Assembly: GCA_030427905.1 (NCBI GenBank) | Contig: JAUICL010000001.1 | Coordinates: 992,001 to 1,056,000, forward strand | From: Bacteroidia bacterium | Lineage (GTDB): Bacteria; Bacteroidota; Bacteroidia; Flavobacteriales_D; Cryomorphaceae | DNA length: 64,000 nt | Direction of reading: 5' to 3' | In this document: in pieces, positions 1 through 64,000 of the stretch | Numbering within the stretch: position 1 is the first letter of the stretch | Layout: each line of letters starts with the position of its first letter | Translations under genes and position numbers: made by a program | The notes under the pieces: generated by a model | The model's database searches: none | Told to the model about the DNA's origin: nothing | The model's input: the letters and a program-made list of their open reading frames with translations, nothing else

Positions 1-1005
1 GTACATCTCTTTGTGGATTGGTCGCTGGTTTTTGCCGCACCACCCGAAATTGGCCCAGAAGTCAATCGCACAGTGTGGATTCTCTTCGCGCTTTTCTGTC
101 CCCAGTTTGTGGCTCAGCTCATCAAGATGATCGTGACCGCAGATCAGCGGCCAGCGGTGGCCAACTTGATCAATTCCACCGTAAATATTCTTCAACTCCT
201 GGGGTTATTTTTGTTTACTCAATTCATCCCCCCAAGTCTCGATCGCCTGGCATTGCTTATGGGTGGAATAAGCCTTGGTGTGCCCCTGCTGGCTAATTTC
301 ATTCTCTTTAGTACCCGGTACAAAGCCTACCGACCAACCATTCCTACCGTCGATTTCAAGTTGTCAAAAGATCTCATGGGGCTGGGTTTTACATTCTTTG
401 TTATGCAAGGAGCGGCATTGGTGGTTTTTATGACCGATAGCTTGATCATCACTCAGGTGCTAGGCCCCGATCAGGTGCCTGCTTACAATACTTCATTCCG
501 TTACTTCAATCTGGCTACGGTTTTCTTTGGCTTGGTCACAACGCCTTTCTGGTCGGCCTTTACCGATGCCTATGTCAAAAAGGACTTCGGGTGGATTAGA
601 AAAATGTTGTCGCGCCTGATCCGAGTTTGGTACGGATTTGCAGCGGTGTGCGTCTTGCTTTATTTTCTGGCACCAACCATTTACGGGTGGTGGATAAAAG
701 GAGAACTGGTCATCGCGCGTGAGCTCGATCTGGTCATGATGCTCATGGTGCTCACCACTGCTTTTGTGACTATTTACGGAACGTTTCTAAGTGGAGTAGG
801 GAAGCTCCGACTATCGCTTTCGCATGCGGTAGTGGTGATGGTGATCAATATCCCGCTTTCAATTTATCTGGCTAAAATACCTTCTCTGGGAAGTGCAGGT
901 GTTATGCTCGCAAGCCTATTGGGAACGGCACTGCGACTCTTTTTCCAGCCGGTGCAGACGTACAAGATTTTGAAAGGGACAGCCAAAGGCTGGTGGAATG
1001 CCTAG
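1..1005 (+). CDS. Wzx-like polysaccharide flippase (5' truncated)
   Basis: The reading frame is open to the first base of the window, so the start lies upstream; a GTG at 13 is only an internal candidate. The visible ~334 residues are mostly hydrophobic, with about nine predicted membrane helices, as in the C-terminal two thirds of a MATE/Wzx-type oligosaccharide exporter. Such proteins flip undecaprenyl-diphosphate-linked repeat units across the inner membrane. The setting, directly before a long run of glycosyltransferases, supports flippase rather than a drug exporter. Family by hydrophobic pattern and context; substrate unknown. Confidence 0.75.
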   Translation, partial: VHLFVDWSLVFAAPPEIGPEVNRTVWILFALFCPQFVAQLIKMIVTADQRPAVANLINSTVNILQLLGLFLFTQFIPPSLDRLALLMGGISLGVPLLANFILFSTRYKAYRPTIPTVDFKLSKDLMGLGFTFFVMQGAALVVFMTDSLIITQVLGPDQVPAYNTSFRYFNLATVFFGLVTTPFWSAFTDAYVKKDFGWIRKMLSRLIRVWYGFAAVCVLLYFLAPTIYGWWIKGELVIARELDLVMMLMVLTTAFVTIYGTFLSGVGKLRLSLSHAVVVMVINIPLSIYLAKIPSLGSAGVMLASLLGTALRLFFQPVQTYKILKGTAKGWWNA

Positions 1006-1940
1006 TCTCCGATGTAGTACTTCTGAAAATTCTCTGACTCCATCAAATCAGGCTTGATAGCGAGAAGTTTTTGATTGTCGGCCTTGAAGTGCTCGAAAAT
1101 CTCGTTTCGGAGTGCTTCATCAAAGGAAAACCGCTTGTTCCCGCCACCGCGGTGCTCGATCCAGTGAATAATTCTTCGGAAGGCTGATTTTCCGACGCGT
1201 GTCGATTCAAAAGCTGGTTTCCATTTGTTCCAGCCCCTGATCATACTTAGTTTTCGCTCAGAAAGCGTAGGGTTGATTTTACGCTTTACTTCATCGCCTC
1301 CTAATTTCCAGCCAAAATGCGAGCACATGGCATCTATGAACCCTTCCGAATCTCTTTGGAAATCTTCAAAAAGCATCACCTTGACATCGCCGAAAAGAGC
1401 CTTGTAAGTATTGATGATCGATGAGTAATAGTAAGATACGGTCGATTCTTTGGATTGAAAAGTGGGGTACATCGGGCGGGTTCGACCTTCCTGCCCATTG
1501 AATGAAATAAACGACTCTGGACTTAAGGTGTTTCCACCGTAAACCCCAATAGAATAAAGCGCTTCGAGAAGATTGACCTGATTTCGCATGACGAGCAAAA
1601 TTTCAGCGTCGGGAAATAAGGCGTGGAGTCTCTGGGCAGTTCGCGTCCGATTGGTGGATCCCAGATAAAGCGTTTGCCCCACGAACAATTCATTCGATAG
1701 AATAGCATTGGATTCGATCATCGTTTGAAGCTCTGCGCGGGTTTGATCCAAATCAAAAATAGACTCATCTTGATAGAGAATCTTTTGAAAAACGGGGTGA
1801 TACTGGGTGGTTTCGACGCTATATGCTCGAAATCCTTCAACCCTTGGAAATACGTGGTTTTGAAAATAGGTGCTCGCCGCGCGAGGCATCCCTATGTGCA
1901 GTACAGTTTTACCCACGTCCAAATCTAAAAAAATACCCAT
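1002..1940 (-). CDS. PAPS-type sulfotransferase family protein
   Basis: 312 residues. Near the N-terminus HIGMPRAASTYF (residues 15-26) fits the P-loop-like 5'-phosphosulfate binding motif, and LLVMRNQVNLLEALYS (about 115-130) with R119 and S130 fits the 3'-phosphate binding motif of PAPS sulfotransferases. It would transfer sulfate from PAPS to a sugar hydroxyl. It is the only gene of the polysaccharide locus on the minus strand; its stop overlaps the flippase stop by 4 bases. This suggests a sulfated surface glycan. Family assignment is fairly safe, acceptor unknown. Confidence 0.75.
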   Translation of the reverse strand: MGIFLDLDVGKTVLHIGMPRAASTYFQNHVFPRVEGFRAYSVETTQYHPVFQKILYQDESIFDLDQTRAELQTMIESNAILSNELFVGQTLYLGSTNRTRTAQRLHALFPDAEILLVMRNQVNLLEALYSIGVYGGNTLSPESFISFNGQEGRTRPMYPTFQSKESTVSYYYSSIINTYKALFGDVKVMLFEDFQRDSEGFIDAMCSHFGWKLGGDEVKRKINPTLSERKLSMIRGWNKWKPAFESTRVGKSAFRRIIHWIEHRGGGNKRFSFDEALRNEIFEHFKADNQKLLAIKPDLMESENFQKYYIGD

Positions 1941-1960
1941 AGGTAAGTATCTTTGGGGGC

Positions 1961-2674
1961 ATGGAAGATGTGAGCATCTGTATGACCGCGACCATAGCCC
2001 CCAAGACGGTTATGGTTTCCAGAACCGACGTCGAATCGAGACTTTCAGATTACAAAAACTGTATTCGTTTTTATCTGGAAGCGACCGATCTGCCAATCGT
2101 CTTTATCGAAAATTCGGATTACGATTTGTCGGAAGACCGCGACTTTGCTTACTTCCAGAGTTTAGATCGATTTGAATCGTTGCGCATTCAGGCTCATCCT
2201 GACCAATCAAAAGGGAAGGGGTTTCAGGAGTTTTTTATCCTAGATGAGTACGTGAAGAACCACATGAATGCTAAGACGCTGGTAAAGGTAACTGGCCGTT
2301 ATATTGTTGAAAACATCTCCGAAATTCTCGCAAAGGTACAGGCTCCTCTGAGCATCGACATGCACCGAAAGATGAAGGTGGCGATTACGGGATTTTTCGT
2401 CATCAACAAAGCGCTATACGAAGAGCAGTTTATGGGGGCTTATGCGCAGGCCAATGATCCTGAAGGGATTTTTATCGAACATGTGCTTTACGAGATTATT
2501 CAAAAAAATGCCTTGGAATACACACGTCTTCTCCCGTTGAACCCGCATTATGTTGGGGTGTCGGGGAGCTACGGAGCCAGCTTGCAGCGCAATAAGTACA
2601 AAATGATGGTTCGGAGTGTAGAGCGACGTCTCTCAAACTCGCTGGGAATCCATCAATTTATGATCGAATACTGA
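1961..2674 (+). CDS. Putative GT-A-like glycosyltransferase
   Basis: 237 residues, soluble. I do not recognise a named family with certainty. The N-terminal alternation of hydrophobic strands and the segment VKVTGRYIVEN (about residue 107) resemble the K-x-TGRY motif of some capsule GT-A-fold transferases. It starts 20 bases from the divergent sulfotransferase and its TGA overlaps the ATG of the next glycosyltransferase by one base, so it is translationally coupled into the locus. Role in sugar transfer is inferred from context. Confidence 0.5.
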   Translation: MEDVSICMTATIAPKTVMVSRTDVESRLSDYKNCIRFYLEATDLPIVFIENSDYDLSEDRDFAYFQSLDRFESLRIQAHPDQSKGKGFQEFFILDEYVKNHMNAKTLVKVTGRYIVENISEILAKVQAPLSIDMHRKMKVAITGFFVINKALYEEQFMGAYAQANDPEGIFIEHVLYEIIQKNALEYTRLLPLNPHYVGVSGSYGASLQRNKYKMMVRSVERRLSNSLGIHQFMIEY

Positions 2675-3807
2675 TGCGCTGGGTCACCTACCTTCCCGAA
2701 ATACATCCCCTGCATTTAACCAAAGACGTTGGCCTAATCCCCTATTTCATGGGGGTACATCAGGGCTGCGAAAGTACGTTGGTGGGAAAGGTCCAGTTTG
2801 ATCCTGAAAAGGTGAGTGCGCTCAAATCTGAAGTGGCGGGCTTGCAACTGCACCCACTTCCCGAAAAAGGAAACATGGGTTTCTTGGACAAGGCCTTTTT
2901 GGAATACATCGATACCCACGGCAAATCGATTGATGTGCTAAACCTTTATCACTTGAGCCGCCACACATTGATATATGGGCTTAAGTACAAGCGCAAGAAC
3001 CCCAACGGGAAACTTTATTTGAAAATGGATGCTTACAATCAGCATCTCCTTCCAGTTAGAATCTATTCGAAAAACCCGTTGAAAAATGCCTTTTTTCAGA
3101 TTCTTGAGCGGCGCTTCTTAAAACGCGTTAACTGGATAACCGTTGAAAACCAGGAAGGCCTTAGATTAATGAAAGCCAACTTCAAAGGCATCGAGAAGAA
3201 GCTAGCGTACATGCCCAATGGGTGCAACGATGTTTTTATGAAGTCCATTCCTTCAGCCAATCGCGAGAAGGTCATTTTATCTGTTGGACGCGTCGGTGGG
3301 ACTGATAAAAATTACGATCTGCTCATCAGAGCGCTACCTTTTCTCAGGTTGGGCGATTGGAAGATCAAAGTGATTGGCCCTGTAGAACCAGCATTTGCGA
3401 GCAGATGGGAAAAAGCCATTGTACAACATCCTGAATTAGCTGATTATATTGAGTTTTGCGGTGCCATCTACGATCGGCAAGAGCTCTATCGAGCGTACAG
3501 TCGGGCAAGCGTTTTCTTCCTTCCATCGCGCTTTGAGTCATTTGGTATTTCCTTTGTGGAAGCCCAGTATTTTGGTGCTATTTTGGTTGGACACAAAGGC
3601 ATGTCGGCCTTTCCTGATATCGTGGCTAATGGCAAGTTCGGGGTGTTTTACGAAGACAACGATCCGCATGCTTTTGCCCAATCGCTTTCAGAAGCTATGT
3701 CGATGAGTGAAAGCCTGACGCGCGATGAAATTGCCACATACAACAAAGCTTATTTTCACTGGTCTCAGCTTACGGAGAAGCTACTAAACGATATCAAACA
3801 TGCCTAA
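2674..3807 (+). CDS. GT4 family glycosyltransferase
   Basis: 377 residues with a GT-B layout: acceptor-binding N-terminal half, then LSVGRVGGTDKNYDLLIRAL opening the nucleotide-sugar domain and FLPSRFESFGISFVEAQYFG carrying the E-x7-E motif typical of GT4. A retaining transferase adding one sugar to a lipid-linked oligosaccharide on the cytoplasmic face is expected. The start overlaps the upstream stop by one base and the end overlaps the next gene by 8 bases, so it is an operon member. Sugar donor and linkage cannot be read. Confidence 0.88.
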   Translation: MRWVTYLPEIHPLHLTKDVGLIPYFMGVHQGCESTLVGKVQFDPEKVSALKSEVAGLQLHPLPEKGNMGFLDKAFLEYIDTHGKSIDVLNLYHLSRHTLIYGLKYKRKNPNGKLYLKMDAYNQHLLPVRIYSKNPLKNAFFQILERRFLKRVNWITVENQEGLRLMKANFKGIEKKLAYMPNGCNDVFMKSIPSANREKVILSVGRVGGTDKNYDLLIRALPFLRLGDWKIKVIGPVEPAFASRWEKAIVQHPELADYIEFCGAIYDRQELYRAYSRASVFFLPSRFESFGISFVEAQYFGAILVGHKGMSAFPDIVANGKFGVFYEDNDPHAFAQSLSEAMSMSESLTRDEIATYNKAYFHWSQLTEKLLNDIKHA

Positions 3808-4609
3808 ATCAGAGCCGCTAATTTCGGTGATTACCGTGTGCTATCAGTCGGCAGAAACGCTTGGTGCTACACTCGAGTCGCTGCGTGCGCAAACCAACCA
3901 GCGCTTTGAGTCCATTGTAGTAGATGGGGGCAGTACTGATGGCACTCGAGAACTAGTATCCGATTTTGATGATGTCGTTGATCAGTTCGTATCAGAGCCC
4001 GATAAGGGAATCTACGATGCCATGAATAAAGGGGTAGGTTTGGCCAAGGCACCGTACATCGCATTCCTAAATAGCGACGATGCCTATCCAAAACACACGA
4101 TAGAAACGTGGGTGAATGCGATCGAGCACTCTGGAAAGGATGCCTATTATGGCAATATGACCAAAGTGCGAAACTGGGGTGGTGAGCGCTTTACCCGGCT
4201 CGAGAAACCTAATATCGATCTCATGCCTAAGACAATGGGCATTTTCCATCCATCTACCTGTGTGGCTAAGAAGTGGTTTGATACACTTGGCGGTTTCAAT
4301 CTTTCCTACCAGCTGGCAGCAGATTACGACTGGCTTCTGGGCTTGTATTTAGCCAAAGCCGAGTTTGAATACATCGACAAGTCACTCTCCATATTTAGTG
4401 TGGATGGGGTGAGCAATGCATCTTGTGAATCTTACCGCGAAGCCTCTGAGATTCAAAAACGCCGTGGTTTGGCGCATCACCAAGATATGGAAGCGCTGTA
4501 TGAGCTTTGCAAGAAGAAGCGAGTCAAGCAGCGCATTATTGCTAAGTTTGTCAAGCTGCCGATCATTAAATCCATTTACCGGCAGAAGCTCAAAAAGAAC
4601 TGGAATTGA
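3800..4609 (+). CDS. GT2 family glycosyltransferase
   Basis: 269 residues. The N-terminus SVITVCYQSAETLGATLESL, VVDGGSTDGT (about 40-49) and FLNSDDAY (about 89-96, the metal-binding DxD region) are hallmarks of GT-A inverting GT2 enzymes. It resembles the WcaA/colanic-acid type transferases of capsule loci. It overlaps the previous gene by 8 bases and the next by 4. Substrate not deducible. Confidence 0.88.
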   Translation: MPKSEPLISVITVCYQSAETLGATLESLRAQTNQRFESIVVDGGSTDGTRELVSDFDDVVDQFVSEPDKGIYDAMNKGVGLAKAPYIAFLNSDDAYPKHTIETWVNAIEHSGKDAYYGNMTKVRNWGGERFTRLEKPNIDLMPKTMGIFHPSTCVAKKWFDTLGGFNLSYQLAADYDWLLGLYLAKAEFEYIDKSLSIFSVDGVSNASCESYREASEIQKRRGLAHHQDMEALYELCKKKRVKQRIIAKFVKLPIIKSIYRQKLKKNWN

Positions 4610-5163
4610 GAACAGTGTACAATTACTTCTTGGCATTTCGCTATCGCTGGAATGGATTCCTGACCACCTTGTTCTTGCGTTCTCTGGGCTGTACAGTCGG
4701 TAGCGGTTTGAAATGTCTCAGAATTCCAATTTTCAAAGACATGCCAAAAAAGAATATTTCTATTGGAAGCGGGGTTTCGATGGGGGTTAATGTGGTGTTC
4801 GAGATTCCTCCTGTTGGCCAATTGAAGATCGGCGATAAAGTCACCGTTGGAGATTTTAACCGATTCAGCACCATTGATAAAATCGAGATTGGAGATTGGG
4901 TGGCTATCGGTGAGCATGTCAGTATCAGGGGGAGTTTTCACAACACCAATAAAGGAATAGAAATAGTGAAGCAAGGCGATAGTGGTGAACCAATCCATAT
5001 CGGGCGGGATGTTCTACTCGGAGCGTACACTGTTGTACTTCAAGGGGCCGCTATTCCCGATGGTGCAATAATCGGTGCTAAATCTCTTGTCAAAAAGAGT
5101 GATCACCTTCACAAGGATGGTATATTTGCAGGCTCTCCGTTAAAACACCTTCGAGACCGTTAA
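4606..5163 (+). CDS. Hexapeptide-repeat acyltransferase (LbH fold)
   Basis: 185 residues. Imperfect isoleucine-patch hexapeptides (for example IGSGVSMGVNV, IGDKVTVGDF, IGDWVAIGEHVSI, IGRDVLLGAYTVV) build a left-handed beta-helix, as in WcaF/WcaB-type O-acetyltransferases. H-N-T-N near residue 105 may form the catalytic loop. It probably acetylates a sugar of the surface glycan using acetyl-CoA. A TTG at 4606 overlaps the upstream stop; an in-frame GTG at 4615 is an alternative start. It ends in TAATG, coupling the methyltransferase. Confidence 0.82.
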   Translation: MRTVYNYFLAFRYRWNGFLTTLFLRSLGCTVGSGLKCLRIPIFKDMPKKNISIGSGVSMGVNVVFEIPPVGQLKIGDKVTVGDFNRFSTIDKIEIGDWVAIGEHVSIRGSFHNTNKGIEIVKQGDSGEPIHIGRDVLLGAYTVVLQGAAIPDGAIIGAKSLVKKSDHLHKDGIFAGSPLKHLRDR

Positions 5164-5891
5164 TGAATACCAAGGAAGTACGCGCTTTTTTTGAGCAGAC
5201 TGATGTCTACCTGACATATAATTACAATCTGCGAATCCGTGCCGAAACGGTCGGTCATTTCATCCGCGATTTGCGTTTTGAGAAAGCGCTCGATATGCCA
5301 TGCGGTACCGGTGATATTTCAGCACCCCATCTCGATCATTTCGGCCATCTCACCATGATGGATTTCTCAGAAAACATGATCGCGACTTCAAAGAAGCGCG
5401 TTCCTGAGTCAGAGCATCACAAAGTGAGCTTTGTACGTGGTGATTTCTACGACCACAACTTTGCGCCGCATAGCTTCGATTTGGTCATGAACATCGGTAT
5501 TCTCGCCCACATCAAAGATCCACTTGGCTTTCTAGAAAAGACAATTCGATTGGTGAAACCCGGTGGGTATCTCATTCTTCAGAACACCGATAGCGACCAT
5601 TGGTTTGCTCGGCTTATTCATATGTATCTCGGATTTAGGAGACTGGTGGGGAAAGATAAGTACGCTCTGAACAAAGTGCGCCAAGCTGATGTGCTCGAAA
5701 TCGCTTCGCGCGAAGGACTTCAACTCATCGATTCATTCGCCTATAACCAGTCTTTTCTCGGGCTTTCTCGATTGTTTAGCAACGACTTGAAGTACAAGCT
5801 GACACGCCGGTATTTTGGTGACGTGACAGATAAGAAGCATCAGAAATCGGGTAGCGACGCCACCTTCATTTTTCAAAAGCCCATGCTGTGA
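5163..5891 (+). CDS. Class I SAM-dependent methyltransferase
   Basis: 242 residues. ALDMPCGTGDIS (about residues 39-50) is SAM-binding motif I, the acidic turn MMDFSEN follows strand 2, and FDLVMNIGILAH fits motif IV. It probably methylates a sugar or other glycan precursor. The start codon overlaps the preceding stop (TAATG) and its end overlaps the next gene by 4 bases. Could be any small-molecule methyltransferase; glycan role is by context. Confidence 0.8.
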   Translation: MNTKEVRAFFEQTDVYLTYNYNLRIRAETVGHFIRDLRFEKALDMPCGTGDISAPHLDHFGHLTMMDFSENMIATSKKRVPESEHHKVSFVRGDFYDHNFAPHSFDLVMNIGILAHIKDPLGFLEKTIRLVKPGGYLILQNTDSDHWFARLIHMYLGFRRLVGKDKYALNKVRQADVLEIASREGLQLIDSFAYNQSFLGLSRLFSNDLKYKLTRRYFGDVTDKKHQKSGSDATFIFQKPML

Positions 5892-7033
5892 AGCCCCGCG
5901 TGCTGATCATCCCCGAAAATTTCCCCACAGAGCACAATCCGGTTGCGGGCATTTTTATGAAGGATCAGATCAGAGCCATCCAACCTTTTGCGGAAGTCAC
6001 TGTCTTGAATTCAAATCCCTGGTATCGTGGAGTTTACGAGTCGGTGGAAGGGGTCAAATCATTTGATTTCCACCTGTTTGCCAAGAAGCCTTCGCCACTT
6101 TTTAGGCCGCTTGCGTATGCTTGGTGGGCCAATCGTTCGCTCGCGATGGCAATGAAACTGAATAAACCAGACATCATTCATCTTCACGGGGCTTCCATGC
6201 GCGGAACGTGGGTTTATAAATTGGCTGAAAAGTGGAACGTTCCCTTCGTAGTCACCGAACATACAGGGCCTTGGTCGGCCATTTCAAACCGTCCAATGAT
6301 TTTTAAGGCGGTGTCCAAATCATTTCAAAAGGCTGCTGGGATTTGGCCAGTGAGCAATCACCTCAAAAAAGAGATGGTAGAATCGGGTATTGATGTGCAA
6401 ATTGATCCACTTGGGAATCCGGTTGATACAGACTTGTTTTCGCTGCGAGCCGCGCCATTGGCATCTTCTAAGCGGATTTTGTTCGTAGGAAGGCTCGACC
6501 CTTTCAAAGGTGGTTTAAAAACGCTTAAAGCCTTTCATCAACTAGAGAAACATGGGTTTGATTATTCGCTAACCATCGCCGGGGATGGGGTAGAAGCAGA
6601 TGCCATTCAAGCGTATATTGACGAGAATCAGCTTCAGGATTCCGTGTTTTTTCTTCGTGGGGAGCTCGATCGATTGGAGATGAAAGCCTTGTTTCACGAT
6701 GTGTCTTTTCTGGTTTTTCCCAGCGAGTTTGAAAGCTATGGGCTCGTAGGAGCTGAAGCCATGGCTACTGGTTTGCCTGTGGTTTTGACCGATCGAACTG
6801 GTCCTTTGGACTACGCCACAACTGAAAACGCTATTCAGTTAGATCCATTCTCGATCAATTCAATTGCTCAGGGAATCAAAGAAATGGCGAATCGGTTGGA
6901 AGCGTTTCACCCCGATCAAATCAGGAAGGATATCGTCTCCAGATTTGGCTTTGAGGCCTACGGTCGAGAAATAGGTGATCGATACCGTGACATATTATCG
7001 AGTACCAGAGACCCTAAAACAATTCGTAAATAA
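5888..7033 (+). CDS. GT4 family glycosyltransferase
   Basis: 381 residues, GT-B fold. DIIHLHGASMRGTW and VTEHTGPW in the N-terminal half and ILFVGRLDPFKGG plus FPSEFESYGLVGAEAMATGL (E-x7-E) in the C-terminal half are typical of GT4. It starts with GTG overlapping the TGA of the methyltransferase by 4 bases. Expected to extend the lipid-linked repeat unit. Donor unknown. Confidence 0.88.
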   Translation: MKPRVLIIPENFPTEHNPVAGIFMKDQIRAIQPFAEVTVLNSNPWYRGVYESVEGVKSFDFHLFAKKPSPLFRPLAYAWWANRSLAMAMKLNKPDIIHLHGASMRGTWVYKLAEKWNVPFVVTEHTGPWSAISNRPMIFKAVSKSFQKAAGIWPVSNHLKKEMVESGIDVQIDPLGNPVDTDLFSLRAAPLASSKRILFVGRLDPFKGGLKTLKAFHQLEKHGFDYSLTIAGDGVEADAIQAYIDENQLQDSVFFLRGELDRLEMKALFHDVSFLVFPSEFESYGLVGAEAMATGLPVVLTDRTGPLDYATTENAIQLDPFSINSIAQGIKEMANRLEAFHPDQIRKDIVSRFGFEAYGREIGDRYRDILSSTRDPKTIRK

Positions 7034-7045
7034 GATATTTGAGCC

Positions 7046-8941
7046 ATGTGCGGAATTTTCGGCGTATGGAATTGGAAAGGAGCCAAGGGAAAACACCTGC
7101 TCAAAGCTTCTGAGCTTTTGAGACACCGTGGGCCCGATGATGAAGGCTTTCTCGGGTGGAGTGGAGACCAGACGGAGCCACTTTCTGGAAACGATTCACA
7201 GACGTTTACCGATTCACCACTTGAGCCAGAGCGCCACTCACCATCCATGCTTTTGCACCGCCGACTGTCTATACAAGATTTGTCGCCATCTGGTCACCAG
7301 CCTATGCGCCATCGCGATCGAAATATCCACATCGTGTTTAATGGAGAGATTTACAATTTTAAATCGCTGATCGAAGAACATGGTCTTGAAGTGCAAACGG
7401 GTACTGATACCGAAGTTTTGCTTCTGATGTATGAAAAATTCGGCGTGTCCATGTTTCATCAACTTCGGGGGATGTGGGCTCTATGCATCCTCGATTTAGA
7501 GCACCAGAAAATGGTTCTATCCCGTGATCGGTTTGGAATCAAACCGCTCTACCTGGCCGAATCTGATGATGGATTGGCCTTTTCGAGCGAAGTAAAACCC
7601 TTGCTCCAACTCCCTGGTATGCGAGCGGAAGCTGATAAGAAAATGCTGATCTCATTTGTGGCTTTCGGAGCATCAGCCGATCCTTTTGAGACCTTTTTTA
7701 AAGGGATAAGCGCCTTGAAACCCGGTTCCGTTGAGGTGATAGACTTGAATGCTGGAAGCCGCAGTTCAACTACTTACTACGATTTGCGATCAGCGATCGA
7801 GCAAGCGGATTCGGACGAGTCATTCGACGAAGTATTCCGATCGGCAATGAAGGAGCATCTCATCGCCGATGTGGAAGTGGGTTCCTGCTTGAGTGGTGGC
7901 CTCGATTCGAGCTCCATCGTTTGCGAAGCCGCCGATCAAACTTCCGGGCTCTTCAAGACATTTACCTGCACTTTTCCTGGCGAAGAGATAGACGAAGGCG
8001 ACTATGCGCGTAGATTGAATTCGGCGGTGGGAAATTTGGATCAACACTTTACCACACCTACGGCTCAGCGCTTTCTGAATGAGTGGGATACCTTGATTTT
8101 AAATCAAGAAAGACCGTTTGGATCGGCCTCGATTTACGCTCAGTACGCCGTCATGAACCTGGCGGCTGATCAAGGGGTCAAGGTGCTCCTCGATGGGCAG
8201 GGGGCCGATGAAATGCTCGGCGGATATTATCCCTTTGCGGGGGCTTATTTGCTCGAGCTTCTCAGAAAGGGAAAACTCGGAAAGTTTCGAAAGGCGTTTA
8301 AAGATTTGAAGCAGAACTTCAACCCGAATATGACCACCGCTATGCTTCGCTCGGCATACTACGCTATGCCTGACTTTGTCCAAAGGTGGGGGCGCCAGAA
8401 GCAAAGACTCGGTATCGATTTGCTCTCAGAATCGAGCCGTCAAGAACTAAAAAGTTTGAAGAGTCCCGATCGGGGTCATTGGAGTTTTAAAGAATTGGGG
8501 ATTCGAAGTGTTGGGTTTGGACTTTATGAACTCCTCCACTATGAAGATCGAAACTCGATGGCATTCAGTATTGAGAGTCGAGTGCCGTTCTTGGATCACC
8601 GCTTGGTGGAATGGGCGTTGAGCAGCCCAACCCACCGAAAATTGGTGAACGGCTGGACGAAGTTTCCAATCCGTCAGTATCTAGACTCAAGGGGCTTTCC
8701 CACCTTGGCATGGCGGGTCGATAAACTCGGGTTTGTGGCTCCGCAGGATCGATGGAAAAAGGAGCTGGGTACTGCGCTAACACAGTCTGTGGCCAATGCT
8801 GAAATTCCGTCCTTTTTGAATCGCGAAGCAGTACAAAATCTGATGACGAAAAGCCTAGATTCAAACGCGCATCAGTCTGAGTTTTGGCGGATTTTTGCGC
8901 TCTTGCGATGGATCAAACTCTTTGACGTAAAAGTGGTATGA
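7046..8941 (+). CDS. Asparagine synthase-like glutamine amidotransferase
   Basis: 631 residues. MCGIFGVW exposes the N-terminal Cys2 nucleophile of a class II glutaminase; RHRGPDDEG, LLHRRLSIQDLS and FNGEIYNF complete that domain. LSGGLDSSSIV is the ATP-pyrophosphatase P-loop of the synthetase half. In polysaccharide loci such AsnB/WbpS-like enzymes often amidate a uronic acid or a linked amino acid rather than free aspartate. It lies 12 bases after a glycosyltransferase and overlaps the next one by 4. A second paralogue lies at 12,521. Confidence 0.85.
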   Translation: MCGIFGVWNWKGAKGKHLLKASELLRHRGPDDEGFLGWSGDQTEPLSGNDSQTFTDSPLEPERHSPSMLLHRRLSIQDLSPSGHQPMRHRDRNIHIVFNGEIYNFKSLIEEHGLEVQTGTDTEVLLLMYEKFGVSMFHQLRGMWALCILDLEHQKMVLSRDRFGIKPLYLAESDDGLAFSSEVKPLLQLPGMRAEADKKMLISFVAFGASADPFETFFKGISALKPGSVEVIDLNAGSRSSTTYYDLRSAIEQADSDESFDEVFRSAMKEHLIADVEVGSCLSGGLDSSSIVCEAADQTSGLFKTFTCTFPGEEIDEGDYARRLNSAVGNLDQHFTTPTAQRFLNEWDTLILNQERPFGSASIYAQYAVMNLAADQGVKVLLDGQGADEMLGGYYPFAGAYLLELLRKGKLGKFRKAFKDLKQNFNPNMTTAMLRSAYYAMPDFVQRWGRQKQRLGIDLLSESSRQELKSLKSPDRGHWSFKELGIRSVGFGLYELLHYEDRNSMAFSIESRVPFLDHRLVEWALSSPTHRKLVNGWTKFPIRQYLDSRGFPTLAWRVDKLGFVAPQDRWKKELGTALTQSVANAEIPSFLNREAVQNLMTKSLDSNAHQSEFWRIFALLRWIKLFDVKVV

Positions 8942-10080
8942 AAATAAGCATCGTCTGTGGTCACTATATCCCAAAAATGGGATACCTGGAAGTGCATCTT
9001 TCGCGTGCGCTGAGCCTATTGGGGTATCGCGTTCAGGTGATCACCAGCGATCAGATTCCGCCATATGTGAGTCACCTTTACTCCGAATTCGGAAACCCAC
9101 CAGATGGCGTGGAAGTTCACCGATTAAAAACCAAGTTTAAGCTCGGCCAAATTGTAGTTGCTGATGGCATAAACGGAGCGCTAGAATCATTCGCTCCCGA
9201 CTTGATTATCGCCATTGGTTTGGGAAAGCGATTCCCGAAACCCATTTTCAAAACATGGAAAAACGTAGTGACCTTGTTTGGTGACAACGCATACTCCTAC
9301 AAATCGTTGCAAGGTTTCTCAGGGCTGAAAACCAAGCTTGTGTTTCGGGTTTTGAAGGCTTCTACATACATGGCAGCGGTGAAGCATTCGCAGAATCTGG
9401 TGGCATATACACCTGAGAGCTTTGATGCCGCTGCTCAGATGGTCGGGGGCCGTTTGGGTAACACGCTTAAAAATCAAAGAAGTCAAATCAGTCTAGGATT
9501 TTGGCCTGAAGAGTTTTTCTATGATTCCGCATCAGCGGGGCAGAACGGTCTTGGATGGAGTCGAGATTCGAAGGTAATTATCACAGCTACCCGACTCAAG
9601 CCAGAGAAGGAATTGGAGCGCTTTATACCGGTGTTAAAGTCTCTCCCGACACAGTACAAATGGCTTTTGGTTGGGAGCGGTGAAGATGAGTATGCCCGTT
9701 CGCTTGAAACCAAACTGATCAGCGAGCTTGGGGTAGAGCGATTCCGCATTTTGCCCCATCAAGATCGTACAGAGCTCAATCGACTTTACAATGCGGCTGA
9801 TTTTGCACTCTATACCGTGCCGGCTATTTCAATCTTCGAAGCGCTGGGGACAGGGCTGCCTGCTCTTGCTCCACTTCACAAAGCCTTCGCCCATATTCCA
9901 AATTCGGGCGTGTCATTTATCGAGCTTGCAAAGCCCTACCAGCAAGTGGTTGAGCAAATGGAGCAAGTGGCTTTAAGTGCCGAAGCAAGGGCAAATCGGG
10001 TAGATCAGGCCATTCGATCGTTTTCGTGGATGGAGGTTGCAAGCCAGCTTCTTGAGATCGCAAAAGGCGAAACCAGTTGA
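8938..10080 (+). CDS. GT4 family glycosyltransferase
   Basis: 380 residues. ISIVCGHYIPKMGYLEVHLS at the N-terminus and ITATRLKPEKELERFIPVL, LLVGSGEDEYARSLE and ISIFEALGTGLPALAP in the C-terminal half fit GT4, although the E-x7-E region is less canonical (one glutamate, in ISIFEALGTG). It starts with ATG overlapping the stop of the amidotransferase (ATGA). Donor unknown. Confidence 0.8.
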   Translation: MKISIVCGHYIPKMGYLEVHLSRALSLLGYRVQVITSDQIPPYVSHLYSEFGNPPDGVEVHRLKTKFKLGQIVVADGINGALESFAPDLIIAIGLGKRFPKPIFKTWKNVVTLFGDNAYSYKSLQGFSGLKTKLVFRVLKASTYMAAVKHSQNLVAYTPESFDAAAQMVGGRLGNTLKNQRSQISLGFWPEEFFYDSASAGQNGLGWSRDSKVIITATRLKPEKELERFIPVLKSLPTQYKWLLVGSGEDEYARSLETKLISELGVERFRILPHQDRTELNRLYNAADFALYTVPAISIFEALGTGLPALAPLHKAFAHIPNSGVSFIELAKPYQQVVEQMEQVALSAEARANRVDQAIRSFSWMEVASQLLEIAKGETS

Positions 10081-10173
10081 TAACTCAGTGAGATCGTTGA
10101 AAATTAGACTGGAACTTCCTCCCTTATCCCTTCGTTTGGGCTTTTCTTTGTAAGTCCCCTTAAATCGAGAAGA

Positions 10174-11445
10174 TTGAGCAATAGAGAATGGTTTGAATGG
10201 TTGAAATCCCTGCCTTGGGCATTGAAGTGGTTTCCCCTGCTCATCGTTTTTCGCCCGCTCGTCGATAACTTTTATTTTCTCAAAGAAGTGAGCCCTTTTC
10301 TTTCGCCGCCATACATCGTGGGAGTGATGACGCCGGTGGGAGCACTCATCGGTATTTCCCAATATCGCATGGGAAAATTCTCACCCATCGATAAAGCTTT
10401 TTCATTCTGGGCAGCCATGGTGGTATTGTGCTGCCTATTGTTACTATTCTACGACCCTTTGTCGCTCTTGACCTTTGAGTTTGTACTTAAACTTGCCATG
10501 CCCGTTTATCTCTATTTCTTTCTGCGGGTTTTTATTACGGAGCTAAAAGATCTCCACGGCCTGCTCCAATCCTTTCTTTACGCTGGGGCTTTCATCGCGG
10601 TCTTGTTGATCTACGAAGTGTTTATCAATCCCATAGCCATCCAGGAAAGCCGTGGTCTAGAGCGGATTCAAGCTAGTTTTGGTGATGTGGTGAGTTACGG
10701 GATGTACATCGTTTTCGCGACCATCACAGCCGCCTATTTTTACTTTTCGCGCCAGCATGTTTCCCCACTGAAGGATAGAATGAAGCTGCTTGTCATCGTT
10801 GTGGCACTGGGCTTGCTCGGTATTCTCAATATTCACCACACTGCCACGTATATCGTGTTTGTGAGTTTGGTTGGTCTATTTGTTTTGTTCAACCTTCGCA
10901 CCCAGAATAAAGGGGTTGGGGCCATGCTCATCGTGGTCATTGGTCTTGGGTTGAGCCTCTGGGGAAGTCAATTGATTGAAGAGCGGATCAGCCCGCTTGT
11001 TGAGACCGACCTGGCCGTTTACGCTGGAGAACAAGACACCGACAAACTCCTTCACGGAAGGGTAGGGCGCTGGCGAATGATGCTCGAAATGTTCTCGACC
11101 GAAGCTGTTCCCGTTCAGTTTTTTGGGTTCCCACTCAAGTTTGAATACGTCTATCAATACATCGGTATTGGGTCTCACAACGATTTTGTCCGTATGCTTT
11201 TCGCAACGGGCATCTTTGGCTTGGCCTTCTATCTGATCTTCCTTTTCAGGGTTTTTCAGCGATCTAATTATGTAGGAGTGGCTCAGAAATTCTTGATTCT
11301 GGCGTTGCTCTTTGCACTTTCGTTTTACAGCATCAGCGTTACGCCTACTTATTACGCTCCGTTTATGTATTTCGCAATGGCGATTATAGCCTACGCATCA
11401 CTTCCCGACAACAAACTACAACTATGGAACGGCCGCGCATACTGA
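10174..11445 (+). CDS. O-antigen polymerase/ligase-like membrane protein
   Basis: 423 residues, about 10-12 hydrophobic helices, with a long polar loop around residues 270-320 before SHNDFVRMLFATGIFGLAFY. The polar loop with a conserved H-N-D-F near its end is typical of Wzy polymerases and WaaL ligases (Wzy_C). It would polymerise or ligate the repeat units in the periplasm. The start is TTG at 10,174; no earlier in-frame start is usable and the first helix begins soon after. It overlaps the next gene by 22 bases. Confidence 0.75.
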   Translation: MSNREWFEWLKSLPWALKWFPLLIVFRPLVDNFYFLKEVSPFLSPPYIVGVMTPVGALIGISQYRMGKFSPIDKAFSFWAAMVVLCCLLLLFYDPLSLLTFEFVLKLAMPVYLYFFLRVFITELKDLHGLLQSFLYAGAFIAVLLIYEVFINPIAIQESRGLERIQASFGDVVSYGMYIVFATITAAYFYFSRQHVSPLKDRMKLLVIVVALGLLGILNIHHTATYIVFVSLVGLFVLFNLRTQNKGVGAMLIVVIGLGLSLWGSQLIEERISPLVETDLAVYAGEQDTDKLLHGRVGRWRMMLEMFSTEAVPVQFFGFPLKFEYVYQYIGIGSHNDFVRMLFATGIFGLAFYLIFLFRVFQRSNYVGVAQKFLILALLFALSFYSISVTPTYYAPFMYFAMAIIAYASLPDNKLQLWNGRAY

Positions 11446-12533
11446 TTTTAGGAAAGTTGCCGCCGCCTTTGATGGGACCGGCAATAGCTACGAAGATTAT
11501 TTTGGAATCTTCGCTGAATGATGATTTTGATCTTCATCATTTCGATACGCGGATTAATGATTCGGTGGCTGACATGGGCACTTTCAAGATGTCGAAGTTG
11601 ACTGCGGTCCGGAAGAAGTATAGGGACTTTAAGCATAAGTTGAAGGAGGTGAAGCCAGAGCTTGTTCTTATTCCAATTAGCCAGACTACGACGGGGTTTT
11701 TCAAGGATTTACCCTTTATCCGAATGGCAGCTAAATCAGGAGCCAAAGTGCTGGTTCAGTTGCGTGGTAGCGCCTTTGGGGAATGGTTTGATGGGCTGAG
11801 CCCCATTGTTTCCAAGCAAGTGAGAAAGGGCTTGGCTAAGACGGATGGAGTTATTGTGCTGGGTGAAAATCTGCGGTACATCTTTGAGCAGTTCTATGCG
11901 CCAAGCCGAATTTTCGTAGTGCCCAACGGTGGCGATTATCAGTTTCCATCCCGGAAGTCAAAAGGCATTCAAGTGACATATTTAGCCAATTATCTTCCAG
12001 GGAAGGCCATTTACGAAGTGTTGGAAGCTATGGCAATTCTCAAAGAGAAGTGCTTGTCGGAGTTCCGGTTTGAAGCCTATGGGAGCTGGGATAGCGAAGA
12101 TTACAAACAGGCTTGTTCTGCCCTGATCGCCAAACACGAGTTGGATCATTGTCGCTTGAATGGCTCGGTGTATGGCGACGAGAAATGGCAGGTTTTGGCT
12201 GATTCGGATGTTTTCGTTTTTACGCCTAAGCACCCCGAAGGGCACCCTTGGAGCCTTGTGGAAGCCTCTGCCGCGGGCCTGGCTATTGTGTCGACCGATC
12301 GCGGTGCCATCAGGCAAAATGTGAAGCATGGGGAGAACGGGTTTTTACTCGATGATCCTGCGCCAGAGCAGATTGCTTCTTGCTTGGAAAAGTTGATCCG
12401 CGACGAGAATCTTCGGGAGTCAATGGGACGGGCTTCAAGATCACTTCACGAATCGGCATTCACATCTAAAAAAATGGTTGAAAACCTAGGGCGGGTTTTC
12501 GAAAAAACGCTTGCGAAAGAATGTGCGGAATAG
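11424..12533 (+). CDS. GT4 family glycosyltransferase
   Basis: 369 residues. RILILGKLPPPLMGPAIATK is the glycine-rich N-terminal acceptor loop seen in many GT4 enzymes; FVFTPKHPEGHPWSLVEASA and LAIVSTDRGAIRQNVKHGEN form the donor site with E-x7-E. It begins inside the polymerase gene and overlaps the following amidotransferase by 13 bases. Donor and acceptor unknown. Confidence 0.85.
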   Translation: MERPRILILGKLPPPLMGPAIATKIILESSLNDDFDLHHFDTRINDSVADMGTFKMSKLTAVRKKYRDFKHKLKEVKPELVLIPISQTTTGFFKDLPFIRMAAKSGAKVLVQLRGSAFGEWFDGLSPIVSKQVRKGLAKTDGVIVLGENLRYIFEQFYAPSRIFVVPNGGDYQFPSRKSKGIQVTYLANYLPGKAIYEVLEAMAILKEKCLSEFRFEAYGSWDSEDYKQACSALIAKHELDHCRLNGSVYGDEKWQVLADSDVFVFTPKHPEGHPWSLVEASAAGLAIVSTDRGAIRQNVKHGENGFLLDDPAPEQIASCLEKLIRDENLRESMGRASRSLHESAFTSKKMVENLGRVFEKTLAKECAE

Positions 12534-14374
12534 TTGGATATGTGAGCAAGGGCGGGCAAATGCTCGAGATTCGACCAGCCATGGAGTCTATCAACCACCG
12601 TGGTCCTGATCGGGGCGATTTTGTGGAAGAGCAAGGAGAAAATTGGCGTGCAGTGCTAGGCCATCAGCGCCTGAGCATCATCGATCTGAGCGAAGGTGGA
12701 AACCAGCCCATGACCATCGGTGATGTGACGATGGTTTTCAACGGAGAAGTCTATAATTTTCGGGAGCTTCGGGAAAAGCACTTCGGTGGTGAGACCTTCA
12801 ATTCCAATTCCGATACGGAAGTGGTTTTGCGACTATATCGCAAGCTTGGAATCGACTTTGTTCACGAGCTGAACGGAGATTTTGCAATTGCCATTTTGGA
12901 TCGCAAGGAAGGCGAGCTTTTGTTGGTCCGAGACCGTTTGGGCATCAAACCATTGTACGTTTATTCGAATGATGATGAGCTGGCTTTTGGGAGTGAGATC
13001 AAAGTTTTTAGGGAAGGTGGGATCAATTTAAAACTCGATGAGACAGCGATTAGTCCTTACCTCGTGTTTAAATACACGCCGGGCAATGCTACGATGTTTC
13101 GCAATGTGGAGCGACTTGAGCCTGGCTCAATTTTACGAGTGGATCTCAATACCAAAAATGTCACTCGGCAAAAGTTTTGGGACATTCGCGAAAAGCGAAA
13201 AGTCTTTACAGGTTCTTATGCAGAAGCTAAAACTCAGCTACGCGAGTTGGTTGAAAAGGCTGTGAAACGCCGTCTGGTCGCTGATGTTCCCATCGCCAAT
13301 TACCTGTCAGGCGGGCTCGATAGTACCATCATTGCCTCCTACCTAAAAGGGCAAGATCACCTGCACTACTGCGCCGTGAAATCAGAAAAAGATTTGAAGG
13401 CCGAGGGAACCAGTTCCGATGGTCGCTTTGCAAAGATGCTCGCGGAAGAATGGGGATTGAATCTCGAAGAAATTCCCATTGGACTGGATGAATTGAATGA
13501 AAACCAGATCGAATCTGCCGTTCATTCATGCGACGACTTGATCGCTGACGGATCCATTATTCCCGCTATGCTGATCGCTCAAGAAGCTGGCAAAGAGCAT
13601 AGAGTGGTGCTAAGTGGAATGGGTGCCGATGAGCTCTTTTTTGGGTACAACGGTCACTACTTACTTCGGCTTACCCAAATGGCGGGTCGGGTTCCTGCCT
13701 TGAAAAAGGCGATTACACCGATGCTCCAGAAAGTAGATGCAGGAAAAGGCCCTTTCAAAGCCTACCGGCGATACCTCCAGAAATGGGGGAACAATTTAGG
13801 GAAGCCCTTCGAAGCTGGCCGATACTCGGTAGTAGGTGATGTGGATTCGGCTCTCAGTATTCATCAAAATCGTGGTGAAGCATTCGATGTTTATCGAGGC
13901 TATTTCGAGCGAGATGGCGATCTATTTGATCAAGTTTTCGAGTTTGAACTGGAGAATTTTCTCGTTAAGAATCTTCACTACCTCGATCGGTCTTCTATGG
14001 CATACGGCCTTGAAAGTCGGGTGCCTTTTCTAGATCATGAAGTGGTGGAGTTTGCCGCAGGACTTCCATCGGAGTATAAACTCGACTGGAAGATGAAGTC
14101 GAAGAAAATTCTCAAAGATGCCTATGCCGATGTCGTTCCCGATTACGTGACGAAGCGCCGAAAAGCGGGCTTTGGCATGCCACTTCGATCGCTTCTTTCC
14201 AATCAAAGCGTTCTAGACAAATTACTTCCACTCGATTTCCTCTCGGGATTTGAAGGGTTTGATATGGATGAAATCAGACGAATTATCGCTGCGCATCAAT
14301 CCGGAAAACAGGATCAGTCTGCCTTGATCTACGCCTTGATTTCCTTTCGGTTCTGGCATCAAAAGTTCTTCTAG
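12521..14374 (+). CDS. Asparagine synthase-like glutamine amidotransferase
   Basis: 617 residues. MCGIVGYV gives the Cys2 glutaminase nucleophile, with NHRGPDRGD, GHQRLSIIDLSEG and FNGEVYNF; YLSGGLDSTIIASY is the ATP-PPi loop. It is clearly a second member of the AsnB family in the same operon, diverged from the copy at 7,046, so the two probably amidate different substrates. It is the last gene before a 112-base gap with a hairpin. Confidence 0.85.
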   Translation: MCGIVGYVSKGGQMLEIRPAMESINHRGPDRGDFVEEQGENWRAVLGHQRLSIIDLSEGGNQPMTIGDVTMVFNGEVYNFRELREKHFGGETFNSNSDTEVVLRLYRKLGIDFVHELNGDFAIAILDRKEGELLLVRDRLGIKPLYVYSNDDELAFGSEIKVFREGGINLKLDETAISPYLVFKYTPGNATMFRNVERLEPGSILRVDLNTKNVTRQKFWDIREKRKVFTGSYAEAKTQLRELVEKAVKRRLVADVPIANYLSGGLDSTIIASYLKGQDHLHYCAVKSEKDLKAEGTSSDGRFAKMLAEEWGLNLEEIPIGLDELNENQIESAVHSCDDLIADGSIIPAMLIAQEAGKEHRVVLSGMGADELFFGYNGHYLLRLTQMAGRVPALKKAITPMLQKVDAGKGPFKAYRRYLQKWGNNLGKPFEAGRYSVVGDVDSALSIHQNRGEAFDVYRGYFERDGDLFDQVFEFELENFLVKNLHYLDRSSMAYGLESRVPFLDHEVVEFAAGLPSEYKLDWKMKSKKILKDAYADVVPDYVTKRRKAGFGMPLRSLLSNQSVLDKLLPLDFLSGFEGFDMDEIRRIIAAHQSGKQDQSALIYALISFRFWHQKFF

Positions 14375-14412
14375 ATCACCACATTCAATTTATTTATACC
14401 TGTTGATAAAAA

Positions 14413-14438
14413 GGTGCGGATTTAGACCAATCTGCACC
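14413..14438. other. Hairpin between two polysaccharide sub-operons
   Basis: GGTGCGGATT and AATCTGCACC form a 10 bp stem with one mismatch around a 6-base loop. It lies 38 bases after the amidotransferase stop. No T-run follows, so it is not a classical intrinsic terminator; it may attenuate read-through or protect the mRNA end. Confidence 0.5.
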
Positions 14439-14458
14439 GAGATTCTTAGGTGACTCTT

Positions 14459-14466
14459 TAACTTTG
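14459..14466 (+). promoter_or_regulatory. Possible -7 element (TAACTTTG)
   Basis: TAACTTTG matches the Bacteroidota -7 consensus TAnnTTTG and sits 20 bases before the TTG start of the oxidoreductase gene. I see no good TTTG at the expected -33 distance, so the call is weak. It would give the 14,487-18,899 genes their own transcript. Confidence 0.35.
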
Positions 14467-14486
14467 AAAAGGAAAATTATTGCCCC

Positions 14487-16628
14487 TTGGAACAACTTTT
14501 ACAAAGCCTGAAACACGGCGAAATGGAGATTGTCGACCTTCCCAATCCAAGTCCCGGGAAGGGCGAATTGCTCATCAGAACGCACTTTTCAGCGATCAGC
14601 ACTGGTACCGAAGGAAAAACGGTTTCTGATGCCCGGAAGGGATACATCGCCAAAGCGCAAGCGCGTAAGGAAGAAGTGAGCAAAGTGATCAAAGCCGCCA
14701 AAACACACGGTCTTACGGATACCTATAAAATGGTAATGAATAAGCTCGAAGCCCTGCAGCCACTTGGCTACAGTGCAGCTGGCGAAGTGATAGCCATGGG
14801 TTCGGGAGTGGAAGGATTTGAGATCGGAGATCATGTGGCTTGTGGTGGGGCGACAGCTTCGCATGGCGAGCTTATGGTCATTCCAAAAAACCTTTGTGTA
14901 AAGGTCGAAAAGGGAACAGCACTAGATCAGGCAGCTTTCACAACCATTGGTGCCATTGCGATGCAAGGCATCAGAAGAGCGGGACTTGGCCTTGGCGAAA
15001 ATTGCGTGGTGATCGGGCTTGGCTTGATCGGTCAATTGAGCATTCGCTTATTGCGAGCGGCTGGGGTCAGAGCCTACGGTGTTGACTTGAAGCAGGAATT
15101 GGTCGATCAAGCGATCATTTCTGGTGCTGAAGGGGCGGCCCATCGTCAAGACGAGCAGATAGAAGATAAAATCAAGGCCTTTTCTGGCGGACAAGATGTT
15201 GATGCGGTTATCATTACGGCGGCCACATCTTCAACCGATCCAGTAGAGCTGGCTGGGCGAATTTGCCGCGTGCACGGAAAAGTGGTTGTGGTTGGGAATG
15301 TCCCTACGGGATTTAGCCGTAAGGCCTACTACCGAAAAGAGCTCGATTTGCTAATGAGCACATCTTATGGGCCGGGTCGATACGACAGGCATTACGAAGA
15401 AAAAGGACTCGACTACCCAATAGGGCAAGTGCGTTGGACCGAAAACCGCAATATGCAAGCTTTTGCGGCACTTTTGTCGAATGGTAGCCTGGATATCTCG
15501 GATTTGATCACGCACCGATTTCCATTTCCTTCGGCCAAAGAAGCCTTCGATACAGTGGTAGATCAGTCCATCTCTAAGATGGGCGTGATCTTGACTTACG
15601 ACACTGAAAAAGCCTTGTCGAACGGAGCGATTCATTTCAACCATACGGCACAGAAAGGTGACCGCGTGTCGGTAATTGGTGCCGGTTCATTCGCTTCTAA
15701 CTTCCTTCTTCCCACATTGAAAGAAGAGTTGACACTGGCTGGGGTGGTTACGGCAAGACCGCACACCGCCGAGAATGCCAAGCGAAAGTTTGGGTTTGAA
15801 CGAGCTTTCGCCAATTCCGCGGAACTGCTCTCTGATCCATCGTCCAGTGCGGTGGTGATTGCTACGCGCCACGATTCACATGCTAGTTTGGCCATCGAAG
15901 CTTTGAAAAAAGGTAAGCGCGTTTTCCTCGAGAAACCGCTTTGCTTGAATTGGTCAGAGTTGGAAGCCATCGAGAGCCAACTGCGGGAGCCAGGATGTCC
16001 CGAGTTGATGGTAGGGTTCAATCGGCGGTTTGCTCCGCATGTGCAAGCTGTTTATGAAAAGTTTAACGGCCTTCCCGTGGCCATCCAATATCGGGTCAAC
16101 GCAGGTGCGCAGCCCGCAGATCACTGGGTTCACGATCCCGAAATAGGTGGTGGACGCATAGTCGGCGAAGCGTGTCACTTTATTGATCTCTGTATTTTCT
16201 TATCGAGAAGCCGGGTAGTATCGGTGAGTGCGAAAGCCTTGCCAGACCACAACGGGCAAAATGACACCATGATCGCATCCCTTCACTTCGAAAACGGTAG
16301 CATTGCTAATATCTCCTATTTCAGCAATGGAAATCCGAAGATGCCGAAGGAGTATTTGGAGATTTTCTCGGGAGGTGTGTCGGCAGTGATTGATGACTTC
16401 AAGAGTCTGGAGATTTTTGGTGCAGCTGAAAAGACAAAGTCCGGAAAGCAAGACAAAGGTCATGCGGCAGAGATTGCGGCCTTTGGGGCTGCGCTCAAAA
16501 CGGGAGCACCTTTGCCGATTCGTGTGGACGAAGTACTTCACTCCACTCGAGTGACTTTTGCAATCATAGATTCGATTAAGATGGGGGGCGAATTGGTCAA
16601 AATGGAAGAGGTAGATGGACGTAAGTGA
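14487..16628 (+). CDS. Two-domain oxidoreductase (zinc-type MDR plus Gfo/Idh/MocA)
   Basis: 713 residues. The first ~370 residues are a medium-chain dehydrogenase with the Rossmann motif VVIGLGLIGQL; the second part (about 390-713) is a Gfo/Idh/MocA-type NAD(P)-dependent sugar dehydrogenase with VSVIGAGSFASNFLLPTL and VFLEKPLCL (the EKP motif). This fusion is a known family in polysaccharide loci, often beside heparinase-like genes. It probably oxidises or epimerises a nucleotide sugar. The start is TTG at 14,487; the end overlaps the next gene by 14 bases. Confidence 0.8.
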   Translation: MEQLLQSLKHGEMEIVDLPNPSPGKGELLIRTHFSAISTGTEGKTVSDARKGYIAKAQARKEEVSKVIKAAKTHGLTDTYKMVMNKLEALQPLGYSAAGEVIAMGSGVEGFEIGDHVACGGATASHGELMVIPKNLCVKVEKGTALDQAAFTTIGAIAMQGIRRAGLGLGENCVVIGLGLIGQLSIRLLRAAGVRAYGVDLKQELVDQAIISGAEGAAHRQDEQIEDKIKAFSGGQDVDAVIITAATSSTDPVELAGRICRVHGKVVVVGNVPTGFSRKAYYRKELDLLMSTSYGPGRYDRHYEEKGLDYPIGQVRWTENRNMQAFAALLSNGSLDISDLITHRFPFPSAKEAFDTVVDQSISKMGVILTYDTEKALSNGAIHFNHTAQKGDRVSVIGAGSFASNFLLPTLKEELTLAGVVTARPHTAENAKRKFGFERAFANSAELLSDPSSSAVVIATRHDSHASLAIEALKKGKRVFLEKPLCLNWSELEAIESQLREPGCPELMVGFNRRFAPHVQAVYEKFNGLPVAIQYRVNAGAQPADHWVHDPEIGGGRIVGEACHFIDLCIFLSRSRVVSVSAKALPDHNGQNDTMIASLHFENGSIANISYFSNGNPKMPKEYLEIFSGGVSAVIDDFKSLEIFGAAEKTKSGKQDKGHAAEIAAFGAALKTGAPLPIRVDEVLHSTRVTFAIIDSIKMGGELVKMEEVDGRK

Positions 16629-17850
16629 GAATGAACTCATCAAGTGGAAGAAATCACTTCGGTTTCTCGATCAGTATGTTTCAAAACGCCAGTACAAGGG
16701 ATATGATCCCTACGATATTTTATTGAGCAAGATTCCCTTTCGGAAGATGGGGAAATGGCCGCCGATTATCGCCATTCAAATCTTTAAGCGGTTTCCGCTT
16801 AATATCCGCAAATTGCTGGGCGTGCCCCGCCAGTGGAATGCAAAGGGCTTGGGGCTATTCCTTCGAGGATACAGCTACATGCCGCCCACTGCCGAAAACA
16901 AGCGGAAATGCGAGTGGCTATTCGACAAGCTCATGGAGCTCCGAACCAAAGACGCCCCAGGTTTGTGTTGGGGATACCCATTCCCATGGGCAAGTCCGGA
17001 GAAATACCTTCCGCCGGGATCACCTACATCGGTGGTGAGCGGATTCGTTTCGCAGGGTATTTACGCCTACTACAAGGCCTACGGCGACCCAAGAGCGCTC
17101 AAGGCTATGGAAGATATTTGCTTGTTTTTGGAAGAAGCCCTTCACCACACCAATGAAGAAGGATTGTACGCCATAAGCTACAGCACGGTCAAGCCCGATT
17201 TTTGTTACAACGCATCCTTACTAGCCGCACAAACCTTTGCGCTAACGAGCGAGTTGAACGGAAATTCAGCCTATGCACAGATGGCTAAGGACGCCCTAGA
17301 AACGGTGTTGAAACGTCAGCGGAGCGACGGGAGCTGGAATTACAGCGAAAATCTTGAAACGGGCAAGCAGCGAGTTCAAATCGACTTTCATCAGGGGTTT
17401 GTGCTCGATTCTATACTCTCCATCGCCGATGCCATCGACTACCACACCCCTGAAGTGGAGAAGGCACTTCAGGATGGTTTTGAGTTTTATCGCGACTTTC
17501 AATTTACCTACGAAGGAAGGGCGAAGTGGAGACTGCCGGGTAATTTTCCTGCCGATATTCACCACCAAGCGCAAGGCGTGCTGACTTCGCTTCGGTACGG
17601 GGCGTACAGCGGTAGCAAAAGAGCCGAAGAGCTTGCCAAGATGGTGATGAACTACACCTTAGATCATTTTCAAGATGGCAGGGGGTATTTCTACTACCGC
17701 AAGCACAAGTACTTTACCGATCGTACCACCTACATGCGCTGGGGTAATGCCTGGATGTTTTTGGCGCTAGCCGAGGGTATCCGAGATGTGGAAGCCGCGA
17801 ACAGCGGGCAGAAAGATCGATTCACCAAGCGCGCATTCTCTTACGCTTAA
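16615..17850 (+). CDS. Alpha/alpha-barrel protein of polysaccharide locus
   Basis: 411 residues, no signal peptide. Repeated helical hairpins with Gly/Ala-rich turns and motifs such as LKRQRSDGSWNYSE and DFHQGFVLDSIL suggest an (alpha/alpha)6 toroid like those of six-hairpin glycosidases, terpenoid cyclases or glucuronyl epimerases. I cannot assign the reaction. Overlaps at both ends (14 bases upstream, TAATG downstream) tie it to the oxidoreductase and DUF354 genes, so it probably acts on the same sugar or intermediate in the cytoplasm. Confidence 0.6.
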   Translation: MDVSENELIKWKKSLRFLDQYVSKRQYKGYDPYDILLSKIPFRKMGKWPPIIAIQIFKRFPLNIRKLLGVPRQWNAKGLGLFLRGYSYMPPTAENKRKCEWLFDKLMELRTKDAPGLCWGYPFPWASPEKYLPPGSPTSVVSGFVSQGIYAYYKAYGDPRALKAMEDICLFLEEALHHTNEEGLYAISYSTVKPDFCYNASLLAAQTFALTSELNGNSAYAQMAKDALETVLKRQRSDGSWNYSENLETGKQRVQIDFHQGFVLDSILSIADAIDYHTPEVEKALQDGFEFYRDFQFTYEGRAKWRLPGNFPADIHHQAQGVLTSLRYGAYSGSKRAEELAKMVMNYTLDHFQDGRGYFYYRKHKYFTDRTTYMRWGNAWMFLALAEGIRDVEAANSGQKDRFTKRAFSYA

Positions 17851-18899
17851 TGGGAAGGTTCTTGTTTTATATGGGGCATCCCGCCCACTTTCACAATGTG
17901 AAACACGTGATCGATGAACTTGAAAAGGAAGGCCATGAAGTGTTGGTCGTTGCGCGGGCCAAGGACGTTTTGTTTTCGCTTCTGGAAGGACAAAGTTGGA
18001 ATGTTGTCAAATTGAGTGAGCGAAGTGGAAAAGGAAAGCTATCCTTGATTTTTTCCGTTTTGCAGCGCGAGTGGAAAATGCTCCGAATAGCTATGAAGTG
18101 GAAGCCCACCTGTATGGCTGGAACCGATTTGGTCATTACGCACATCGGTAAGCTACTTCGAATTCCTTCGGTGATAATAAACGAGGACGATAGCGCCGCG
18201 GTGCCGATGATGGCTAAGCTCGCATTTCCTTATTGCACAGCTATTTTGGCGCCCAATTGCTGCGATCAATCTCCCGCCAACAACAAGAAAATAGGGTATG
18301 ATGGCTACCACGAGCTGGCCTATCTTCACCCCGATTACTTCACCCCGAATAGGGAATTGCTACCCGAGCCTGTGCGTTCCGCTGCATCGTACTTTGTGTT
18401 GCGGTTTGCATCTCTCCACGCCCACCACGATGATGGGCGGAAGGGGATAGACGATGGATTGGCCAAGGAGCTTATCGATATTCTCGAGCCACATGGCCAG
18501 GTATTCATCACCAGCGAAAGACCCTTTTCGCCCGAGCTCGAACCCTACCGACTTCCAGTTCATCCACGCGATATGCATCAGGTGATGGCTCACGCCAAAA
18601 TGTACATCGGCGATTCGCAAACTATGGCAGCCGAAGCAGCTGTTCTTGGAGTCCCATCGATCCGATTTAACGACTTTGTTGGTGAATTAAATTATTTGGA
18701 AGAGTTAGAAAAACGTTTTGAGCTCACCAAAGGGATCAGAACCGATCAGGGCCGTGAATTTGTTCAACTAGTTCAAAAATGGGTTGAACTAAAAGGGATA
18801 AACGACGAATGGAAAAGACGTCAAAAAATCATGCTGGATGAGACGATTTCAGTCACGCCATTTTGGGTAGAAACGCTTGTGAAAATGGGCGGTTCGTAG
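17850..18899 (+). CDS. DUF354 family GT-B-like protein
   Basis: 349 residues. The N-terminus FLFYMGHPAHFHNVKHVIDE and the C-terminal YIGDSQTMAAEAAVLGVPSI are characteristic of DUF354, a family with the UDP-GlcNAc 2-epimerase/GT-B fold. It may be a glycosyltransferase or epimerase acting with the two genes before it. The ATG overlaps the upstream TAA (TAATG). Reaction uncertain. Confidence 0.78.
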   Translation: MGRFLFYMGHPAHFHNVKHVIDELEKEGHEVLVVARAKDVLFSLLEGQSWNVVKLSERSGKGKLSLIFSVLQREWKMLRIAMKWKPTCMAGTDLVITHIGKLLRIPSVIINEDDSAAVPMMAKLAFPYCTAILAPNCCDQSPANNKKIGYDGYHELAYLHPDYFTPNRELLPEPVRSAASYFVLRFASLHAHHDDGRKGIDDGLAKELIDILEPHGQVFITSERPFSPELEPYRLPVHPRDMHQVMAHAKMYIGDSQTMAAEAAVLGVPSIRFNDFVGELNYLEELEKRFELTKGIRTDQGREFVQLVQKWVELKGINDEWKRRQKIMLDETISVTPFWVETLVKMGGS

Positions 18900-18991
18900 C
18901 GTTAACTTCTTTGTTTAAAACTATTACCAGCAGGCACTTAAGGGGTTAGTAGCACCTTTATTTTTATAACGTATCCCCTTAATGCAAAGAC

Positions 18992-20044
18992 ATGCTACAA
19001 ACCGCTGTTGAGATGTCCAAACTCCCCGGAGTTTCGGGCGGTGAATTGCTCAAGTTTTTGGCTCCCGAATTGGAAGGGAAAAATCGGGTGGCACACGTGC
19101 TCAAAGTGTCTGACCGAGCCAATCTTTATCCTTTTGACACAAATAGTGTCGATACGCTAGTCAATTTGAAACGCGTCAATGACGTGAAGGGCATCAATAA
19201 GTTCTTCAAGCTGGCCAATGAGAAGCTCAAGGTCAATGGAACTTTTATTGGGTGTGTGGAGACGCTGGAACAGCGTAGGAAGCGATTGTTTAAAAAGTTT
19301 CCACCAGGGCTCAACCTGCTCTACTACGGGGTCGATTTTATCTACAAGCGCGTTTTTCCAAAATTCAAGGCCACCAAAAAGGTTTATTTCTTCCTAACGC
19401 AAGGTCGCAATAGAGCGCTTTCTAAATCGGAAGTGCTGGGAAGGCTGGTGTACTGCGGATTTAGGATAGAAGATGTGATCGAAATCAACAACATGCTCTA
19501 CTTTAAGGCCCGAAGGATACAGGCTCCATTGAAAGAAGAAGAGCCGAGTACTGGGCTTATTCTCCGCATCGGTCGCATTGGCTACAATGGGAAACCCATC
19601 ACGGTTTTCAAATTCCGCACTATGCACCCATACGCGCAGTACATCCAAGAGTATGTTTTTGAGCAAAACGATTTGCAAGACGGGGGTAAGTTTGCCAACG
19701 ATTTCCGCATTACTAAGTGGGGTAGGTGGATGCGAAAATTCTGGATCGATGAGATTCCGATGATCTACAATATTCTTCGTGGTGATCTGAAATTGGTAGG
19801 GGTAAGACCGCTGAGCGAGCACTACCTGAGCCTATACACAGCCGAACATAAATCACTTCGAGTAAAGGGAAAACCTGGGTTGATTCCACCGTTCTACGCC
19901 GATATGCCGAAGAACCTGGAAGAGATTATGGAGTCGGAATCGAAGTACATCAAGAGCTATGTGCAAGACCCACTCGCCACCGATTTCGCTTACTGCATGA
20001 AGGCGTTCAACAACATCTTCCTTCACAAAGCGCGTAGCCATTGA
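18992..20044 (+). CDS. Phosphoglycosyl transferase with an atypical N-terminal domain
   Basis: 350 residues. Residues ~185-350 are a bacterial sugar transferase (WcaJ/PglC-type) core: ITVFKFRTM, then FWIDEIPMIYNILRGDLKLV with the catalytic Asp253-Glu254 pair, and VGVRPLSEHY. It would transfer a sugar-1-phosphate to undecaprenyl phosphate and start repeat-unit assembly. The N-terminal ~180 residues resemble the last part of a class I methyltransferase (DTNSVDTLVNLKRVND, KVNGTFIGCVE) and replace the usual membrane segments. Start at ATG 18,992, 92 bases after the DUF354 gene. Confidence 0.82.
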   Translation: MLQTAVEMSKLPGVSGGELLKFLAPELEGKNRVAHVLKVSDRANLYPFDTNSVDTLVNLKRVNDVKGINKFFKLANEKLKVNGTFIGCVETLEQRRKRLFKKFPPGLNLLYYGVDFIYKRVFPKFKATKKVYFFLTQGRNRALSKSEVLGRLVYCGFRIEDVIEINNMLYFKARRIQAPLKEEEPSTGLILRIGRIGYNGKPITVFKFRTMHPYAQYIQEYVFEQNDLQDGGKFANDFRITKWGRWMRKFWIDEIPMIYNILRGDLKLVGVRPLSEHYLSLYTAEHKSLRVKGKPGLIPPFYADMPKNLEEIMESESKYIKSYVQDPLATDFAYCMKAFNNIFLHKARSH

Positions 20045-21651
20045 TGCGTATTGCCAAGCTTGCCGTTCTGATATTTGGGCTGGTTGGCTTCTTAAGGGTG
20101 GAAGGGCAAGTGGTATTTGAGCCCACACAAAATCACATTTATGATTTCTTGGACGAAATGTCTGCAGAGCAGTTTATTGAGCTCAATAGTTTCTCAAGAC
20201 CTTATTCCAGAAATCTGATAGCACAAAAATTAGCTCAACTCGATACGAGCAGATCAGAGCTAAACACCCGTCAGATTAGCGATCTGGATTTTTATCTAAA
20301 AGACTTTGGGAAAGAGCTGCGCGTCGGCAAGGACTGGGACAGGAGAATAGACGCCTTCTACTACAGCGATTCTGTTTTCTCCGTAACCATCAACCCCATT
20401 ATTGGTGGGATTGGAATGTATAACGAGAATGGGTTTCGATCGCATAGAAGGATTGGTGCTGGTTTTCAAGCCAAAGCTGGTGGTTTTGGTTTTTACGGAT
20501 CACTCCGCGACAATTCGGTGAGTGAAGTGCTCGCTACGCCAAATTACCTTACCGTGCTCGACGGACAGAACTACAAGACCATTACCGAAGAGAATACGAG
20601 CGATTACAACGAAGCTATTGGTGGCATCACTTACCAGTGGAAGTGGGGTGATGTGGGTGTTCACAAGAACCGGATTGAATGGGGAAACAGCACCAGATCG
20701 GCAAATGTTTTCTCAGGAAAAGCGCCTTCTTATGCCATGATTTCTTACCGGCTATACCCCGTTGATTGGCTCGACTTTCAGTATATCCATGGATGGTTGG
20801 TGTCTGAAGAACTTGATAGTGCGCGTACTTACCTAACCCCTAATGGCACTCGCAAGATTTACATGAATAAGAATATTGCGGCTAACTATTTCACGATCAA
20901 GTCAAACTGGAAGGTGGACTTCACTTTTGGTAATTCGATTGTATACAGTGACGATGGGTTAAATCCCGTTTACTTCATTCCATTTATGTTCTTCAAGTCT
21001 GCCGATCACACTTACAACGGAACGGGGAGTAATGAACTGGGGCAGAACGCCCAATTGTTCTTCGATATATCGGCACGTGTTATTCCGAGCGTGCATCTTT
21101 ATTCGAGTCTGTTTATCGATGAGATCAGTTTGTCGAATATGTGGGATCCCGATCAGCAAACCAATATTGTAAGTCTCCAGGTGGGAGCGAAGTGGTATAA
21201 TGTGCTCCCGAATATCCATCTCAAGGCTGAGTATACCCGAACGAACCCGTGGACGTATCGACACCAAATCGAATCGACCACTTTTGCCAGCAATCAGTAT
21301 GGTCTGGGGAATTATCTCGGAGAGAACGCCGATGAAGTGTATTTGGAATTGGATGTGCACCCGTGGCGGCAAACATCTCTGACCATAAGCGGGTGGTATG
21401 CGCGTAAAGGACCACAACACATTTATGAGATCATTGACGGAAACGCCAATGTAACTGGTCTTGAATTTATGGAGACGGTAGATTGGGAGCAATTGGCTCT
21501 ATCGACGATGGTGCGTTACGAGCCTTGGCACGATGTGGTCATTCACGCTGGAATTACATTCATGTCAACAGAGGGCAATCAAGCTTATACTCCGACTTAT
21601 CTTCAAGGCATGACCACCACTGGGGAATTTGGGGTGGAGATTGGGTTTTAA
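20044..21651 (+). CDS. Wzi-like capsule assembly outer-membrane protein
   Basis: 535 residues from the ATG at 20,044, which overlaps the previous TGA; a TTG just before it is less likely. A signal peptide (MRIAKLAVLIFGLVGFLRVEG) is followed by a helical segment and many amphipathic beta-strands ending in a hydrophobic/aromatic C-terminus (FGVEIGF), as in outer-membrane barrels. Size and position at the end of a polysaccharide operon fit the capsule assembly Wzi family, which anchors capsule at the cell surface. Confidence 0.75.
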   Translation: MRIAKLAVLIFGLVGFLRVEGQVVFEPTQNHIYDFLDEMSAEQFIELNSFSRPYSRNLIAQKLAQLDTSRSELNTRQISDLDFYLKDFGKELRVGKDWDRRIDAFYYSDSVFSVTINPIIGGIGMYNENGFRSHRRIGAGFQAKAGGFGFYGSLRDNSVSEVLATPNYLTVLDGQNYKTITEENTSDYNEAIGGITYQWKWGDVGVHKNRIEWGNSTRSANVFSGKAPSYAMISYRLYPVDWLDFQYIHGWLVSEELDSARTYLTPNGTRKIYMNKNIAANYFTIKSNWKVDFTFGNSIVYSDDGLNPVYFIPFMFFKSADHTYNGTGSNELGQNAQLFFDISARVIPSVHLYSSLFIDEISLSNMWDPDQQTNIVSLQVGAKWYNVLPNIHLKAEYTRTNPWTYRHQIESTTFASNQYGLGNYLGENADEVYLELDVHPWRQTSLTISGWYARKGPQHIYEIIDGNANVTGLEFMETVDWEQLALSTMVRYEPWHDVVIHAGITFMSTEGNQAYTPTYLQGMTTTGEFGVEIGF

Positions 21652-22199
21652 ATCTGGCATCTCGCCCGTCAATACAGGATTGCCAAAGGCATGATGATGG
21701 TTCTTGTTTTGAAATCAAAATAAAGTTAGTAGCTCTAATGTAGGCACCACGCTGTCGCCGAAGCTTGCGCCACCGCTAGAGCCTCCGCAGAGTAGCTTCG
21801 GCGCTCGAGGAAAGCTAAGGCGGCACGCGGTTAGCGTAGGAGCCACGAAGGGCGCAAAGGGCACAAAGTTGCACAGAGATTCTCTGTGTTCTTTGAGTGC
21901 TCTGTGGTTTAAGGAGTGAAAAGCGATTAATTATAAGTGAAAAATTAGCTCTACTTCCTTGATTACTCTTGTTTTACAGGTGCTCAGTCGCCAGCGGGAA
22001 ATTGGCTTGATGGTAAATCTCGAAATGATTCATCTCTCTTTAGGACAGAGAATGAATTGTTGGATTTAGGATGAAGCAGAGCGCCCGATTTTTCGTTTTT
22101 CACTTCTCACTTATCGTCTAGCTAAGAAATCAAATCAAAGCAGGTGATGAGGTAAAAACGAATAAATAATGAAACTAACAGTTAGAGAATAAAGATTCC
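21652..22199. other. Gene-free spacer with inverted repeats
   Basis: This 548-base gap follows the polysaccharide locus. It contains a perfect 10 bp inverted repeat CGCCGAAGCT/AGCTTCGGCG at 21,756-21,765 and 21,794-21,803, then CACAGAGA-T-TCTCTGTG at 21,872-21,888 inside a stretch of the type CACGAAGG-GCGCAAAGG-GCACAAAG that resembles interspersed repeats I know from other bacterial genomes. No convincing coding sequence is seen in the rest. Confidence 0.5.
21756..21803. repeat. 10 bp inverted repeat, REP-like
   Basis: Arms CGCCGAAGCT and AGCTTCGGCG are exact reverse complements, separated by 28 bases. The following GGCGGCACGCGG is similar to GC-rich repeat pieces at 34,130-34,200, suggesting a dispersed repeat family. 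Confidence 0.55.
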
Positions 22200-23354
22200 C
22201 TATTTCCCAGCAGGCTTAGCTGTCGGCGTGGTTCCTGTGTTCGGGTTTTTGCCCCCGTTTAGTAGGTACTGCATTTCGAAAAGCTTGAGCTGAAGCTCAA
22301 ACATTTTCATACGAACTTCTTCCAGATCTTTGTCTTGTTGGCTCGGGTCTACTGGATTCCCCTGACGCGCTTGCACAGGTTGTTCTAGATCCACTTCGTT
22401 TGGCTCTACATCTTCCTTCTTCGATCCAAAGAGTGACCACTTTTTATCCTTTTCATCGTCTGTCTTCTCCTTTTTCTCTTTTTTCTTCTTTCTAGGATAG
22501 TCTTCTTTCTCCCTATTGAAGTTGTAGCGAAGACCTACCCCGAAATACGAATACTTATCGTCAGCGGCATAATCCCGATCCCACGTGTCGAGTTTGTTGG
22601 TCATGGTGTTGTTAAGCGTATAGCTAAAGGTCACATCTGTTTTGTAGTTGATGCGGTAACCAGCGGTAAAACCAACAGGGATATTGAGTACGATTTCGGG
22701 TTTGTCTTTTTTCTCGGCGGTGAATCGCTGTGTAGGAGGGTTCTCGTCGGTAACCGTATAGCCCACATAGTCTCTAATTCTACCGTCTTCAGCTCGCCAG
22801 TAAGAAAGGGATCTGAACCAGGTAATACCCACACCTACTTCAGCATTGAAGTAGAATTTGTACTTGTTGAGTTTCTTGCCGTTTTTGTTGAAAAGTTCAT
22901 TCAAGATATCGAATGAAGCTGCAGCAGACAATGTGCTAAACTCCGTTTTAAAATCTACCGGAAGGCTCTGCGCTCCGGGTAGTCTTCCACCTTCGAGCTT
23001 ACCGCTTTCAAACTGAAGTTTGGCGGCAATTCCCGACCAGATTTCTCGCTCCGCATAGATTCTCCATCCAAATTTGTAGTAGGTGTCGAAGTCGCTGAGT
23101 GGGGCAAAGCTATCGTAATCGGCAAGGCTACCGTGAAATAGTGCCAGACCACCACTGGCCCCGATCGAAAAGCCGTTGAAGAACTTGATCGGTTCGCCAT
23201 TTTTGTTGTTTACAGTCGATGAGAAAATGAGTTTTTCTTTTGCCAAATGGCGCTGCAACCAGGGATCATTCTTCGAATTAGGATCGCTGGCAGATGCATT
23301 CAGTCCACTCAAAACACCGAATGCGAAAAGTATAAGGGGGAGACACTTTTTCAC
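22200..23354 (-). CDS. Outer-membrane beta-barrel protein with charged tail
   Basis: 384 residues from a GTG start. Signal peptide KKCLPLILFAFGVLSGLNAS, then alternating amphipathic strands to about residue 285 (for example YSYFGVGLRYNF), then a Lys/Glu/Asp-rich linker and a Gln/Leu-rich helix near the C-terminus. This fits a barrel with an unusual periplasmic tail, of unknown function. It is divergent from the SPOR-like gene across 136 bases. Confidence 0.65.
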   Translation of the reverse strand: MKKCLPLILFAFGVLSGLNASASDPNSKNDPWLQRHLAKEKLIFSSTVNNKNGEPIKFFNGFSIGASGGLALFHGSLADYDSFAPLSDFDTYYKFGWRIYAEREIWSGIAAKLQFESGKLEGGRLPGAQSLPVDFKTEFSTLSAAASFDILNELFNKNGKKLNKYKFYFNAEVGVGITWFRSLSYWRAEDGRIRDYVGYTVTDENPPTQRFTAEKKDKPEIVLNIPVGFTAGYRINYKTDVTFSYTLNNTMTNKLDTWDRDYAADDKYSYFGVGLRYNFNREKEDYPRKKKKEKKEKTDDEKDKKWSLFGSKKEDVEPNEVDLEQPVQARQGNPVDPSQQDKDLEEVRMKMFELQLKLFEMQYLLNGGKNPNTGTTPTAKPAGK

Positions 23355-23490
23355 AATTTCAAATCTGTTGATTATTCTTCAAACCACCAAGGTGATTTTA
23401 TCCAAAATATTGGCCTTCACATGTTAATAAGATGGCTATTCTGGCTATCTTGTATACCGTTTTTCTCGTAACATTGTTGCAAGGAACCTT

Positions 23491-24630
23491 ATGATGAAGT
23501 CGATTCTTTCAATTTTGGCTTTTGGACTCTCCGTGATTGCATTTTCGCAAGATGTGATTGAGCGAGATTATTTCCCAAATGCACGTGCTAAGAATGCATC
23601 GATCGCTGCCGCCAGGTATGCCGAAGAAGGATATCATTACACCAAGTTTATTCAATACATCAGTGCCGTTGATAGCTCCAGAATGTTTGCCGATACAGCC
23701 TTGTTTTTTGTAAAACGTTCGATGATGCTCGGCGATACGGCACTCTACTACGCTTCTGAATCGAATTTGGGAGCGCGAAACTACCTGAACATTGCCAGGG
23801 CCAAAACGCATACGGCCGATACCATCATTCGGGAATTTTACCCGATGGTCGACATCAAATCTCACCACGTGTTTGGATCTGATGCTGCCCTCAATTTGAG
23901 CAATGCGGTGATGGATTACTTTAATGCTTCGCTGCTTCTTCGTTCTGAAGATGATGTGCCAGCTGCGGAAGAAGAGCGGTATGAAGTGTTGCCATTCGAC
24001 GATGAGATCGTACGTCTGGAAGCCGATGAAGCTACTTTTCAATTGGCGGCCAACGAATACGAGAAAGAAGTGAAGGAGCTGAGTAGGATGTCGGAGGAGA
24101 TTGTAAACGATCTGCAACTAGCCGATAACGAAAAGAGTCGCAAGGATCTGGAGAATATACAAGAGGAAGTTTCGGCGCAGCTGACATACTCTACCGAACG
24201 GCTAAAAGACACTTCCACCCGAATACAAGAAATACGACAACTTCTGGACACGAAGTATTTGGAAGATGTCAAGGACGTGGAAGAGCCCGACCATCTGGCC
24301 CAGTTCGAGACCGAATCGGATAGCGATGAGATAGAAGTAGATGAAACGGTGCCCGACGGTTTGGTGTACAAGGTGCAACTCGGATACTACCCGGTAGATG
24401 TGAACATTGAAAACTTTCACGGCTTATTTCCCATTTCTGGAGAAACAGTCCGATCAGATTTGCTGCGTTGCTACGCCGGTTTGTTCTACACGTACTCTGA
24501 TGCCAGCAAAGGCAATGACTACGTTCAAAACAATGCCATTCCCAATGCCTTTGTCGTAGCATTCAACAATGGCGAGAAAATCAGCATCAGTCAGGCAATC
24601 GAAGTAGAGCGCCGCCGCGGCTTGAAGTAA
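23491..24630 (+). CDS. Secreted protein with coiled coil and SPOR-like C-terminus
   Basis: 379 residues. Signal peptide MMKSILSILAFGLSVIAFSQ, a helical region of about 130 residues, a coiled-coil segment (about 170-260), an acidic linker, then a C-terminal domain with VYKVQLGYYP, RCYAGLFYTYSDA and NAFVVAFNNGEKISISQA. That pattern (YKVQxG...YxGxFxxYxDA...FVVAFNNG) is the SPOR-like module of many Bacteroidota envelope proteins, which may bind peptidoglycan. Exact role unknown. Confidence 0.65.
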   Translation: MMKSILSILAFGLSVIAFSQDVIERDYFPNARAKNASIAAARYAEEGYHYTKFIQYISAVDSSRMFADTALFFVKRSMMLGDTALYYASESNLGARNYLNIARAKTHTADTIIREFYPMVDIKSHHVFGSDAALNLSNAVMDYFNASLLLRSEDDVPAAEEERYEVLPFDDEIVRLEADEATFQLAANEYEKEVKELSRMSEEIVNDLQLADNEKSRKDLENIQEEVSAQLTYSTERLKDTSTRIQEIRQLLDTKYLEDVKDVEEPDHLAQFETESDSDEIEVDETVPDGLVYKVQLGYYPVDVNIENFHGLFPISGETVRSDLLRCYAGLFYTYSDASKGNDYVQNNAIPNAFVVAFNNGEKISISQAIEVERRRGLK

Positions 24631-24638
24631 AGGACTTC

Positions 24639-26693
24639 TTATTCGGTCAGGTCAAATTGGACCATTTGCGCCCGAATCTTTTCCTCACCATTTTGCTCAG
24701 CGTAATTATTGGTCTGCACGTCGCCATCGATGATTCGCGTTTTCACATTATCGCTCCACTGCAGCTCCATATATTCTTTAAGTCGCTCTCTTATCTTTTG
24801 ATCGTAAATCGGTGTACTCACTTCTACCCGGTAGTCCAGATTGCGCTCCATCCAGTCGGCAGAAGAAATGTAAATTTCTTCATCGCCCGAATTCCCAAAA
24901 ATGAAGACGCGGGCGTGCTCTAGGAAACGATCGATGATACTGTGTACTTCGATGTTTTCGCTCACGCCAGGTATGCCGGGAATTAGCGAGCAAATACCCC
25001 GAACGATGAGTCTGATTTTCACCCCTTCACGGCTAGCCTGATAGAGCTTTTTGATCAGCGTTTCATCTACCAAGCTATTCACTTTGATAAATACCGAAGC
25101 TTCTTTTCCCTCCTTGGCGTTTCTGATCTCTCGATTGATCTTCCGGATATATTGGTTTCGCATGGATGATGGGGCCACGAGAAGGTGCTTGAACCGGAAG
25201 TGAAGGAAAGGGCGCTCTATAAAGTGGAAGACTTTTACCGCTTCGCTACAGATGTCTTTATTGCTGGTGAATAGGGCAAAATCGCCGTAAACTTTAGCCG
25301 TTGACTCATTGAAGTTACCCGTTGAAATGACTACTTGATTTTGTAGGACATCATTTTGGGTGTACGACACGATCAGGAGTTTGCAATGCACCTTCATGTC
25401 TGGAATTCCGAAGATGACTTTGACACCGGCTTCTTGGAGTTTTTTACTCCATTGAAGGTTGTTTTCTTCATCGAACCGCGCCCGTAGCTCAATCATCACC
25501 GTTACCGACTTACCGTTCTTAGCGGCGGCAATAAGTGCGTTCACAATTCTAGACTGAGACGCCACTCGGTACAGGGTCATTTTGATCTCTTTGACGTCGG
25601 GGTGAATAGCTGCCTCGCGGAGGTAGTGTATCATCGACCTGAAGTGGTGGTAGGGGTAGTGCAGGAGAATATCGCTTTGCTCTACGGCGCTGATCAAGCT
25701 GTGAGCTGAGCTCAATACAGGATGGTCAATGGGCTGAATTGGCGGCCATTCGAGCGCAGGGGTATCCAAATCCGGAAACTTCATAAAGTCCTTGGAGTTG
25801 TGGTACCGCCCACCTTGTATCAGGTTTTCATCGTCTTCGATGTTCAGCTTTTTGACGAAGTACTTCAGCAAATCCTTCGGCATCTCAGCGTCGTAAATGA
25901 AGCGAACTGGATCACCTTTTCGCCTGTTTTTAACGCTCTTGCGCATGCGCTCATAAAACCCTTTCGACACGTCGTCGTCCAGATCCAACTCAGCATCTCG
26001 GGTGAGTTTGATGGTGTAAGCTTCAATTTTTGAACACTCAAAGAGACGGAATATTTGCCCCAAGTTAAAGCGGATCACATCGTCGAGAAACATGATGTAT
26101 TTTTTGCCGTTCTTCTCGGGAAGAACCACAAACCGGGAAGTGCGCGAAGTGGGCACTTCGATCAGCGCATATTGCTTTTTAATGTCACGCTGTTTGGGAT
26201 GCATTTTTACCGCCAGGTAGGTCGATTTATCCCGGAGATATGGAAATTCGGGCACCATTTTGAGCATGATCGGAATCATGAATGGGGCTACCTGCATGCG
26301 GTAGTATTCATCTACAAAATCTTCTTGATCGGGGGTCAGTTCTTTCTCGTTGACCAGGTATATGCCTTCACCGGCAAGCTGGGCGATAATCTCCTGATAA
26401 GTCGTTTCGAAGATGCCCTTTTGACGCAGTACTTCAGCGTGAATCTCATCCAGTACCTGATCGGCAGTCTTGTTCCCGATAAGCTCGCGCTTCCGGCTTA
26501 TGGCTTTGATGCGCTTCATGGTGGCAACACGCACGCGGAAAAACTCGTCGAGGTTGTTCGAAAAAATACCGAGAAAACGCAGGCGTTCTACCAATGGTAC
26601 GGTCTCGTCCATGGCTTCCTGCAATACGCGGTGATTAAACGAAAGCCAGCTTAGCTCGCGGTTTACAGTACTTTTCTTAAGACTTATGGGCAT
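24639..26693 (-). CDS. ppk1: Polyphosphate kinase 1
   Basis: 684 residues, normal PPK1 length. The N-terminus NRELSWLSFNHRVLQEA, the region MKVHCKLLIVSYTQ and STGNFNESTAKVYGDFALFT, and the C-terminal ISSADWMERNLDYRVEVSTP are PPK1 signatures around the phosphorylated histidine. It reversibly polymerises the gamma-phosphate of ATP into polyphosphate. It follows the GDPD gene by 16 bases on the same strand, suggesting an operon for phosphate handling. Confidence 0.95.
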   Translation of the reverse strand: MPISLKKSTVNRELSWLSFNHRVLQEAMDETVPLVERLRFLGIFSNNLDEFFRVRVATMKRIKAISRKRELIGNKTADQVLDEIHAEVLRQKGIFETTYQEIIAQLAGEGIYLVNEKELTPDQEDFVDEYYRMQVAPFMIPIMLKMVPEFPYLRDKSTYLAVKMHPKQRDIKKQYALIEVPTSRTSRFVVLPEKNGKKYIMFLDDVIRFNLGQIFRLFECSKIEAYTIKLTRDAELDLDDDVSKGFYERMRKSVKNRRKGDPVRFIYDAEMPKDLLKYFVKKLNIEDDENLIQGGRYHNSKDFMKFPDLDTPALEWPPIQPIDHPVLSSAHSLISAVEQSDILLHYPYHHFRSMIHYLREAAIHPDVKEIKMTLYRVASQSRIVNALIAAAKNGKSVTVMIELRARFDEENNLQWSKKLQEAGVKVIFGIPDMKVHCKLLIVSYTQNDVLQNQVVISTGNFNESTAKVYGDFALFTSNKDICSEAVKVFHFIERPFLHFRFKHLLVAPSSMRNQYIRKINREIRNAKEGKEASVFIKVNSLVDETLIKKLYQASREGVKIRLIVRGICSLIPGIPGVSENIEVHSIIDRFLEHARVFIFGNSGDEEIYISSADWMERNLDYRVEVSTPIYDQKIRERLKEYMELQWSDNVKTRIIDGDVQTNNYAEQNGEEKIRAQMVQFDLTE

Positions 26694-26709
26694 GTAGGTA
26701 ATTGATTGA

Positions 26710-27651
26710 TTATCTCTCTACTTCAGCAAGCCTATCGGGATAATCAGAAATAATACCATCTACACCAAGCGCTATGAGATTCTCCATTTCCCAAACTTCA
26801 TTGACCGTCCAGGGAATAAGCTTCATATTATGTCTTTGGCAAAATGCCACCAAATCCTGATCAACCAGTATGTGATAGGGGCTATAAATATCAGGGTAAA
26901 ATCCGAGTTTTTCGATCTGAATTTCAGGAGAACCTTCGTTCTCTATCAGTAGGGCCAATTTTATCTTGGGATAGGTGGTCTTGATGTACTGAAGTGTACG
27001 GATATCAAAGGATTGAATGATAACCCGATCGGCAATTCCCGTTTCCTGAACCACTTCCATCACCAAGTCGGAAAAGAAAGAAGGGCTAGGGTGAAAAATG
27101 CCATCGCCTTCGGGCGTACACTTCGTTTCAATATTGTAGTAGGGCAGTGGCCTATTAGTTTCCAGCGCGTGCGAATCGGCGGCTAAAATGACGTCTTTGA
27201 GCAAGGGCTTGCGCACGGGTAGCTTAGCCTGATCGGGAAAACGGGGGTGGGGCCGCATACCGCAATCGTAGGCTCGGGTTTCCGCATAAGTCATTTTGTA
27301 AATGCAGTGATTCTTCTCGTCTTGTTCCGAAATGATTCGTCCATCAGGGTCGAGTGCAATGGTGTGCGAGAACCACGGCTCATGCGAGCAGATAACTTTC
27401 CGATCAGAAGTTATCACGACATCCATTTCCAGGGTGTTCACACCTAGGTCGAGCGCTGAAAGAAAGCCTGGAATGGTATTTTCCGGCATGAGCCCTCTGC
27501 ACCCGCGGTGTCCCTGAAAATCCATTGTCAGATCAGTAGAAAGGGGAGTTTCAGTAAGCATCTTCTTTTGGTCTTTAGGTTGCGAGGGTACGCAACCAAA
27601 GGTTAAGATACATAAAACCAGTAAAATACAAGCGGCTCGAAGAATAGACAT
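26710..27651 (-). CDS. Glycerophosphodiester phosphodiesterase lipoprotein
   Basis: 313 residues. A lipoprotein signal with lipobox LTFGC puts the lipidated Cys at residue 20. FQGHRGCRGLMPENTIPGF (H48, E57) and LEMDVV (E75, D77) with H90 form the GDPD active site; the C-terminal IPWTVNEVWEMENLIALGVD closes the TIM barrel. It hydrolyses glycerophosphodiesters to glycerol-3-phosphate and an alcohol outside the cytoplasm. It lies 4 bases after the response regulator gene and before ppk1. Confidence 0.92.
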   Translation of the reverse strand: MSILRAACILLVLCILTFGCVPSQPKDQKKMLTETPLSTDLTMDFQGHRGCRGLMPENTIPGFLSALDLGVNTLEMDVVITSDRKVICSHEPWFSHTIALDPDGRIISEQDEKNHCIYKMTYAETRAYDCGMRPHPRFPDQAKLPVRKPLLKDVILAADSHALETNRPLPYYNIETKCTPEGDGIFHPSPSFFSDLVMEVVQETGIADRVIIQSFDIRTLQYIKTTYPKIKLALLIENEGSPEIQIEKLGFYPDIYSPYHILVDQDLVAFCQRHNMKLIPWTVNEVWEMENLIALGVDGIISDYPDRLAEVER

Positions 27652-27655
27652 GAAA

Positions 27656-28030
27656 TTAAGCTTGAGGCAAGACGAGTTTTATCCGTCTCACAAGCTCTTC
27701 CATTCTTACAGGTTTTACCACAAAATCTTCAGCACCAGCTTCTATCGCTTCTTTGTAATCTTGAATGCGCCCTTTGCAAGTGAGCATAATCAGTGGTATG
27801 TCTTTCGTGATTTCGTTGTTCTTCACGTATTTGCACACATCTATTCCATCCGGTGATGGCATCATCCAGTCGCTCAAGATCACGTCTGGTGGATCTTGCT
27901 CAATGTTTCTCAAGGCCAATGTAGAATCCGTATACGTCTCCACGTCCATCCCTTCTTTTTTCAGATTGTATGCGATGATGTCTAGAATATCTCCAACGTC
28001 ATCAATCGCAACTACACGTATATTTTTCAT
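27656..28030 (-). CDS. Stand-alone response regulator receiver
   Basis: 124 residues when started at ATG 28,030, directly before MKNIRVVAIDD; an open frame further upstream has no family-like sequence. Acidic pair D10/D11, phospho-acceptor D54 (LSDWMMP), T84 and K106 (VVKPV) are all present, so it should be phosphorylatable. No output domain. It is the first gene of the likely RR-GDPD-ppk1 operon; the partner histidine kinase is not in the window. Confidence 0.88.
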   Translation of the reverse strand: MKNIRVVAIDDVGDILDIIAYNLKKEGMDVETYTDSTLALRNIEQDPPDVILSDWMMPSPDGIDVCKYVKNNEITKDIPLIMLTCKGRIQDYKEAIEAGAEDFVVKPVRMEELVRRIKLVLPQA

Positions 28031-28335
28031 AGTGTTAAACATTTCTGCAAAGGAATGCCCATATCGTAAACTGAGAGTTTTCAGTATGTTATGAATATGT
28101 GTGGAGAGCATTAAGTATATGTTGGCTAAAGAGATTTTGAATCTACAATTAAGTCCATCAGCCGTATGAGTTGTAGTTAGCCGTGTAAGCTTGAAGTCCA
28201 CGGTATCTGCAATTGCCAGATACCAACTAAGCGAGCATTCTAGAATGTTAAGGCTTCGTTATCAAAGAACTTAGCAACAGGGCTGGTTGGATAAATTATT
28301 GGCTGTATTTAAGAACGTGAAAGGATAAAGTGGCG
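28031..28335. other. Spacer with a small perfect hairpin
   Basis: About 305 bases between two minus-strand genes. GGTATCTG/CAGATACC at 28,202-28,209 and 28,217-28,224 form an 8 bp perfect stem with a 7-base loop. I see no T-run, no coding sequence and no known RNA. Confidence 0.4.
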
Positions 28336-28998
28336 TCATCCTTTATTCTTCAAATTCATCAAAATAGAAAAGGCCCGATCGACAAATTGATAGGGCACTA
28401 CGATGGTAAACTCATTGGTGGTAGAGATCACTTCTGAGATGGGGATCCCCTCCCAGGCGATGCGCTTGAGCAGGTGGTAGTATATGCCACTTATCTGCAC
28501 ATTGGTGTTGGAAAGCTGAAGGGTGATCGAAGCCAATTGCTCTTGTTGGTGGATAAGCTCTTCGCCTTTGAAAGTCTCGATGACGACAGGTGCGAGCGTT
28601 TTCGAGACGATAAGTGTACGTTCAAAAACGCCTTGTGAAAAGGTGCAAAACACATCGTTCTGATCTTTGATCTGGTTCAAAAACAGGGTTTGTTTCTGGG
28701 CCAGGGAATGGGAGCTTTTGAAGCAGTAAGTATTGAGATCGGAGCGCACGATTACATCGCCAATAATCTCATTGAAATCGAATCCCTGCGGTGTAGATCT
28801 TTCTTGAAGCGCGGGTTTTAAGCGCTTGATCGCCATAACTACAGCTCCTTCCGTTACATCTTTTCTGAGCCGCTTCTCCATAATGGGCTTGATACGCCGA
28901 GCCAGCGAAGAGATGTTGATCAAGTCATCGGCAATGCCCTCCACGATAAAGGGGTGCTTATGAAGCTCTTCTTCGACAATTTCTGAAACGGTAATCAT
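28336..28998 (-). CDS. ACT-like regulatory protein divergent from lysC
   Basis: 220 residues, soluble. The N-terminal ~70 residues look helical, possibly DNA-binding (ISSLARRIKPIMEKRL, EGAVVMAIKRLKP). The C-terminus has a beta-alpha-beta pattern, ITLQLSNTNVQISGIYYHLL and NEFTIVVPYQFVDRAFSIL, resembling the ACT domain of aspartokinases. It faces lysC across 103 bases that contain a palindrome. An amino-acid-sensing regulator of lysC-lysA is a reasonable but unproven idea. Confidence 0.5.
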   Translation of the reverse strand: MITVSEIVEEELHKHPFIVEGIADDLINISSLARRIKPIMEKRLRKDVTEGAVVMAIKRLKPALQERSTPQGFDFNEIIGDVIVRSDLNTYCFKSSHSLAQKQTLFLNQIKDQNDVFCTFSQGVFERTLIVSKTLAPVVIETFKGEELIHQQEQLASITLQLSNTNVQISGIYYHLLKRIAWEGIPISEVISTTNEFTIVVPYQFVDRAFSILMNLKNKG

Positions 28999-29012
28999 GT
29001 TAAATATTTAAC
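28999..29012. promoter_or_regulatory. 14 bp perfect palindrome, possible operator
   Basis: GTTAAATATTTAAC is its own reverse complement and abuts the start codon of the minus-strand ACT-like gene. A related near-palindrome AAATATTGTACAAATATTT lies at 29,022-29,040. Together they could be binding sites for a dimeric regulator of the divergent pair. Confidence 0.4.
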
Positions 29013-29046
29013 AAGATGAATAAATATTGTACAAATATTTGAAAAA

Positions 29047-29078
29047 TTTCCATGAAGGAAAAGCCCAATCTACCTTTG
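29047..29078 (+). promoter_or_regulatory. Bacteroidota-type promoter of lysC-lysA
   Basis: TACCTTTG at 29,071-29,078 matches the -7 consensus TAnnTTTG, and TTTC at 29,047-29,050 is one base off TTTG with the expected 20-base spacing. Transcription would start near 29,084, giving a short leader before ATG 29,102. Confidence 0.6.
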
Positions 29079-29101
29079 CGCTCGGTTTAAAAAAATATGC
29101 C

Positions 29102-30427
29102 ATGAAGGTTTATAAGTTTGGCGGGACCTCGGTGGGCACGCCCGAGCGAATGAAAGAAGTATTGGAGATCGCCAAAGGTGGGGCAGGACTCGTGGTTTTG
29201 TCGGCCATCAGCGGAACGACCAACCAGCTTGATGCGCTGGCAGCAGCTTATGAGAAAGGCGCAGAAGACAAGGTGGCCGAGATTCTCGATGGCTTGAGTG
29301 AGCACTACGCCCGCTACGTTGAGTCCTTATTGAATGACCCCGTGATGCTCAAGAAGGCCTACGACTTCGTTCACAGTGAGCTACGCGCGTTGGCTAGTCT
29401 CGATGAAACGAATCCCGATTTGCGCAGTGGATTTATCCTGTCGCGTGGGGAATTGATTTCTACCTACCTTTTTCATCTCCTATGCACGGAGTGCGGAGTT
29501 GATTCGCGGTTGATTTCAGCTCTGGACTTTATCAGTCTCGATTCGAATCGGGAGCCGAGCGTAGATCGCATTGGCGAAGAGCTTACCCCGATTTTGGCCA
29601 GCCGCGATGCGGGTTTCTTGTTGATAACCCAGGGGTTTATTTGTAGGAATCACCGGGGAGAAATCGCCAATCTGGGACGGGGTGGAAGCGACTATACGGC
29701 TTCGCTTATTGGTGCGGCCGTGCGAGCTGAAGAGATTCAGATTTGGACAGATATCGATGGAATGCACAACAACGATCCGCGGGTGATTGAAGGCACCCGA
29801 TCGGTGGAGCGACTCTCGTACGACGAAGCGGCTGAGCTGGCCTATTTTGGAGCCAAGATTCTCCACCCAGCCTGCGTGCACCCAGCCAAGAAAGCGGGAA
29901 TTCCGATCCGACTCAAGAATACGATGTCGCCCGAATCGCCGGGGACCGTGATCGATGGCCAAACGAGAAAAGCAGGTGTTGTGGCCATCGCGGCCAAAGA
30001 TGAGATCACGGTGATCAAGATTCGCTCAGCGCGGATGCTGCTGGCCCATGGTTTTTTGCAAAAAGTATTTGAAGTGTTTGGGCGATTTGAAACCGCCGTC
30101 GATATGGTAACGACATCGGAAGTGTCGGTGTCTGTTACCATCGACGATGATTCCAGGCTTTTTTCAATCGTCAATTCGCTGAGTGAGATCGCTGAGATCA
30201 GCGTTGAAAAGGATCAGACCATTGTCTGCATCGTCGGTGATTTTATCGGCAGCTCTACGGGCTACGCCAGCCAGATTTTTACGGCTCTGGCCGATATTCC
30301 CGTGCGGATGATTAGCTACGGCGGGAGTAAAAACAACGTGTCTATTTTGGTGGAAACACAGCACAAGGAAGCCGCTTTGCGCGCCTTACATCAGGGATTA
30401 TTCACTCAAACCGTAGCCCATGTTTAA
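29102..30427 (+). CDS. lysC: Aspartate kinase
   Basis: 441 residues from ATG 29,102, directly before KVYKFGGTSVG, the conserved start of aspartokinases; the longer open frame upstream covers the promoter. LGRGGSDYTASLIGAA and the IWTDIDGM region form the active site, and two C-terminal ACT domains follow. It phosphorylates aspartate, the first step to lysine, threonine, methionine and diaminopimelate. No homoserine dehydrogenase domain, so monofunctional. The end overlaps lysA by 8 bases. Confidence 0.95.
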   Translation: MKVYKFGGTSVGTPERMKEVLEIAKGGAGLVVLSAISGTTNQLDALAAAYEKGAEDKVAEILDGLSEHYARYVESLLNDPVMLKKAYDFVHSELRALASLDETNPDLRSGFILSRGELISTYLFHLLCTECGVDSRLISALDFISLDSNREPSVDRIGEELTPILASRDAGFLLITQGFICRNHRGEIANLGRGGSDYTASLIGAAVRAEEIQIWTDIDGMHNNDPRVIEGTRSVERLSYDEAAELAYFGAKILHPACVHPAKKAGIPIRLKNTMSPESPGTVIDGQTRKAGVVAIAAKDEITVIKIRSARMLLAHGFLQKVFEVFGRFETAVDMVTTSEVSVSVTIDDDSRLFSIVNSLSEIAEISVEKDQTIVCIVGDFIGSSTGYASQIFTALADIPVRMISYGGSKNNVSILVETQHKEAALRALHQGLFTQTVAHV

Positions 30428-31613
30428 CGAATCAATTATCGAGACATTCCGGCAGATCAGAACGCCGTTTTACTACTACGATATGGACTTGCTACGCCGA
30501 ACGCTGGCGGAGCTCAAAGCCCTGACAGATGGCTATGGGTACACCGTGCACTACGCCCTGAAGGCCAATGCCGAAGAGCGGGTTCTGCGCGAGATTAGCT
30601 CCATGGGTTTCGGTGCCGATTGCGTGAGCGGAAACGAAGTGAAGCGCGCTCTGGCCAGTGGCTTTTCTGCTGAAGAGATCGTTTTTGCGGGGGTAGGAAA
30701 GACCGATGAAGAGATCGACTTTGCGCTCGATGCGGGCATATTTTGCTTCAATTGCGAATCGGAGCAGGAAGTGGCCGTGATTAATGAGCTGGCCCGGGCG
30801 AAAGGCCGCGTAGCTTCCATAGCCCTACGGGTTAACCCCGATATCGAAGCCAATACCCACCGCCATATTTCCACAGGAAAGGCCGATCACAAATTTGGGA
30901 TGTCGGAATCGGAAGTGGACTCGGTTATCGACCGACTCGGAGAACTGGAAGCCGTGCACTTGAGTGGGATTCACTTCCACATTGGTTCGCAGATTTTGGA
31001 GCTCGACAATTACCGCGACTTGGCGAGGAGCGCCAACCGCATCCAGGCCAAGTTTCGGGCCAAAGGAGTGGAAGTGGCACATATCAATCTGGGTGGCGGC
31101 CTGGGGGTTGATTACTTCAATCCCGACAAGCATCCCATCGCCGATTTCGCTGGTTTTTTTGCAGCCATTCACGAGGCGCTTGACGTTCTCCCCGGACAGA
31201 AAGTCCACTTCGAATTGGGGCGCTCCATCGTTTGCCAGATGGGGAGCTTGATCTCTCGCGTTTTGTACACCAAGTCTGGCGCCAAGAAGCGATTTGCGAT
31301 TGTAGATGCTGGTATGACCGAGCTGCTGCGCCCAGCGCTTTACCAGAGTTTCCACCGGATTCAAAATCTCAGCAACCAGACTGGTGTGGGTATGTACGAT
31401 GTGGTCGGCCCGATTTGCGAGTCGTCAGATACCTTTGGCACCGAAGTGATGCTACCCGAGACCAATCGCGGCGACCTATTGGCAATCCGCTCTGCTGGAG
31501 CCTACGGCCAGATGATGGCATCGAAGTACAACCTCCGCGACGAGGCCAAGGCTTACTACTCGGATGATTTGGCGGTGGAAAATAGAGGGCGAGGTGTTGC
31601 GGTTTGTTGTTAG
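30420..31613 (+). CDS. lysA: Diaminopimelate decarboxylase
   Basis: 397 residues. YALKAN places the PLP-binding lysine at K48; SGIHFHIGSQI, NLGGGLGVDY and the C-terminal VGPICESSDTFG with SAGAYGQMMASKYN are typical of the fold-III decarboxylases. It makes lysine from meso-diaminopimelate. Its start lies inside the end of lysC (8 base overlap), so the pair is co-translated. Confidence 0.95.
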   Translation: MFNESIIETFRQIRTPFYYYDMDLLRRTLAELKALTDGYGYTVHYALKANAEERVLREISSMGFGADCVSGNEVKRALASGFSAEEIVFAGVGKTDEEIDFALDAGIFCFNCESEQEVAVINELARAKGRVASIALRVNPDIEANTHRHISTGKADHKFGMSESEVDSVIDRLGELEAVHLSGIHFHIGSQILELDNYRDLARSANRIQAKFRAKGVEVAHINLGGGLGVDYFNPDKHPIADFAGFFAAIHEALDVLPGQKVHFELGRSIVCQMGSLISRVLYTKSGAKKRFAIVDAGMTELLRPALYQSFHRIQNLSNQTGVGMYDVVGPICESSDTFGTEVMLPETNRGDLLAIRSAGAYGQMMASKYNLRDEAKAYYSDDLAVENRGRGVAVCC

Positions 31614-31681
31614 TTGGGAAGTGGAGGGGTTGTAGAGAAAAGGTTAGATTTGGGTGACTGGAAAAGAAATTATCTCTAGTA

Positions 31682-32197
31682 GTGATAGAAATTCAAAGAT
31701 TAGGAAAAGTGAGCTTTTACTTAGGTAAATTCAATACAGGTTGCTTTAAAACTTCCGCTGTGTGGTATGAATACTATGCCCCAAGTGAGTTAGAAATCTT
31801 TAGAAGATTTGGTGCGGATGAAGATTGGATTGAAAAGAATTTATCTGAGCAAATTGATTCCGAAACCGAGTTATATTATTCTGTAGATGATCAATTATTG
31901 ACAGATCGAGAGTTCTTTTATGTTCGTTGTTCCATTGAAGTCAACGATATATCGAATGAAGGATATTTGACATACGTTTCTTCAGACTTGACATCCGCAA
32001 ATATTATATTGAACGATGAGGTAATTTCGTTCTACTCTGAAATAATGCTCAGTTTCAATGATAACAGCAGAAATTTGCAGCTTCTTCAAAAGGTGCTGGG
32101 AAAGGAATTAAGCTCCCTTGAAGAGCTTAAAATTATGGTCGATTCAACAATACGTGAAGTTTTTAAAGTTCCAGAAAGAATTAAGGTAACTTCATAA
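31682..32197 (+). CDS. Hypothetical protein, immunity-like
   Basis: 171 residues, soluble and acidic, from a GTG at 31,682. I do not recognise a family. The gene is visibly AT-richer than lysA just upstream and is the first of four small unrelated genes spaced by non-coding DNA and repeats, an arrangement common for orphan immunity genes of polymorphic toxins. No toxin is visible nearby. Confidence 0.5.
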   Translation: MIEIQRLGKVSFYLGKFNTGCFKTSAVWYEYYAPSELEIFRRFGADEDWIEKNLSEQIDSETELYYSVDDQLLTDREFFYVRCSIEVNDISNEGYLTYVSSDLTSANIILNDEVISFYSEIMLSFNDNSRNLQLLQKVLGKELSSLEELKIMVDSTIREVFKVPERIKVTS

Positions 32198-32244
32198 AAT
32201 GATCTGCAGTACTTGGAATGAATTGGATAGATTAAGAGGCTTGA

Positions 32245-32655
32245 ATGACACACGAATTAATCCCATTTGTTGGAACAAAAGATGTTCAGTTTGGTGAATC
32301 TCGGAAGGAAATTCGAAAGAGAAAGGAAAATCAAGAGATAGAGACTTTTAAAAGGAATAGTTTCTCTGCAAATTCAACTGATTACTTTAAAGCTGAATGT
32401 ATGTATATAGAATATGACAAACGAGACATCTGCGAGGCACTCGAGTTCTCAAATGGTGTTAAGTTATTGTACAATGATAAAGACCTATTCAGTTATTCTT
32501 TCAATGATCTGAGAAAGAGATTTGATATCCTATCAAAGAAAATTGAAGTTGAAGTAGATGGTTCAAATATTACATATCATGATTTAGGTTTTTCTGTATC
32601 AGCTAAGGATGGAATTATTGAGTCTATTCTTGTGTTTTCTAAAAACTATTGGTGA
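32245..32655 (+). CDS. Hypothetical protein
   Basis: 136 residues, soluble, rich in Lys/Glu with a mixed strand/helix pattern; no recognised domain. The N-terminus has GTKDVQFGESRKEIRK. It follows the previous small gene by 47 bases and shares its AT-rich composition. Possibly an immunity protein by context only. Confidence 0.5.
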   Translation: MTHELIPFVGTKDVQFGESRKEIRKRKENQEIETFKRNSFSANSTDYFKAECMYIEYDKRDICEALEFSNGVKLLYNDKDLFSYSFNDLRKRFDILSKKIEVEVDGSNITYHDLGFSVSAKDGIIESILVFSKNYW

Positions 32656-32787
32656 GTACGACATGTCGCTCGATAATATATGCCATGCGCAGTGGGGGAA
32701 GGAGGGATTGTCAAGGCTATGCTCAATATTGGGTTATGAAATTTGTTGAGGCGAGAATAGCTGTTTGGAATTAGTAAATTTTAGTTT

Positions 32788-33198
32788 ATGAAATTAAATG
32801 AACTCAATCGAGAAAGAGTTAATAAATTGATTTCAGAGAGCAGTGATTTTTATGAGATTGGTAATCGGTCAAAGTCAATTGATCTTCTTGAGAAAGCGTG
32901 GCAGGAATTACCTGGAGTCAAATATTTATATGATGAGAGCTATCACATTGCTCGATATTTAACCAAAATATTTTTGGAATCTGACAACTTTGAATTGGCT
33001 AAAAATTGGGCTTTCGAAGTGATGAAATGTGACCCGGAAAGACCTGATATTGGGGAAAAAGAGTTTTTAGTAGGTAAAGTTCTTTTTGAATCTGGTGAGC
33101 AGTCTGAGGCGTTAGAATATTTCAGAATAGCAAATGATAAGTCTGAAGGGATGTGTTTTGAAGGAGAGGATAAAAAATATAATGAGTCAATTATTTAA
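32788..33198 (+). CDS. TPR-like small protein, immunity-like
   Basis: 136 residues, all helical. SIDLLEKAWQELP, LAKNWAFEVMKCDPERPD, EKEFLVGKVLFESGEQSEAL and the tail CFEGEDKKY form tetratricopeptide-like hairpins. Small proteins of this pattern are often found as immunity or accessory genes beside toxin cassettes. Function is inferred. Confidence 0.55.
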   Translation: MKLNELNRERVNKLISESSDFYEIGNRSKSIDLLEKAWQELPGVKYLYDESYHIARYLTKIFLESDNFELAKNWAFEVMKCDPERPDIGEKEFLVGKVLFESGEQSEALEYFRIANDKSEGMCFEGEDKKYNESII

Positions 33199-33284
33199 AA
33201 CAATGTTGTTATCCTATTCGCATAGAATTGCGGTGACAATTAACGATTGAAAATTTATTAAGCCAACCCGCTCCGCTGCATTTG

Positions 33285-33466
33285 CAATGCTGCGGAATAT
33301 TCGTTTCCCTGGAGTTAAATCTTTCCAAAGAAGAATTGGTCTTAGACCCTATAAGATGTTTCAACTTTATTTTCGGATTCCTGATACCACGCGACACACT
33401 TTGCTTCGCCGTTGTTCGCGCGGTAGCGGAGGAGCTAATGGGAAATGGTTAGATTTGGATGATCGC
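33285..33466. repeat. ~180 bp direct repeat, copy 1
   Basis: Starts CAATGCTGCGGAATATTCG and ends near TTTGGATGATCGC. Almost the same sequence recurs at 33,954-34,134 with a handful of changes and a one-base deletion. The repeat is more GC-rich at its right end (CGCGGTAGCGGAGGAGC). An open frame across copy 1 is not kept in copy 2, so I treat it as non-coding. Together with the flanks it fills the 346-base gap before the next gene. Confidence 0.85.
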
Positions 33467-33544
33467 AGCAACACAGCTACTGGGGAGCGGGGTTGCTAGA
33501 ATGAAGAAATTTGAAAAAGCTGTCTCTACAAAATAAAGTTGCAC

Positions 33545-33844
33545 ATGACTTACGACTTAAATTGGTTGAGTAAATCGTTAGAATCGAGGCTTAATAATAT
33601 CTCGTTAACCATAGAGTCGCTCCAAAACGAGTCAGAAGAAGAGTTCATCAACAGAGTTGAGTTTGCTTACAACGGATACTTATGTGAGGTATTAATGTAT
33701 AGTAATGGGCGTTTTGATGTATTTGTTTATGATGATATTAAAGCCGAAACGGTAATAAACCTAACCCTTTTGTTGGAAGAACAAGATCTGAAAGAAAATT
33801 CTATCCAGAATCTTATTGAAACTGTCAGTGCAAAACGAGTTTAA
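33545..33844 (+). CDS. Hypothetical small protein between two repeat copies
   Basis: 99 residues from ATG 33,545 (a TTG six bases earlier is less likely). YDLNWLSKSLESRLNNISL and FDVFVYDDIKAETVINLTLL suggest a small alpha/beta protein. It lies exactly between the two ~180 bp repeats, like a cassette. No family recognised; an immunity role is possible. Confidence 0.5.
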   Translation: MTYDLNWLSKSLESRLNNISLTIESLQNESEEEFINRVEFAYNGYLCEVLMYSNGRFDVFVYDDIKAETVINLTLLLEEQDLKENSIQNLIETVSAKRV

Positions 33845-33953
33845 TACTCGCTACAAATGAGTCAGAAAAGCGGCATTATAGAACAGGTTAGATTTGAAAC
33901 AATAGCGGCAAGAATATACTGGTGAACAATTCAGATCCGCTGCGCAGGATCTA

Positions 33954-34134
33954 CAATGCTGCGGAATATTCGTTTCCCTCGAGTAAATCTTTCCAAAGAA
34001 GAATTGGTCTTAGACCCTATAAGATGTTTCAACTTTATTTTCGGATTCCTGATACCACGCGATACACTTTGCTTCGCCGTTAATCGCGCGGTAGCGGAGG
34101 AGCTAATGAGAAATGGTTAGATTTGGATGACCGC
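33954..34134. repeat. ~180 bp direct repeat, copy 2
   Basis: Matches 33,285-33,466 along its whole length with few substitutions and one missing T near CTCGAGTAAATC. It is followed by a GC-rich piece with the hairpin TCCGCC-TTA-GGCGGA at 34,153-34,167. Together these fill the 361-base gap from 33,845 to 34,205; no gene is seen there. Confidence 0.85.
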
Positions 34135-34205
34135 GGCTCCGTCTGCTCCTTCTCCGCCTTAGGCGGATTCGGCGACACGCGGTAAGGCGGATCTGCGTAG
34201 CGGGT

Positions 34206-35063
34206 TTAATCTTCTTCCCGAACTTGGAAAGCCCACTCGTAATCATTTGTCAATTGGGAGAATTCTAGAATAGCCCAGTTAACGGATGATGATTCTTTTA
34301 AATTGATGGTGACTGGCGCGGTAATACTAGAACATTCTGCAATACTTGCTCTTTCAATCGGTTTAATCGTAATAAACTTCTTCACTCCGGTTTCAGAAAA
34401 TACTGCCAAATCAATAAAAGGCACGTCTTCGAATGGTAGAGCTAAAGAATCAGCCTTTCCAAAGAACAGCGTATCTGGGGCTTCCGTTTGAGAAATCTCG
34501 ATCACACCCCAACGTACGTTTTCTTCTCTTTCCACATGAATACTTAGTTCCACAACATCCAAAAACTGCTGCTGAACAGACGAAGTAATCTTACGGCTTT
34601 CATCAAACTCTACCCTTTGAGATCCCAAAATTTTAGAATCTCCTTTAGGCACTAGGGAAAGAACATAGTTGTCTTCTACTTCATAAGCCATCAACGTGTA
34701 TTTCGATCCAAGAGCATTTGGCAAGGAAGCATTCGAAATTTGGCTGAATGTCAAACAATTTGATGTGTCGAAGTCAAGGAGAAAAATGTCTTCTAGATCA
34801 TAGGACAGAATTTCACACCCAGGCTTAGTTTCGTAAACGATGTGTCCCGGACACACCTGATATTCAAAGTCTGCAGTGATCATGATTTCCTTGAATCCCG
34901 CGGCTTTCGAGTCATGCTGATCTATAACCCTAGATAATGGTTTGCAACCGAACGTTGCATTGAATTTTCCTGTTGCACTTGCGTATTGTTTAAGCTCGAC
35001 CCTTTCTAAGCAACCAGAGAATAGCGATACAATCAATAATCCAACTACGCTTAATCTTTGCAT
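34206..35063 (-). CDS. Hypothetical lipoprotein
   Basis: 285 residues from ATG 35,063; a start 21 bases upstream is possible. The N-terminus MQRLSVVGLLIVSLFSGC ends in a lipobox (LFSGC), so it is a predicted lipoprotein. The rest looks beta-rich with no recognised domain. It overlaps the small secreted-protein gene upstream by 13 bases, indicating an operon of three envelope genes. Function unknown. Confidence 0.6.
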   Translation of the reverse strand: MQRLSVVGLLIVSLFSGCLERVELKQYASATGKFNATFGCKPLSRVIDQHDSKAAGFKEIMITADFEYQVCPGHIVYETKPGCEILSYDLEDIFLLDFDTSNCLTFSQISNASLPNALGSKYTLMAYEVEDNYVLSLVPKGDSKILGSQRVEFDESRKITSSVQQQFLDVVELSIHVEREENVRWGVIEISQTEAPDTLFFGKADSLALPFEDVPFIDLAVFSETGVKKFITIKPIERASIAECSSITAPVTINLKESSSVNWAILEFSQLTNDYEWAFQVREED

Positions 35064-35446
35064 CTGTTTTCGTAATCTGTCCAAGGGTCTAGAAAATATT
35101 TGCCAGCTCTTTCGTTATATCTAATATCCCCGTGTTTTAACTTATTCACTTGTTTTGAATCCACAACAAAAGTTAGGTAAACACATTTCTTTCCTATTCC
35201 CGGATTAACCACAACATAAACGTCGTCTCCATCAGAAGATTCAACTTTGTACGATTCAACACTGACGAAGTTTATTCTTAAGTTTTCATCATTCAACGTG
35301 TCAGGGATATCAAAATAGACTGACAAATCATCTATTTCCTTCATCCCTTCCATGAATTGAATCACAAGATTCTCCTGATTTGTCTGGGCAAATGCGCTAT
35401 GCTGCCATACCGCAGCTGCCACAATTAGTACTAATCTTTTTATCAT
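35051..35446 (-). CDS. Hypothetical small secreted protein
   Basis: 131 residues. Signal peptide MIKRLVLIVAAAVWQHSAFA with an AFA-Q cleavage site, then a soluble domain with strands such as DVYVVVNPGIGKKCVYLTFV and a tail DPWTDYENRC. No family recognised. It lies one base after the membrane-protein gene and overlaps the lipoprotein gene, so it is probably co-expressed. Confidence 0.6.
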   Translation of the reverse strand: MIKRLVLIVAAAVWQHSAFAQTNQENLVIQFMEGMKEIDDLSVYFDIPDTLNDENLRINFVSVESYKVESSDGDDVYVVVNPGIGKKCVYLTFVVDSKQVNKLKHGDIRYNERAGKYFLDPWTDYENRCKD

Positions 35447-35447
35447 C

Positions 35448-35861
35448 TCATTTTACAATTTTAAATATGGCAAACAGGAAAAACACAAGGAAGAAAAGCT
35501 CTCCCGCGAGATATGTGATAGCGTTTTTGCGAAACATTACAAAGTGCACAGAATCGTGAACTTTAAAAACGAATTTGTCAGAAACACTGTAATAATCTGA
35601 TAGATCTCCAGTAGTTTTCCTGAAACTCCCCAATCTTAATTTTCTTAACAGGTTCTCACATTTCACAAAGACACCACGGTCTAAATCTTTTGAAGATCTT
35701 TCTGCGACTTGAATAACTTCACAGTTGCAGTTTTTCCCACTGTTGATCAATGAAATCAAGGAGTAGATATCTCGAACTAAAAACAGACAAACTGTTATTA
35801 GCGCCAACAATCCTGCTACCCTAAAAAACTTGCTCAAGTGACTGTCCTTAGACGCTATCAA
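35448..35861 (-). CDS. Hypothetical two-helix membrane protein
   Basis: 137 residues with a helix near residues 13-33 and another near 115-135, and a soluble loop containing two close cysteines (GKNCNCEVIQ) between them. A TTG at 35,861 is used as start because no better start is seen. It heads the small envelope operon. No family recognised. Confidence 0.5.
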   Translation of the reverse strand: MIASKDSHLSKFFRVAGLLALITVCLFLVRDIYSLISLINSGKNCNCEVIQVAERSSKDLDRGVFVKCENLLRKLRLGSFRKTTGDLSDYYSVSDKFVFKVHDSVHFVMFRKNAITYLAGELFFLVFFLFAIFKIVK

Positions 35862-35882
35862 AAATGATTCTGAATAAATCTA

Positions 35883-36758
35883 CTATCCCCTCACCACCTT
35901 CCATACCCTCTGAAATCCACCGATAACCAGAAGCACCAAAAAGCCCACCACAAGTCCAACGGTAAACTCGCCGAGGATAGCCGGGAAGCCGTGAATAAGG
36001 TCGTGGATAGCGTGGATATTGTGCACGAAGATGCCTCCAGAGACGAGAAGGAGCGCGATGGTTCCGATCACAGAAAGGCTTTTAATAACCCACGGCAAAG
36101 CCTTTACCATAACCCAGCCCACTTTGTCAGAAAAACTGTCGGTTTCTTCATTCCAGTTGATGAGACTACGGCCAAAATCGTCGAGACGTACGATAAGCGC
36201 CACGATGCCATAAACCCCGATGGTGGCTAGAATGGCAATTCCTGAAACGATGATGATCTGGTTGGTGAGCTCTTCACTGACCACCGTGCCCAGTGCGATG
36301 ATCACAATCTCAACCGAAAGGATAAAGTCGGTTAGAATCGCCGATTTGATTTTGGATTTTTCCTTGGCCAAGACTTCTTCTTTGGAGAGCTTTTGGAGTT
36401 TTGGGTGTTCCTTTTCGTGCTTGTGCGGAACGATGACGTGGTAGATTTTTTCCGCCCCTTCGTAGGAGAGATACAATCCACCGAGAACCAGCAGCACCGT
36501 GATAACCCAAGGTACGTAGGCGCTCAAGAGAAATGCGACCGGTAGGATGATCAACTTATTCAGAAAGGAGCCCTTGGTAATGGCCCAAAGCACGGGCAGC
36601 TCCCGCGAAGAAACAAACCCCGATGCCTTTTCGGCGTTTACCGCCAGATCGTCACCGAGAATCCCCGCCGTTTCTTTTACCGCCACTTTCCCCATTGTTG
36701 AAACATCGTCCATCAACGTGGCGATATCATCGAGTAGCGCAAAAAATCCCGAAGCCAT
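35883..36758 (-). CDS. DUF808 family inner-membrane protein
   Basis: 291 residues. The N-terminus MASGFFALLDDIATLMDDVS and GILGDDLAVNAEKASGF are diagnostic of DUF808 (E. coli YedI family), followed by five or six membrane helices. Transport is often suggested for the family but the substrate is unknown. The gene ends 21 bases before the next minus-strand gene. Confidence 0.88.
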   Translation of the reverse strand: MASGFFALLDDIATLMDDVSTMGKVAVKETAGILGDDLAVNAEKASGFVSSRELPVLWAITKGSFLNKLIILPVAFLLSAYVPWVITVLLVLGGLYLSYEGAEKIYHVIVPHKHEKEHPKLQKLSKEEVLAKEKSKIKSAILTDFILSVEIVIIALGTVVSEELTNQIIIVSGIAILATIGVYGIVALIVRLDDFGRSLINWNEETDSFSDKVGWVMVKALPWVIKSLSVIGTIALLLVSGGIFVHNIHAIHDLIHGFPAILGEFTVGLVVGFLVLLVIGGFQRVWKVVRG

Positions 36759-36801
36759 AGTTTTTTGTTTGGGAGGTGAAAGTATAGATTCTTAGGGTGG
36801 G

Positions 36802-36879
36802 GAGCAAGAGCATAGAGCAGGAGCATACAGCAAGAGTGTGGAGCAACAGTATAGAGCAAGAGCAACAGGGAGGAGCAAG
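36802..36879. repeat. 13 bp tandem repeat, about six copies
   Basis: Unit consensus GAGCAAGAGCATA: five recognisable copies from 36,802 to 36,866 and a degenerate sixth to 36,879. It lies upstream of the DUF808 start and between two genes, so copy-number change could affect expression. The minus strand is open in two frames here but codes only low-complexity peptides. Confidence 0.75.
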
Positions 36880-36938
36880 CCGAAGCTGGAAGCGAAGGTT
36901 CTGACAACGACAAAGGACTTCGTCAGTAGGCATCGAGA

Positions 36939-37175
36939 TCAGAGCAATCTTTTTTTCATAAAAGCTCTGCCACTTCCCGATTTGAGATACTTTTCAAAAG
37001 CATAGGCTTTGTGCCTTTCCTGGAATTGGATGGTGATGACCACTTTTAAGGGTAGTCGAGTTTTGGTATAGTGAATTTCACCTCGATTGTGGCGGATTAA
37101 TCTCTTTTCAAGATTTGATGTGCACCCAACGTAATGTGATAAATCACTGCACTCTAAAATGTACACCGTATACAT
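36939..37175 (-). CDS. GIY-YIG family small nuclease-like protein
   Basis: 78 residues from ATG 37,175. YTVYILECSDLSHYVGCTSN is the GIY-YIG core (VYI...YVG), followed by EKRLIRHNRGE with the conserved Arg and His and AYAFEKYLKSGSGRAF with the metal-binding Glu. This is the small UPF0213/YhbQ-like type. It may cut or bind branched DNA; cellular role unknown. Confidence 0.85.
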   Translation of the reverse strand: MYTVYILECSDLSHYVGCTSNLEKRLIRHNRGEIHYTKTRLPLKVVITIQFQERHKAYAFEKYLKSGSGRAFMKKRLL

Positions 37176-37275
37176 GCTCAAAAAGGTAGGGATTTTCTAT
37201 CCTTTTTGATGTGATGTCAAACTGGTAGAATTTAATTGGATAGAGGTGATATGGGTGTGGGTAGTGGAGGACAAG

Positions 37276-37552
37276 GCCCACCGTCGCTATAGCTATGGTG
37301 GGCGAGATCCGGCGTCGCTAAGGCTATGGCAGACAATGCCCACCTTCTCTAAAAAATTGGTGAATGATGCCCACCTTCGCTATAGCTATGGTGGGCGATA
37401 CCCACCGCCGCTAAAGCTTTGGCGGGAGATCCGCCGTCGCTAAGGCTATGGCGGAAAAGTGGAGGTCTCCGCCGAAGCCTGATACGAGAAGAAAGTTGTT
37501 GAGGTAAATAACAAAAAAAGCCCGCCGTCGCTCTTAAGGAGCTATGGCGGGC
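37276..37552. repeat. Cluster of about six palindromic repeats
   Basis: Units of about 28-33 bases of the form CCGCC-gTCGCTaaaGCTATG-GCGGG recur, with GCCCACC...GGTGGGC at 37,276-37,303, further copies near 37,310, 37,370, 37,400 and 37,430, and GCCCGCC...GGCGGGC at 37,520-37,552. Arm changes are compensated (CCCACC/GGTGGG versus CCCGCC/GGCGGG), so folding seems to be kept. They occupy most of the 570-base gap before the integrase; the open frame through them is not a real gene. Confidence 0.8.
37513..37552 (-). terminator. Intrinsic terminator-like hairpin (minus strand)
   Basis: Read on the minus strand, the 7 bp stem GCCCGCC/GGCGGGC with extra inner pairing is followed by seven T. It could stop transcripts entering from the right, although the nearest right-hand genes are on the plus strand. 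It is also the last unit of the palindromic repeat cluster. Confidence 0.5.
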
Positions 37553-37688
37553 GAAGGTGGAGCCGGAGGAACTAGAACCTATTTTGCCTTATTTGTCATG
37601 AATGCCTTTCTGTTACTGCTGTTATGATCTATATAGAGCTGGTTTTATATTTGAATAGGAGAAATGAGATTAAATAAGGTGAAAAAGA

Positions 37689-37712
37689 TTTGTCCCCTTA
37701 TTTGTCCCCTAG
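37689..37712. repeat. Tandem 12 bp repeat, candidate integrase site
   Basis: Two adjacent copies, TTTGTCCCCTTA and TTTGTCCCCTAG, end 33 bases before the integrase start. A partial copy CTTATTTGTC occurs near 37,590. Such repeats next to an integrase often are arm- or core-binding sites. I could not find the matching copy at a right end. Confidence 0.4.
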
Positions 37713-37745
37713 AATCATTATATTTGAATTGTTAATTCGATGTAA

Positions 37746-38984
37746 ATGCCAGAAGCAAAGTTCATTCTTAAAGAGCCTAATTCAAAAAGTGAAACGCTTG
37801 TGTATCTCTTTTTCAACTTTAACTACCAGCGTTTAAAATATTCTACTGGAGAAAAGGTTCATCCCAAATTTTGGAATGCGAAAAAGCAGCGGGTGAAAGA
37901 GACGAGTCAATTTGTTCAATTCCCTGAGTTTAATCAGCGGCTGAGTAATATTGAGAGCGCCGTGAAGGTGGCTTATTACAAGCTCTTAAACAATAAAGAT
38001 GTTGTTAGTCCTGACATTCTCAAACAACGACTTTTAGAAGAATTAGGAGAAGGTCGCCCTCAGGTGAAATTGGATTTTATACAATGGATGGAAAAGGAGA
38101 TCGAAGGGATGAAAAATGATAAGAAGTATGGCTCGATCCAAGTATATAGAACTCTGTTGAGGCATTTAAAGGAATTTTCTAAAAGCAAGGGATATGTTCT
38201 GAACTTTGACACCATTAACCTAGATTTCTATGAGCAGTTTAAGACCTATATTCTTGTAGAGAAAGGGTTGTTGACAAACACATTTGGGAAGCAAATTAAA
38301 ACCCTTAAGACCTTCTTGAATTTGGCTACAGAAAAAGGTGTTAACTCAAACTTGGCATATAAAAGTCGTTTGTTTAGAGCCACGCTTGAGGATGTTGACC
38401 ACATCTATCTTACGCTCGAAGAGCTAGATTCGCTTCATCAATTGGATCTCACGTATAAGCCATACCTTGATCGGGTAAGAGATCTATTTCTCATAGGATG
38501 CTTTACTGGATTACGGTTTTCTGATTTTACCCAACTGAAAGGTGAAAACCTTGAGAAGGCCGGGCATGGGTATGTTTTTAATGTGAAAACTCAAAAAACT
38601 AATGAGCGCGTTGTTATTCCTGTGAAGCCAATTTTGATGTCGATTTGGGAGAAGTATGACGGGACCTTACCACGCGCGATTTCTAATCAGAAAATGAACA
38701 AGTATTTGAAGGAGCTCGGGAAAGCTGCAGGAATCACCAACAATACAACTTTAAAACGAACTAGTGGTAAGCAAGTTAAGGAAGTGATCCGACCAAAAAA
38801 CGAATTTATCACCACCCATACGGCAAGAAGAAGTTTTGCAACAAATGCTTACCTGGAAGGAGTGCCAGCCATCAGTATAATGAAGTTTACTGGTCATCGA
38901 ACTGAGAGCTCATTTATGAAATATATCAAAGTTTCACAGGAAAGAAATGCATTGCTTCTAATGAATCACGATTTTTTTAAATGA
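37746..38984 (+). CDS. Tyrosine recombinase/integrase
   Basis: 412 residues. An arm-type N-terminus (about 1-100), a SAM-like core-binding domain (about 105-205) and a catalytic domain with R257 (TGLRFSDF), H358-x-x-R361 (HTARRSF), H384 (TGHRTESS) and nucleophile Y393 are all present, so it should be active. It is of the kind found in Bacteroidota conjugative and satellite elements. It would integrate and excise the element by site-specific recombination. Confidence 0.93.
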   Translation: MPEAKFILKEPNSKSETLVYLFFNFNYQRLKYSTGEKVHPKFWNAKKQRVKETSQFVQFPEFNQRLSNIESAVKVAYYKLLNNKDVVSPDILKQRLLEELGEGRPQVKLDFIQWMEKEIEGMKNDKKYGSIQVYRTLLRHLKEFSKSKGYVLNFDTINLDFYEQFKTYILVEKGLLTNTFGKQIKTLKTFLNLATEKGVNSNLAYKSRLFRATLEDVDHIYLTLEELDSLHQLDLTYKPYLDRVRDLFLIGCFTGLRFSDFTQLKGENLEKAGHGYVFNVKTQKTNERVVIPVKPILMSIWEKYDGTLPRAISNQKMNKYLKELGKAAGITNNTTLKRTSGKQVKEVIRPKNEFITTHTARRSFATNAYLEGVPAISIMKFTGHRTESSFMKYIKVSQERNALLLMNHDFFK

Positions 38985-39002
38985 GTTTTAATACTTAGAC
39001 AG

Positions 39003-39629
39003 ATGAACGAAAAAGACAGATTTGATATGACCAATTATTTCACCAATTTTCAAGGAGCGTTATATCAATTTAGGAATGATCTAAAAAATGAAAAGACTGA
39101 ACGAGAAGCATCAGTTGAAGGCAGCTCAAAAAAAGATTACAGGAGTCAGCTGGAAAACGTAAACCTGAGTATTCTAGACGTTGGTCCAGAAATAGAAAAG
39201 TTTAAAGACGAGTTTATTAATGATCTGGAAACCCAAAAAGATGCTGTGGAACAATTAATTCAGCTTATTGATGATTCTAGGGAAATGGTCGATAGCATCA
39301 CTTTGGAACAAAATGAAAAGAGACATGAGTTATTAGATCATTTAGAATCAATTTTACATCATAGGTTCTCAGAAGCGCTTTCGTCCACACCTATATTTAA
39401 GCTTCGCTTAAACGCTGACAAAACCGTTGTATGTTATCTTTTTCAGCAGTTAAAAAATATCACTGTTGATGGAGAGAATAAAGTTCTGTCTCAGACCAAT
39501 AGAGAATTAGCTAAGTTTCTCATACGATACGTTGAAGGTTATGAAAACCTCCAAGTACAGGACTTGACCAACCGATTTTCCAGAAAAGCTCCTAAAAAGA
39601 GAAGAATTGAAGTAAAAGCTGTAGGTTAG
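39003..39629 (+). CDS. Hypothetical coiled-coil protein of the element
   Basis: 208 residues, mostly helical, with a long acidic coiled coil (about 40-110) and a basic C-terminus (KAPKKRRIEVKAVG) that could bind DNA. The last third has LNADKTVVCYLFQQLKNI and TNRELAKFLIRYVEGYENLQ, a pattern seen in helical Bacteroidota mobile-element proteins. It follows the integrase by 18 bases. Function unknown. Confidence 0.6.
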   Translation: MNEKDRFDMTNYFTNFQGALYQFRNDLKNEKTEREASVEGSSKKDYRSQLENVNLSILDVGPEIEKFKDEFINDLETQKDAVEQLIQLIDDSREMVDSITLEQNEKRHELLDHLESILHHRFSEALSSTPIFKLRLNADKTVVCYLFQQLKNITVDGENKVLSQTNRELAKFLIRYVEGYENLQVQDLTNRFSRKAPKKRRIEVKAVG

Positions 39630-39724
39630 TTTTGATCTCATTTGCTGTTTTTATCTTACAGTAAAATCTACACTTCATTTTTTATCAGGCAATTTTTTTC
39701 TGCCTTTGGGTCATCTAAACGCCG

Positions 39725-40072
39725 ATGGCCATGGAAAAAATCATTTTAACACAAGTACCCTTATCTGAATTAGAAGAAAGGCTAGCTATAGTTTTTGAGG
39801 AGAAGCTGAGTAGCTATATCCAAAAACAAGTATTACCCCAAACCGATGCTGAGAATGAATATCTAACAAGGAAAGAGGTTTCCAAGAAGCTTAGAATCTC
39901 ATTACCTACTTTAAACTCACTTACCAAAGAGGGTGTGATAACGGGTTACAGGATAGGAACCAGAGTGCTGTACAAATGGGATGAAGTAGAATCTGTTCTA
40001 AAAGTAATTTCTTCAAATAAGTACAAAAGGAAGGATAGTATTTCTAAGATACGATCATCTCCAATAAAGTAA
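39725..40072 (+). CDS. Helix-turn-helix protein (excisionase/AlpA-like)
   Basis: 115 residues. YLTRKEVSKKLRISLPTLN and LTKEGVITGYRIGTRVLYKW are the MerR/excisionase-type winged helix (HTH_17), preceded by a helix that may dimerise. Such proteins assist excision or control early genes of integrated elements. An in-frame ATG six bases downstream is an alternative start. Confidence 0.8.
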   Translation: MAMEKIILTQVPLSELEERLAIVFEEKLSSYIQKQVLPQTDAENEYLTRKEVSKKLRISLPTLNSLTKEGVITGYRIGTRVLYKWDEVESVLKVISSNKYKRKDSISKIRSSPIK

Positions 40073-40123
40073 CTTTTTCATCAGATCTCTTAATAAGATC
40101 GATATGTCCCCCATTTCTGAGAC

Positions 40124-41083
40124 ATGATAGACTCCATCAAAATATCCAAATACCTCTCTCCTCAAGAAGTAGAATCTATGCTTCATTTACACGAACCAGA
40201 AGAAGAACTGGTCAACAGAAAAACAGGAGAATTACTCTTCAAGTCGAACATTGGAAATAATTTTACTGTTGTTGTACGAGGCTCCTGCTTAAAGGTCTAC
40301 GGTAGCCTTTCCAAATTATATTTTGGGAGCAATACTAAATCCTTATTGTGGTATCAGGTCAAACCTGCAATCCAAAAGCTGGAAGAAGTTGTTGGTGTAA
40401 ATCTCAAGTCGGCTAAAATAACGAGGCTGGATATTGAATCTACATTCTTATTGCCGAATACAGTAAAAAGTTACTTTTCGATTTTAGGAGATAATCGATT
40501 CTTCAAAAGTAGGTTCCAAGATAAAACAACTCTTTATTATAAAAACTATTCCAGGACTCTCTGCTTTTATGATAAGTCCAAAAAATCTCGTGCTGATAAA
40601 GAAGACTTCTTCACCGAATCTGACCATGCCATGCGTGTGGAGTTTCGAATGTTCAGTGCGTATTTGAAATTATTTGCGAAAAAAGTAGATCGGAACGCGA
40701 TGCTCATTCAGGATTTATTTGATCAGGAGATTCAAAGAGATCTGCTCAATCTTTGGCTTCAGCATTACAACGATATCACTAAAACCACTAGTCTTAAGCT
40801 TGATATGACAGAGGTATCTGGCGTGAAGGACTTTAAGGAAGTGTTACAAGCAGCGGGAATTGAAAAATTAGGAGGCGTCAATCAAGTCATCTCAATGATT
40901 GATAGTGCTAGGGCGGACAATCAAGATATGGACCGAAAGCTCGTGAGTAGATTAAAAGGAGTAGTTAGAACCCAAAATAGGAACCCCTTAGTAGCCACTC
41001 CAAGTCAGCAAATTGCTGAACTGACCGCTACCATTGCTATTGCATACATAGCAAATCTTCTTGGCATCCATGAAAGCTACTAA
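40124..41083 (+). CDS. Rolling-circle replication initiator-like protein
   Basis: 319 residues. VYGSLSKLYFGSN, ITRLDIESTFLL, TTLYYKNYSRTLCFYDKSKK and MRVEFRMFSAYLKLF follow the motif order of the phage/plasmid replication protein II/X family (GSLxKxxxG, LxRxDI, KxLxxYDK, LRxExR). Members nick one strand with a tyrosine to start replication. In this element it would allow copying after excision. The assignment is by motif order only. Confidence 0.65.
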   Translation: MIDSIKISKYLSPQEVESMLHLHEPEEELVNRKTGELLFKSNIGNNFTVVVRGSCLKVYGSLSKLYFGSNTKSLLWYQVKPAIQKLEEVVGVNLKSAKITRLDIESTFLLPNTVKSYFSILGDNRFFKSRFQDKTTLYYKNYSRTLCFYDKSKKSRADKEDFFTESDHAMRVEFRMFSAYLKLFAKKVDRNAMLIQDLFDQEIQRDLLNLWLQHYNDITKTTSLKLDMTEVSGVKDFKEVLQAAGIEKLGGVNQVISMIDSARADNQDMDRKLVSRLKGVVRTQNRNPLVATPSQQIAELTATIAIAYIANLLGIHESY

Positions 41084-41435
41084 TGCCGTAGTTCTTACAA
41101 GAACATCACAAGTAGCCAAACTCCTAATTGAAGGCAAAGGCCGCGAACATATAGTTCAATATGGTTCTGAAAATTGGGGTGTTGGTGAGCGTCAAACAGA
41201 CAAATACATCAAAAAAGCTAAAGATATCATAGCTCGAGATGTCGTGAAGAATGTCAAATATGACTATGCAAAAGCCTTGATGAGGTATGAGCACTTATTC
41301 GAGCTGGCCATATCGAGAAATGATTACAGAGCTGCAGTTCTTATCAACAAAGAAATTGCATCTCTACAGGGACTCTATAAAACCAAGGTAGAACATTCGG
41401 GAGAAGTAAAATTCATCTCTGGATTACCAGATTAG
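41070..41435 (+). CDS. Terminase small subunit-like protein
   Basis: 121 residues from ATG 41,070 (a TTG nine bases earlier is possible). An N-terminal HTH-like region with GVGERQTDKYIKKAKDII is followed by helices and the tail GLYKTKVEHSGEVKFI, very like the end of phage TerS proteins. It would recognise the packaging site. It overlaps the Rep gene by 14 bases and precedes TerL by 4. Confidence 0.72.
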   Translation: MKATNAVVLTRTSQVAKLLIEGKGREHIVQYGSENWGVGERQTDKYIKKAKDIIARDVVKNVKYDYAKALMRYEHLFELAISRNDYRAAVLINKEIASLQGLYKTKVEHSGEVKFISGLPD

Positions 41436-41439
41436 ACCT

Positions 41440-42756
41440 ATGGAAGTCAATTTCCGTGAATTTTATACTCCTAAAGCCAAACAGGCGGAAGCTCATGCCT
41501 GTAGGGCCAAATACCTCCTGTTTGGTGGTGCAATGGGGGGAGGTAAGAGCTGGTTCTTATGTGCTGAAGCAATAAAAAATGCCATGATGTTTCCTGGGAA
41601 TCGTTTGGTCATTGTGAGAAAAGAGCTCTCGGTATTGAGAAAGACTATTTTGGTGACATTTCAGTCTATTTGCCCATCTGCTATCATTGCTAATTTTAAC
41701 CAGAGCAGCTTAAAAGTAACTTTTATTAATGGCTCTGTTCTCTACTTCTTGGATGCAAACAAATCCAAAGATCCTTTGTTCAATAAGCTCAAAGGACTTG
41801 AAATAGGATGGTTTGGAATAGATGAAGCAAACGAAGTAGCAATAGAAGCTTACCAGATACTTAAAACGCGTCTCAGGTGGGTTTTGCCCAATGGAGACAC
41901 TCCACGTTACGAAGGTAGGCTTACAAGTAACCCTGAGAACTGTTGGCTGCTTCCAACTTTTATCACTTCGAATAGTGAATCAGAAGCTTATATCCAGTCG
42001 TTGACATCTGATAACTTTGATCAAGAGAGTGAGTATTATCAATCTTTGGAAGAGACTTTCAAGGACAATCCTACACTCAAACAAAAGTACCTCCTTGGAG
42101 ATTGGACGCTTGTGGATAGCATTAATCAATTAATTCCTTCCAAGTCACTAGCATTATGTTCAAATCCAATTGTGAGCGATTATCCGACTTCGCTTGGGAT
42201 CGATCCAAGTAGGTACGGAGATGATAGAACGGCTTTTGTCTTGCTGAAGGAAGGTAATGTTGAGCTTATTGAAACGTACGATAAGACCTCAACGAATCAA
42301 ATAGTCACCAAGACTATTGAATTGATTGAAGAATATAATATTGATCCAGAAAACGTGGGAATTGACGGTGTTGGAATAGGTGCTGGGATAATTGACAGCT
42401 TGAATGGGTCGGACTACCACGTTAAAGAATTAATTGGTGGAGAAAAACCGGTTGAAGTCTACCATGAAGAAGCTTTTAAGCCATTCAACTTAAGGTCCCA
42501 GATGTACTATGAGCTGAGAAAAGACATCCTCGCAAAACAGCTAGGCTCAATCTCCGATCCTTCTCTTGTTTCTGAATTATCCGCTATCCAATATGAGATA
42601 AGCACTGAAAAGACCGTAAAGATTGCTACCAAAGAAATGATCAAGAAGGTCTATGGTAAAAGCCCTGATATTGCTGATGCTCTGTGTTACGCGAATTGGG
42701 TGAAAACTTGGAGGGATGGCTTTCCATATTTCTTACCAATTTCTGGTGGAAGATGA
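41440..42756 (+). CDS. Phage terminase large subunit
   Basis: 438 residues. Walker A FGGAMGGGKSW (residues 28-38), Walker B WFGIDEANE (about 127), a coupling region, and a RNase H-like nuclease with LGIDPSRYGDDRTAFVLL and VGIDGVGIGAGIID, ending in SPDIADALCYANW. All key acidic residues look present, so an active packaging motor is predicted. There are no head or tail genes after it. Confidence 0.92.
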   Translation: MEVNFREFYTPKAKQAEAHACRAKYLLFGGAMGGGKSWFLCAEAIKNAMMFPGNRLVIVRKELSVLRKTILVTFQSICPSAIIANFNQSSLKVTFINGSVLYFLDANKSKDPLFNKLKGLEIGWFGIDEANEVAIEAYQILKTRLRWVLPNGDTPRYEGRLTSNPENCWLLPTFITSNSESEAYIQSLTSDNFDQESEYYQSLEETFKDNPTLKQKYLLGDWTLVDSINQLIPSKSLALCSNPIVSDYPTSLGIDPSRYGDDRTAFVLLKEGNVELIETYDKTSTNQIVTKTIELIEEYNIDPENVGIDGVGIGAGIIDSLNGSDYHVKELIGGEKPVEVYHEEAFKPFNLRSQMYYELRKDILAKQLGSISDPSLVSELSAIQYEISTEKTVKIATKEMIKKVYGKSPDIADALCYANWVKTWRDGFPYFLPISGGR

Positions 42757-42906
42757 AATCGTCAACAAAAAATCAGCTTCAAACAAATCAAGTTCATACT
42801 CAACTATTCACATCGACGAGAAAAAAATGAACCAGCTATAATTCCATTGGAGTATAATCCTGATTCATTTTAAGTGAATTTTCTGCGCCAGTCCACTTCA
42901 AGTCCT

Positions 42907-43317
42907 TTAGACGGTGAAATACGTTTCAAGGAGTGCTGTTCGTCCAGATGAATTAACGGTTGTTTCATTAAAAGGAAAACTATACTTGTATTCTATGTTT
43001 TCTGCTGGTTTATGCTTAAAAATGTATGCAGCTTCAACTCTTTCTCTGCTTATAGGTGAGACATAGCCTGTGGAAAAGCAAAGTTCCTGACCAGTGGTCA
43101 AATGTCCTCTCCAGTTGTACCACTTTTCATGATTTGATATTCGACTTTTAACATCACCCGCCTCACCTATATAGATTAGCTTTTGCAGTGATACGCTGTC
43201 CGAAGATTTGTCATAGGTAGCTGCATATACAAAATACACACCTGAGTGAGCTGGTATACCAGAGATCGCACTCTGCCTCCAATATCCGTCGGTTTTAACT
43301 AAATAACTTTGTTTCAT
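42907..43317 (-). CDS. GIY-YIG nuclease-like protein
   Basis: 136 residues. GVYFVYAATY and LIYIGEAGDVKSRISNHEKW form the GIY-YIG core with the conserved Arg, and RVEAAYIFKHKPAENIEY holds the metal-binding Glu and the typical K-P-x2-N end. It is on the opposite strand to the terminase and divergent from the sigma factor. It may be a homing-type or restriction-like nuclease of the element. Confidence 0.75.
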   Translation of the reverse strand: MKQSYLVKTDGYWRQSAISGIPAHSGVYFVYAATYDKSSDSVSLQKLIYIGEAGDVKSRISNHEKWYNWRGHLTTGQELCFSTGYVSPISRERVEAAYIFKHKPAENIEYKYSFPFNETTVNSSGRTALLETYFTV

Positions 43318-43668
43318 AATTACTATTACTATTTATATTCAAGACTAATTTACTTTGATGATTATATTGGTTTTAAGTAGTTTAGGTGATGTGGTCCACC
43401 TTAAGATTGATGAACGCTTTGATTAATAATCCACCCTATTTCTGAATTTTTTCTACGACCCCTGGAAAAGAGTATATCCAAAATTGTCCTTTTGGTACTT
43501 ATCTGGTCTTTGCCACTAGTTTTGAGACTTTTTACCCGGACCTAGTCTTTTTTTTCTTGATATTACATGGTGTAAGATTTATGTTATTAACTTGTGTTCT
43601 TGAACATACCAAAACCGTTACAAATCATTTTGTAACGGTTTTGAGTATATGTATTGAGATCTTAAGAA
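43318..43668. other. Divergent spacer with a strong inverted repeat
   Basis: This 351-base gap separates two divergent genes. Apart from the inverted repeat at 43,611-43,642 I see no gene and no known RNA. Confidence 0.4.
43611..43642. promoter_or_regulatory. 14 bp perfect inverted repeat, probable operator
   Basis: AAAACCGTTACAAA and TTTGTAACGGTTTT are exact reverse complements around a 4-base spacer. Because both neighbouring genes are transcribed away from it, it is unlikely to be their terminator. It lies 26 bases before the sigma factor start and is a good candidate for a repressor site. Confidence 0.6.
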
Positions 43669-44316
43669 TTGGAACAGATTAAGGAATCGTATTCCGGTTA
43701 TGCAGCCGATGACTTATTAGTTGTCATTTCAATGATTGATGATGAACCTGAAGAAGCGAAGGGCGCTTACATAGAACTGGTTAATCGTTTCAGAAATAAG
43801 CTTGTTGAGTATTGTATGGTCAAATGCAAGGCTAACCATAAAGACGTTAACTACGCGGTTGACATTGTGTGGAATGTCTTCTATCGCATTAAAAACAGCC
43901 CTGATGGCTTTACTATGAGCAAGGCAAATACAGATGATCATGAAGAAGCCGTATTAGCATATTTGAAGGGTATTGCTCGAAGAGAGTTCTATGATTTGTT
44001 TTATCCAAGAAAAAAATCGAAAGTAATAGAGTATGACTTCAAAGTGGATACATCGAAGGAAGGTACAGAACTTTATAATCGTAAAGTGTTGAAGGGAATA
44101 AACGATGAAGTAGTAAAAGTACTTTCAAAGCTGAGCTGGAAGGAGAGAGAAGTGTTTCTGGCCTATCTTGAATTTGCCCCAAATGGTGAGTATTTACCAC
44201 GAGAGATTGGTGACCAATTAAGAGAGTCTCTTCAACTCGCTGGAGAGTCAACTCTGAGGGTTTACAATAAAAGAGCAAAAGAAAAGCTACAAACTTTATT
44301 AAACGCAACGTCATGA
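43669..44316 (+). CDS. ECF-like sigma-70 family factor
   Basis: 215 residues from TTG 43,669; an in-frame stop just upstream excludes an earlier start. Region 2-like sequence (YIELVNRFRNKLVEYCM, NYAVDIVWNVFYRI) and region 4-like sequence (LSWKEREVFLAYLEF, LREIG-type helix, STLRVYNKRAKEKLQTLL) fit a divergent ECF sigma factor. It overlaps the next gene by 4 bases and may be controlled by the protease two genes downstream. Confidence 0.72.
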   Translation: MEQIKESYSGYAADDLLVVISMIDDEPEEAKGAYIELVNRFRNKLVEYCMVKCKANHKDVNYAVDIVWNVFYRIKNSPDGFTMSKANTDDHEEAVLAYLKGIARREFYDLFYPRKKSKVIEYDFKVDTSKEGTELYNRKVLKGINDEVVKVLSKLSWKEREVFLAYLEFAPNGEYLPREIGDQLRESLQLAGESTLRVYNKRAKEKLQTLLNATS

Positions 44317-44648
44317 AGAAATACATAAAGTCTTACGAGGATCTTGTCAATTCTTTACGAGTAACGGGTCATTTATTCCCATTTACGCCCCAAGAGCTTC
44401 AAAATGCGGCTAAGCTATATATTGATATTGACTACACTTTATTGAGCGAAAAGGTTGTGGCCGAAGAAATATGGGAAGCTGATGCTCCGCGAACTAAGAC
44501 TATTGAGTTGCTGGCGATAGATAAACAGGATCTTAAAATTTCATCATCGTGGGCTATTGCGGCAAGGGGGAACCCGAACTTATCTAAAGCCACTTTAGAT
44601 AAAATTCGCAAGAATCAACAAAAAGGTGGGGGTAGTGATCAGTCTTAA
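44313..44648 (+). CDS. Hypothetical small protein between sigma factor and protease
   Basis: 111 residues, soluble. SYEDLVNSLRVTGHLFPFTP and NPNLSKATLDKIRKNQQKG give a helical start and a basic end. I do not recognise it. The ATGA overlap with the sigma factor and 23-base overlap with the protease gene imply co-translation; it may be an antagonist of the sigma factor that the protease removes. That role is inferred. Confidence 0.55.
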   Translation: MKKYIKSYEDLVNSLRVTGHLFPFTPQELQNAAKLYIDIDYTLLSEKVVAEEIWEADAPRTKTIELLAIDKQDLKISSSWAIAARGNPNLSKATLDKIRKNQQKGGGSDQS

Positions 44649-45420
44649 TAGAAAAAAGACTTTAAACCAGTTGGCTGAAGATATCACAGAACTTTTCGCC
44701 TTTGGTGAAGTCACACTTCCGGAAAAAATTGCTGAAGAGAACGGAATCAAATATTACTATGATTGGTATGATGATGATTTTGACGGGCTTCAAATCTATG
44801 ATGGTGGAGAATTTCATACTCACATTAACCTTAATAGAGTTGGAAGCAGAGATTCAAATAGAGCAAGGTTTACGTTTGGACATGAGTTAGGGCACTTCTT
44901 TATAGAAGAACATCATATCGAACTAATGAAAGGGTACCACGCTTCGAAGTATGACCCAAAAGAAACTAACTTGATCGAACTTGAAGCAAATTTCTTTAGT
45001 GCTGCCCTTTTGATGCCAAGTAAAAAGTTCAAAGAGATATGCTTTAAGAAACCATTTTCATTAGATCTAATATCTGAGCTTTCTTCATTCTTTCAAATAA
45101 GCAATCTTGCAGCGATTCTAAGATTTGTAGAAGTGGGAACATTTCCTCTCATGGTGGCTTATTGCAGAGATGGAATACTTGAGTGGGTGATAAGAAGCGA
45201 AGATTTTCCATATAAAGTCTTCAGGGCTAAAATTAAAAGTTCTGTTCCTCCTACTTCTGTTGTCGGCGAATACTTCAGATTAGGAGAAACATCAAAATAT
45301 ACAGCAGTAGAAGAAATAGAGGCGGATGATTGGTTTCAATATGCAGGTTCAACCACAATGTATGAGCAATGCTATTATTCAGAATATGGTTTCGTAATTA
45401 GTTTGATATGGCCAGAGTAA
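44626..45420 (+). CDS. ImmA/IrrE family metallopeptidase
   Basis: 264 residues from GTG 44,626 (or GTG 44,635). RFTFGHELGHFFIEEHH holds the zinc motif H86-E-L-G-H90, and ELEANFFSAALLMP gives the third ligand near E120, both standard for ImmA/IrrE. Such proteases cleave repressors or anti-sigma-like proteins upon stress. Here it is translationally linked to a sigma factor and a small protein. Confidence 0.9.
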   Translation: MGVVISLNRKKTLNQLAEDITELFAFGEVTLPEKIAEENGIKYYYDWYDDDFDGLQIYDGGEFHTHINLNRVGSRDSNRARFTFGHELGHFFIEEHHIELMKGYHASKYDPKETNLIELEANFFSAALLMPSKKFKEICFKKPFSLDLISELSSFFQISNLAAILRFVEVGTFPLMVAYCRDGILEWVIRSEDFPYKVFRAKIKSSVPPTSVVGEYFRLGETSKYTAVEEIEADDWFQYAGSTTMYEQCYYSEYGFVISLIWPE

Positions 45421-45906
45421 ACAAATCATTTATACTTCATCAGGCCATCTCAAAAGGTCTAGTTCAGTCAAGCCTCGTTTTAAAAAAAGTAATTTTTCTA
45501 ATCAATTAAATTCCTATCAGATAATAAATCGTCTCTCATCACTACACCGTCCCAGACAAGTGAGAAAAGATCTCTTCACCTTCACTATTAGAAAGTTAAT
45601 CACGAATATCAATATTCAAAGTGCAAGGCGTGGCTATGAAGAAGATAAACAAGGATCATGTCTTGAGATGTACTGACTGAGACGATTAAATAGTTTCTGT
45701 AACAATTGACCTACACTGGGCTTCAAGAACGGACTGAATCAGCAAAAGACCTTATTAGCCTAGATTCATTACGTCAAACTTGCTAAATGAGTTACTACTA
45801 GAGCTTGATGATTAGGGCTCAGGACTCATTCATGCACGTCTAAAGTTCAAATTCGCGTGTTTTTTGGCTATGCTAAATTTCTTTAATTTTAAATAAAAAG
45901 ATTTCG
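45421..45906. other. 486-base spacer before the ABC/nuclease operon
   Basis: I see no coding sequence, strong inverted repeat or known RNA. The A/T-rich end (TAAATTTC near 45,874) is close to a -7 element and probably holds the operon promoter, but no clear -33 box is visible. Confidence 0.35.
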
Positions 45907-46557
45907 ATGGAAGAAGAACTCAGAAAGTTTCGTGACCGCCTTCGCGTAATAATTATCCTCTATACCTTTTGTGAACTAATGGAAGAAGGAGCAGAAAGTC
46001 ATTACGGAGTATTCCGCACAGAAATAAAAATACAAGCCCTAAACTTCCTTTTGCGTAACCCCGATTTCTTGTCTTTAGAATTGATTGACCTGATGGACAA
46101 TGACCAGTCAATTGATCGGGACGAAATCAGAACCACAATCGAAACAATCTACCAAAACAAAGAGCCAGAATTCCGAGTGGAAGAAATGGAGAAATTCTTT
46201 TACGGAGCTTATGAAAGTGTAGATGACTCAATTGCTTTTCTCATTAGCGTTGGTTTTGTACAATACGACAGCAAAAAGAATACTGAAGGAAATACATACG
46301 ATAGAAAGTACTTCATTACTCAAACCTGTGCTGAGCGGATTGAAAACCATCTGAAAAGTATACCCGCAGTAAAATGGTATTTCGATCGCTGCGAACTAAT
46401 CAAAAAGTACTTCAACCAATTCTCAGGATCACAACTAAAATCGCGTCAATACAGGTATTCCGAATACAGAGATATTTCATATAAAAGCCACATTCAGAAC
46501 ATCAATGACAAGGTAAAGGCAGCATTCAACGAGAGATTTAAAAGACAACTGGTATGA
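45907..46557 (+). CDS. Small winged-helix-like component of an ABC/nuclease operon
   Basis: 216 residues, soluble, helical. SIAFLISVGFVQYDSKKN followed by YFITQTCAERIENHL reads as a winged helix (helix, then a YxIT wing, then helix). In ABC-three-component systems, including Lamassu, a small middle protein of about this size bridges the ATPase and the effector. The ATGA overlap with the ATPase gene supports a fixed stoichiometric complex. Function is inferred; I do not recognise the exact family. Confidence 0.6.
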   Translation: MEEELRKFRDRLRVIIILYTFCELMEEGAESHYGVFRTEIKIQALNFLLRNPDFLSLELIDLMDNDQSIDRDEIRTTIETIYQNKEPEFRVEEMEKFFYGAYESVDDSIAFLISVGFVQYDSKKNTEGNTYDRKYFITQTCAERIENHLKSIPAVKWYFDRCELIKKYFNQFSGSQLKSRQYRYSEYRDISYKSHIQNINDKVKAAFNERFKRQLV

Positions 46558-48707
46558 GCAAGAACGAGATTAACTATAAAAAATTCATCACCCACGTTCA
46601 TAACCACTTTAAGAATGATATTGAACTGGAAAAGGTAAAGGAGCTACTGCACCTAGAAGAAGGATATAATAAAGACAGTCCCGAATCTCTAGGCCGCTAC
46701 CTTGTGCTCAACAGACTTATTTTTTCAGGAGAAAAAAAGGGATCAGAATTCGTTTATGATCAGCCGTTTTACACGGGAATCAATCTTTGGATTGCGGATA
46801 ACTTCAAGGGAAAATCATCCATTTTTAAGATTATCAAATTCGCCTTAACAGGAACAGAAAAATATAAGCCCGACATCAAAAAATGGATAAATGAAATCAT
46901 ACTCGAATTTCAAATAGGCCCCGATGTTTATACCATCTACATAGATAAAAGGGGCCGCGATAAAGGCGCATTGTACACATTTGGAATTGAACAATTCCTT
47001 CAACTCCGCCACAACAAGAAACTTGACACTATTGAGAAAGAAAAAGAATTTGAATTTAGAAGTAAGAAAATGCTCGAAGAGCATATGCAGCAATTCTTCT
47101 TTGAACATTTCGACTTTTACACACTCAAATACACTCAGAAAAGCAGCTCCAAGGAAGATTTTGAGCTAAACACTGCAAACCTCAGCTGGACCACCTATTT
47201 CAAATCCATCTACTTAGAGTCGAGCAACTACGAATACCTCTTTTTTGAAAACGAAAAATTTGGAGCGCAGGGTAGGAAGGTCTTTGAAATGATTCTTGGA
47301 CTGCCGCTTACCTACCCAATCAACATGTTGACTATTCAGTCAGATCAGATTTCGGAAGAAGTTGGCAAGCTCAGACTTAGCGACAAGTCAAGCGTAGAAA
47401 CAAAGAAATCTGAAAAGGACAAAATCAGCAAAGACTATGCAGCCGTAGTTGAAAAACTCCGAAAACTTAGAGAAGGAAGAAATCTCAAATTAGATGATAA
47501 ACCACTGATTGAGGAATACAACAAAATTCAGGATAGAGTCACCGAGAATCGCAAAAAAGGAAGAGCTGCTAACGAAGCCTATCAGGCAGCCAAAGAAAAA
47601 GTTGTCCCAATAGAGTTAGAAGTACGAAACTTACAAACTGATAAACGAAAAGTAGATGCAGAAATAAACCGCCTTCGAAAACATGAACTGAATGTTGAGC
47701 TTTACCAAGAGGCTGGCAGCTTCTTTAGTAATCTCGATATAAAGGTTTGCCCACACTGCGAAACAGCAGTAACAGAAGAAAGGAAAGAAAAAGAATTCCA
47801 TCAACACGAATGCAGTTTATGCGGAGAAACATCCACCGAACAAAAAATCGAGGCTGAAGAACTAAAGGCTAAGATTGAGAAGATCAAGGAAGAACGAGCA
47901 GGTTATGAAGTCAAATCGGAAGAACTTCAAAAGAGCATTGAGAATGAAAAACAAAAAGTCATAGACTTAAAATCACAAATTCCGGGACTCTACAATGATG
48001 TTGTTGCTGTTCCTGGAATTCAAGAGGATCAAAAAAGACTAGAAGAAATTGAAGCGCGCATTGAAGTTATAAACGGAGAACGTAAGAAGCAAAAAAAGCT
48101 ATTTGATCAAGAAGAAGAACTAATTCAGGAACGCGGAATTCTAAAATTCAGGTTGGACAATATTGAAGAAGAGAAAACCTCAGATAATTCAAGACGAATT
48201 GAAGAGTTGAGCCTTGATAAAGCAATCCTGACCTATGCTCTTAGCGAACTTGAAAAGAAGCGGATTCAACTCAACGAGGATACACTAACCAAATTAGAAT
48301 CCTTGATTCTGAATGAAATACGCGCATTCGGTCTTAATAGCGTATCCGAAATTAAGATTAATAACAAATACGAACTTGTATTAACTCAAAACGGAGAACG
48401 CGAAGGCTTTAATGATCTTACAGAGGGTGAAAAGCTGCGCGTGAAGCTAGCTTTCTACCTTAGTCTTATTCAGCTCGACATTGAATACAATTTGGGAAGA
48501 CATCCGCGTTTCCTCATCTTCGATTCACCCGGTAGTGAAGAAATGATTGAAGAACACCTTCGCGGACTATCAGATATTCTGAAAAATGTCAACGAACGCT
48601 TCAAAGATCAACTTCAAATTTTTATCGGCTCTGCACTCCGCGAGTTCTCAGATATAACAGAAGCCGAAAAAGCAGTTATTAAAGCGAAAAACGAGTTTAT
48701 ATTTTGA
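46554..48707 (+). CDS. Rad50/SMC-like coiled-coil ABC ATPase
   Basis: 717 residues. Degenerate Walker A ADNFKGKSSIFKIIKFALTG (81-100), coiled coil (about 275-580) broken by a four-cysteine zinc motif C399-x2-C402...C420-x2-C423, signature LTEGEKLRVKLAFYLSL (622-638), Walker B FLIFDSPG (653-660). The residue after the Walker B Asp657 is Ser658 where a catalytic Glu is usual, so hydrolysis may be slow or altered. The four cysteines suggest a zinc ribbon rather than the one-CxxC-per-chain Rad50 hook. It probably senses DNA and gates the nuclease partner. Confidence 0.85.
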   Translation: MSKNEINYKKFITHVHNHFKNDIELEKVKELLHLEEGYNKDSPESLGRYLVLNRLIFSGEKKGSEFVYDQPFYTGINLWIADNFKGKSSIFKIIKFALTGTEKYKPDIKKWINEIILEFQIGPDVYTIYIDKRGRDKGALYTFGIEQFLQLRHNKKLDTIEKEKEFEFRSKKMLEEHMQQFFFEHFDFYTLKYTQKSSSKEDFELNTANLSWTTYFKSIYLESSNYEYLFFENEKFGAQGRKVFEMILGLPLTYPINMLTIQSDQISEEVGKLRLSDKSSVETKKSEKDKISKDYAAVVEKLRKLREGRNLKLDDKPLIEEYNKIQDRVTENRKKGRAANEAYQAAKEKVVPIELEVRNLQTDKRKVDAEINRLRKHELNVELYQEAGSFFSNLDIKVCPHCETAVTEERKEKEFHQHECSLCGETSTEQKIEAEELKAKIEKIKEERAGYEVKSEELQKSIENEKQKVIDLKSQIPGLYNDVVAVPGIQEDQKRLEEIEARIEVINGERKKQKKLFDQEEELIQERGILKFRLDNIEEEKTSDNSRRIEELSLDKAILTYALSELEKKRIQLNEDTLTKLESLILNEIRAFGLNSVSEIKINNKYELVLTQNGEREGFNDLTEGEKLRVKLAFYLSLIQLDIEYNLGRHPRFLIFDSPGSEEMIEEHLRGLSDILKNVNERFKDQLQIFIGSALREFSDITEAEKAVIKAKNEFIF

Positions 48708-50518
48708 TGACTATTACTCAGACTCATTATGAATTATTTCAAACAGGAACCGACTTTAAGAAGGTTCTTTTCCTTGATAACTTCTACGAGAACTTAGCCG
48801 TTGATCTAGCCAATGAAAGCGACTTGGTAGCACTTCTTAAATTGGCCCTAAAGTCTACTAATGACTACATAAGGCGCACGGCTTTCAAAATTCTTTGCCA
48901 ACTATCGCTCTCAGGTAAAATCTCAAACCCATTCCTGGTATTGAGTGAACTACATACATTACTTCAATCCAATGTGCCGACTCTACAAGCAATTGCGCTC
49001 AAATACTTTCCTTACTTCCAAGGCGCAAGAACCCCTGCGCTAGTTGAACAAATTCAAGAGCTTTCAGACAGTTCCAACGGTGAGGTTGCAAGCCAGGCCT
49101 ACTTCTGCTTAGGAGTTTTACAACTTACAGAGTCCACATCACTTTCAACCCTTCCCGAAGCCATTGTAGCCCTTGAAACGGCCAAGCCTCATTTTAAAGC
49201 AGCAACGCTTTCAATCGAGAATAGAGTAGATGCAGACTTTTACCTTTTAGTAATCGACGTGTTGAATTCAGTCCTAACCGATAGCACAGAATTGGCTGAA
49301 GAGCAGTTTGCAAAAATTAAAACAGCCATAACTGCTCGGAAGCTTTACGAATTTGATGAACATGGTTTAGAGTTGGATTTTCTAGTTTTTCAACTTGTCG
49401 ATCAATTAAGAATCAACTTTTCAATCTCCAGTGCGGCCGAAAGGTGGCTTGAAGTAAAAAATGAAGTTAGCTCCCTCATGCAAACCTATCAGGAGTTGAG
49501 AAAAATAAAAGACCTTTCTACTCCTAGCGAATTTTTAAGAAAAAGACTTTTTTGTAACATATTTGAATTAATTGAAGGAGGCATTTATCAAGCTCACCTA
49601 GCTTCAAATAGGCACCGACTAAAAGCTCTTCAGAAAACCGAATCAGAAACAATACTCGGCAGCTACCTACAACATCTACTTTCCAAGCTACCAGTAGATC
49701 AAGAAATCACACAAAGTAATCCCGAATTACTAGCTCTTTTTTCAGAAATTGAAGGCAGCCAAAAAGGGTTGGCATTGTATCAGTCAATTCCCAATAAAAG
49801 TGTCTCGACAGAGCTGCTTAATAAATTTGGTGAGCTTACGAGAAAATATAAGAACCAACAGCAGCCTTATAAAACAGGATATGTGCTTGGTGAGGAGGTA
49901 TATTACAATCTTCGAAAACAGATTGAGAATTTTCTCCCCGACTACCCAGAAACAAAACTCGAAGCCTATTTTAAGATCGTTGAAGAAGTAATCCGTTACA
50001 CCAGAACAACTTTTGTTGACAGTGACCGAAAACGTTTTGCCTTTCTCTATGCCCAAAGCCCTGATTTCAAAAAGGGAAAAGGGCAAAATGCGCTTGAACA
50101 AGACCTACAAGACAGCATGCTTCGGTTTTTCGAGCACTCAGCTATCAAAGATGGATTAGATCATGAAAAAGCTCGATTTGTTGACGGTGGTCGTGTAGAC
50201 ATAGTATATAAAAAAGACCTCATTACTATCCCCATTGAGCTAAAGAAGTCAAAGCAAAGGCCAACTATTAAAGAGATAGAAGACCAATACATAGCGCAAG
50301 TCCAAAACTACACCGCAGGATATGATCAATTAGGCATTTTTGTGTTGTTAGAACTGAGCAATAAGGCAGTAGAGCCACCACCAAATTTCAAAGACTGGTT
50401 CAAAGTACATCATTTGGAACCATCAAGCAATATGGATATAGAGTATCCTGATTATATAATCTCAGTAGTCATACAGGGCAATCGAACCACCCCCAGTTCT
50501 AAGAGTAAATACTATTAA
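48707..50518 (+). CDS. Helical-repeat protein with C-terminal PD-(D/E)XK nuclease
   Basis: 603 residues from ATG 48,707, which overlaps the ATPase stop by one base (a TTG three bases earlier is less likely). The N-terminal ~150 residues look like HEAT repeats (LVALLKLALKSTNDYIRRTA, VPTLQAIALKYFPYF). The C-terminus has E464, GGRVDIVY with D498, IPIELKKS with E511-x-K513, and Q531 in AQVQNYT, the order of a PD-(D/E)XK nuclease. It is the likely effector that cuts DNA when licensed by the ATPase. Confidence 0.78.
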   Translation: MTITQTHYELFQTGTDFKKVLFLDNFYENLAVDLANESDLVALLKLALKSTNDYIRRTAFKILCQLSLSGKISNPFLVLSELHTLLQSNVPTLQAIALKYFPYFQGARTPALVEQIQELSDSSNGEVASQAYFCLGVLQLTESTSLSTLPEAIVALETAKPHFKAATLSIENRVDADFYLLVIDVLNSVLTDSTELAEEQFAKIKTAITARKLYEFDEHGLELDFLVFQLVDQLRINFSISSAAERWLEVKNEVSSLMQTYQELRKIKDLSTPSEFLRKRLFCNIFELIEGGIYQAHLASNRHRLKALQKTESETILGSYLQHLLSKLPVDQEITQSNPELLALFSEIEGSQKGLALYQSIPNKSVSTELLNKFGELTRKYKNQQQPYKTGYVLGEEVYYNLRKQIENFLPDYPETKLEAYFKIVEEVIRYTRTTFVDSDRKRFAFLYAQSPDFKKGKGQNALEQDLQDSMLRFFEHSAIKDGLDHEKARFVDGGRVDIVYKKDLITIPIELKKSKQRPTIKEIEDQYIAQVQNYTAGYDQLGIFVLLELSNKAVEPPPNFKDWFKVHHLEPSSNMDIEYPDYIISVVIQGNRTTPSSKSKYY

Positions 50519-51068
50519 CCAATCTTCTCTTTATGAGAACTAGTGATTGTCATTCTTTTTTGAAGATGAATCGAATATCCTATGTAGCTGCCTTGATGTC
50601 AATAATTTCAAATACATTATCTTCTAGCAGGATTTATGATATCGGCAATATTTGGGTTAAAAGCTCGGCTTATACATTTAGACTTTAAGCTTTCAATTAG
50701 TCTAACAAATCCAAGCAGCTCATCAATAAGAGATCTGGTACCGAAGCTCTTTTGTTCAAATCTCATCAAAATGAGGTGCACAGCTAACTCAAGCTATTAC
50801 AGGATTGGTATCTTTACATAAAAGTAACTTTTATAGAAAGACTTTAGAAACATAGAAATACGAAGCGTTAGCTTTTAGGTAGGTACCAGAAATCGCCAGT
50901 TTTAAAACACCTCAAACTTAAAAGTAAGACGCTCGCGCCTTGGCGCGGGCTGTTCTTATTTGGGGTGTTGGTGTCTGGCGATACCACTGGTACCGGTAAG
51001 TTACAGTTCCGCGCCTCGTTCTTTTTAGATAAATCACTTCTTGGGGCTGGAGGTACAAAAATAGAATC
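50519..51068. other. Spacer with a long composite hairpin
   Basis: This 550-base gap follows the nuclease gene. Its main content is the folded segment at 50,882-50,994. A 62-residue minus-strand open frame (50,918-51,106) crosses the hairpin and is not credible as a gene. The rest is AT-rich without recognisable features. Confidence 0.4.
50882..50994. ncRNA. Composite ~113-base hairpin, possible structured RNA
   Basis: Nested pairings cover the whole segment: GGTACCA/TGGTACC (outer), ATCGCCAG/CTGGCGAT, AACACCTCAAA/TTTGGGGTGTT and GCTCGCGCC-TT-GGCGCGGGC (tip). The two imperfect stems contain G-T positions that would be G-U wobbles in RNA. It may be a small RNA, a 3'-end structure or a folded recombination site; it matches no family I can name. 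Confidence 0.5.
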
Positions 51069-52283
51069 ATGAAAGTCCTAAAAACTGTACTTAGCGTTAT
51101 ACTCATTTTATCTGGTCTTGGGTGGTTGGCCCAAGGTCAAACCTTACCATCCGTTTTACTCGTTATCTCTGGCTGCATGGTACTTCCAGCTATTTCGAAC
51201 AAATTCAAGGAAAACCCCTTTTGGAAACTGAAGGCGTCAAGGGTGGTTCTTCCTATTGCTTTTTTCTCAGTAGCAATAACTATGATTGAAATACCTGATT
51301 CTACAGATGTTAACAGCACAGAAGCTATAAAGAGATCCGGAGTCGACTTCACTTCTTACCTCAACGCAATGAAGAAAGCACAAGAAAGCTTAGACGTTAA
51401 AAAAATGGAAAGGCGACAAAAGATACTGAAGGATTTAAGAGAAACTAGAGCTTTTATCGCTCTTTCAGATAGTCAAATAGTTAAGGTAGAATTTCTTCCT
51501 ATTTTAACCATCATCAATGACGGACTTACTCGGTTGACCAGCGATCAGTTTGCAATAAATGAAGGCCTAATGCAATCTTTAGGAAGCGCAACCACCTTTA
51601 ATGATGAGAGTGCGTTTGTTGTAAAGACCCTTGCCTTGGCTCTTCCGCAGGAAAATGGAGGATTACCAAATGAAATACTTGAAATATTTGAACGATACCG
51701 TAAGCGTTACAACTTGTATGGAGCTGAAGGATCTACTTTCTATGGCACAGGAAACAAAGAAACTGTATTCTACAATTTCGATATGACAGCGTTTTTCGTA
51801 CTGATGGAAAAAAATAATAAGGATTTCCTAAACGCTTTCTATAAAGCAAGGCAAAATGGGATTTCAAATTGGAAAGAAGGGAGTGACTTTCTCTATCCCT
51901 TCCTTGCATCTCAAGATGCCTTTAATAGCCATTTAGGTGAGGTATATCCAAAGAGTGAGTACTATCGTAATTATGACGAAAGGCTAACTGCTCAAGAATT
52001 ATTTCATGCTTATGAAGGAAATGAAATCAGTGCTGATGATCGGTTCAAGAACAGACGGTTAGCTGTTACAGGAAAAGTAAAGGAAATCAGAGAAACCCTT
52101 GGAGACATCTACATCGATCTTTACTCAGGAGACCCCTCTGGGTGGACAGTTATTAGCTGTCAGATGTCGAATAGAGATGAGGTTACACGCTTGGCTAAAG
52201 GTCAGCGAATCAGGCTCATTGGAAAATGTACTGGAAAGACCTTGAACGTTTCCATCGATCTAATTGAATGCGGGATGTGGTAG
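51069..52283 (+). CDS. Membrane protein with C-terminal OB-fold (tRNA_anti-like)
   Basis: 404 residues. Three N-terminal hydrophobic segments (about 7-20, 25-42, 58-75), then a helical cytoplasmic or periplasmic region, then an OB-fold near the C-terminus: NRRLAVTGKVKEI, YIDLYSG and AKGQRIRLIGKCTG, like the tRNA_anti-like family (PF12869). That domain may bind nucleic acid or oligosaccharide. It stands alone on the plus strand between two conflict-type operons. Function unknown. Confidence 0.6.
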   Translation: MKVLKTVLSVILILSGLGWLAQGQTLPSVLLVISGCMVLPAISNKFKENPFWKLKASRVVLPIAFFSVAITMIEIPDSTDVNSTEAIKRSGVDFTSYLNAMKKAQESLDVKKMERRQKILKDLRETRAFIALSDSQIVKVEFLPILTIINDGLTRLTSDQFAINEGLMQSLGSATTFNDESAFVVKTLALALPQENGGLPNEILEIFERYRKRYNLYGAEGSTFYGTGNKETVFYNFDMTAFFVLMEKNNKDFLNAFYKARQNGISNWKEGSDFLYPFLASQDAFNSHLGEVYPKSEYYRNYDERLTAQELFHAYEGNEISADDRFKNRRLAVTGKVKEIRETLGDIYIDLYSGDPSGWTVISCQMSNRDEVTRLAKGQRIRLIGKCTGKTLNVSIDLIECGMW

Positions 52284-52448
52284 GTAGAATTTGAATATGT
52301 ATAAACTTTTGAATTGGATGATGGTGTTTGACATGAAAGCGCTCAGCCTGACTTTAGTTTTGGTGTGACTAATCCTTCTCAGTGAATTGTTCTAGAGTTC
52401 ATCAAGAAGGCCCAATCTCAAATGATTCAGTATAAAGAACGAATCTGC

Positions 52449-53477
52449 CTATTTTGACAATTCGTTCTTTATGTATGAAGTAATTAAATCTGAGATCACC
52501 TTAGACGGAACCTTTTTCAGAACATTGAGAACATTCAAAGTCACTGTTTTCAATATTCCAAAATCCTTTTTCGGCCTCTTCAGATTATTCTCAAGATAGT
52601 CTATATCTGATATAAGATGTTCCACTTGTGTGGGGTTGAGGTGAGCCCGAATCACTTCCATTTGCGTTTTGATATCTCGTATCAATGTTTCAAGAAGATT
52701 AATGTGCTCTGAATCTGTCCTTATTTTTTGAGTTGAGTTGAAAGCATTATTCTGAAATTGAAGAATTGAATTATCTCCAACACTTACACTAATAGGATTG
52801 GAAGGCTGAATATCAAATTCACATTCTCTTAAATAATTTACCCCCTTCTGCGTCATGAGCAGCATTTTCAAACCAAGACTGGAAGATACCAATCCTTCAC
52901 TAACGCATTCCACCATTATGCGTTTGGTTGTGTCTTCGTCAAAATCGATTGATCTACCAAACTCAATTGGATTAATGCTTACCGATAAAGGATTAGAAGG
53001 CGATGTTTCAACTGCCAGTTTGTAAGCTCTTTTGAGGAACTCATTTTTCTGTTGTAGTTGTTCTAATAGGTTCATTTTGTCTTTTATTTGTATCCAATTC
53101 TCAATTAGTTCGATGTACTCTAAGCGTTTAGTCTTTCGTACTTTTGGAAGAATCACATACTTAATATGCTTAACAAAGAGTTCATGATCACCTTTTTTGA
53201 CTAAACTAAAGTAATCTGAGTGATGGGTTAAAAAGTCATTCACCCGATATGGAGGTTCCATGCGCATAAGGACCTTAAAAAACTCTTCATCGTAATCCTT
53301 CAATGTTGTGGGGCTCGAGAGAGACTCTCCCCCTTCTATTCGACCATCTTCATACGCAAACGCTGCACTGAATCCACGCCAAATGCTATTTCCTAAGTCT
53401 TTTAAGTCAAATTCATGCTTCTTGATTCGATCAGAGCATATAGAATAAAATCTGTTAACTTGATTAATATCACTCAT
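52449..53477 (-). CDS. Hypothetical protein of the Schlafen operon
   Basis: 342 residues, soluble. A helical N-terminus, then FGRSIDFDEDTTKRIMVECV and KMLLMTQKGVNYLRE, which resemble a winged-helix unit, then a linker ISVSVGDNSILQF, then a helical C-terminus. No named family recognised. It is the last gene of the minus-strand group, 87 bases after the Schlafen-like gene, so it probably shares its transcript. Confidence 0.55.
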   Translation of the reverse strand: MSDINQVNRFYSICSDRIKKHEFDLKDLGNSIWRGFSAAFAYEDGRIEGGESLSSPTTLKDYDEEFFKVLMRMEPPYRVNDFLTHHSDYFSLVKKGDHELFVKHIKYVILPKVRKTKRLEYIELIENWIQIKDKMNLLEQLQQKNEFLKRAYKLAVETSPSNPLSVSINPIEFGRSIDFDEDTTKRIMVECVSEGLVSSSLGLKMLLMTQKGVNYLRECEFDIQPSNPISVSVGDNSILQFQNNAFNSTQKIRTDSEHINLLETLIRDIKTQMEVIRAHLNPTQVEHLISDIDYLENNLKRPKKDFGILKTVTLNVLNVLKKVPSKVISDLITSYIKNELSK

Positions 53478-53564
53478 GAGTAGTAAATCCTAAGTTCATG
53501 CCCACTCAATATAGTATCTGGTTAAGCTCATTTCATTTTAGCTACTTTCAAGAAATCTGAACAT

Positions 53565-54599
53565 TTAAAGCCGTCCGAGAATCTTGTTTATCCTTTCGTC
53601 TTCATTTAGGTCACTTTTTCCCATAAGTTCATTTTCATGCCTATCATTAAAAAGTAAGTTTACTTTTTCATCGGTAATATCTCTTAGGTTTAATCGATAT
53701 TTTGACATTTTCATAGGAGAATTTCGAGCTCCAAACATCAAAACCAATGGGGATTCCCAGTTTACTTTTTCCAGTTCATGTGGGTCAAATTCGATGGTTT
53801 CCTGCTGCCTTATGGGCTCTCCGTAATGAATGATCTCTTTAACTGAAACTTTTCTCATTTCATGTCCACTCATATGATAGGAAGTATTTGAGCTTTTAAA
53901 ATTGCCATTCCAATGCTGAAATACCCCTTTTCCGCAGAAAATCCGATACGAAACATCATAGTCATTCTGTAACTTGGATAAGTTAAAAATCCAGACGGTG
54001 AAATGAAGAAGGAACTTGTTACCCTGTAACTGCCAACCTTCTGGCTTGAGATATCCGTGAAGATTTGGATATTTTATCTTTTTAAAGAGTGCTTCAATGT
54101 AGTGATAAGGAGCAGGCTTGGACTGACCGTCAATTCTCATAAAGAATCTATCTCCAAATTGATGAGGTGAGTACTCACTTTTCTCTACTTCGAACAAATA
54201 CACGAAAGCCTTTTCATTCTCAATACGATGAAAATTGATCCCTCTGGGAATCGGGGTAAGACTATCAGTAATCTTACTAATCATCTGATCTTTCTCGTAA
54301 GAATACTCAACTAAGGAAAGCTCACCAGTAAAAACCTTTTCATTTTTGCCTTGAACAGAAGTACCTTTGGGCGCGCCCCAAATCAGAAGCCCGCCTTCTG
54401 AATTAAGGAAAGCACAAATCGTTTTGATTACAGCCTTTTCTCTCTCTTTTTGATTCTGCGTAGAACCTTCATCAAGGTGAAAAGATTTGAACTCAATCTT
54501 GTCACTTTCTTCTCTTTCAATGGAAAAAAAGTGTCTTAGGTCTTGAATTGAAATCTCTTCAATCTGTTCTTTTCCGAAATAATTGAGTGTAAATTGCAT
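53565..54599 (-). CDS. Schlafen-type AlbA_2 domain protein
   Basis: 344 residues from ATG 54,599. SDKIEFKSF (about 32-40), ICAFLNSEGGLLIWGA (about 61-76) and FFMRIDGQSKPAPYHYIEAL (about 155-175) are the hallmark pieces of the Schlafen AlbA_2/divergent AAA_4 fold. Bacterial members occur in defence islands and some act as nucleases on RNA. A C-terminal beta-rich domain follows. It lies between a PD-(D/E)XK gene and an unknown gene on the same strand. Confidence 0.85.
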   Translation of the reverse strand: MQFTLNYFGKEQIEEISIQDLRHFFSIEREESDKIEFKSFHLDEGSTQNQKEREKAVIKTICAFLNSEGGLLIWGAPKGTSVQGKNEKVFTGELSLVEYSYEKDQMISKITDSLTPIPRGINFHRIENEKAFVYLFEVEKSEYSPHQFGDRFFMRIDGQSKPAPYHYIEALFKKIKYPNLHGYLKPEGWQLQGNKFLLHFTVWIFNLSKLQNDYDVSYRIFCGKGVFQHWNGNFKSSNTSYHMSGHEMRKVSVKEIIHYGEPIRQQETIEFDPHELEKVNWESPLVLMFGARNSPMKMSKYRLNLRDITDEKVNLLFNDRHENELMGKSDLNEDERINKILGRL

Positions 54600-54737
54600 C
54601 GCCAACTAACAATTGATGGGCTTACAAGTTACCAAATCTCAAAAGTATACAGTGCTCAGTGCAAAATAATTAAGATTCTGAAGAGGAAGTTTTTAGTTTG
54701 CTGTACCAGTAGTGTGTTAGACTTGATCGAGATGATC

Positions 54738-55523
54738 CTAGGATTTACATTTAGCATACAATAAAGAGTCCATCTCGTTGCCAATAAATTTTTCCAGACA
54801 TTGAATAGTCTCTTGTTTCTTATGTGGATTGAAATATGCAGAACCAAATTGGGTGTTCAGTCCAAAATCATAGTGGGCAACCAATGATCCACTTTGTAAA
54901 GTGTTTATGGAGATCGTTTTCAGTCCCACGTACTTAGGAAGATCAAATGAAAGTAACTTTTTGAATTGATTTTCAGATGCATAAGAAGGAAAGGGGTCAA
55001 ATCTTTTGGATTTAGATCTGTTTGATTCGATATCGCTGCTAAACTCATGAATTAGACTCTCGTGATCATTTTCATCAATGACTCTGATGTCGATTTTTTC
55101 ATCTTCATTTGAAGGTTCTGTCATACAAATATGGATAAGTCCAACAATAGGGAATCCGTCTTGAACCAAGCCATTTACTTGTTTGATCCCAAAAGAGTTC
55201 GGTGATTTCGACGGCTTTCTACGAGTGGGTCTGACCACTTTTACTTCAATTGCACAAGCCCTACTGACATAGATTTTCCCTTCACGGACAGGAATGATCA
55301 AGATATCTATGTCTCCAGGTTTACGGTTAGTTTTTAGACCTATTTCAGATCGATCCACTTCGAATCCAAGTAAAAACCCTTCATTCTTATGGTAATCTTC
55401 AATACCGAAAGGGTCACATACTACGTTCGAAAATAGAGCATAGTTAAATTCAAAATCCTTGGTGAAAGAAATACGGCGGGTGATTTCCGACTCGCTGAAA
55501 TACTGATATTTAAAATTTCCCAT
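54738..55523 (-). CDS. PD-(D/E)XK nuclease-like protein
   Basis: 261 residues from ATG 55,523, which overlaps the stop of the previous gene by one base. KPGDIDILIIP (D73) and AIEVKVVRP (E93-x-K95), followed by GIKQVNGLVQDGFPIVGLIH, match the D-(x)n-ExK core and the helix with Gln of PD-(D/E)XK restriction-like enzymes. Probably a DNA-cutting enzyme; the target is unknown. Confidence 0.72.
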   Translation of the reverse strand: MGNFKYQYFSESEITRRISFTKDFEFNYALFSNVVCDPFGIEDYHKNEGFLLGFEVDRSEIGLKTNRKPGDIDILIIPVREGKIYVSRACAIEVKVVRPTRRKPSKSPNSFGIKQVNGLVQDGFPIVGLIHICMTEPSNEDEKIDIRVIDENDHESLIHEFSSDIESNRSKSKRFDPFPSYASENQFKKLLSFDLPKYVGLKTISINTLQSGSLVAHYDFGLNTQFGSAYFNPHKKQETIQCLEKFIGNEMDSLLYAKCKS

Positions 55524-56449
55524 CAATTTCGATCATTATACTTCAAGAGTGAAAACTTACGTTCATTCTTTTTGCGTAAGACTTGATCATAAACTCTATT
55601 TTTCGTCTTAGGGTCGTAGCTGCCCTTCAGGATTTGATAAAATGATTGTACAACATCGCTATCTTCACTTCTTTTAGTTCCTGATAGGTCAAACAATGCA
55701 CATATTGCTTGAGCCATTTTACTTCTTTCACCCGGTTCAAACTCTTTTATCCAATTCTTATTTTGTAGTTCAACAAAGAGCTCACATAAATCTCTTTGCC
55801 CACCTTGCCACTCAATCTTTGTGAATGTTGTATTGCTCCTGTAATCCATGCTTATGGGCTGAGGATTAAGTAGTTCAATTCTTAAATTGATGAAGCGGAT
55901 ATAGATTTCTAGTACTAAATCACTTATAACTTTGTTCAAGTGTATTCCCGTCATGATCTCAATCTGTTTATGGTTCGAATTAATTATCTGGTGATACTTA
56001 TTAAGATGGATTTGCAATACTTTTTCTTCATCTTCTATCCCAAAAAGACCATTTGACTCTTTAGTCCACTTTAATACTTTTCCATATTCAAAGACCAATT
56101 TGGATATTTTATCATGTATTGCATAATAGATAGTTTCGTCTGGAGAATCAGATTCAATCATTGATTGAACTTTAGATTCCGCTCCATTTGAGATGAGTTC
56201 TGGATGCTCCTGCTTCCAGCTATGAACCAGTACATCATAATAAGTTTTGGTTATTTGAATACGAGTTGATGAGCCAACTGAATAGACAGGAAGGCTATAG
56301 TCTTGGCAGTTTTTCATCCAGTCAAGTCTCTCGCTCTTTTCTATAGTTGGGGTAATTATTTTCCTGATACCTTGTTTGCCTTGGTAGTCAAATAGTCTTT
56401 CCTCAATTTGCTCCAACAGGTCGTCTGCGAAATTGTGCTCTATTATCAT
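55523..56449 (-). CDS. RteC-like protein
   Basis: 308 residues from ATG 56,449 (a TTG 18 bases upstream is less likely). The C-terminal part TFTKIEWQGGQRDLCELFVE with LQNKNWI, KMAQAICALFDLSG and NRVYDQVLRKKNERKFSLL resembles the C-terminal module of RteC, the excision regulator of Bacteroides conjugative transposons. The gene heads the minus-strand operon. It may regulate a mobile element or the operon itself; the match is by pattern only. Confidence 0.55.
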   Translation of the reverse strand: MIIEHNFADDLLEQIEERLFDYQGKQGIRKIITPTIEKSERLDWMKNCQDYSLPVYSVGSSTRIQITKTYYDVLVHSWKQEHPELISNGAESKVQSMIESDSPDETIYYAIHDKISKLVFEYGKVLKWTKESNGLFGIEDEEKVLQIHLNKYHQIINSNHKQIEIMTGIHLNKVISDLVLEIYIRFINLRIELLNPQPISMDYRSNTTFTKIEWQGGQRDLCELFVELQNKNWIKEFEPGERSKMAQAICALFDLSGTKRSEDSDVVQSFYQILKGSYDPKTKNRVYDQVLRKKNERKFSLLKYNDRN

Positions 56450-56467
56450 GTTTGTTATTTGATTCAA

Positions 56468-56806
56468 ATCTCATCATTTCAAATATCAAGTTCAATTCCA
56501 AGAGAACTTACGTAAGTTGGAATCCATGTATTTTAAGGCTTAAATAGATTGTTCGATTTTGATTAGCAGATTTGTCCAAAGCCATTTATTTAAAGGCGAT
56601 CAGTGTGATATAAAGTGTTCTTTTTTTGTTAAATCTAGAAGGAACATTGTTGTGGATGACAATTCAGAACGGAGTTTTCGACTAATAGATAATTCCAAGT
56701 ATCTTTAGTCAAGAAGTGCTATCTACATAGAGAGTATGATATTATTAATCTTCTTCATCAACCTATGCACTATTATAGGTATGGACTTAATAAAATTTAA
56801 GCAACC
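56468..56806. other. Divergent spacer with palindrome
   Basis: A 339-base gap between the minus-strand operon and a plus-strand gene. It holds the palindrome at 56,505-56,518; nothing else is recognised. Confidence 0.35.
56505..56518. promoter_or_regulatory. 14 bp perfect palindrome, possible operator
   Basis: AACTTACGTAAGTT is its own reverse complement. The flanks ATTCCAA and GGAAT extend the symmetry if a short insertion (GAGAA) is allowed. It lies 56 bases upstream of the ATG of the RteC-like gene and could be its autoregulatory site. Confidence 0.45.
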
Positions 56807-57364
56807 TTGAATAACTACACTGACTTTGATAAGCAAATAATTGAGGGTATTTTAGAATTTGACAATTACGGTTTTCTTATCACCGATATTATTCAAATGA
56901 TTGTGCCCAGCTCGTGCTTTGTCAAAATTTGGGATGATCAAGAGGCTTCGGAACGATCAGGAACCAAGCAGTTTAGATTTTTGGTTGATAAGGCATATTT
57001 TCTGGAAAACAGGGTGAGCTTATTAATCAACTTATTGAATCTTGACAATTTAATTGAGAAGCTGCTAGATGATGGGTTAATCCAAAGGATCGATGAATCT
57101 AGTTTTGCCCAAATCGAAATCAATCCAGAAAGTAAGAAGGGAGTTGATCAGGTGTGGGTTATGAATGATGAGTTAAGATTTGGCTTGTTCTTAAAATTTC
57201 ATTTGCGATTTCAATATAATAGTGATCTTATCGAATTTAAGAATCGATCATTTCAGAGTTCATCTGAATTGGAAAATAAAAGAAATTTGATTTTGGCTAT
57301 AATTTCAACCTTGATCGCCCTAGCTTCATTTATACTTTCTTTGGTTGCTTTTTTTAAGCCGTAA
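56807..57364 (+). CDS. Hypothetical protein with C-terminal membrane anchor
   Basis: 185 residues from a TTG at 56,807, the only start near the open frame beginning; it could also begin further in. A soluble N-terminal part (about 150 residues) ends in one strong membrane helix, LILAIISTLIALASFILSLV. No family recognised. Gene of unknown role beside defence-type genes. Confidence 0.5.
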   Translation: MNNYTDFDKQIIEGILEFDNYGFLITDIIQMIVPSSCFVKIWDDQEASERSGTKQFRFLVDKAYFLENRVSLLINLLNLDNLIEKLLDDGLIQRIDESSFAQIEINPESKKGVDQVWVMNDELRFGLFLKFHLRFQYNSDLIEFKNRSFQSSSELENKRNLILAIISTLIALASFILSLVAFFKP

Positions 57365-57818
57365 TCAAACCAGTAACAGAGCTGATCAAACATTGATAAT
57401 AGTACAGATGGAACCCAAACAATTTAGGGTCCTTTTAGTGTGCAGATTATAGGTTGACGAAGTTCGTTTTTGTTCATCAGGACACTATGAATCTGCTTTC
57501 ATTTCCACCGATAATTAGGCCAAGGTCTAACTCCACGAACCTAAAACTTGAAAGTCTGATTAATACTTGATACCTATAACACATTGAAATCCATTTGTGT
57601 ATATTTGTGCTAAAGCATCGGACGCCGGCCCTATCTTTCATCGTCTCACTCTTGGCCGCTCTGGTGCTTTTGTTGTTTCAAGCTCTATTATTGGACCAGT
57701 AGCCCCCGTATTTTAACCCAATATTTTCACTATTTCTGTTATCCGCATTCACTGGATATGGTGAGGGATGTTTTAGCCACCAGAGATAGATTAAGGTCTG
57801 ATTTAAAGACCCTTAAAA
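57365..57818. other. 454-base spacer upstream of the hydrolase operon
   Basis: No convincing gene. TATATTTG at 57,600-57,607 matches the -7 consensus, but no -33 box sits at the right distance. A 39-codon open frame starting there has no support. Confidence 0.35.
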
Positions 57819-59450
57819 ATGGCAACTATTGATTTTGGCAAAGCGGCTTATGAAATTGACGAGCGCTTTCAACCCCTCGGCGTAGAACCTTCAGAGATTT
57901 CACCAGGTCAAAAGACTTCCCTTCTCAAAAAGATCCAACGAAAAACGACTAATTCAGTTCATTCTCACTGGGCTACTATTGGCTGGGCGGATAACAGGCC
58001 TTTCGCGCCAACCGGTACTATTTCTTTTTCAAAAAATGGCCAAAACACTGGTGCTACAGCAGTAACCTTAGAAGAGATCAAAAATATCTACGAAATTAAC
58101 CCGCGTGCAAGGGGATCTAAATTTGTAAATGAGCGCTATATCAATTTTGACGCTGTTGATTTTGGGCTGGATAAAAAAGAGTACACTATCGACGAACTAC
58201 CGGAGTTGAGGTTGACTCTTTTTCTGCAGCCCGATGAAGGGGCAGTTGTATTTTACCAAGGGTGTGATCGTGGTAAATGGAATGATCCAGATGCTGATGT
58301 AGAGTATATCTTACCTCAATCTACAGGACCTGATCATACCACAAAAAGAGACCGGCTGGACTACCTGTTTCCAATAATTCCTAATCGAAAGATTAAAAAC
58401 GCAGATCGGAATCCTGAAATCATTGAAATTCTCGATGGTAAGCCGGAAATGAGTTTTGTAGTCAAAGTTTTGACCTTTAAGAGAAACCAACTTAATCCTG
58501 AAGATCTAGTACACGAAGGGCTGAATATCTTAAAGAAGAATCATGAGAATATAAATGAGCGTTATGACTTGTTGATCTATAACCCGAAAGCAAACAATTT
58601 TGAAACTGCAGTAGGGACGAACAAGATTGATTTGAGCAAGAAAACTCTTTTACTTGTGCATGGAACTTTTGTGCGTACGCCTCAATCATATGGTGGACTT
58701 TATCTCGAAGAATATGCTCCAGAAAATATGCTGCTAAAGCAACTAATAGATGACCGAGTATATGATCAAATAATTGCATTCGATCATCCTACAATACTTG
58801 AAGATGCGAAACAGAATGCAGAGCAACTTTATAAATATCTCGGAAGTAACTCTTTTCAATATCCCGTTGATTTGATAGGAACAAGTAGGGGAGCATTGGT
58901 CTGTCACTACCTCGCAATGGATAAGAACAATCGGAATTTCGAATGTGGAAAAGTGCTGTCCATATCTGGAGGTTTTGGAGTAGGTTATTTTAAAACGGCC
59001 AAACGGATATCTACGCTGTTGAAAGTTTTGCGCAAAGGGGTTCCAGGTTGGGGTACTTTGCTTACTATGATAGCTCAGTTTTCGATAGATTTTTTCATCT
59101 CGAGACCAGGTTGTCAGTTACTGACACCAAACAATGAGCGTTTGCTTCAAATAATAAACTCGAAGCCAACTTCAGCGCTGACCGTTTATCAAAATGTTCA
59201 AGCCGATTGGCATAAATCCTTGGTGGATGGGTTTTTCAAGAAAACGGGGATGGTGATTGTCGATGCCGTTGCAAAAAGCATGCTCGGGCGAAAGCACGAT
59301 TTAGTGGTCGGTTTTGACCAGCAAGGCATTTCACCAGCGAATCAAAGTAGGCCGAAAATCAAGATTCGATCAATGCATACCAAAAATTTGGTTCATGGAT
59401 ACCCCAAAGAAGATGTGCACCAAATAGTTCGAGATTTTTTAGACGACTAG
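57819..59450 (+). CDS. Alpha/beta hydrolase (lipase-like) with N-terminal extension
   Basis: 543 residues. The first ~270 residues form a beta-rich region without a named family. From 276 on, TLLLVHGTF (oxyanion loop) and VDLIGTSRGALVCHYLAM (nucleophile Ser356 in GTSRG) mark a serine hydrolase of the lipase/PGAP1-like type. Late residues HDLVV and H393-type positions could complete the triad. No signal peptide. It starts a four-gene operon; acyl or phospholipid substrate is possible. Confidence 0.75.
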   Translation: MATIDFGKAAYEIDERFQPLGVEPSEISPGQKTSLLKKIQRKTTNSVHSHWATIGWADNRPFAPTGTISFSKNGQNTGATAVTLEEIKNIYEINPRARGSKFVNERYINFDAVDFGLDKKEYTIDELPELRLTLFLQPDEGAVVFYQGCDRGKWNDPDADVEYILPQSTGPDHTTKRDRLDYLFPIIPNRKIKNADRNPEIIEILDGKPEMSFVVKVLTFKRNQLNPEDLVHEGLNILKKNHENINERYDLLIYNPKANNFETAVGTNKIDLSKKTLLLVHGTFVRTPQSYGGLYLEEYAPENMLLKQLIDDRVYDQIIAFDHPTILEDAKQNAEQLYKYLGSNSFQYPVDLIGTSRGALVCHYLAMDKNNRNFECGKVLSISGGFGVGYFKTAKRISTLLKVLRKGVPGWGTLLTMIAQFSIDFFISRPGCQLLTPNNERLLQIINSKPTSALTVYQNVQADWHKSLVDGFFKKTGMVIVDAVAKSMLGRKHDLVVGFDQQGISPANQSRPKIKIRSMHTKNLVHGYPKEDVHQIVRDFLDD

Positions 59451-59454
59451 AACT

Positions 59455-60474
59455 ATGAATGCATTATTAGAGACTGTAATATCCTTGACTTACCTCTATG
59501 TATTGGTAAGCCTATTGCTAAGTTTTCTTTCAGAAGCAGTAGCGTCATACTTGAGGAGAAGAGAGCTGTTCTTGAAAGACTCAATTGACAGGATATTGAA
59601 TGATCCAAATAACAAGAACTATGGGGAGCTCCTTTACGAGCATCCACTTGTCTGGAGCTTAAGGAAGAATGAAAAACGATTTCCTACTTACATAAGTGCT
59701 GAGATCTTTTCGGAAACTCTAATTGATCTACTGAAAAGAGATGCTTCTCTACCACATCTTCACCGAACTACCGATGGAAAGCTGGTCGAATCTCATGAAA
59801 ATGAGAGGTCGGAGTTTCAGATCCTCAAAGAAGGGATACATCAGCTGCATGATAGTGATTTTAAAACCAGAGTGCGAACGTTTCTTGATTCGTCTTTAAC
59901 GATTTCTGAATTTCAGAAATACCTGATGGACTGGTACAATGAATATCAAATGAATATCAGTCAGTGGTATGCAAAAAAATCAAAAAAGTTACTTTTTTTT
60001 CTGGCTATTCCTTTAGTCATATTTCTCAACTTCGATAGTCTACATGTCTTCAAAAGGCTTATGAATGACGAAGTAATCAGGACAGTTCTGGTTGCTGATG
60101 CTAAAGCTTTCGCTGAAAATGAGCAGCAACTCAAAAATTATGGCCTTCAAAATGACACCACCGGTGTCATGCTTCAGACTTCCCCACAGGAACACTTAGC
60201 AAAATTTAAAGAAATACAAGAAGTACTTTATAGTGCAAACCTACCGATTGGGTGGAGTTGTGCGCCAGAAGAGAATGACACCGGTGTTAACTCGATCGAA
60301 CAAACCTGGAATTGTATCAAGAGCAAATTTTGCTCGAGCTCCATCATGGACAAGTTGATGACCTTGATTGGTTGGTTTGTGAGTATCGTGGCCATTTCGT
60401 TTGGAGCGCCATTTTGGTTTGATATTCTGAAGAAGCTGTTCTCAGTAAAAGAACGTGTTAATGCAAGCAAGTGA
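59455..60474 (+). CDS. Membrane protein of the hydrolase operon
   Basis: 339 residues. The N-terminal helix LTYLYVLVSLLLSFLSEAVASYL, a central helix near residues 178-193 (KLLFFLAIPLVIFLNF) and a C-terminal helix (LIGWFVSIVAISFGAPFWF) are separated by helical and charged loops. This ETVISLTYLY...ELLYEHPLV layout is shared by uncharacterised bacterial membrane proteins I have seen near hydrolase genes. It lies 4 bases after the hydrolase. Confidence 0.6.
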   Translation: MNALLETVISLTYLYVLVSLLLSFLSEAVASYLRRRELFLKDSIDRILNDPNNKNYGELLYEHPLVWSLRKNEKRFPTYISAEIFSETLIDLLKRDASLPHLHRTTDGKLVESHENERSEFQILKEGIHQLHDSDFKTRVRTFLDSSLTISEFQKYLMDWYNEYQMNISQWYAKKSKKLLFFLAIPLVIFLNFDSLHVFKRLMNDEVIRTVLVADAKAFAENEQQLKNYGLQNDTTGVMLQTSPQEHLAKFKEIQEVLYSANLPIGWSCAPEENDTGVNSIEQTWNCIKSKFCSSSIMDKLMTLIGWFVSIVAISFGAPFWFDILKKLFSVKERVNASK

Positions 60475-61643
60475 TGGAAACAAATTGTCACACTCATATT
60501 TTCAATATTCGATGTGCTCCAGATAGTTTTATTGGAGTGAAACTGGCTAAAAGGTTTTCAAGAACTCCCATTGTCGGTAAAGGACTTGCAAAATTCTTAA
60601 GGCTTGTTCTGCCCGGCTCGAGAGACAACCTGGAGAAGATTTCGAATTTTTTAGAGATAGGAATACTAAAAACGCAAAGTCAAGTGTTCGATAGGCTCCG
60701 GAAAGAGTCAGATCCGAATACCCGGTTTGTTGTTCTCACGTTGGATATGGATTATATGGGTGCTGGTGATGCTGTGCTCAACTTTAAAACGCAGCTAGCG
60801 CAAATAAGGGAGTTGAAATTGACCTATCGGGAAAGATTGATTCCTTTTATTGGGGTTGATCCAAGGCGTGGTTCAGGTGAAGAGATTTTGGAATTTGTTC
60901 GGTGCCATATCGAGAACTTTGGCTTCGGTGGGGTGAAAATGTATCCACCGCTTGGGTTCTATCCTTTTGACCCAAATTTGGATTTGCTATATGCTTATGC
61001 GCAGGAGAAACAAATACCTATTCTTTACCATTGCAGTCAAGGGGGGATCAATTTTCAAGATTCCCAAATTACCCATCGGCAAATTCACCCTTTAAATCTT
61101 GACTTTGCTCCAGCTCGGAGAGTAAATCTAGATAATACAGAAGGGGACTTAATAGACTATAGCTCTATGGCTAAGCCCTTGAGAAGATTCCTGGGAAAGA
61201 CTTGGGGAAAGCAAAAGAGAAACAAAAAGTTTAAGTTGAATTTTTCTAATCCAATAAACTACAAACAGGTGCTCATGAAGTATCCTAAACTCAAAATTTG
61301 CTTAGCACATTTTGGCGGTGATGGACAGATTAGTGCTTTCCTGGAGAGTAAAAGTGATCGCGAAAACTGGCATTACGTGACAAGAGAGTTGATGAAACAA
61401 TACGATAATGTTTATGCTGACATTTCCTATGCGTTGTGGAATGAAAAGGCTTGGCCGGCCATGACGTCCGCTATGAAGGACCCGCAATTGAAAGACAAAG
61501 TGTTGTTTGGAACAGATTTCTACATGACTACTCAAGAAAAGGAAGAACCAAAATTAGTCAGTGATTTTCGAAAACATGTTTCGCATGCAGACTTTGCTCT
61601 GATCGCAGAAACTAATCCGCATAACTTTTTAGCCATCCGATGA
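60474..61643 (+). CDS. Metal-dependent amidohydrolase
   Basis: 389 residues from ATG 60,474, which overlaps the previous TGA. METNCHTHIF gives the H6-x-H8 metal site, PILYHCSQGG and LKICLAHFGG give further histidines, and LKDKVLFGTDFYM gives the final Asp, all as in the amidohydrolase_2 TIM-barrel group. It would hydrolyse or decarboxylate a small molecule; substrate unknown. It overlaps the amidase gene by 4 bases. Confidence 0.82.
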   Translation: METNCHTHIFNIRCAPDSFIGVKLAKRFSRTPIVGKGLAKFLRLVLPGSRDNLEKISNFLEIGILKTQSQVFDRLRKESDPNTRFVVLTLDMDYMGAGDAVLNFKTQLAQIRELKLTYRERLIPFIGVDPRRGSGEEILEFVRCHIENFGFGGVKMYPPLGFYPFDPNLDLLYAYAQEKQIPILYHCSQGGINFQDSQITHRQIHPLNLDFAPARRVNLDNTEGDLIDYSSMAKPLRRFLGKTWGKQKRNKKFKLNFSNPINYKQVLMKYPKLKICLAHFGGDGQISAFLESKSDRENWHYVTRELMKQYDNVYADISYALWNEKAWPAMTSAMKDPQLKDKVLFGTDFYMTTQEKEEPKLVSDFRKHVSHADFALIAETNPHNFLAIR

Positions 61644-62461
61644 TAAACGACGAACATCTATTAACTGGTGAAGTGAGGTGGGAGCGATCTCCTAATCATT
61701 CAGGACTTCTTCACGACGAGGTGCCAGATACCATCGTTATACACTACACTGGAGGCTCTACTATGGAAGGAGCTATTCATACATTGACGAATCCTTTAAG
61801 CCAAGCTTCAGCTCATCTAGTAATTGATAGAGATGGCAGCACCACCCAATTGGTTCCATTCAATATCATTGCTTGGCATGCTGGAAGGAGCGAACATGAA
61901 GCAACAGGCCGCAAGCAATTGAATAATTTCTCAATTGGTATTGAGTTGGTGAATGCAGGGCCTCTACAGAAAATAAGTGATGCGGAGTACATGTCATGGT
62001 TTTCAAAAAAATATCCTTCAGATGAGGTCATACAGGCATCTCACAAGAATGAAGGTGTTGAGAGATACTGGCAAATTTTTTCTCAAGCTCAAATCGAAAG
62101 GACTTTAGAAATATGTCGACTCTTGAAAGAGAAGTATCCCATTCAGTATTTGTTAGGTCACGATGAAATTTCACCTGGGAGAAAAATAGATCCAGGTCCG
62201 GCCTTTCCCATAGAAAGATTCAGAAATAAAGTGCTTCAGCTTGATCGTGTTGATGGATTGAATACACTATCTGACTCAGCTGAAGTGAATGCGTATTATC
62301 TAAACATAAGAAAGGGACCAGCTTTTCAATTCGATGTTGTATCGTCTCCGCTTGAGAAGGGGGTAAAGGTGATAGTTATAGATCGGAATGGAAAATGGGC
62401 AAAGGTCAAAGTGCTTGAGACTAGCCTGGAAGGATGGGTGAACGGAAAATATCTAAAATAA
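61640..62461 (+). CDS. N-acetylmuramoyl-L-alanine amidase with SH3 domain
   Basis: 273 residues. IVIHYTGGS (H35), AWHAGRS and LLGHDEISPGRKIDPGPAFP (H174, D184) fit the zinc ligands of Amidase_2/AmpD-type enzymes. Residues ~205-273 (YYLNIRKGPAFQFDVV, LEGWVNGKYL) are a bacterial SH3 domain. It cuts the lactyl-amide bond of peptidoglycan. No signal peptide is visible, so it either acts inside on muropeptides or needs another exit route. Last gene of the operon. Confidence 0.88.
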   Translation: MINDEHLLTGEVRWERSPNHSGLLHDEVPDTIVIHYTGGSTMEGAIHTLTNPLSQASAHLVIDRDGSTTQLVPFNIIAWHAGRSEHEATGRKQLNNFSIGIELVNAGPLQKISDAEYMSWFSKKYPSDEVIQASHKNEGVERYWQIFSQAQIERTLEICRLLKEKYPIQYLLGHDEISPGRKIDPGPAFPIERFRNKVLQLDRVDGLNTLSDSAEVNAYYLNIRKGPAFQFDVVSSPLEKGVKVIVIDRNGKWAKVKVLETSLEGWVNGKYLK

Positions 62462-62469
62462 CTTCTAGC

Positions 62470-63087
62470 TCAAGCGAATCCCATTTCTATGGCCTTCTTT
62501 ACCATGCCAGCCGTTGTTTTCGAATTAAACTTCTTGAGAATAGATTTTCGATGAGATGAAATTGTATGGTGAGAAAGGCAAAGTTCTTCCGCAATTTGTT
62601 TGCTCGACTTATCATTAATGATCAATTTGATGATTTCTCTCTCTCTGTCAGAGACATCAAGTTGTAATCCTGTAGACATGCCCAAAAGTGCCGAACTAAC
62701 TTCCGAACAACAGTAAAATTGATTGTTCCTAACGTGATAAATGGCCTCTTCAAGACTTGAAGGTCTCGCTTCCATAACCACGTATCCTCTAATACCTAAA
62801 TTGTTTAGGTTGGGGATTAGCCACTTACTAAGTTTTGTGGTGACCACGATAACATTGACCCCATACCGTTTTACTTTGTCGAGAATCTCTCTAAATTCTT
62901 GATCAATTGAAGTAGATAGAAGAACGAGCACATCAAGTTTTACGCTTTTGACATAATGTATCAATTTCGCCTCTTTACTTGCCTTGAATACAACTGAACT
63001 CGCGTCAAAGCTTCCTATGAGTTTGTCGTATGAATCAAGTCTCAGTTTTAGTCGATCGTATAGACCTATTTTGATTGTAGCCTCCAT
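62470..63087 (-). CDS. LuxR/NarL-type regulator with degenerate receiver
   Basis: 205 residues. The C-terminal ~62 residues (LDVSDREREIIKLIINDKSS, KQIAEELCLSHHTISSHRKS) are a clear LuxR-type HTH. The N-terminal part has a receiver-like fold, but where a phospho-acceptor Asp should be (LDVLVLLST) there is Leu57, so it is probably not phosphorylated there. It converges on the amidase gene with 8 bases between, and may control the hydrolase operon. Confidence 0.82.
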   Translation of the reverse strand: MEATIKIGLYDRLKLRLDSYDKLIGSFDASSVVFKASKEAKLIHYVKSVKLDVLVLLSTSIDQEFREILDKVKRYGVNVIVVTTKLSKWLIPNLNNLGIRGYVVMEARPSSLEEAIYHVRNNQFYCCSEVSSALLGMSTGLQLDVSDREREIIKLIINDKSSKQIAEELCLSHHTISSHRKSILKKFNSKTTAGMVKKAIEMGFA

Positions 63088-63658
63088 GATTTATCACTCT
63101 ATGTGCTTGCAATATTTAACGACTAAATTTCATCTTTTGTATGGAGACCACCAACTAAAAAAACATAAAAAAGGAGATCGTCTGTAAATCAGTAATAGGA
63201 AGGGTTCTAAAAATGACTCAAAGCGAAAATGATCAGTTGTGATCAGATAATTAGGTGATTATGATTGGGTTGAGTGAGTAGTTTTAGATGCTGGATGAAC
63301 TATGTTTTTTGTGATTCACTCCCACAACTTGACTAATGACGATCCTTAATTTGAGACCAACCAATCACTATTTTTAGTATTCATTTTCACCTATAGCACA
63401 ACCGGTATTTGGCCAAATGTGCTAGGACTAGGAAGCCGCTTCTCGACGTTCTTTAGGGTATATAAAAAGAACTAAAATCGAGTAACATGGCCCCGACAAG
63501 TAATCTAGTTGACATGCTCCATCTTGAATATTGGAATGAGACAATACTTGTTAGACAAACCATTGATGACTGCAAAGTTGACGGTCAAATGGATGTGACT
63601 ATTTGTTCTTGACTCGAGTTTATCAGATAAAAAGAATCGACAATTAAACTAAATCAAA
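63088..63658. other. 571-base spacer with short repeats
   Basis: Contains two TGATCAG repeats (63,230 and 63,240) and the inverted repeat TAGCACA/TGTGCTA (63,394-63,400 and 63,418-63,424). A 41-codon frame at 63,487-63,612 starts with ATG but has no ribosome site or family support, so it is not called. Probably the regulatory region of the divergent genes. Confidence 0.4.
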
Positions 63659-64000
63659 ATGCCAGCACTTAATGACCTTTTAACTTTCGTTCCGAGTGAA
63701 CAGAGAAATGAGATTAATGACTTCATCTCATACTTACTTGTCAATAGTGTTGTCGGCGACAGTATTCAAGAGTTGGCATATTTAGATACACCAACTCTTT
63801 TGCAAGCATGGAATAGTATCGCACCTAATGATGTGTATGACGAAATAAGAGGAGATGTCATAGTCAATCGGGCTCAATCCATAATGAGTAGTCTACCCGT
63901 AGTTGATCCCGCTAAACCAAAAAGTAAATACGAAGAGTTAAGAGTAAATAGTCTATGGAACGATTTGCTTTCATTTTATTCAGGAGAAAGAGCAAGCTTT
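63659..64000 (+). CDS. Hypothetical protein (3' truncated by window)
   Basis: The frame starts at ATG 63,659 and stays open through 114 codons to the window end. MPALNDLLTFVPSEQRNEIN and the helical segments after it do not match a family I know. The start is supported by the A-rich leader AATCAAA and by the absence of an earlier in-frame start. Its neighbours suggest a membership in the defence-type region. Confidence 0.6.
   Translation, partial: MPALNDLLTFVPSEQRNEINDFISYLLVNSVVGDSIQELAYLDTPTLLQAWNSIAPNDVYDEIRGDVIVNRAQSIMSSLPVVDPAKPKSKYEELRVNSLWNDLLSFYSGERASF

What the first reader, a model, noticed from the sequence alone, without database searches (positions are those of the whole stretch)
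37689..42756. Satellite-like element with Rep and both terminase subunits but no virion genes
Seen: integrase with full catalytic set, HTH protein, rolling-circle-type Rep, TerS and TerL in a compact unidirectional run; next genes are a GIY-YIG protein and regulators. Known: phage satellites (PICIs and relatives) keep integration, replication and packaging-redirecting genes and use helper capsids. A complete TerL beside a rolling-circle Rep is unusual for the satellites I know.
Basis: partly seen in the sequence, partly recalled or inferred. Interest (0 to 1): 0.72.

Follow-up and report, generated by a model that had tools for sequence, protein, structure and literature searches.

The report
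Satellite-like island with own terminase
A 54-kb mobile island in a Bacteroidota chromosome carries a replication starter and a complete phage DNA-packaging enzyme pair but no genes for a virus shell, so it may travel inside shells borrowed from phages while carrying anti-phage defence and toxin-like genes; this has not been shown by experiment.

Summary
The module is real: integrase, helical protein, excisionase-like HTH, rolling-circle Rep, TerS and TerL in one run (37746-42756). The borders are wrong. The element runs from 37557 to about 92001, 28 kb past the window. It is bounded by a 13-bp repeat of the tmRNA 3' end and by identical arm-type repeat pairs at both ends; related genomes have an unoccupied tmRNA site. 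It is 54.4 kb, with no virion gene recognised, and carries a Lamassu defence locus and Tc-toxin-like genes. Rep resembles pT181-family initiators (Z 13.7). TerL keeps its ATPase and nuclease residues and matches Sf6 gp2. Rep relatives occur in 4-9 kb tRNA-bounded elements, mostly in Bacteroidota, with the order int-X-HTH-Rep; TerS follows Rep in four, and in a fifth with a different Rep-position protein. TerL was found only here. Most likely it is a satellite-like element that replicates by rolling circle and packages itself into helper procapsids (about 0.5). Rivals: a mobilizable element whose Rep is a relaxase, or an island with captured or relic terminase genes. Induction, packaging and a helper were not testable. 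New variant of a known kind.

The parts
37557..37569 (+). attL core GTGGAGCCGGAGG, equal to the tmRNA 3' end; the other copy lies at 91989-92001, beyond the window, as the 3' end of the intact tmRNA gene
   Evidence: each copy unique in its stretch even with 1 mismatch
37689..37710 (+). pair of direct repeats TTTGTCCCCT/TTTGTCCCCT, 12 bp apart, likely integrase arm-type sites; a matching pair lies at 91912-91933 near the right end
   Evidence: 0 or 0.01 expected by chance
37746..38984 (+). tyrosine integrase (412 aa)
   Evidence: relatives of 35-43% identity head small tRNA-bounded elements
39003..39629 (+). helical protein, no confident family; occupies the position just after int that other members also fill with unrelated proteins
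39725..40072 (+). HTH_17 protein, excisionase/AlpA-like regulator
   Evidence: HTH_17 3e-6; phrog_66 excisionase and transcriptional regulator 7.7e-6
40124..41083 (+). rolling-circle replication initiator (Rep_trans/G2P type), YxK motif at Y149/K151
   Evidence: AF2 pLDDT 91.5; RepDE 4cwe Z 13.7 over 233 residues
41061..41435 (+). terminase small subunit candidate (ATG at 41070), overlapping the end of rep
   Evidence: homologous to the ORF directly upstream of TerL in a prophage (L041); no TerS family hit; fold search uninformative
41440..42756 (+). terminase large subunit, ATPase plus nuclease domains with catalytic residues kept
   Evidence: profile hits Sf6 gp2 (4ife) 1.8e-25
42907..43317 (-). 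GIY-YIG-like protein (weak)
   Evidence: E 0.0045, below the curated cut-off
44313..45420 (+). small protein plus CapP-like M78 protease; likely regulator pair of the defence locus
   Evidence: PADLOC capP 8.2e-59; the small protein has no family hit
45907..50518 (+). Lamassu-type anti-phage locus: LmuC, LmuB, LmuA
   Evidence: PADLOC 3e-61, 9.8e-161, 9.1e-79
37557..64000 (.). part of the tmRNA-integrated island inside the window; it continues to about 92001 (54.4 kb in all)

Best explanation
A site-specific mobile island at the tmRNA gene whose left-end module works like a phage satellite. Int, with the HTH protein as excisionase or activator, excises the circle by recombining the tmRNA-end repeats. 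Rep nicks the circle and starts rolling-circle replication, giving concatemers. The island's own TerS recognises the island's DNA, and its own TerL docks on procapsids of a helper phage, cuts the concatemer and pumps it in. The helper supplies portal, head, tail and lysis. The Lamassu locus would shield the host from competing phages. Shown by sequence: genes, borders, unoccupied site in relatives, no recognised virion genes, intact catalytic residues, and small relatives with Rep and TerS. Inferred: excision, replication mode, TerS specificity, docking on a helper, and that the whole 54 kb moves as one unit.
For: att repeat and matching arm pairs at both ends. In G003 and G030, same family, the tmRNA 3' end lies next to orthologues of window genes 27656-28201 and 26710-27651; in G002 it lies next to the orthologue of 36939-37181 with the same flank sequence. 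No virion-gene hits with PHROGs or with 116 prophage ORFs other than TerS/TerL; no portal found in the host genome. Rep fold. TerL motifs and Sf6 match. TerS after Rep in other elements: L044 8e-12, L028 3e-13, L030 4.5e-16, L046 1e-6; and TerS 2e-13 in L122, whose Rep-position gene is of another type. Several relatives are bounded at 4.4-8.5 kb with arm repeats at both ends. Rep relatives were not found in phage records or viral contigs. The gene order parallels PICMIs, int-iolg-alpA-prim, packaged as rolling-circle concatemers (PMC10803314).
Against: No helper, induction, excision or packaging data. 54 kb is far larger than known satellites (averages of about 10-18 kb, PMC10803314). TerL has no counterpart in the relatives, and most Rep relatives have no recognisable TerS. 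The focal TerS call rests on synteny and one weak homology. A decayed third arm pair at 87140 suggests accretion. No inverted repeat marking a replication origin was found near rep.
Confidence: 0.5

Rival explanations
1. An integrative mobilizable element: Rep acts as a MOB_T-like relaxase, the circle moves by conjugation through another element's machinery, and the terminase pair is incidental cargo.
For: Rep is of the RCR-initiator fold, to which MOB_T relaxases such as NicK belong (own knowledge); most small relatives carry int and Rep but no recognisable TerS.
Against: TerS of at least three PHROG families sits just after Rep, or after the Rep-position gene, in several distant elements, which is hard to explain as cargo by chance. 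No coupling protein or oriT was identified, though no dedicated search for these was made.
Confidence: 0.22
2. TerS and TerL were captured from, or are left over from, a prophage next to an int-Rep element; they are no longer used for the island.
For: Focal TerL and TerS are related to prophage and phage pairs at 26-36% identity; no other member has TerL; the island is large and composite.
Against: TerS and TerL are intact, 4 bp apart, TerS overlaps rep, and TerL keeps all catalytic residues; no portal, head or tail remnant lies beside them.
Confidence: 0.18
3. The island is an accretion of two or more tmRNA-site elements; the unit served by int-Rep-TerS-TerL ends near 87.2 kb, or was smaller still. 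(This can hold together with the satellite-like reading.)
For: A third, partly decayed copy of the arm pair (TTTGTCCCCTGATCCGTCTAG) at 87140; relatives are only 4-9 kb.
Against: No second attachment core between 37569 and 91989; no second integrase gene was noticed in the ORF list.
Confidence: 0.3

Closest known systems
PICMI (phage-inducible chromosomal minimalist islands, Vibrionaceae; PMC10803314)
   Same: int, a gene right after int, AlpA-like HTH, replication gene; no capsid genes; site-specific; packaged as rolling-circle concatemers in helper heads
   Different: PICMI uses a primase, has no terminase gene, is about 6 kb and sits next to fis; here an RCR Rep, TerS and TerL, 54 kb, at tmRNA
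Gram-negative PICI (PMC6092414)
   Same: int, AlpA/MerR-type regulator, replication gene, TerS in some, no structural genes, accessory genes
   Different: PICIs use pri-rep, are 12-15 kb and carry at most TerS; TerL and RCR Rep differ
cfPICI
   Same: satellites with both terminase subunits (own knowledge)
   Different: cfPICIs also encode capsid genes; none recognised here
Small int-HTH-Rep elements in Bacteroidota genomes (L028, L044, L059, L126 and others; no publication found in the held library)
   Same: int, X, HTH, homologous Rep, arm repeats at both ends, TerS in some
   Different: 4-9 kb, no TerL, little cargo
Mobilizable elements with MOB_T relaxases (ICEBs1 NicK type)
   Same: int plus RCR-fold protein
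   Different: terminase genes; no conjugation genes recognised

Membership tests
Gram-negative PICI | integrase, regulator and replication module in conserved order | tested here: inconclusive
   int and HTH_17 present, but the replication gene is an RCR Rep, not pri-rep (PMC6092414)
Gram-negative PICI | no phage structural or lytic genes | tested here: inconclusive
   no structural hits, but an amidase/endolysin-like gene at 61640
Gram-negative PICI | size about 12-15 kb | tested here: not met
   54.4 kb between att sites
Gram-negative PICI | helper-phage-dependent induction and packaging | not testable with these tools
   needs a culture and phages
cfPICI | own capsid genes beside TerS/TerL | tested here: not met
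   no capsid, portal or tail hit in the island
PICMI | int, iolg, alpA and primase next to fis, no terminase | tested here: not met
   tmRNA site, RCR Rep, TerS and TerL present
Prophage or decayed prophage | virion genes or their remnants inside the borders | tested here: not met
   116 prophage ORFs match only at TerS/TerL, apart from one weak hit in the Tc-like region
Mobilizable element (MOB_T) | relaxase activity, oriT, dependence on a conjugative helper | not tested
   fold is compatible; no oriT or coupling-protein search was made
Site-specific integrative element | direct-repeat borders, tyrosine integrase, unoccupied site in relatives | tested here: met
Rolling-circle initiator (Rep_trans/RepDE type) | fold and catalytic tyrosine motif | tested here: met
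   Z 13.7 to 4cwe; Y149-x-K151 invariant in 27 sequences

The most novel reading that the evidence does not exclude
A Bacteroidota lineage of phage satellites built on int-X-HTH-Rep-TerS, 4-9 kb in its basic form, of which this member has gained its own TerL and so needs only procapsids and tails from a helper, letting it package a phage-sized 54-kb island with defence and toxin-like cargo.
Probability: 0.3. Interest if true: 0.82.

Novelty: new variant of a known kind. Interest (0 to 1): 0.6.

Why it matters
Phage satellites are described mainly in Proteobacteria, Firmicutes, cyanobacteria and actinobacteria (PMC11389934 and own knowledge); a Bacteroidota family with a rolling-circle Rep and TerS would widen that map. 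A member with its own TerL but no recognised shell genes raises a direct question: can a satellite's motor work on a stranger's procapsid? It would also offer a route by which large defence and toxin-like islands move between Bacteroidota.

Tried and rejected
Close TerL relatives: none among 299 genomes of the order, nor among 395 each of phylum and class; only prophage-type TerLs at about 30%. TerL in viral contigs and Rep in viral contigs or phage records: nothing. One weak Rep hit in a Parabacteroides plasmid record. MT838901, a 4.8-kb TerL record, has a TerS/TerL arrangement like Bacteroides phage BS-TP3 and no Rep hit. TerS structure: mid confidence, no PDB match. Replication-origin inverted repeat near rep: none found. 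Rfam on the window: no hit, because the tmRNA lies outside it. DUF5681 proteins follow Rep in several relatives; whether they are TerS could not be settled. Charybdis elements (PMC12324425) and the Riemerella 50K island (PMC9745183, a RAP44-like prophage) were read and set aside. No paper on this family was found in the held library.

Full report
What is there. The listed genes exist as stated, with one more: int 37746-38984, a 208-aa helical protein 39003-39629, HTH_17 protein 39725-40072, Rep 40124-41083, TerS candidate 41061-41435 (ATG at 41070, inside the end of rep) and TerL 41440-42756. GC is about 0.38 here against about 0.47 in the left half of the window.

Borders. The host tmRNA lies at C5:1083987-1084390, that is window coordinates 91987-92390, 28 kb beyond the window. 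The 13 bases at its 3' end, GTGGAGCCGGAGG, recur at 37557-37569, 176 bp before int; each copy is unique in its stretch at one mismatch. A pair of repeats, 12 bp apart, stands just inside each end: TTTGTCCCCTTATTTGTCCCCT at 37689 and TTTGTCCCCTGAACCGTCCCCT at 91912, with 0 and 0.01 expected by chance. In same-family genomes G030 and G003 the tmRNA is followed, within 1.7 kb in G030, by orthologues of window genes 27656-28201 and 26710-27651; in G002 the orthologue of 36939-37181 stands right beside the tmRNA with the same flank, GCGAAGGTGGAGCCGGAGG. So 37557-92001, 54.4 kb, is an insertion. The 28-37 kb stretch also varies between genomes and was not resolved.

Content. After TerL come a GIY-YIG-like gene, a sigma-like gene, a CapP-like protease and a Lamassu locus (LmuC 3e-61, LmuB 1e-160, LmuA 9e-79), further genes with few family hits and, mostly beyond the window, Tc-toxin-like TcA and TcB/TcC-like genes. 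An amidase lies at 61640. Neither PHROGs nor 116 ORFs from six phage or prophage loci found any virion gene; the prophage ORFs matched only at TerS and TerL, apart from one weak hit in the Tc-like region. Not every island ORF was scanned against PHROGs: the two giant Tc-like genes were left out.

Rep. PF05144 hit 6e-8. With 27 sequences in the alignment the model has mean pLDDT 91.5; the best solved structures are rolling-circle initiators RepDE (Z 13.7, 3.3 A over 233 residues) and its Geobacillus relative (Z 11.0), well above the next rows at Z 7.3. Y149-x-K151 is invariant.

TerL and TerS. The TerL alignment keeps Walker A (GGAMGGGKSW), the Walker B acidic pair and the nuclease aspartates D255/D262, D309 and D413 (the motif names are from own knowledge). 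The profile hits Sf6 gp2 at 1.8e-25. The nearest phage is about 30% identical: Bacteroides phage BS-TP3. The TerS candidate matches the ORF directly upstream of TerL in a prophage of G366 at 34% over 88 residues, E 4e-7; A6 aligns it with two such ORFs. Those ORFs have no TerS PHROG hit themselves, so the call is by position.

Family. Rep relatives were found in 10 of 395 phylum genomes, the host included, and at 23 loci of the genome collection, some of them the same places. The usual order is int, X, HTH, sometimes another gene, Rep. The gene after Rep is a TerS by PHROG in L044, L028 and L030, and the second gene after Rep in L046. Integrase relatives of 35-43% identity head tRNA-bounded elements of 4.8-8.5 kb, several with paired arm repeats at both ends; one (L122, 5.9 kb) carries TerS at 2e-13 behind a Rep-position protein of another type. 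L126, in the same family as the host, is a 6.9-kb element with int, HTH and Rep. No Rep locus apart from the focal one has TerL.

Reading. The parallel with PICMIs (int, iolg, alpA, primase; concatemers in helper heads) and with PICIs makes a satellite-like cycle the best single account. It is not a PICI, cfPICI or PICMI by their defining features. The relaxase reading remains open because RCR initiators and MOB_T relaxases share a fold (own knowledge). No portal was found in the host genome with phrog_12, so a helper would come from outside or be unrecognised; that search finds portals in only 4 of 14 control genomes.

Noticed in passing
44313-50518: Small protein plus CapP-like protease directly before a three-gene Lamassu locus (LmuC, LmuB, LmuA).
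   Followed up: partly
63659-82937 (beyond 64000 read in L009/L010): Tc-toxin-like TcA gene and TcB/TcC-like Rhs gene, followed by a partial duplicate of the Rhs C-terminal part split over two frames. Named only; not studied further.
   Followed up: no
87140-87160 (L010): Third, partly decayed copy of the right-end arm repeat pair without an attachment core, hinting at an older right end.
   Followed up: partly
52449-56467: Four minus-strand genes, one with a Schlafen AlbA_2 domain, others without family; possible further defence genes.
   Followed up: no
37274-37550: Several copies of a short palindrome-like repeat (GCCCACC...GGTGGGC type) left of attL.
   Followed up: no
L026, L027, L029, L046: Rep elements sit right beside mnmE (trmE), suggesting a recurrent insertion hotspot.
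   Followed up: no
L095 9783-9900: Two copies of a tmRNA-like 3' end next to each other in G009, a possible trace of another tmRNA-site element.
   Followed up: no
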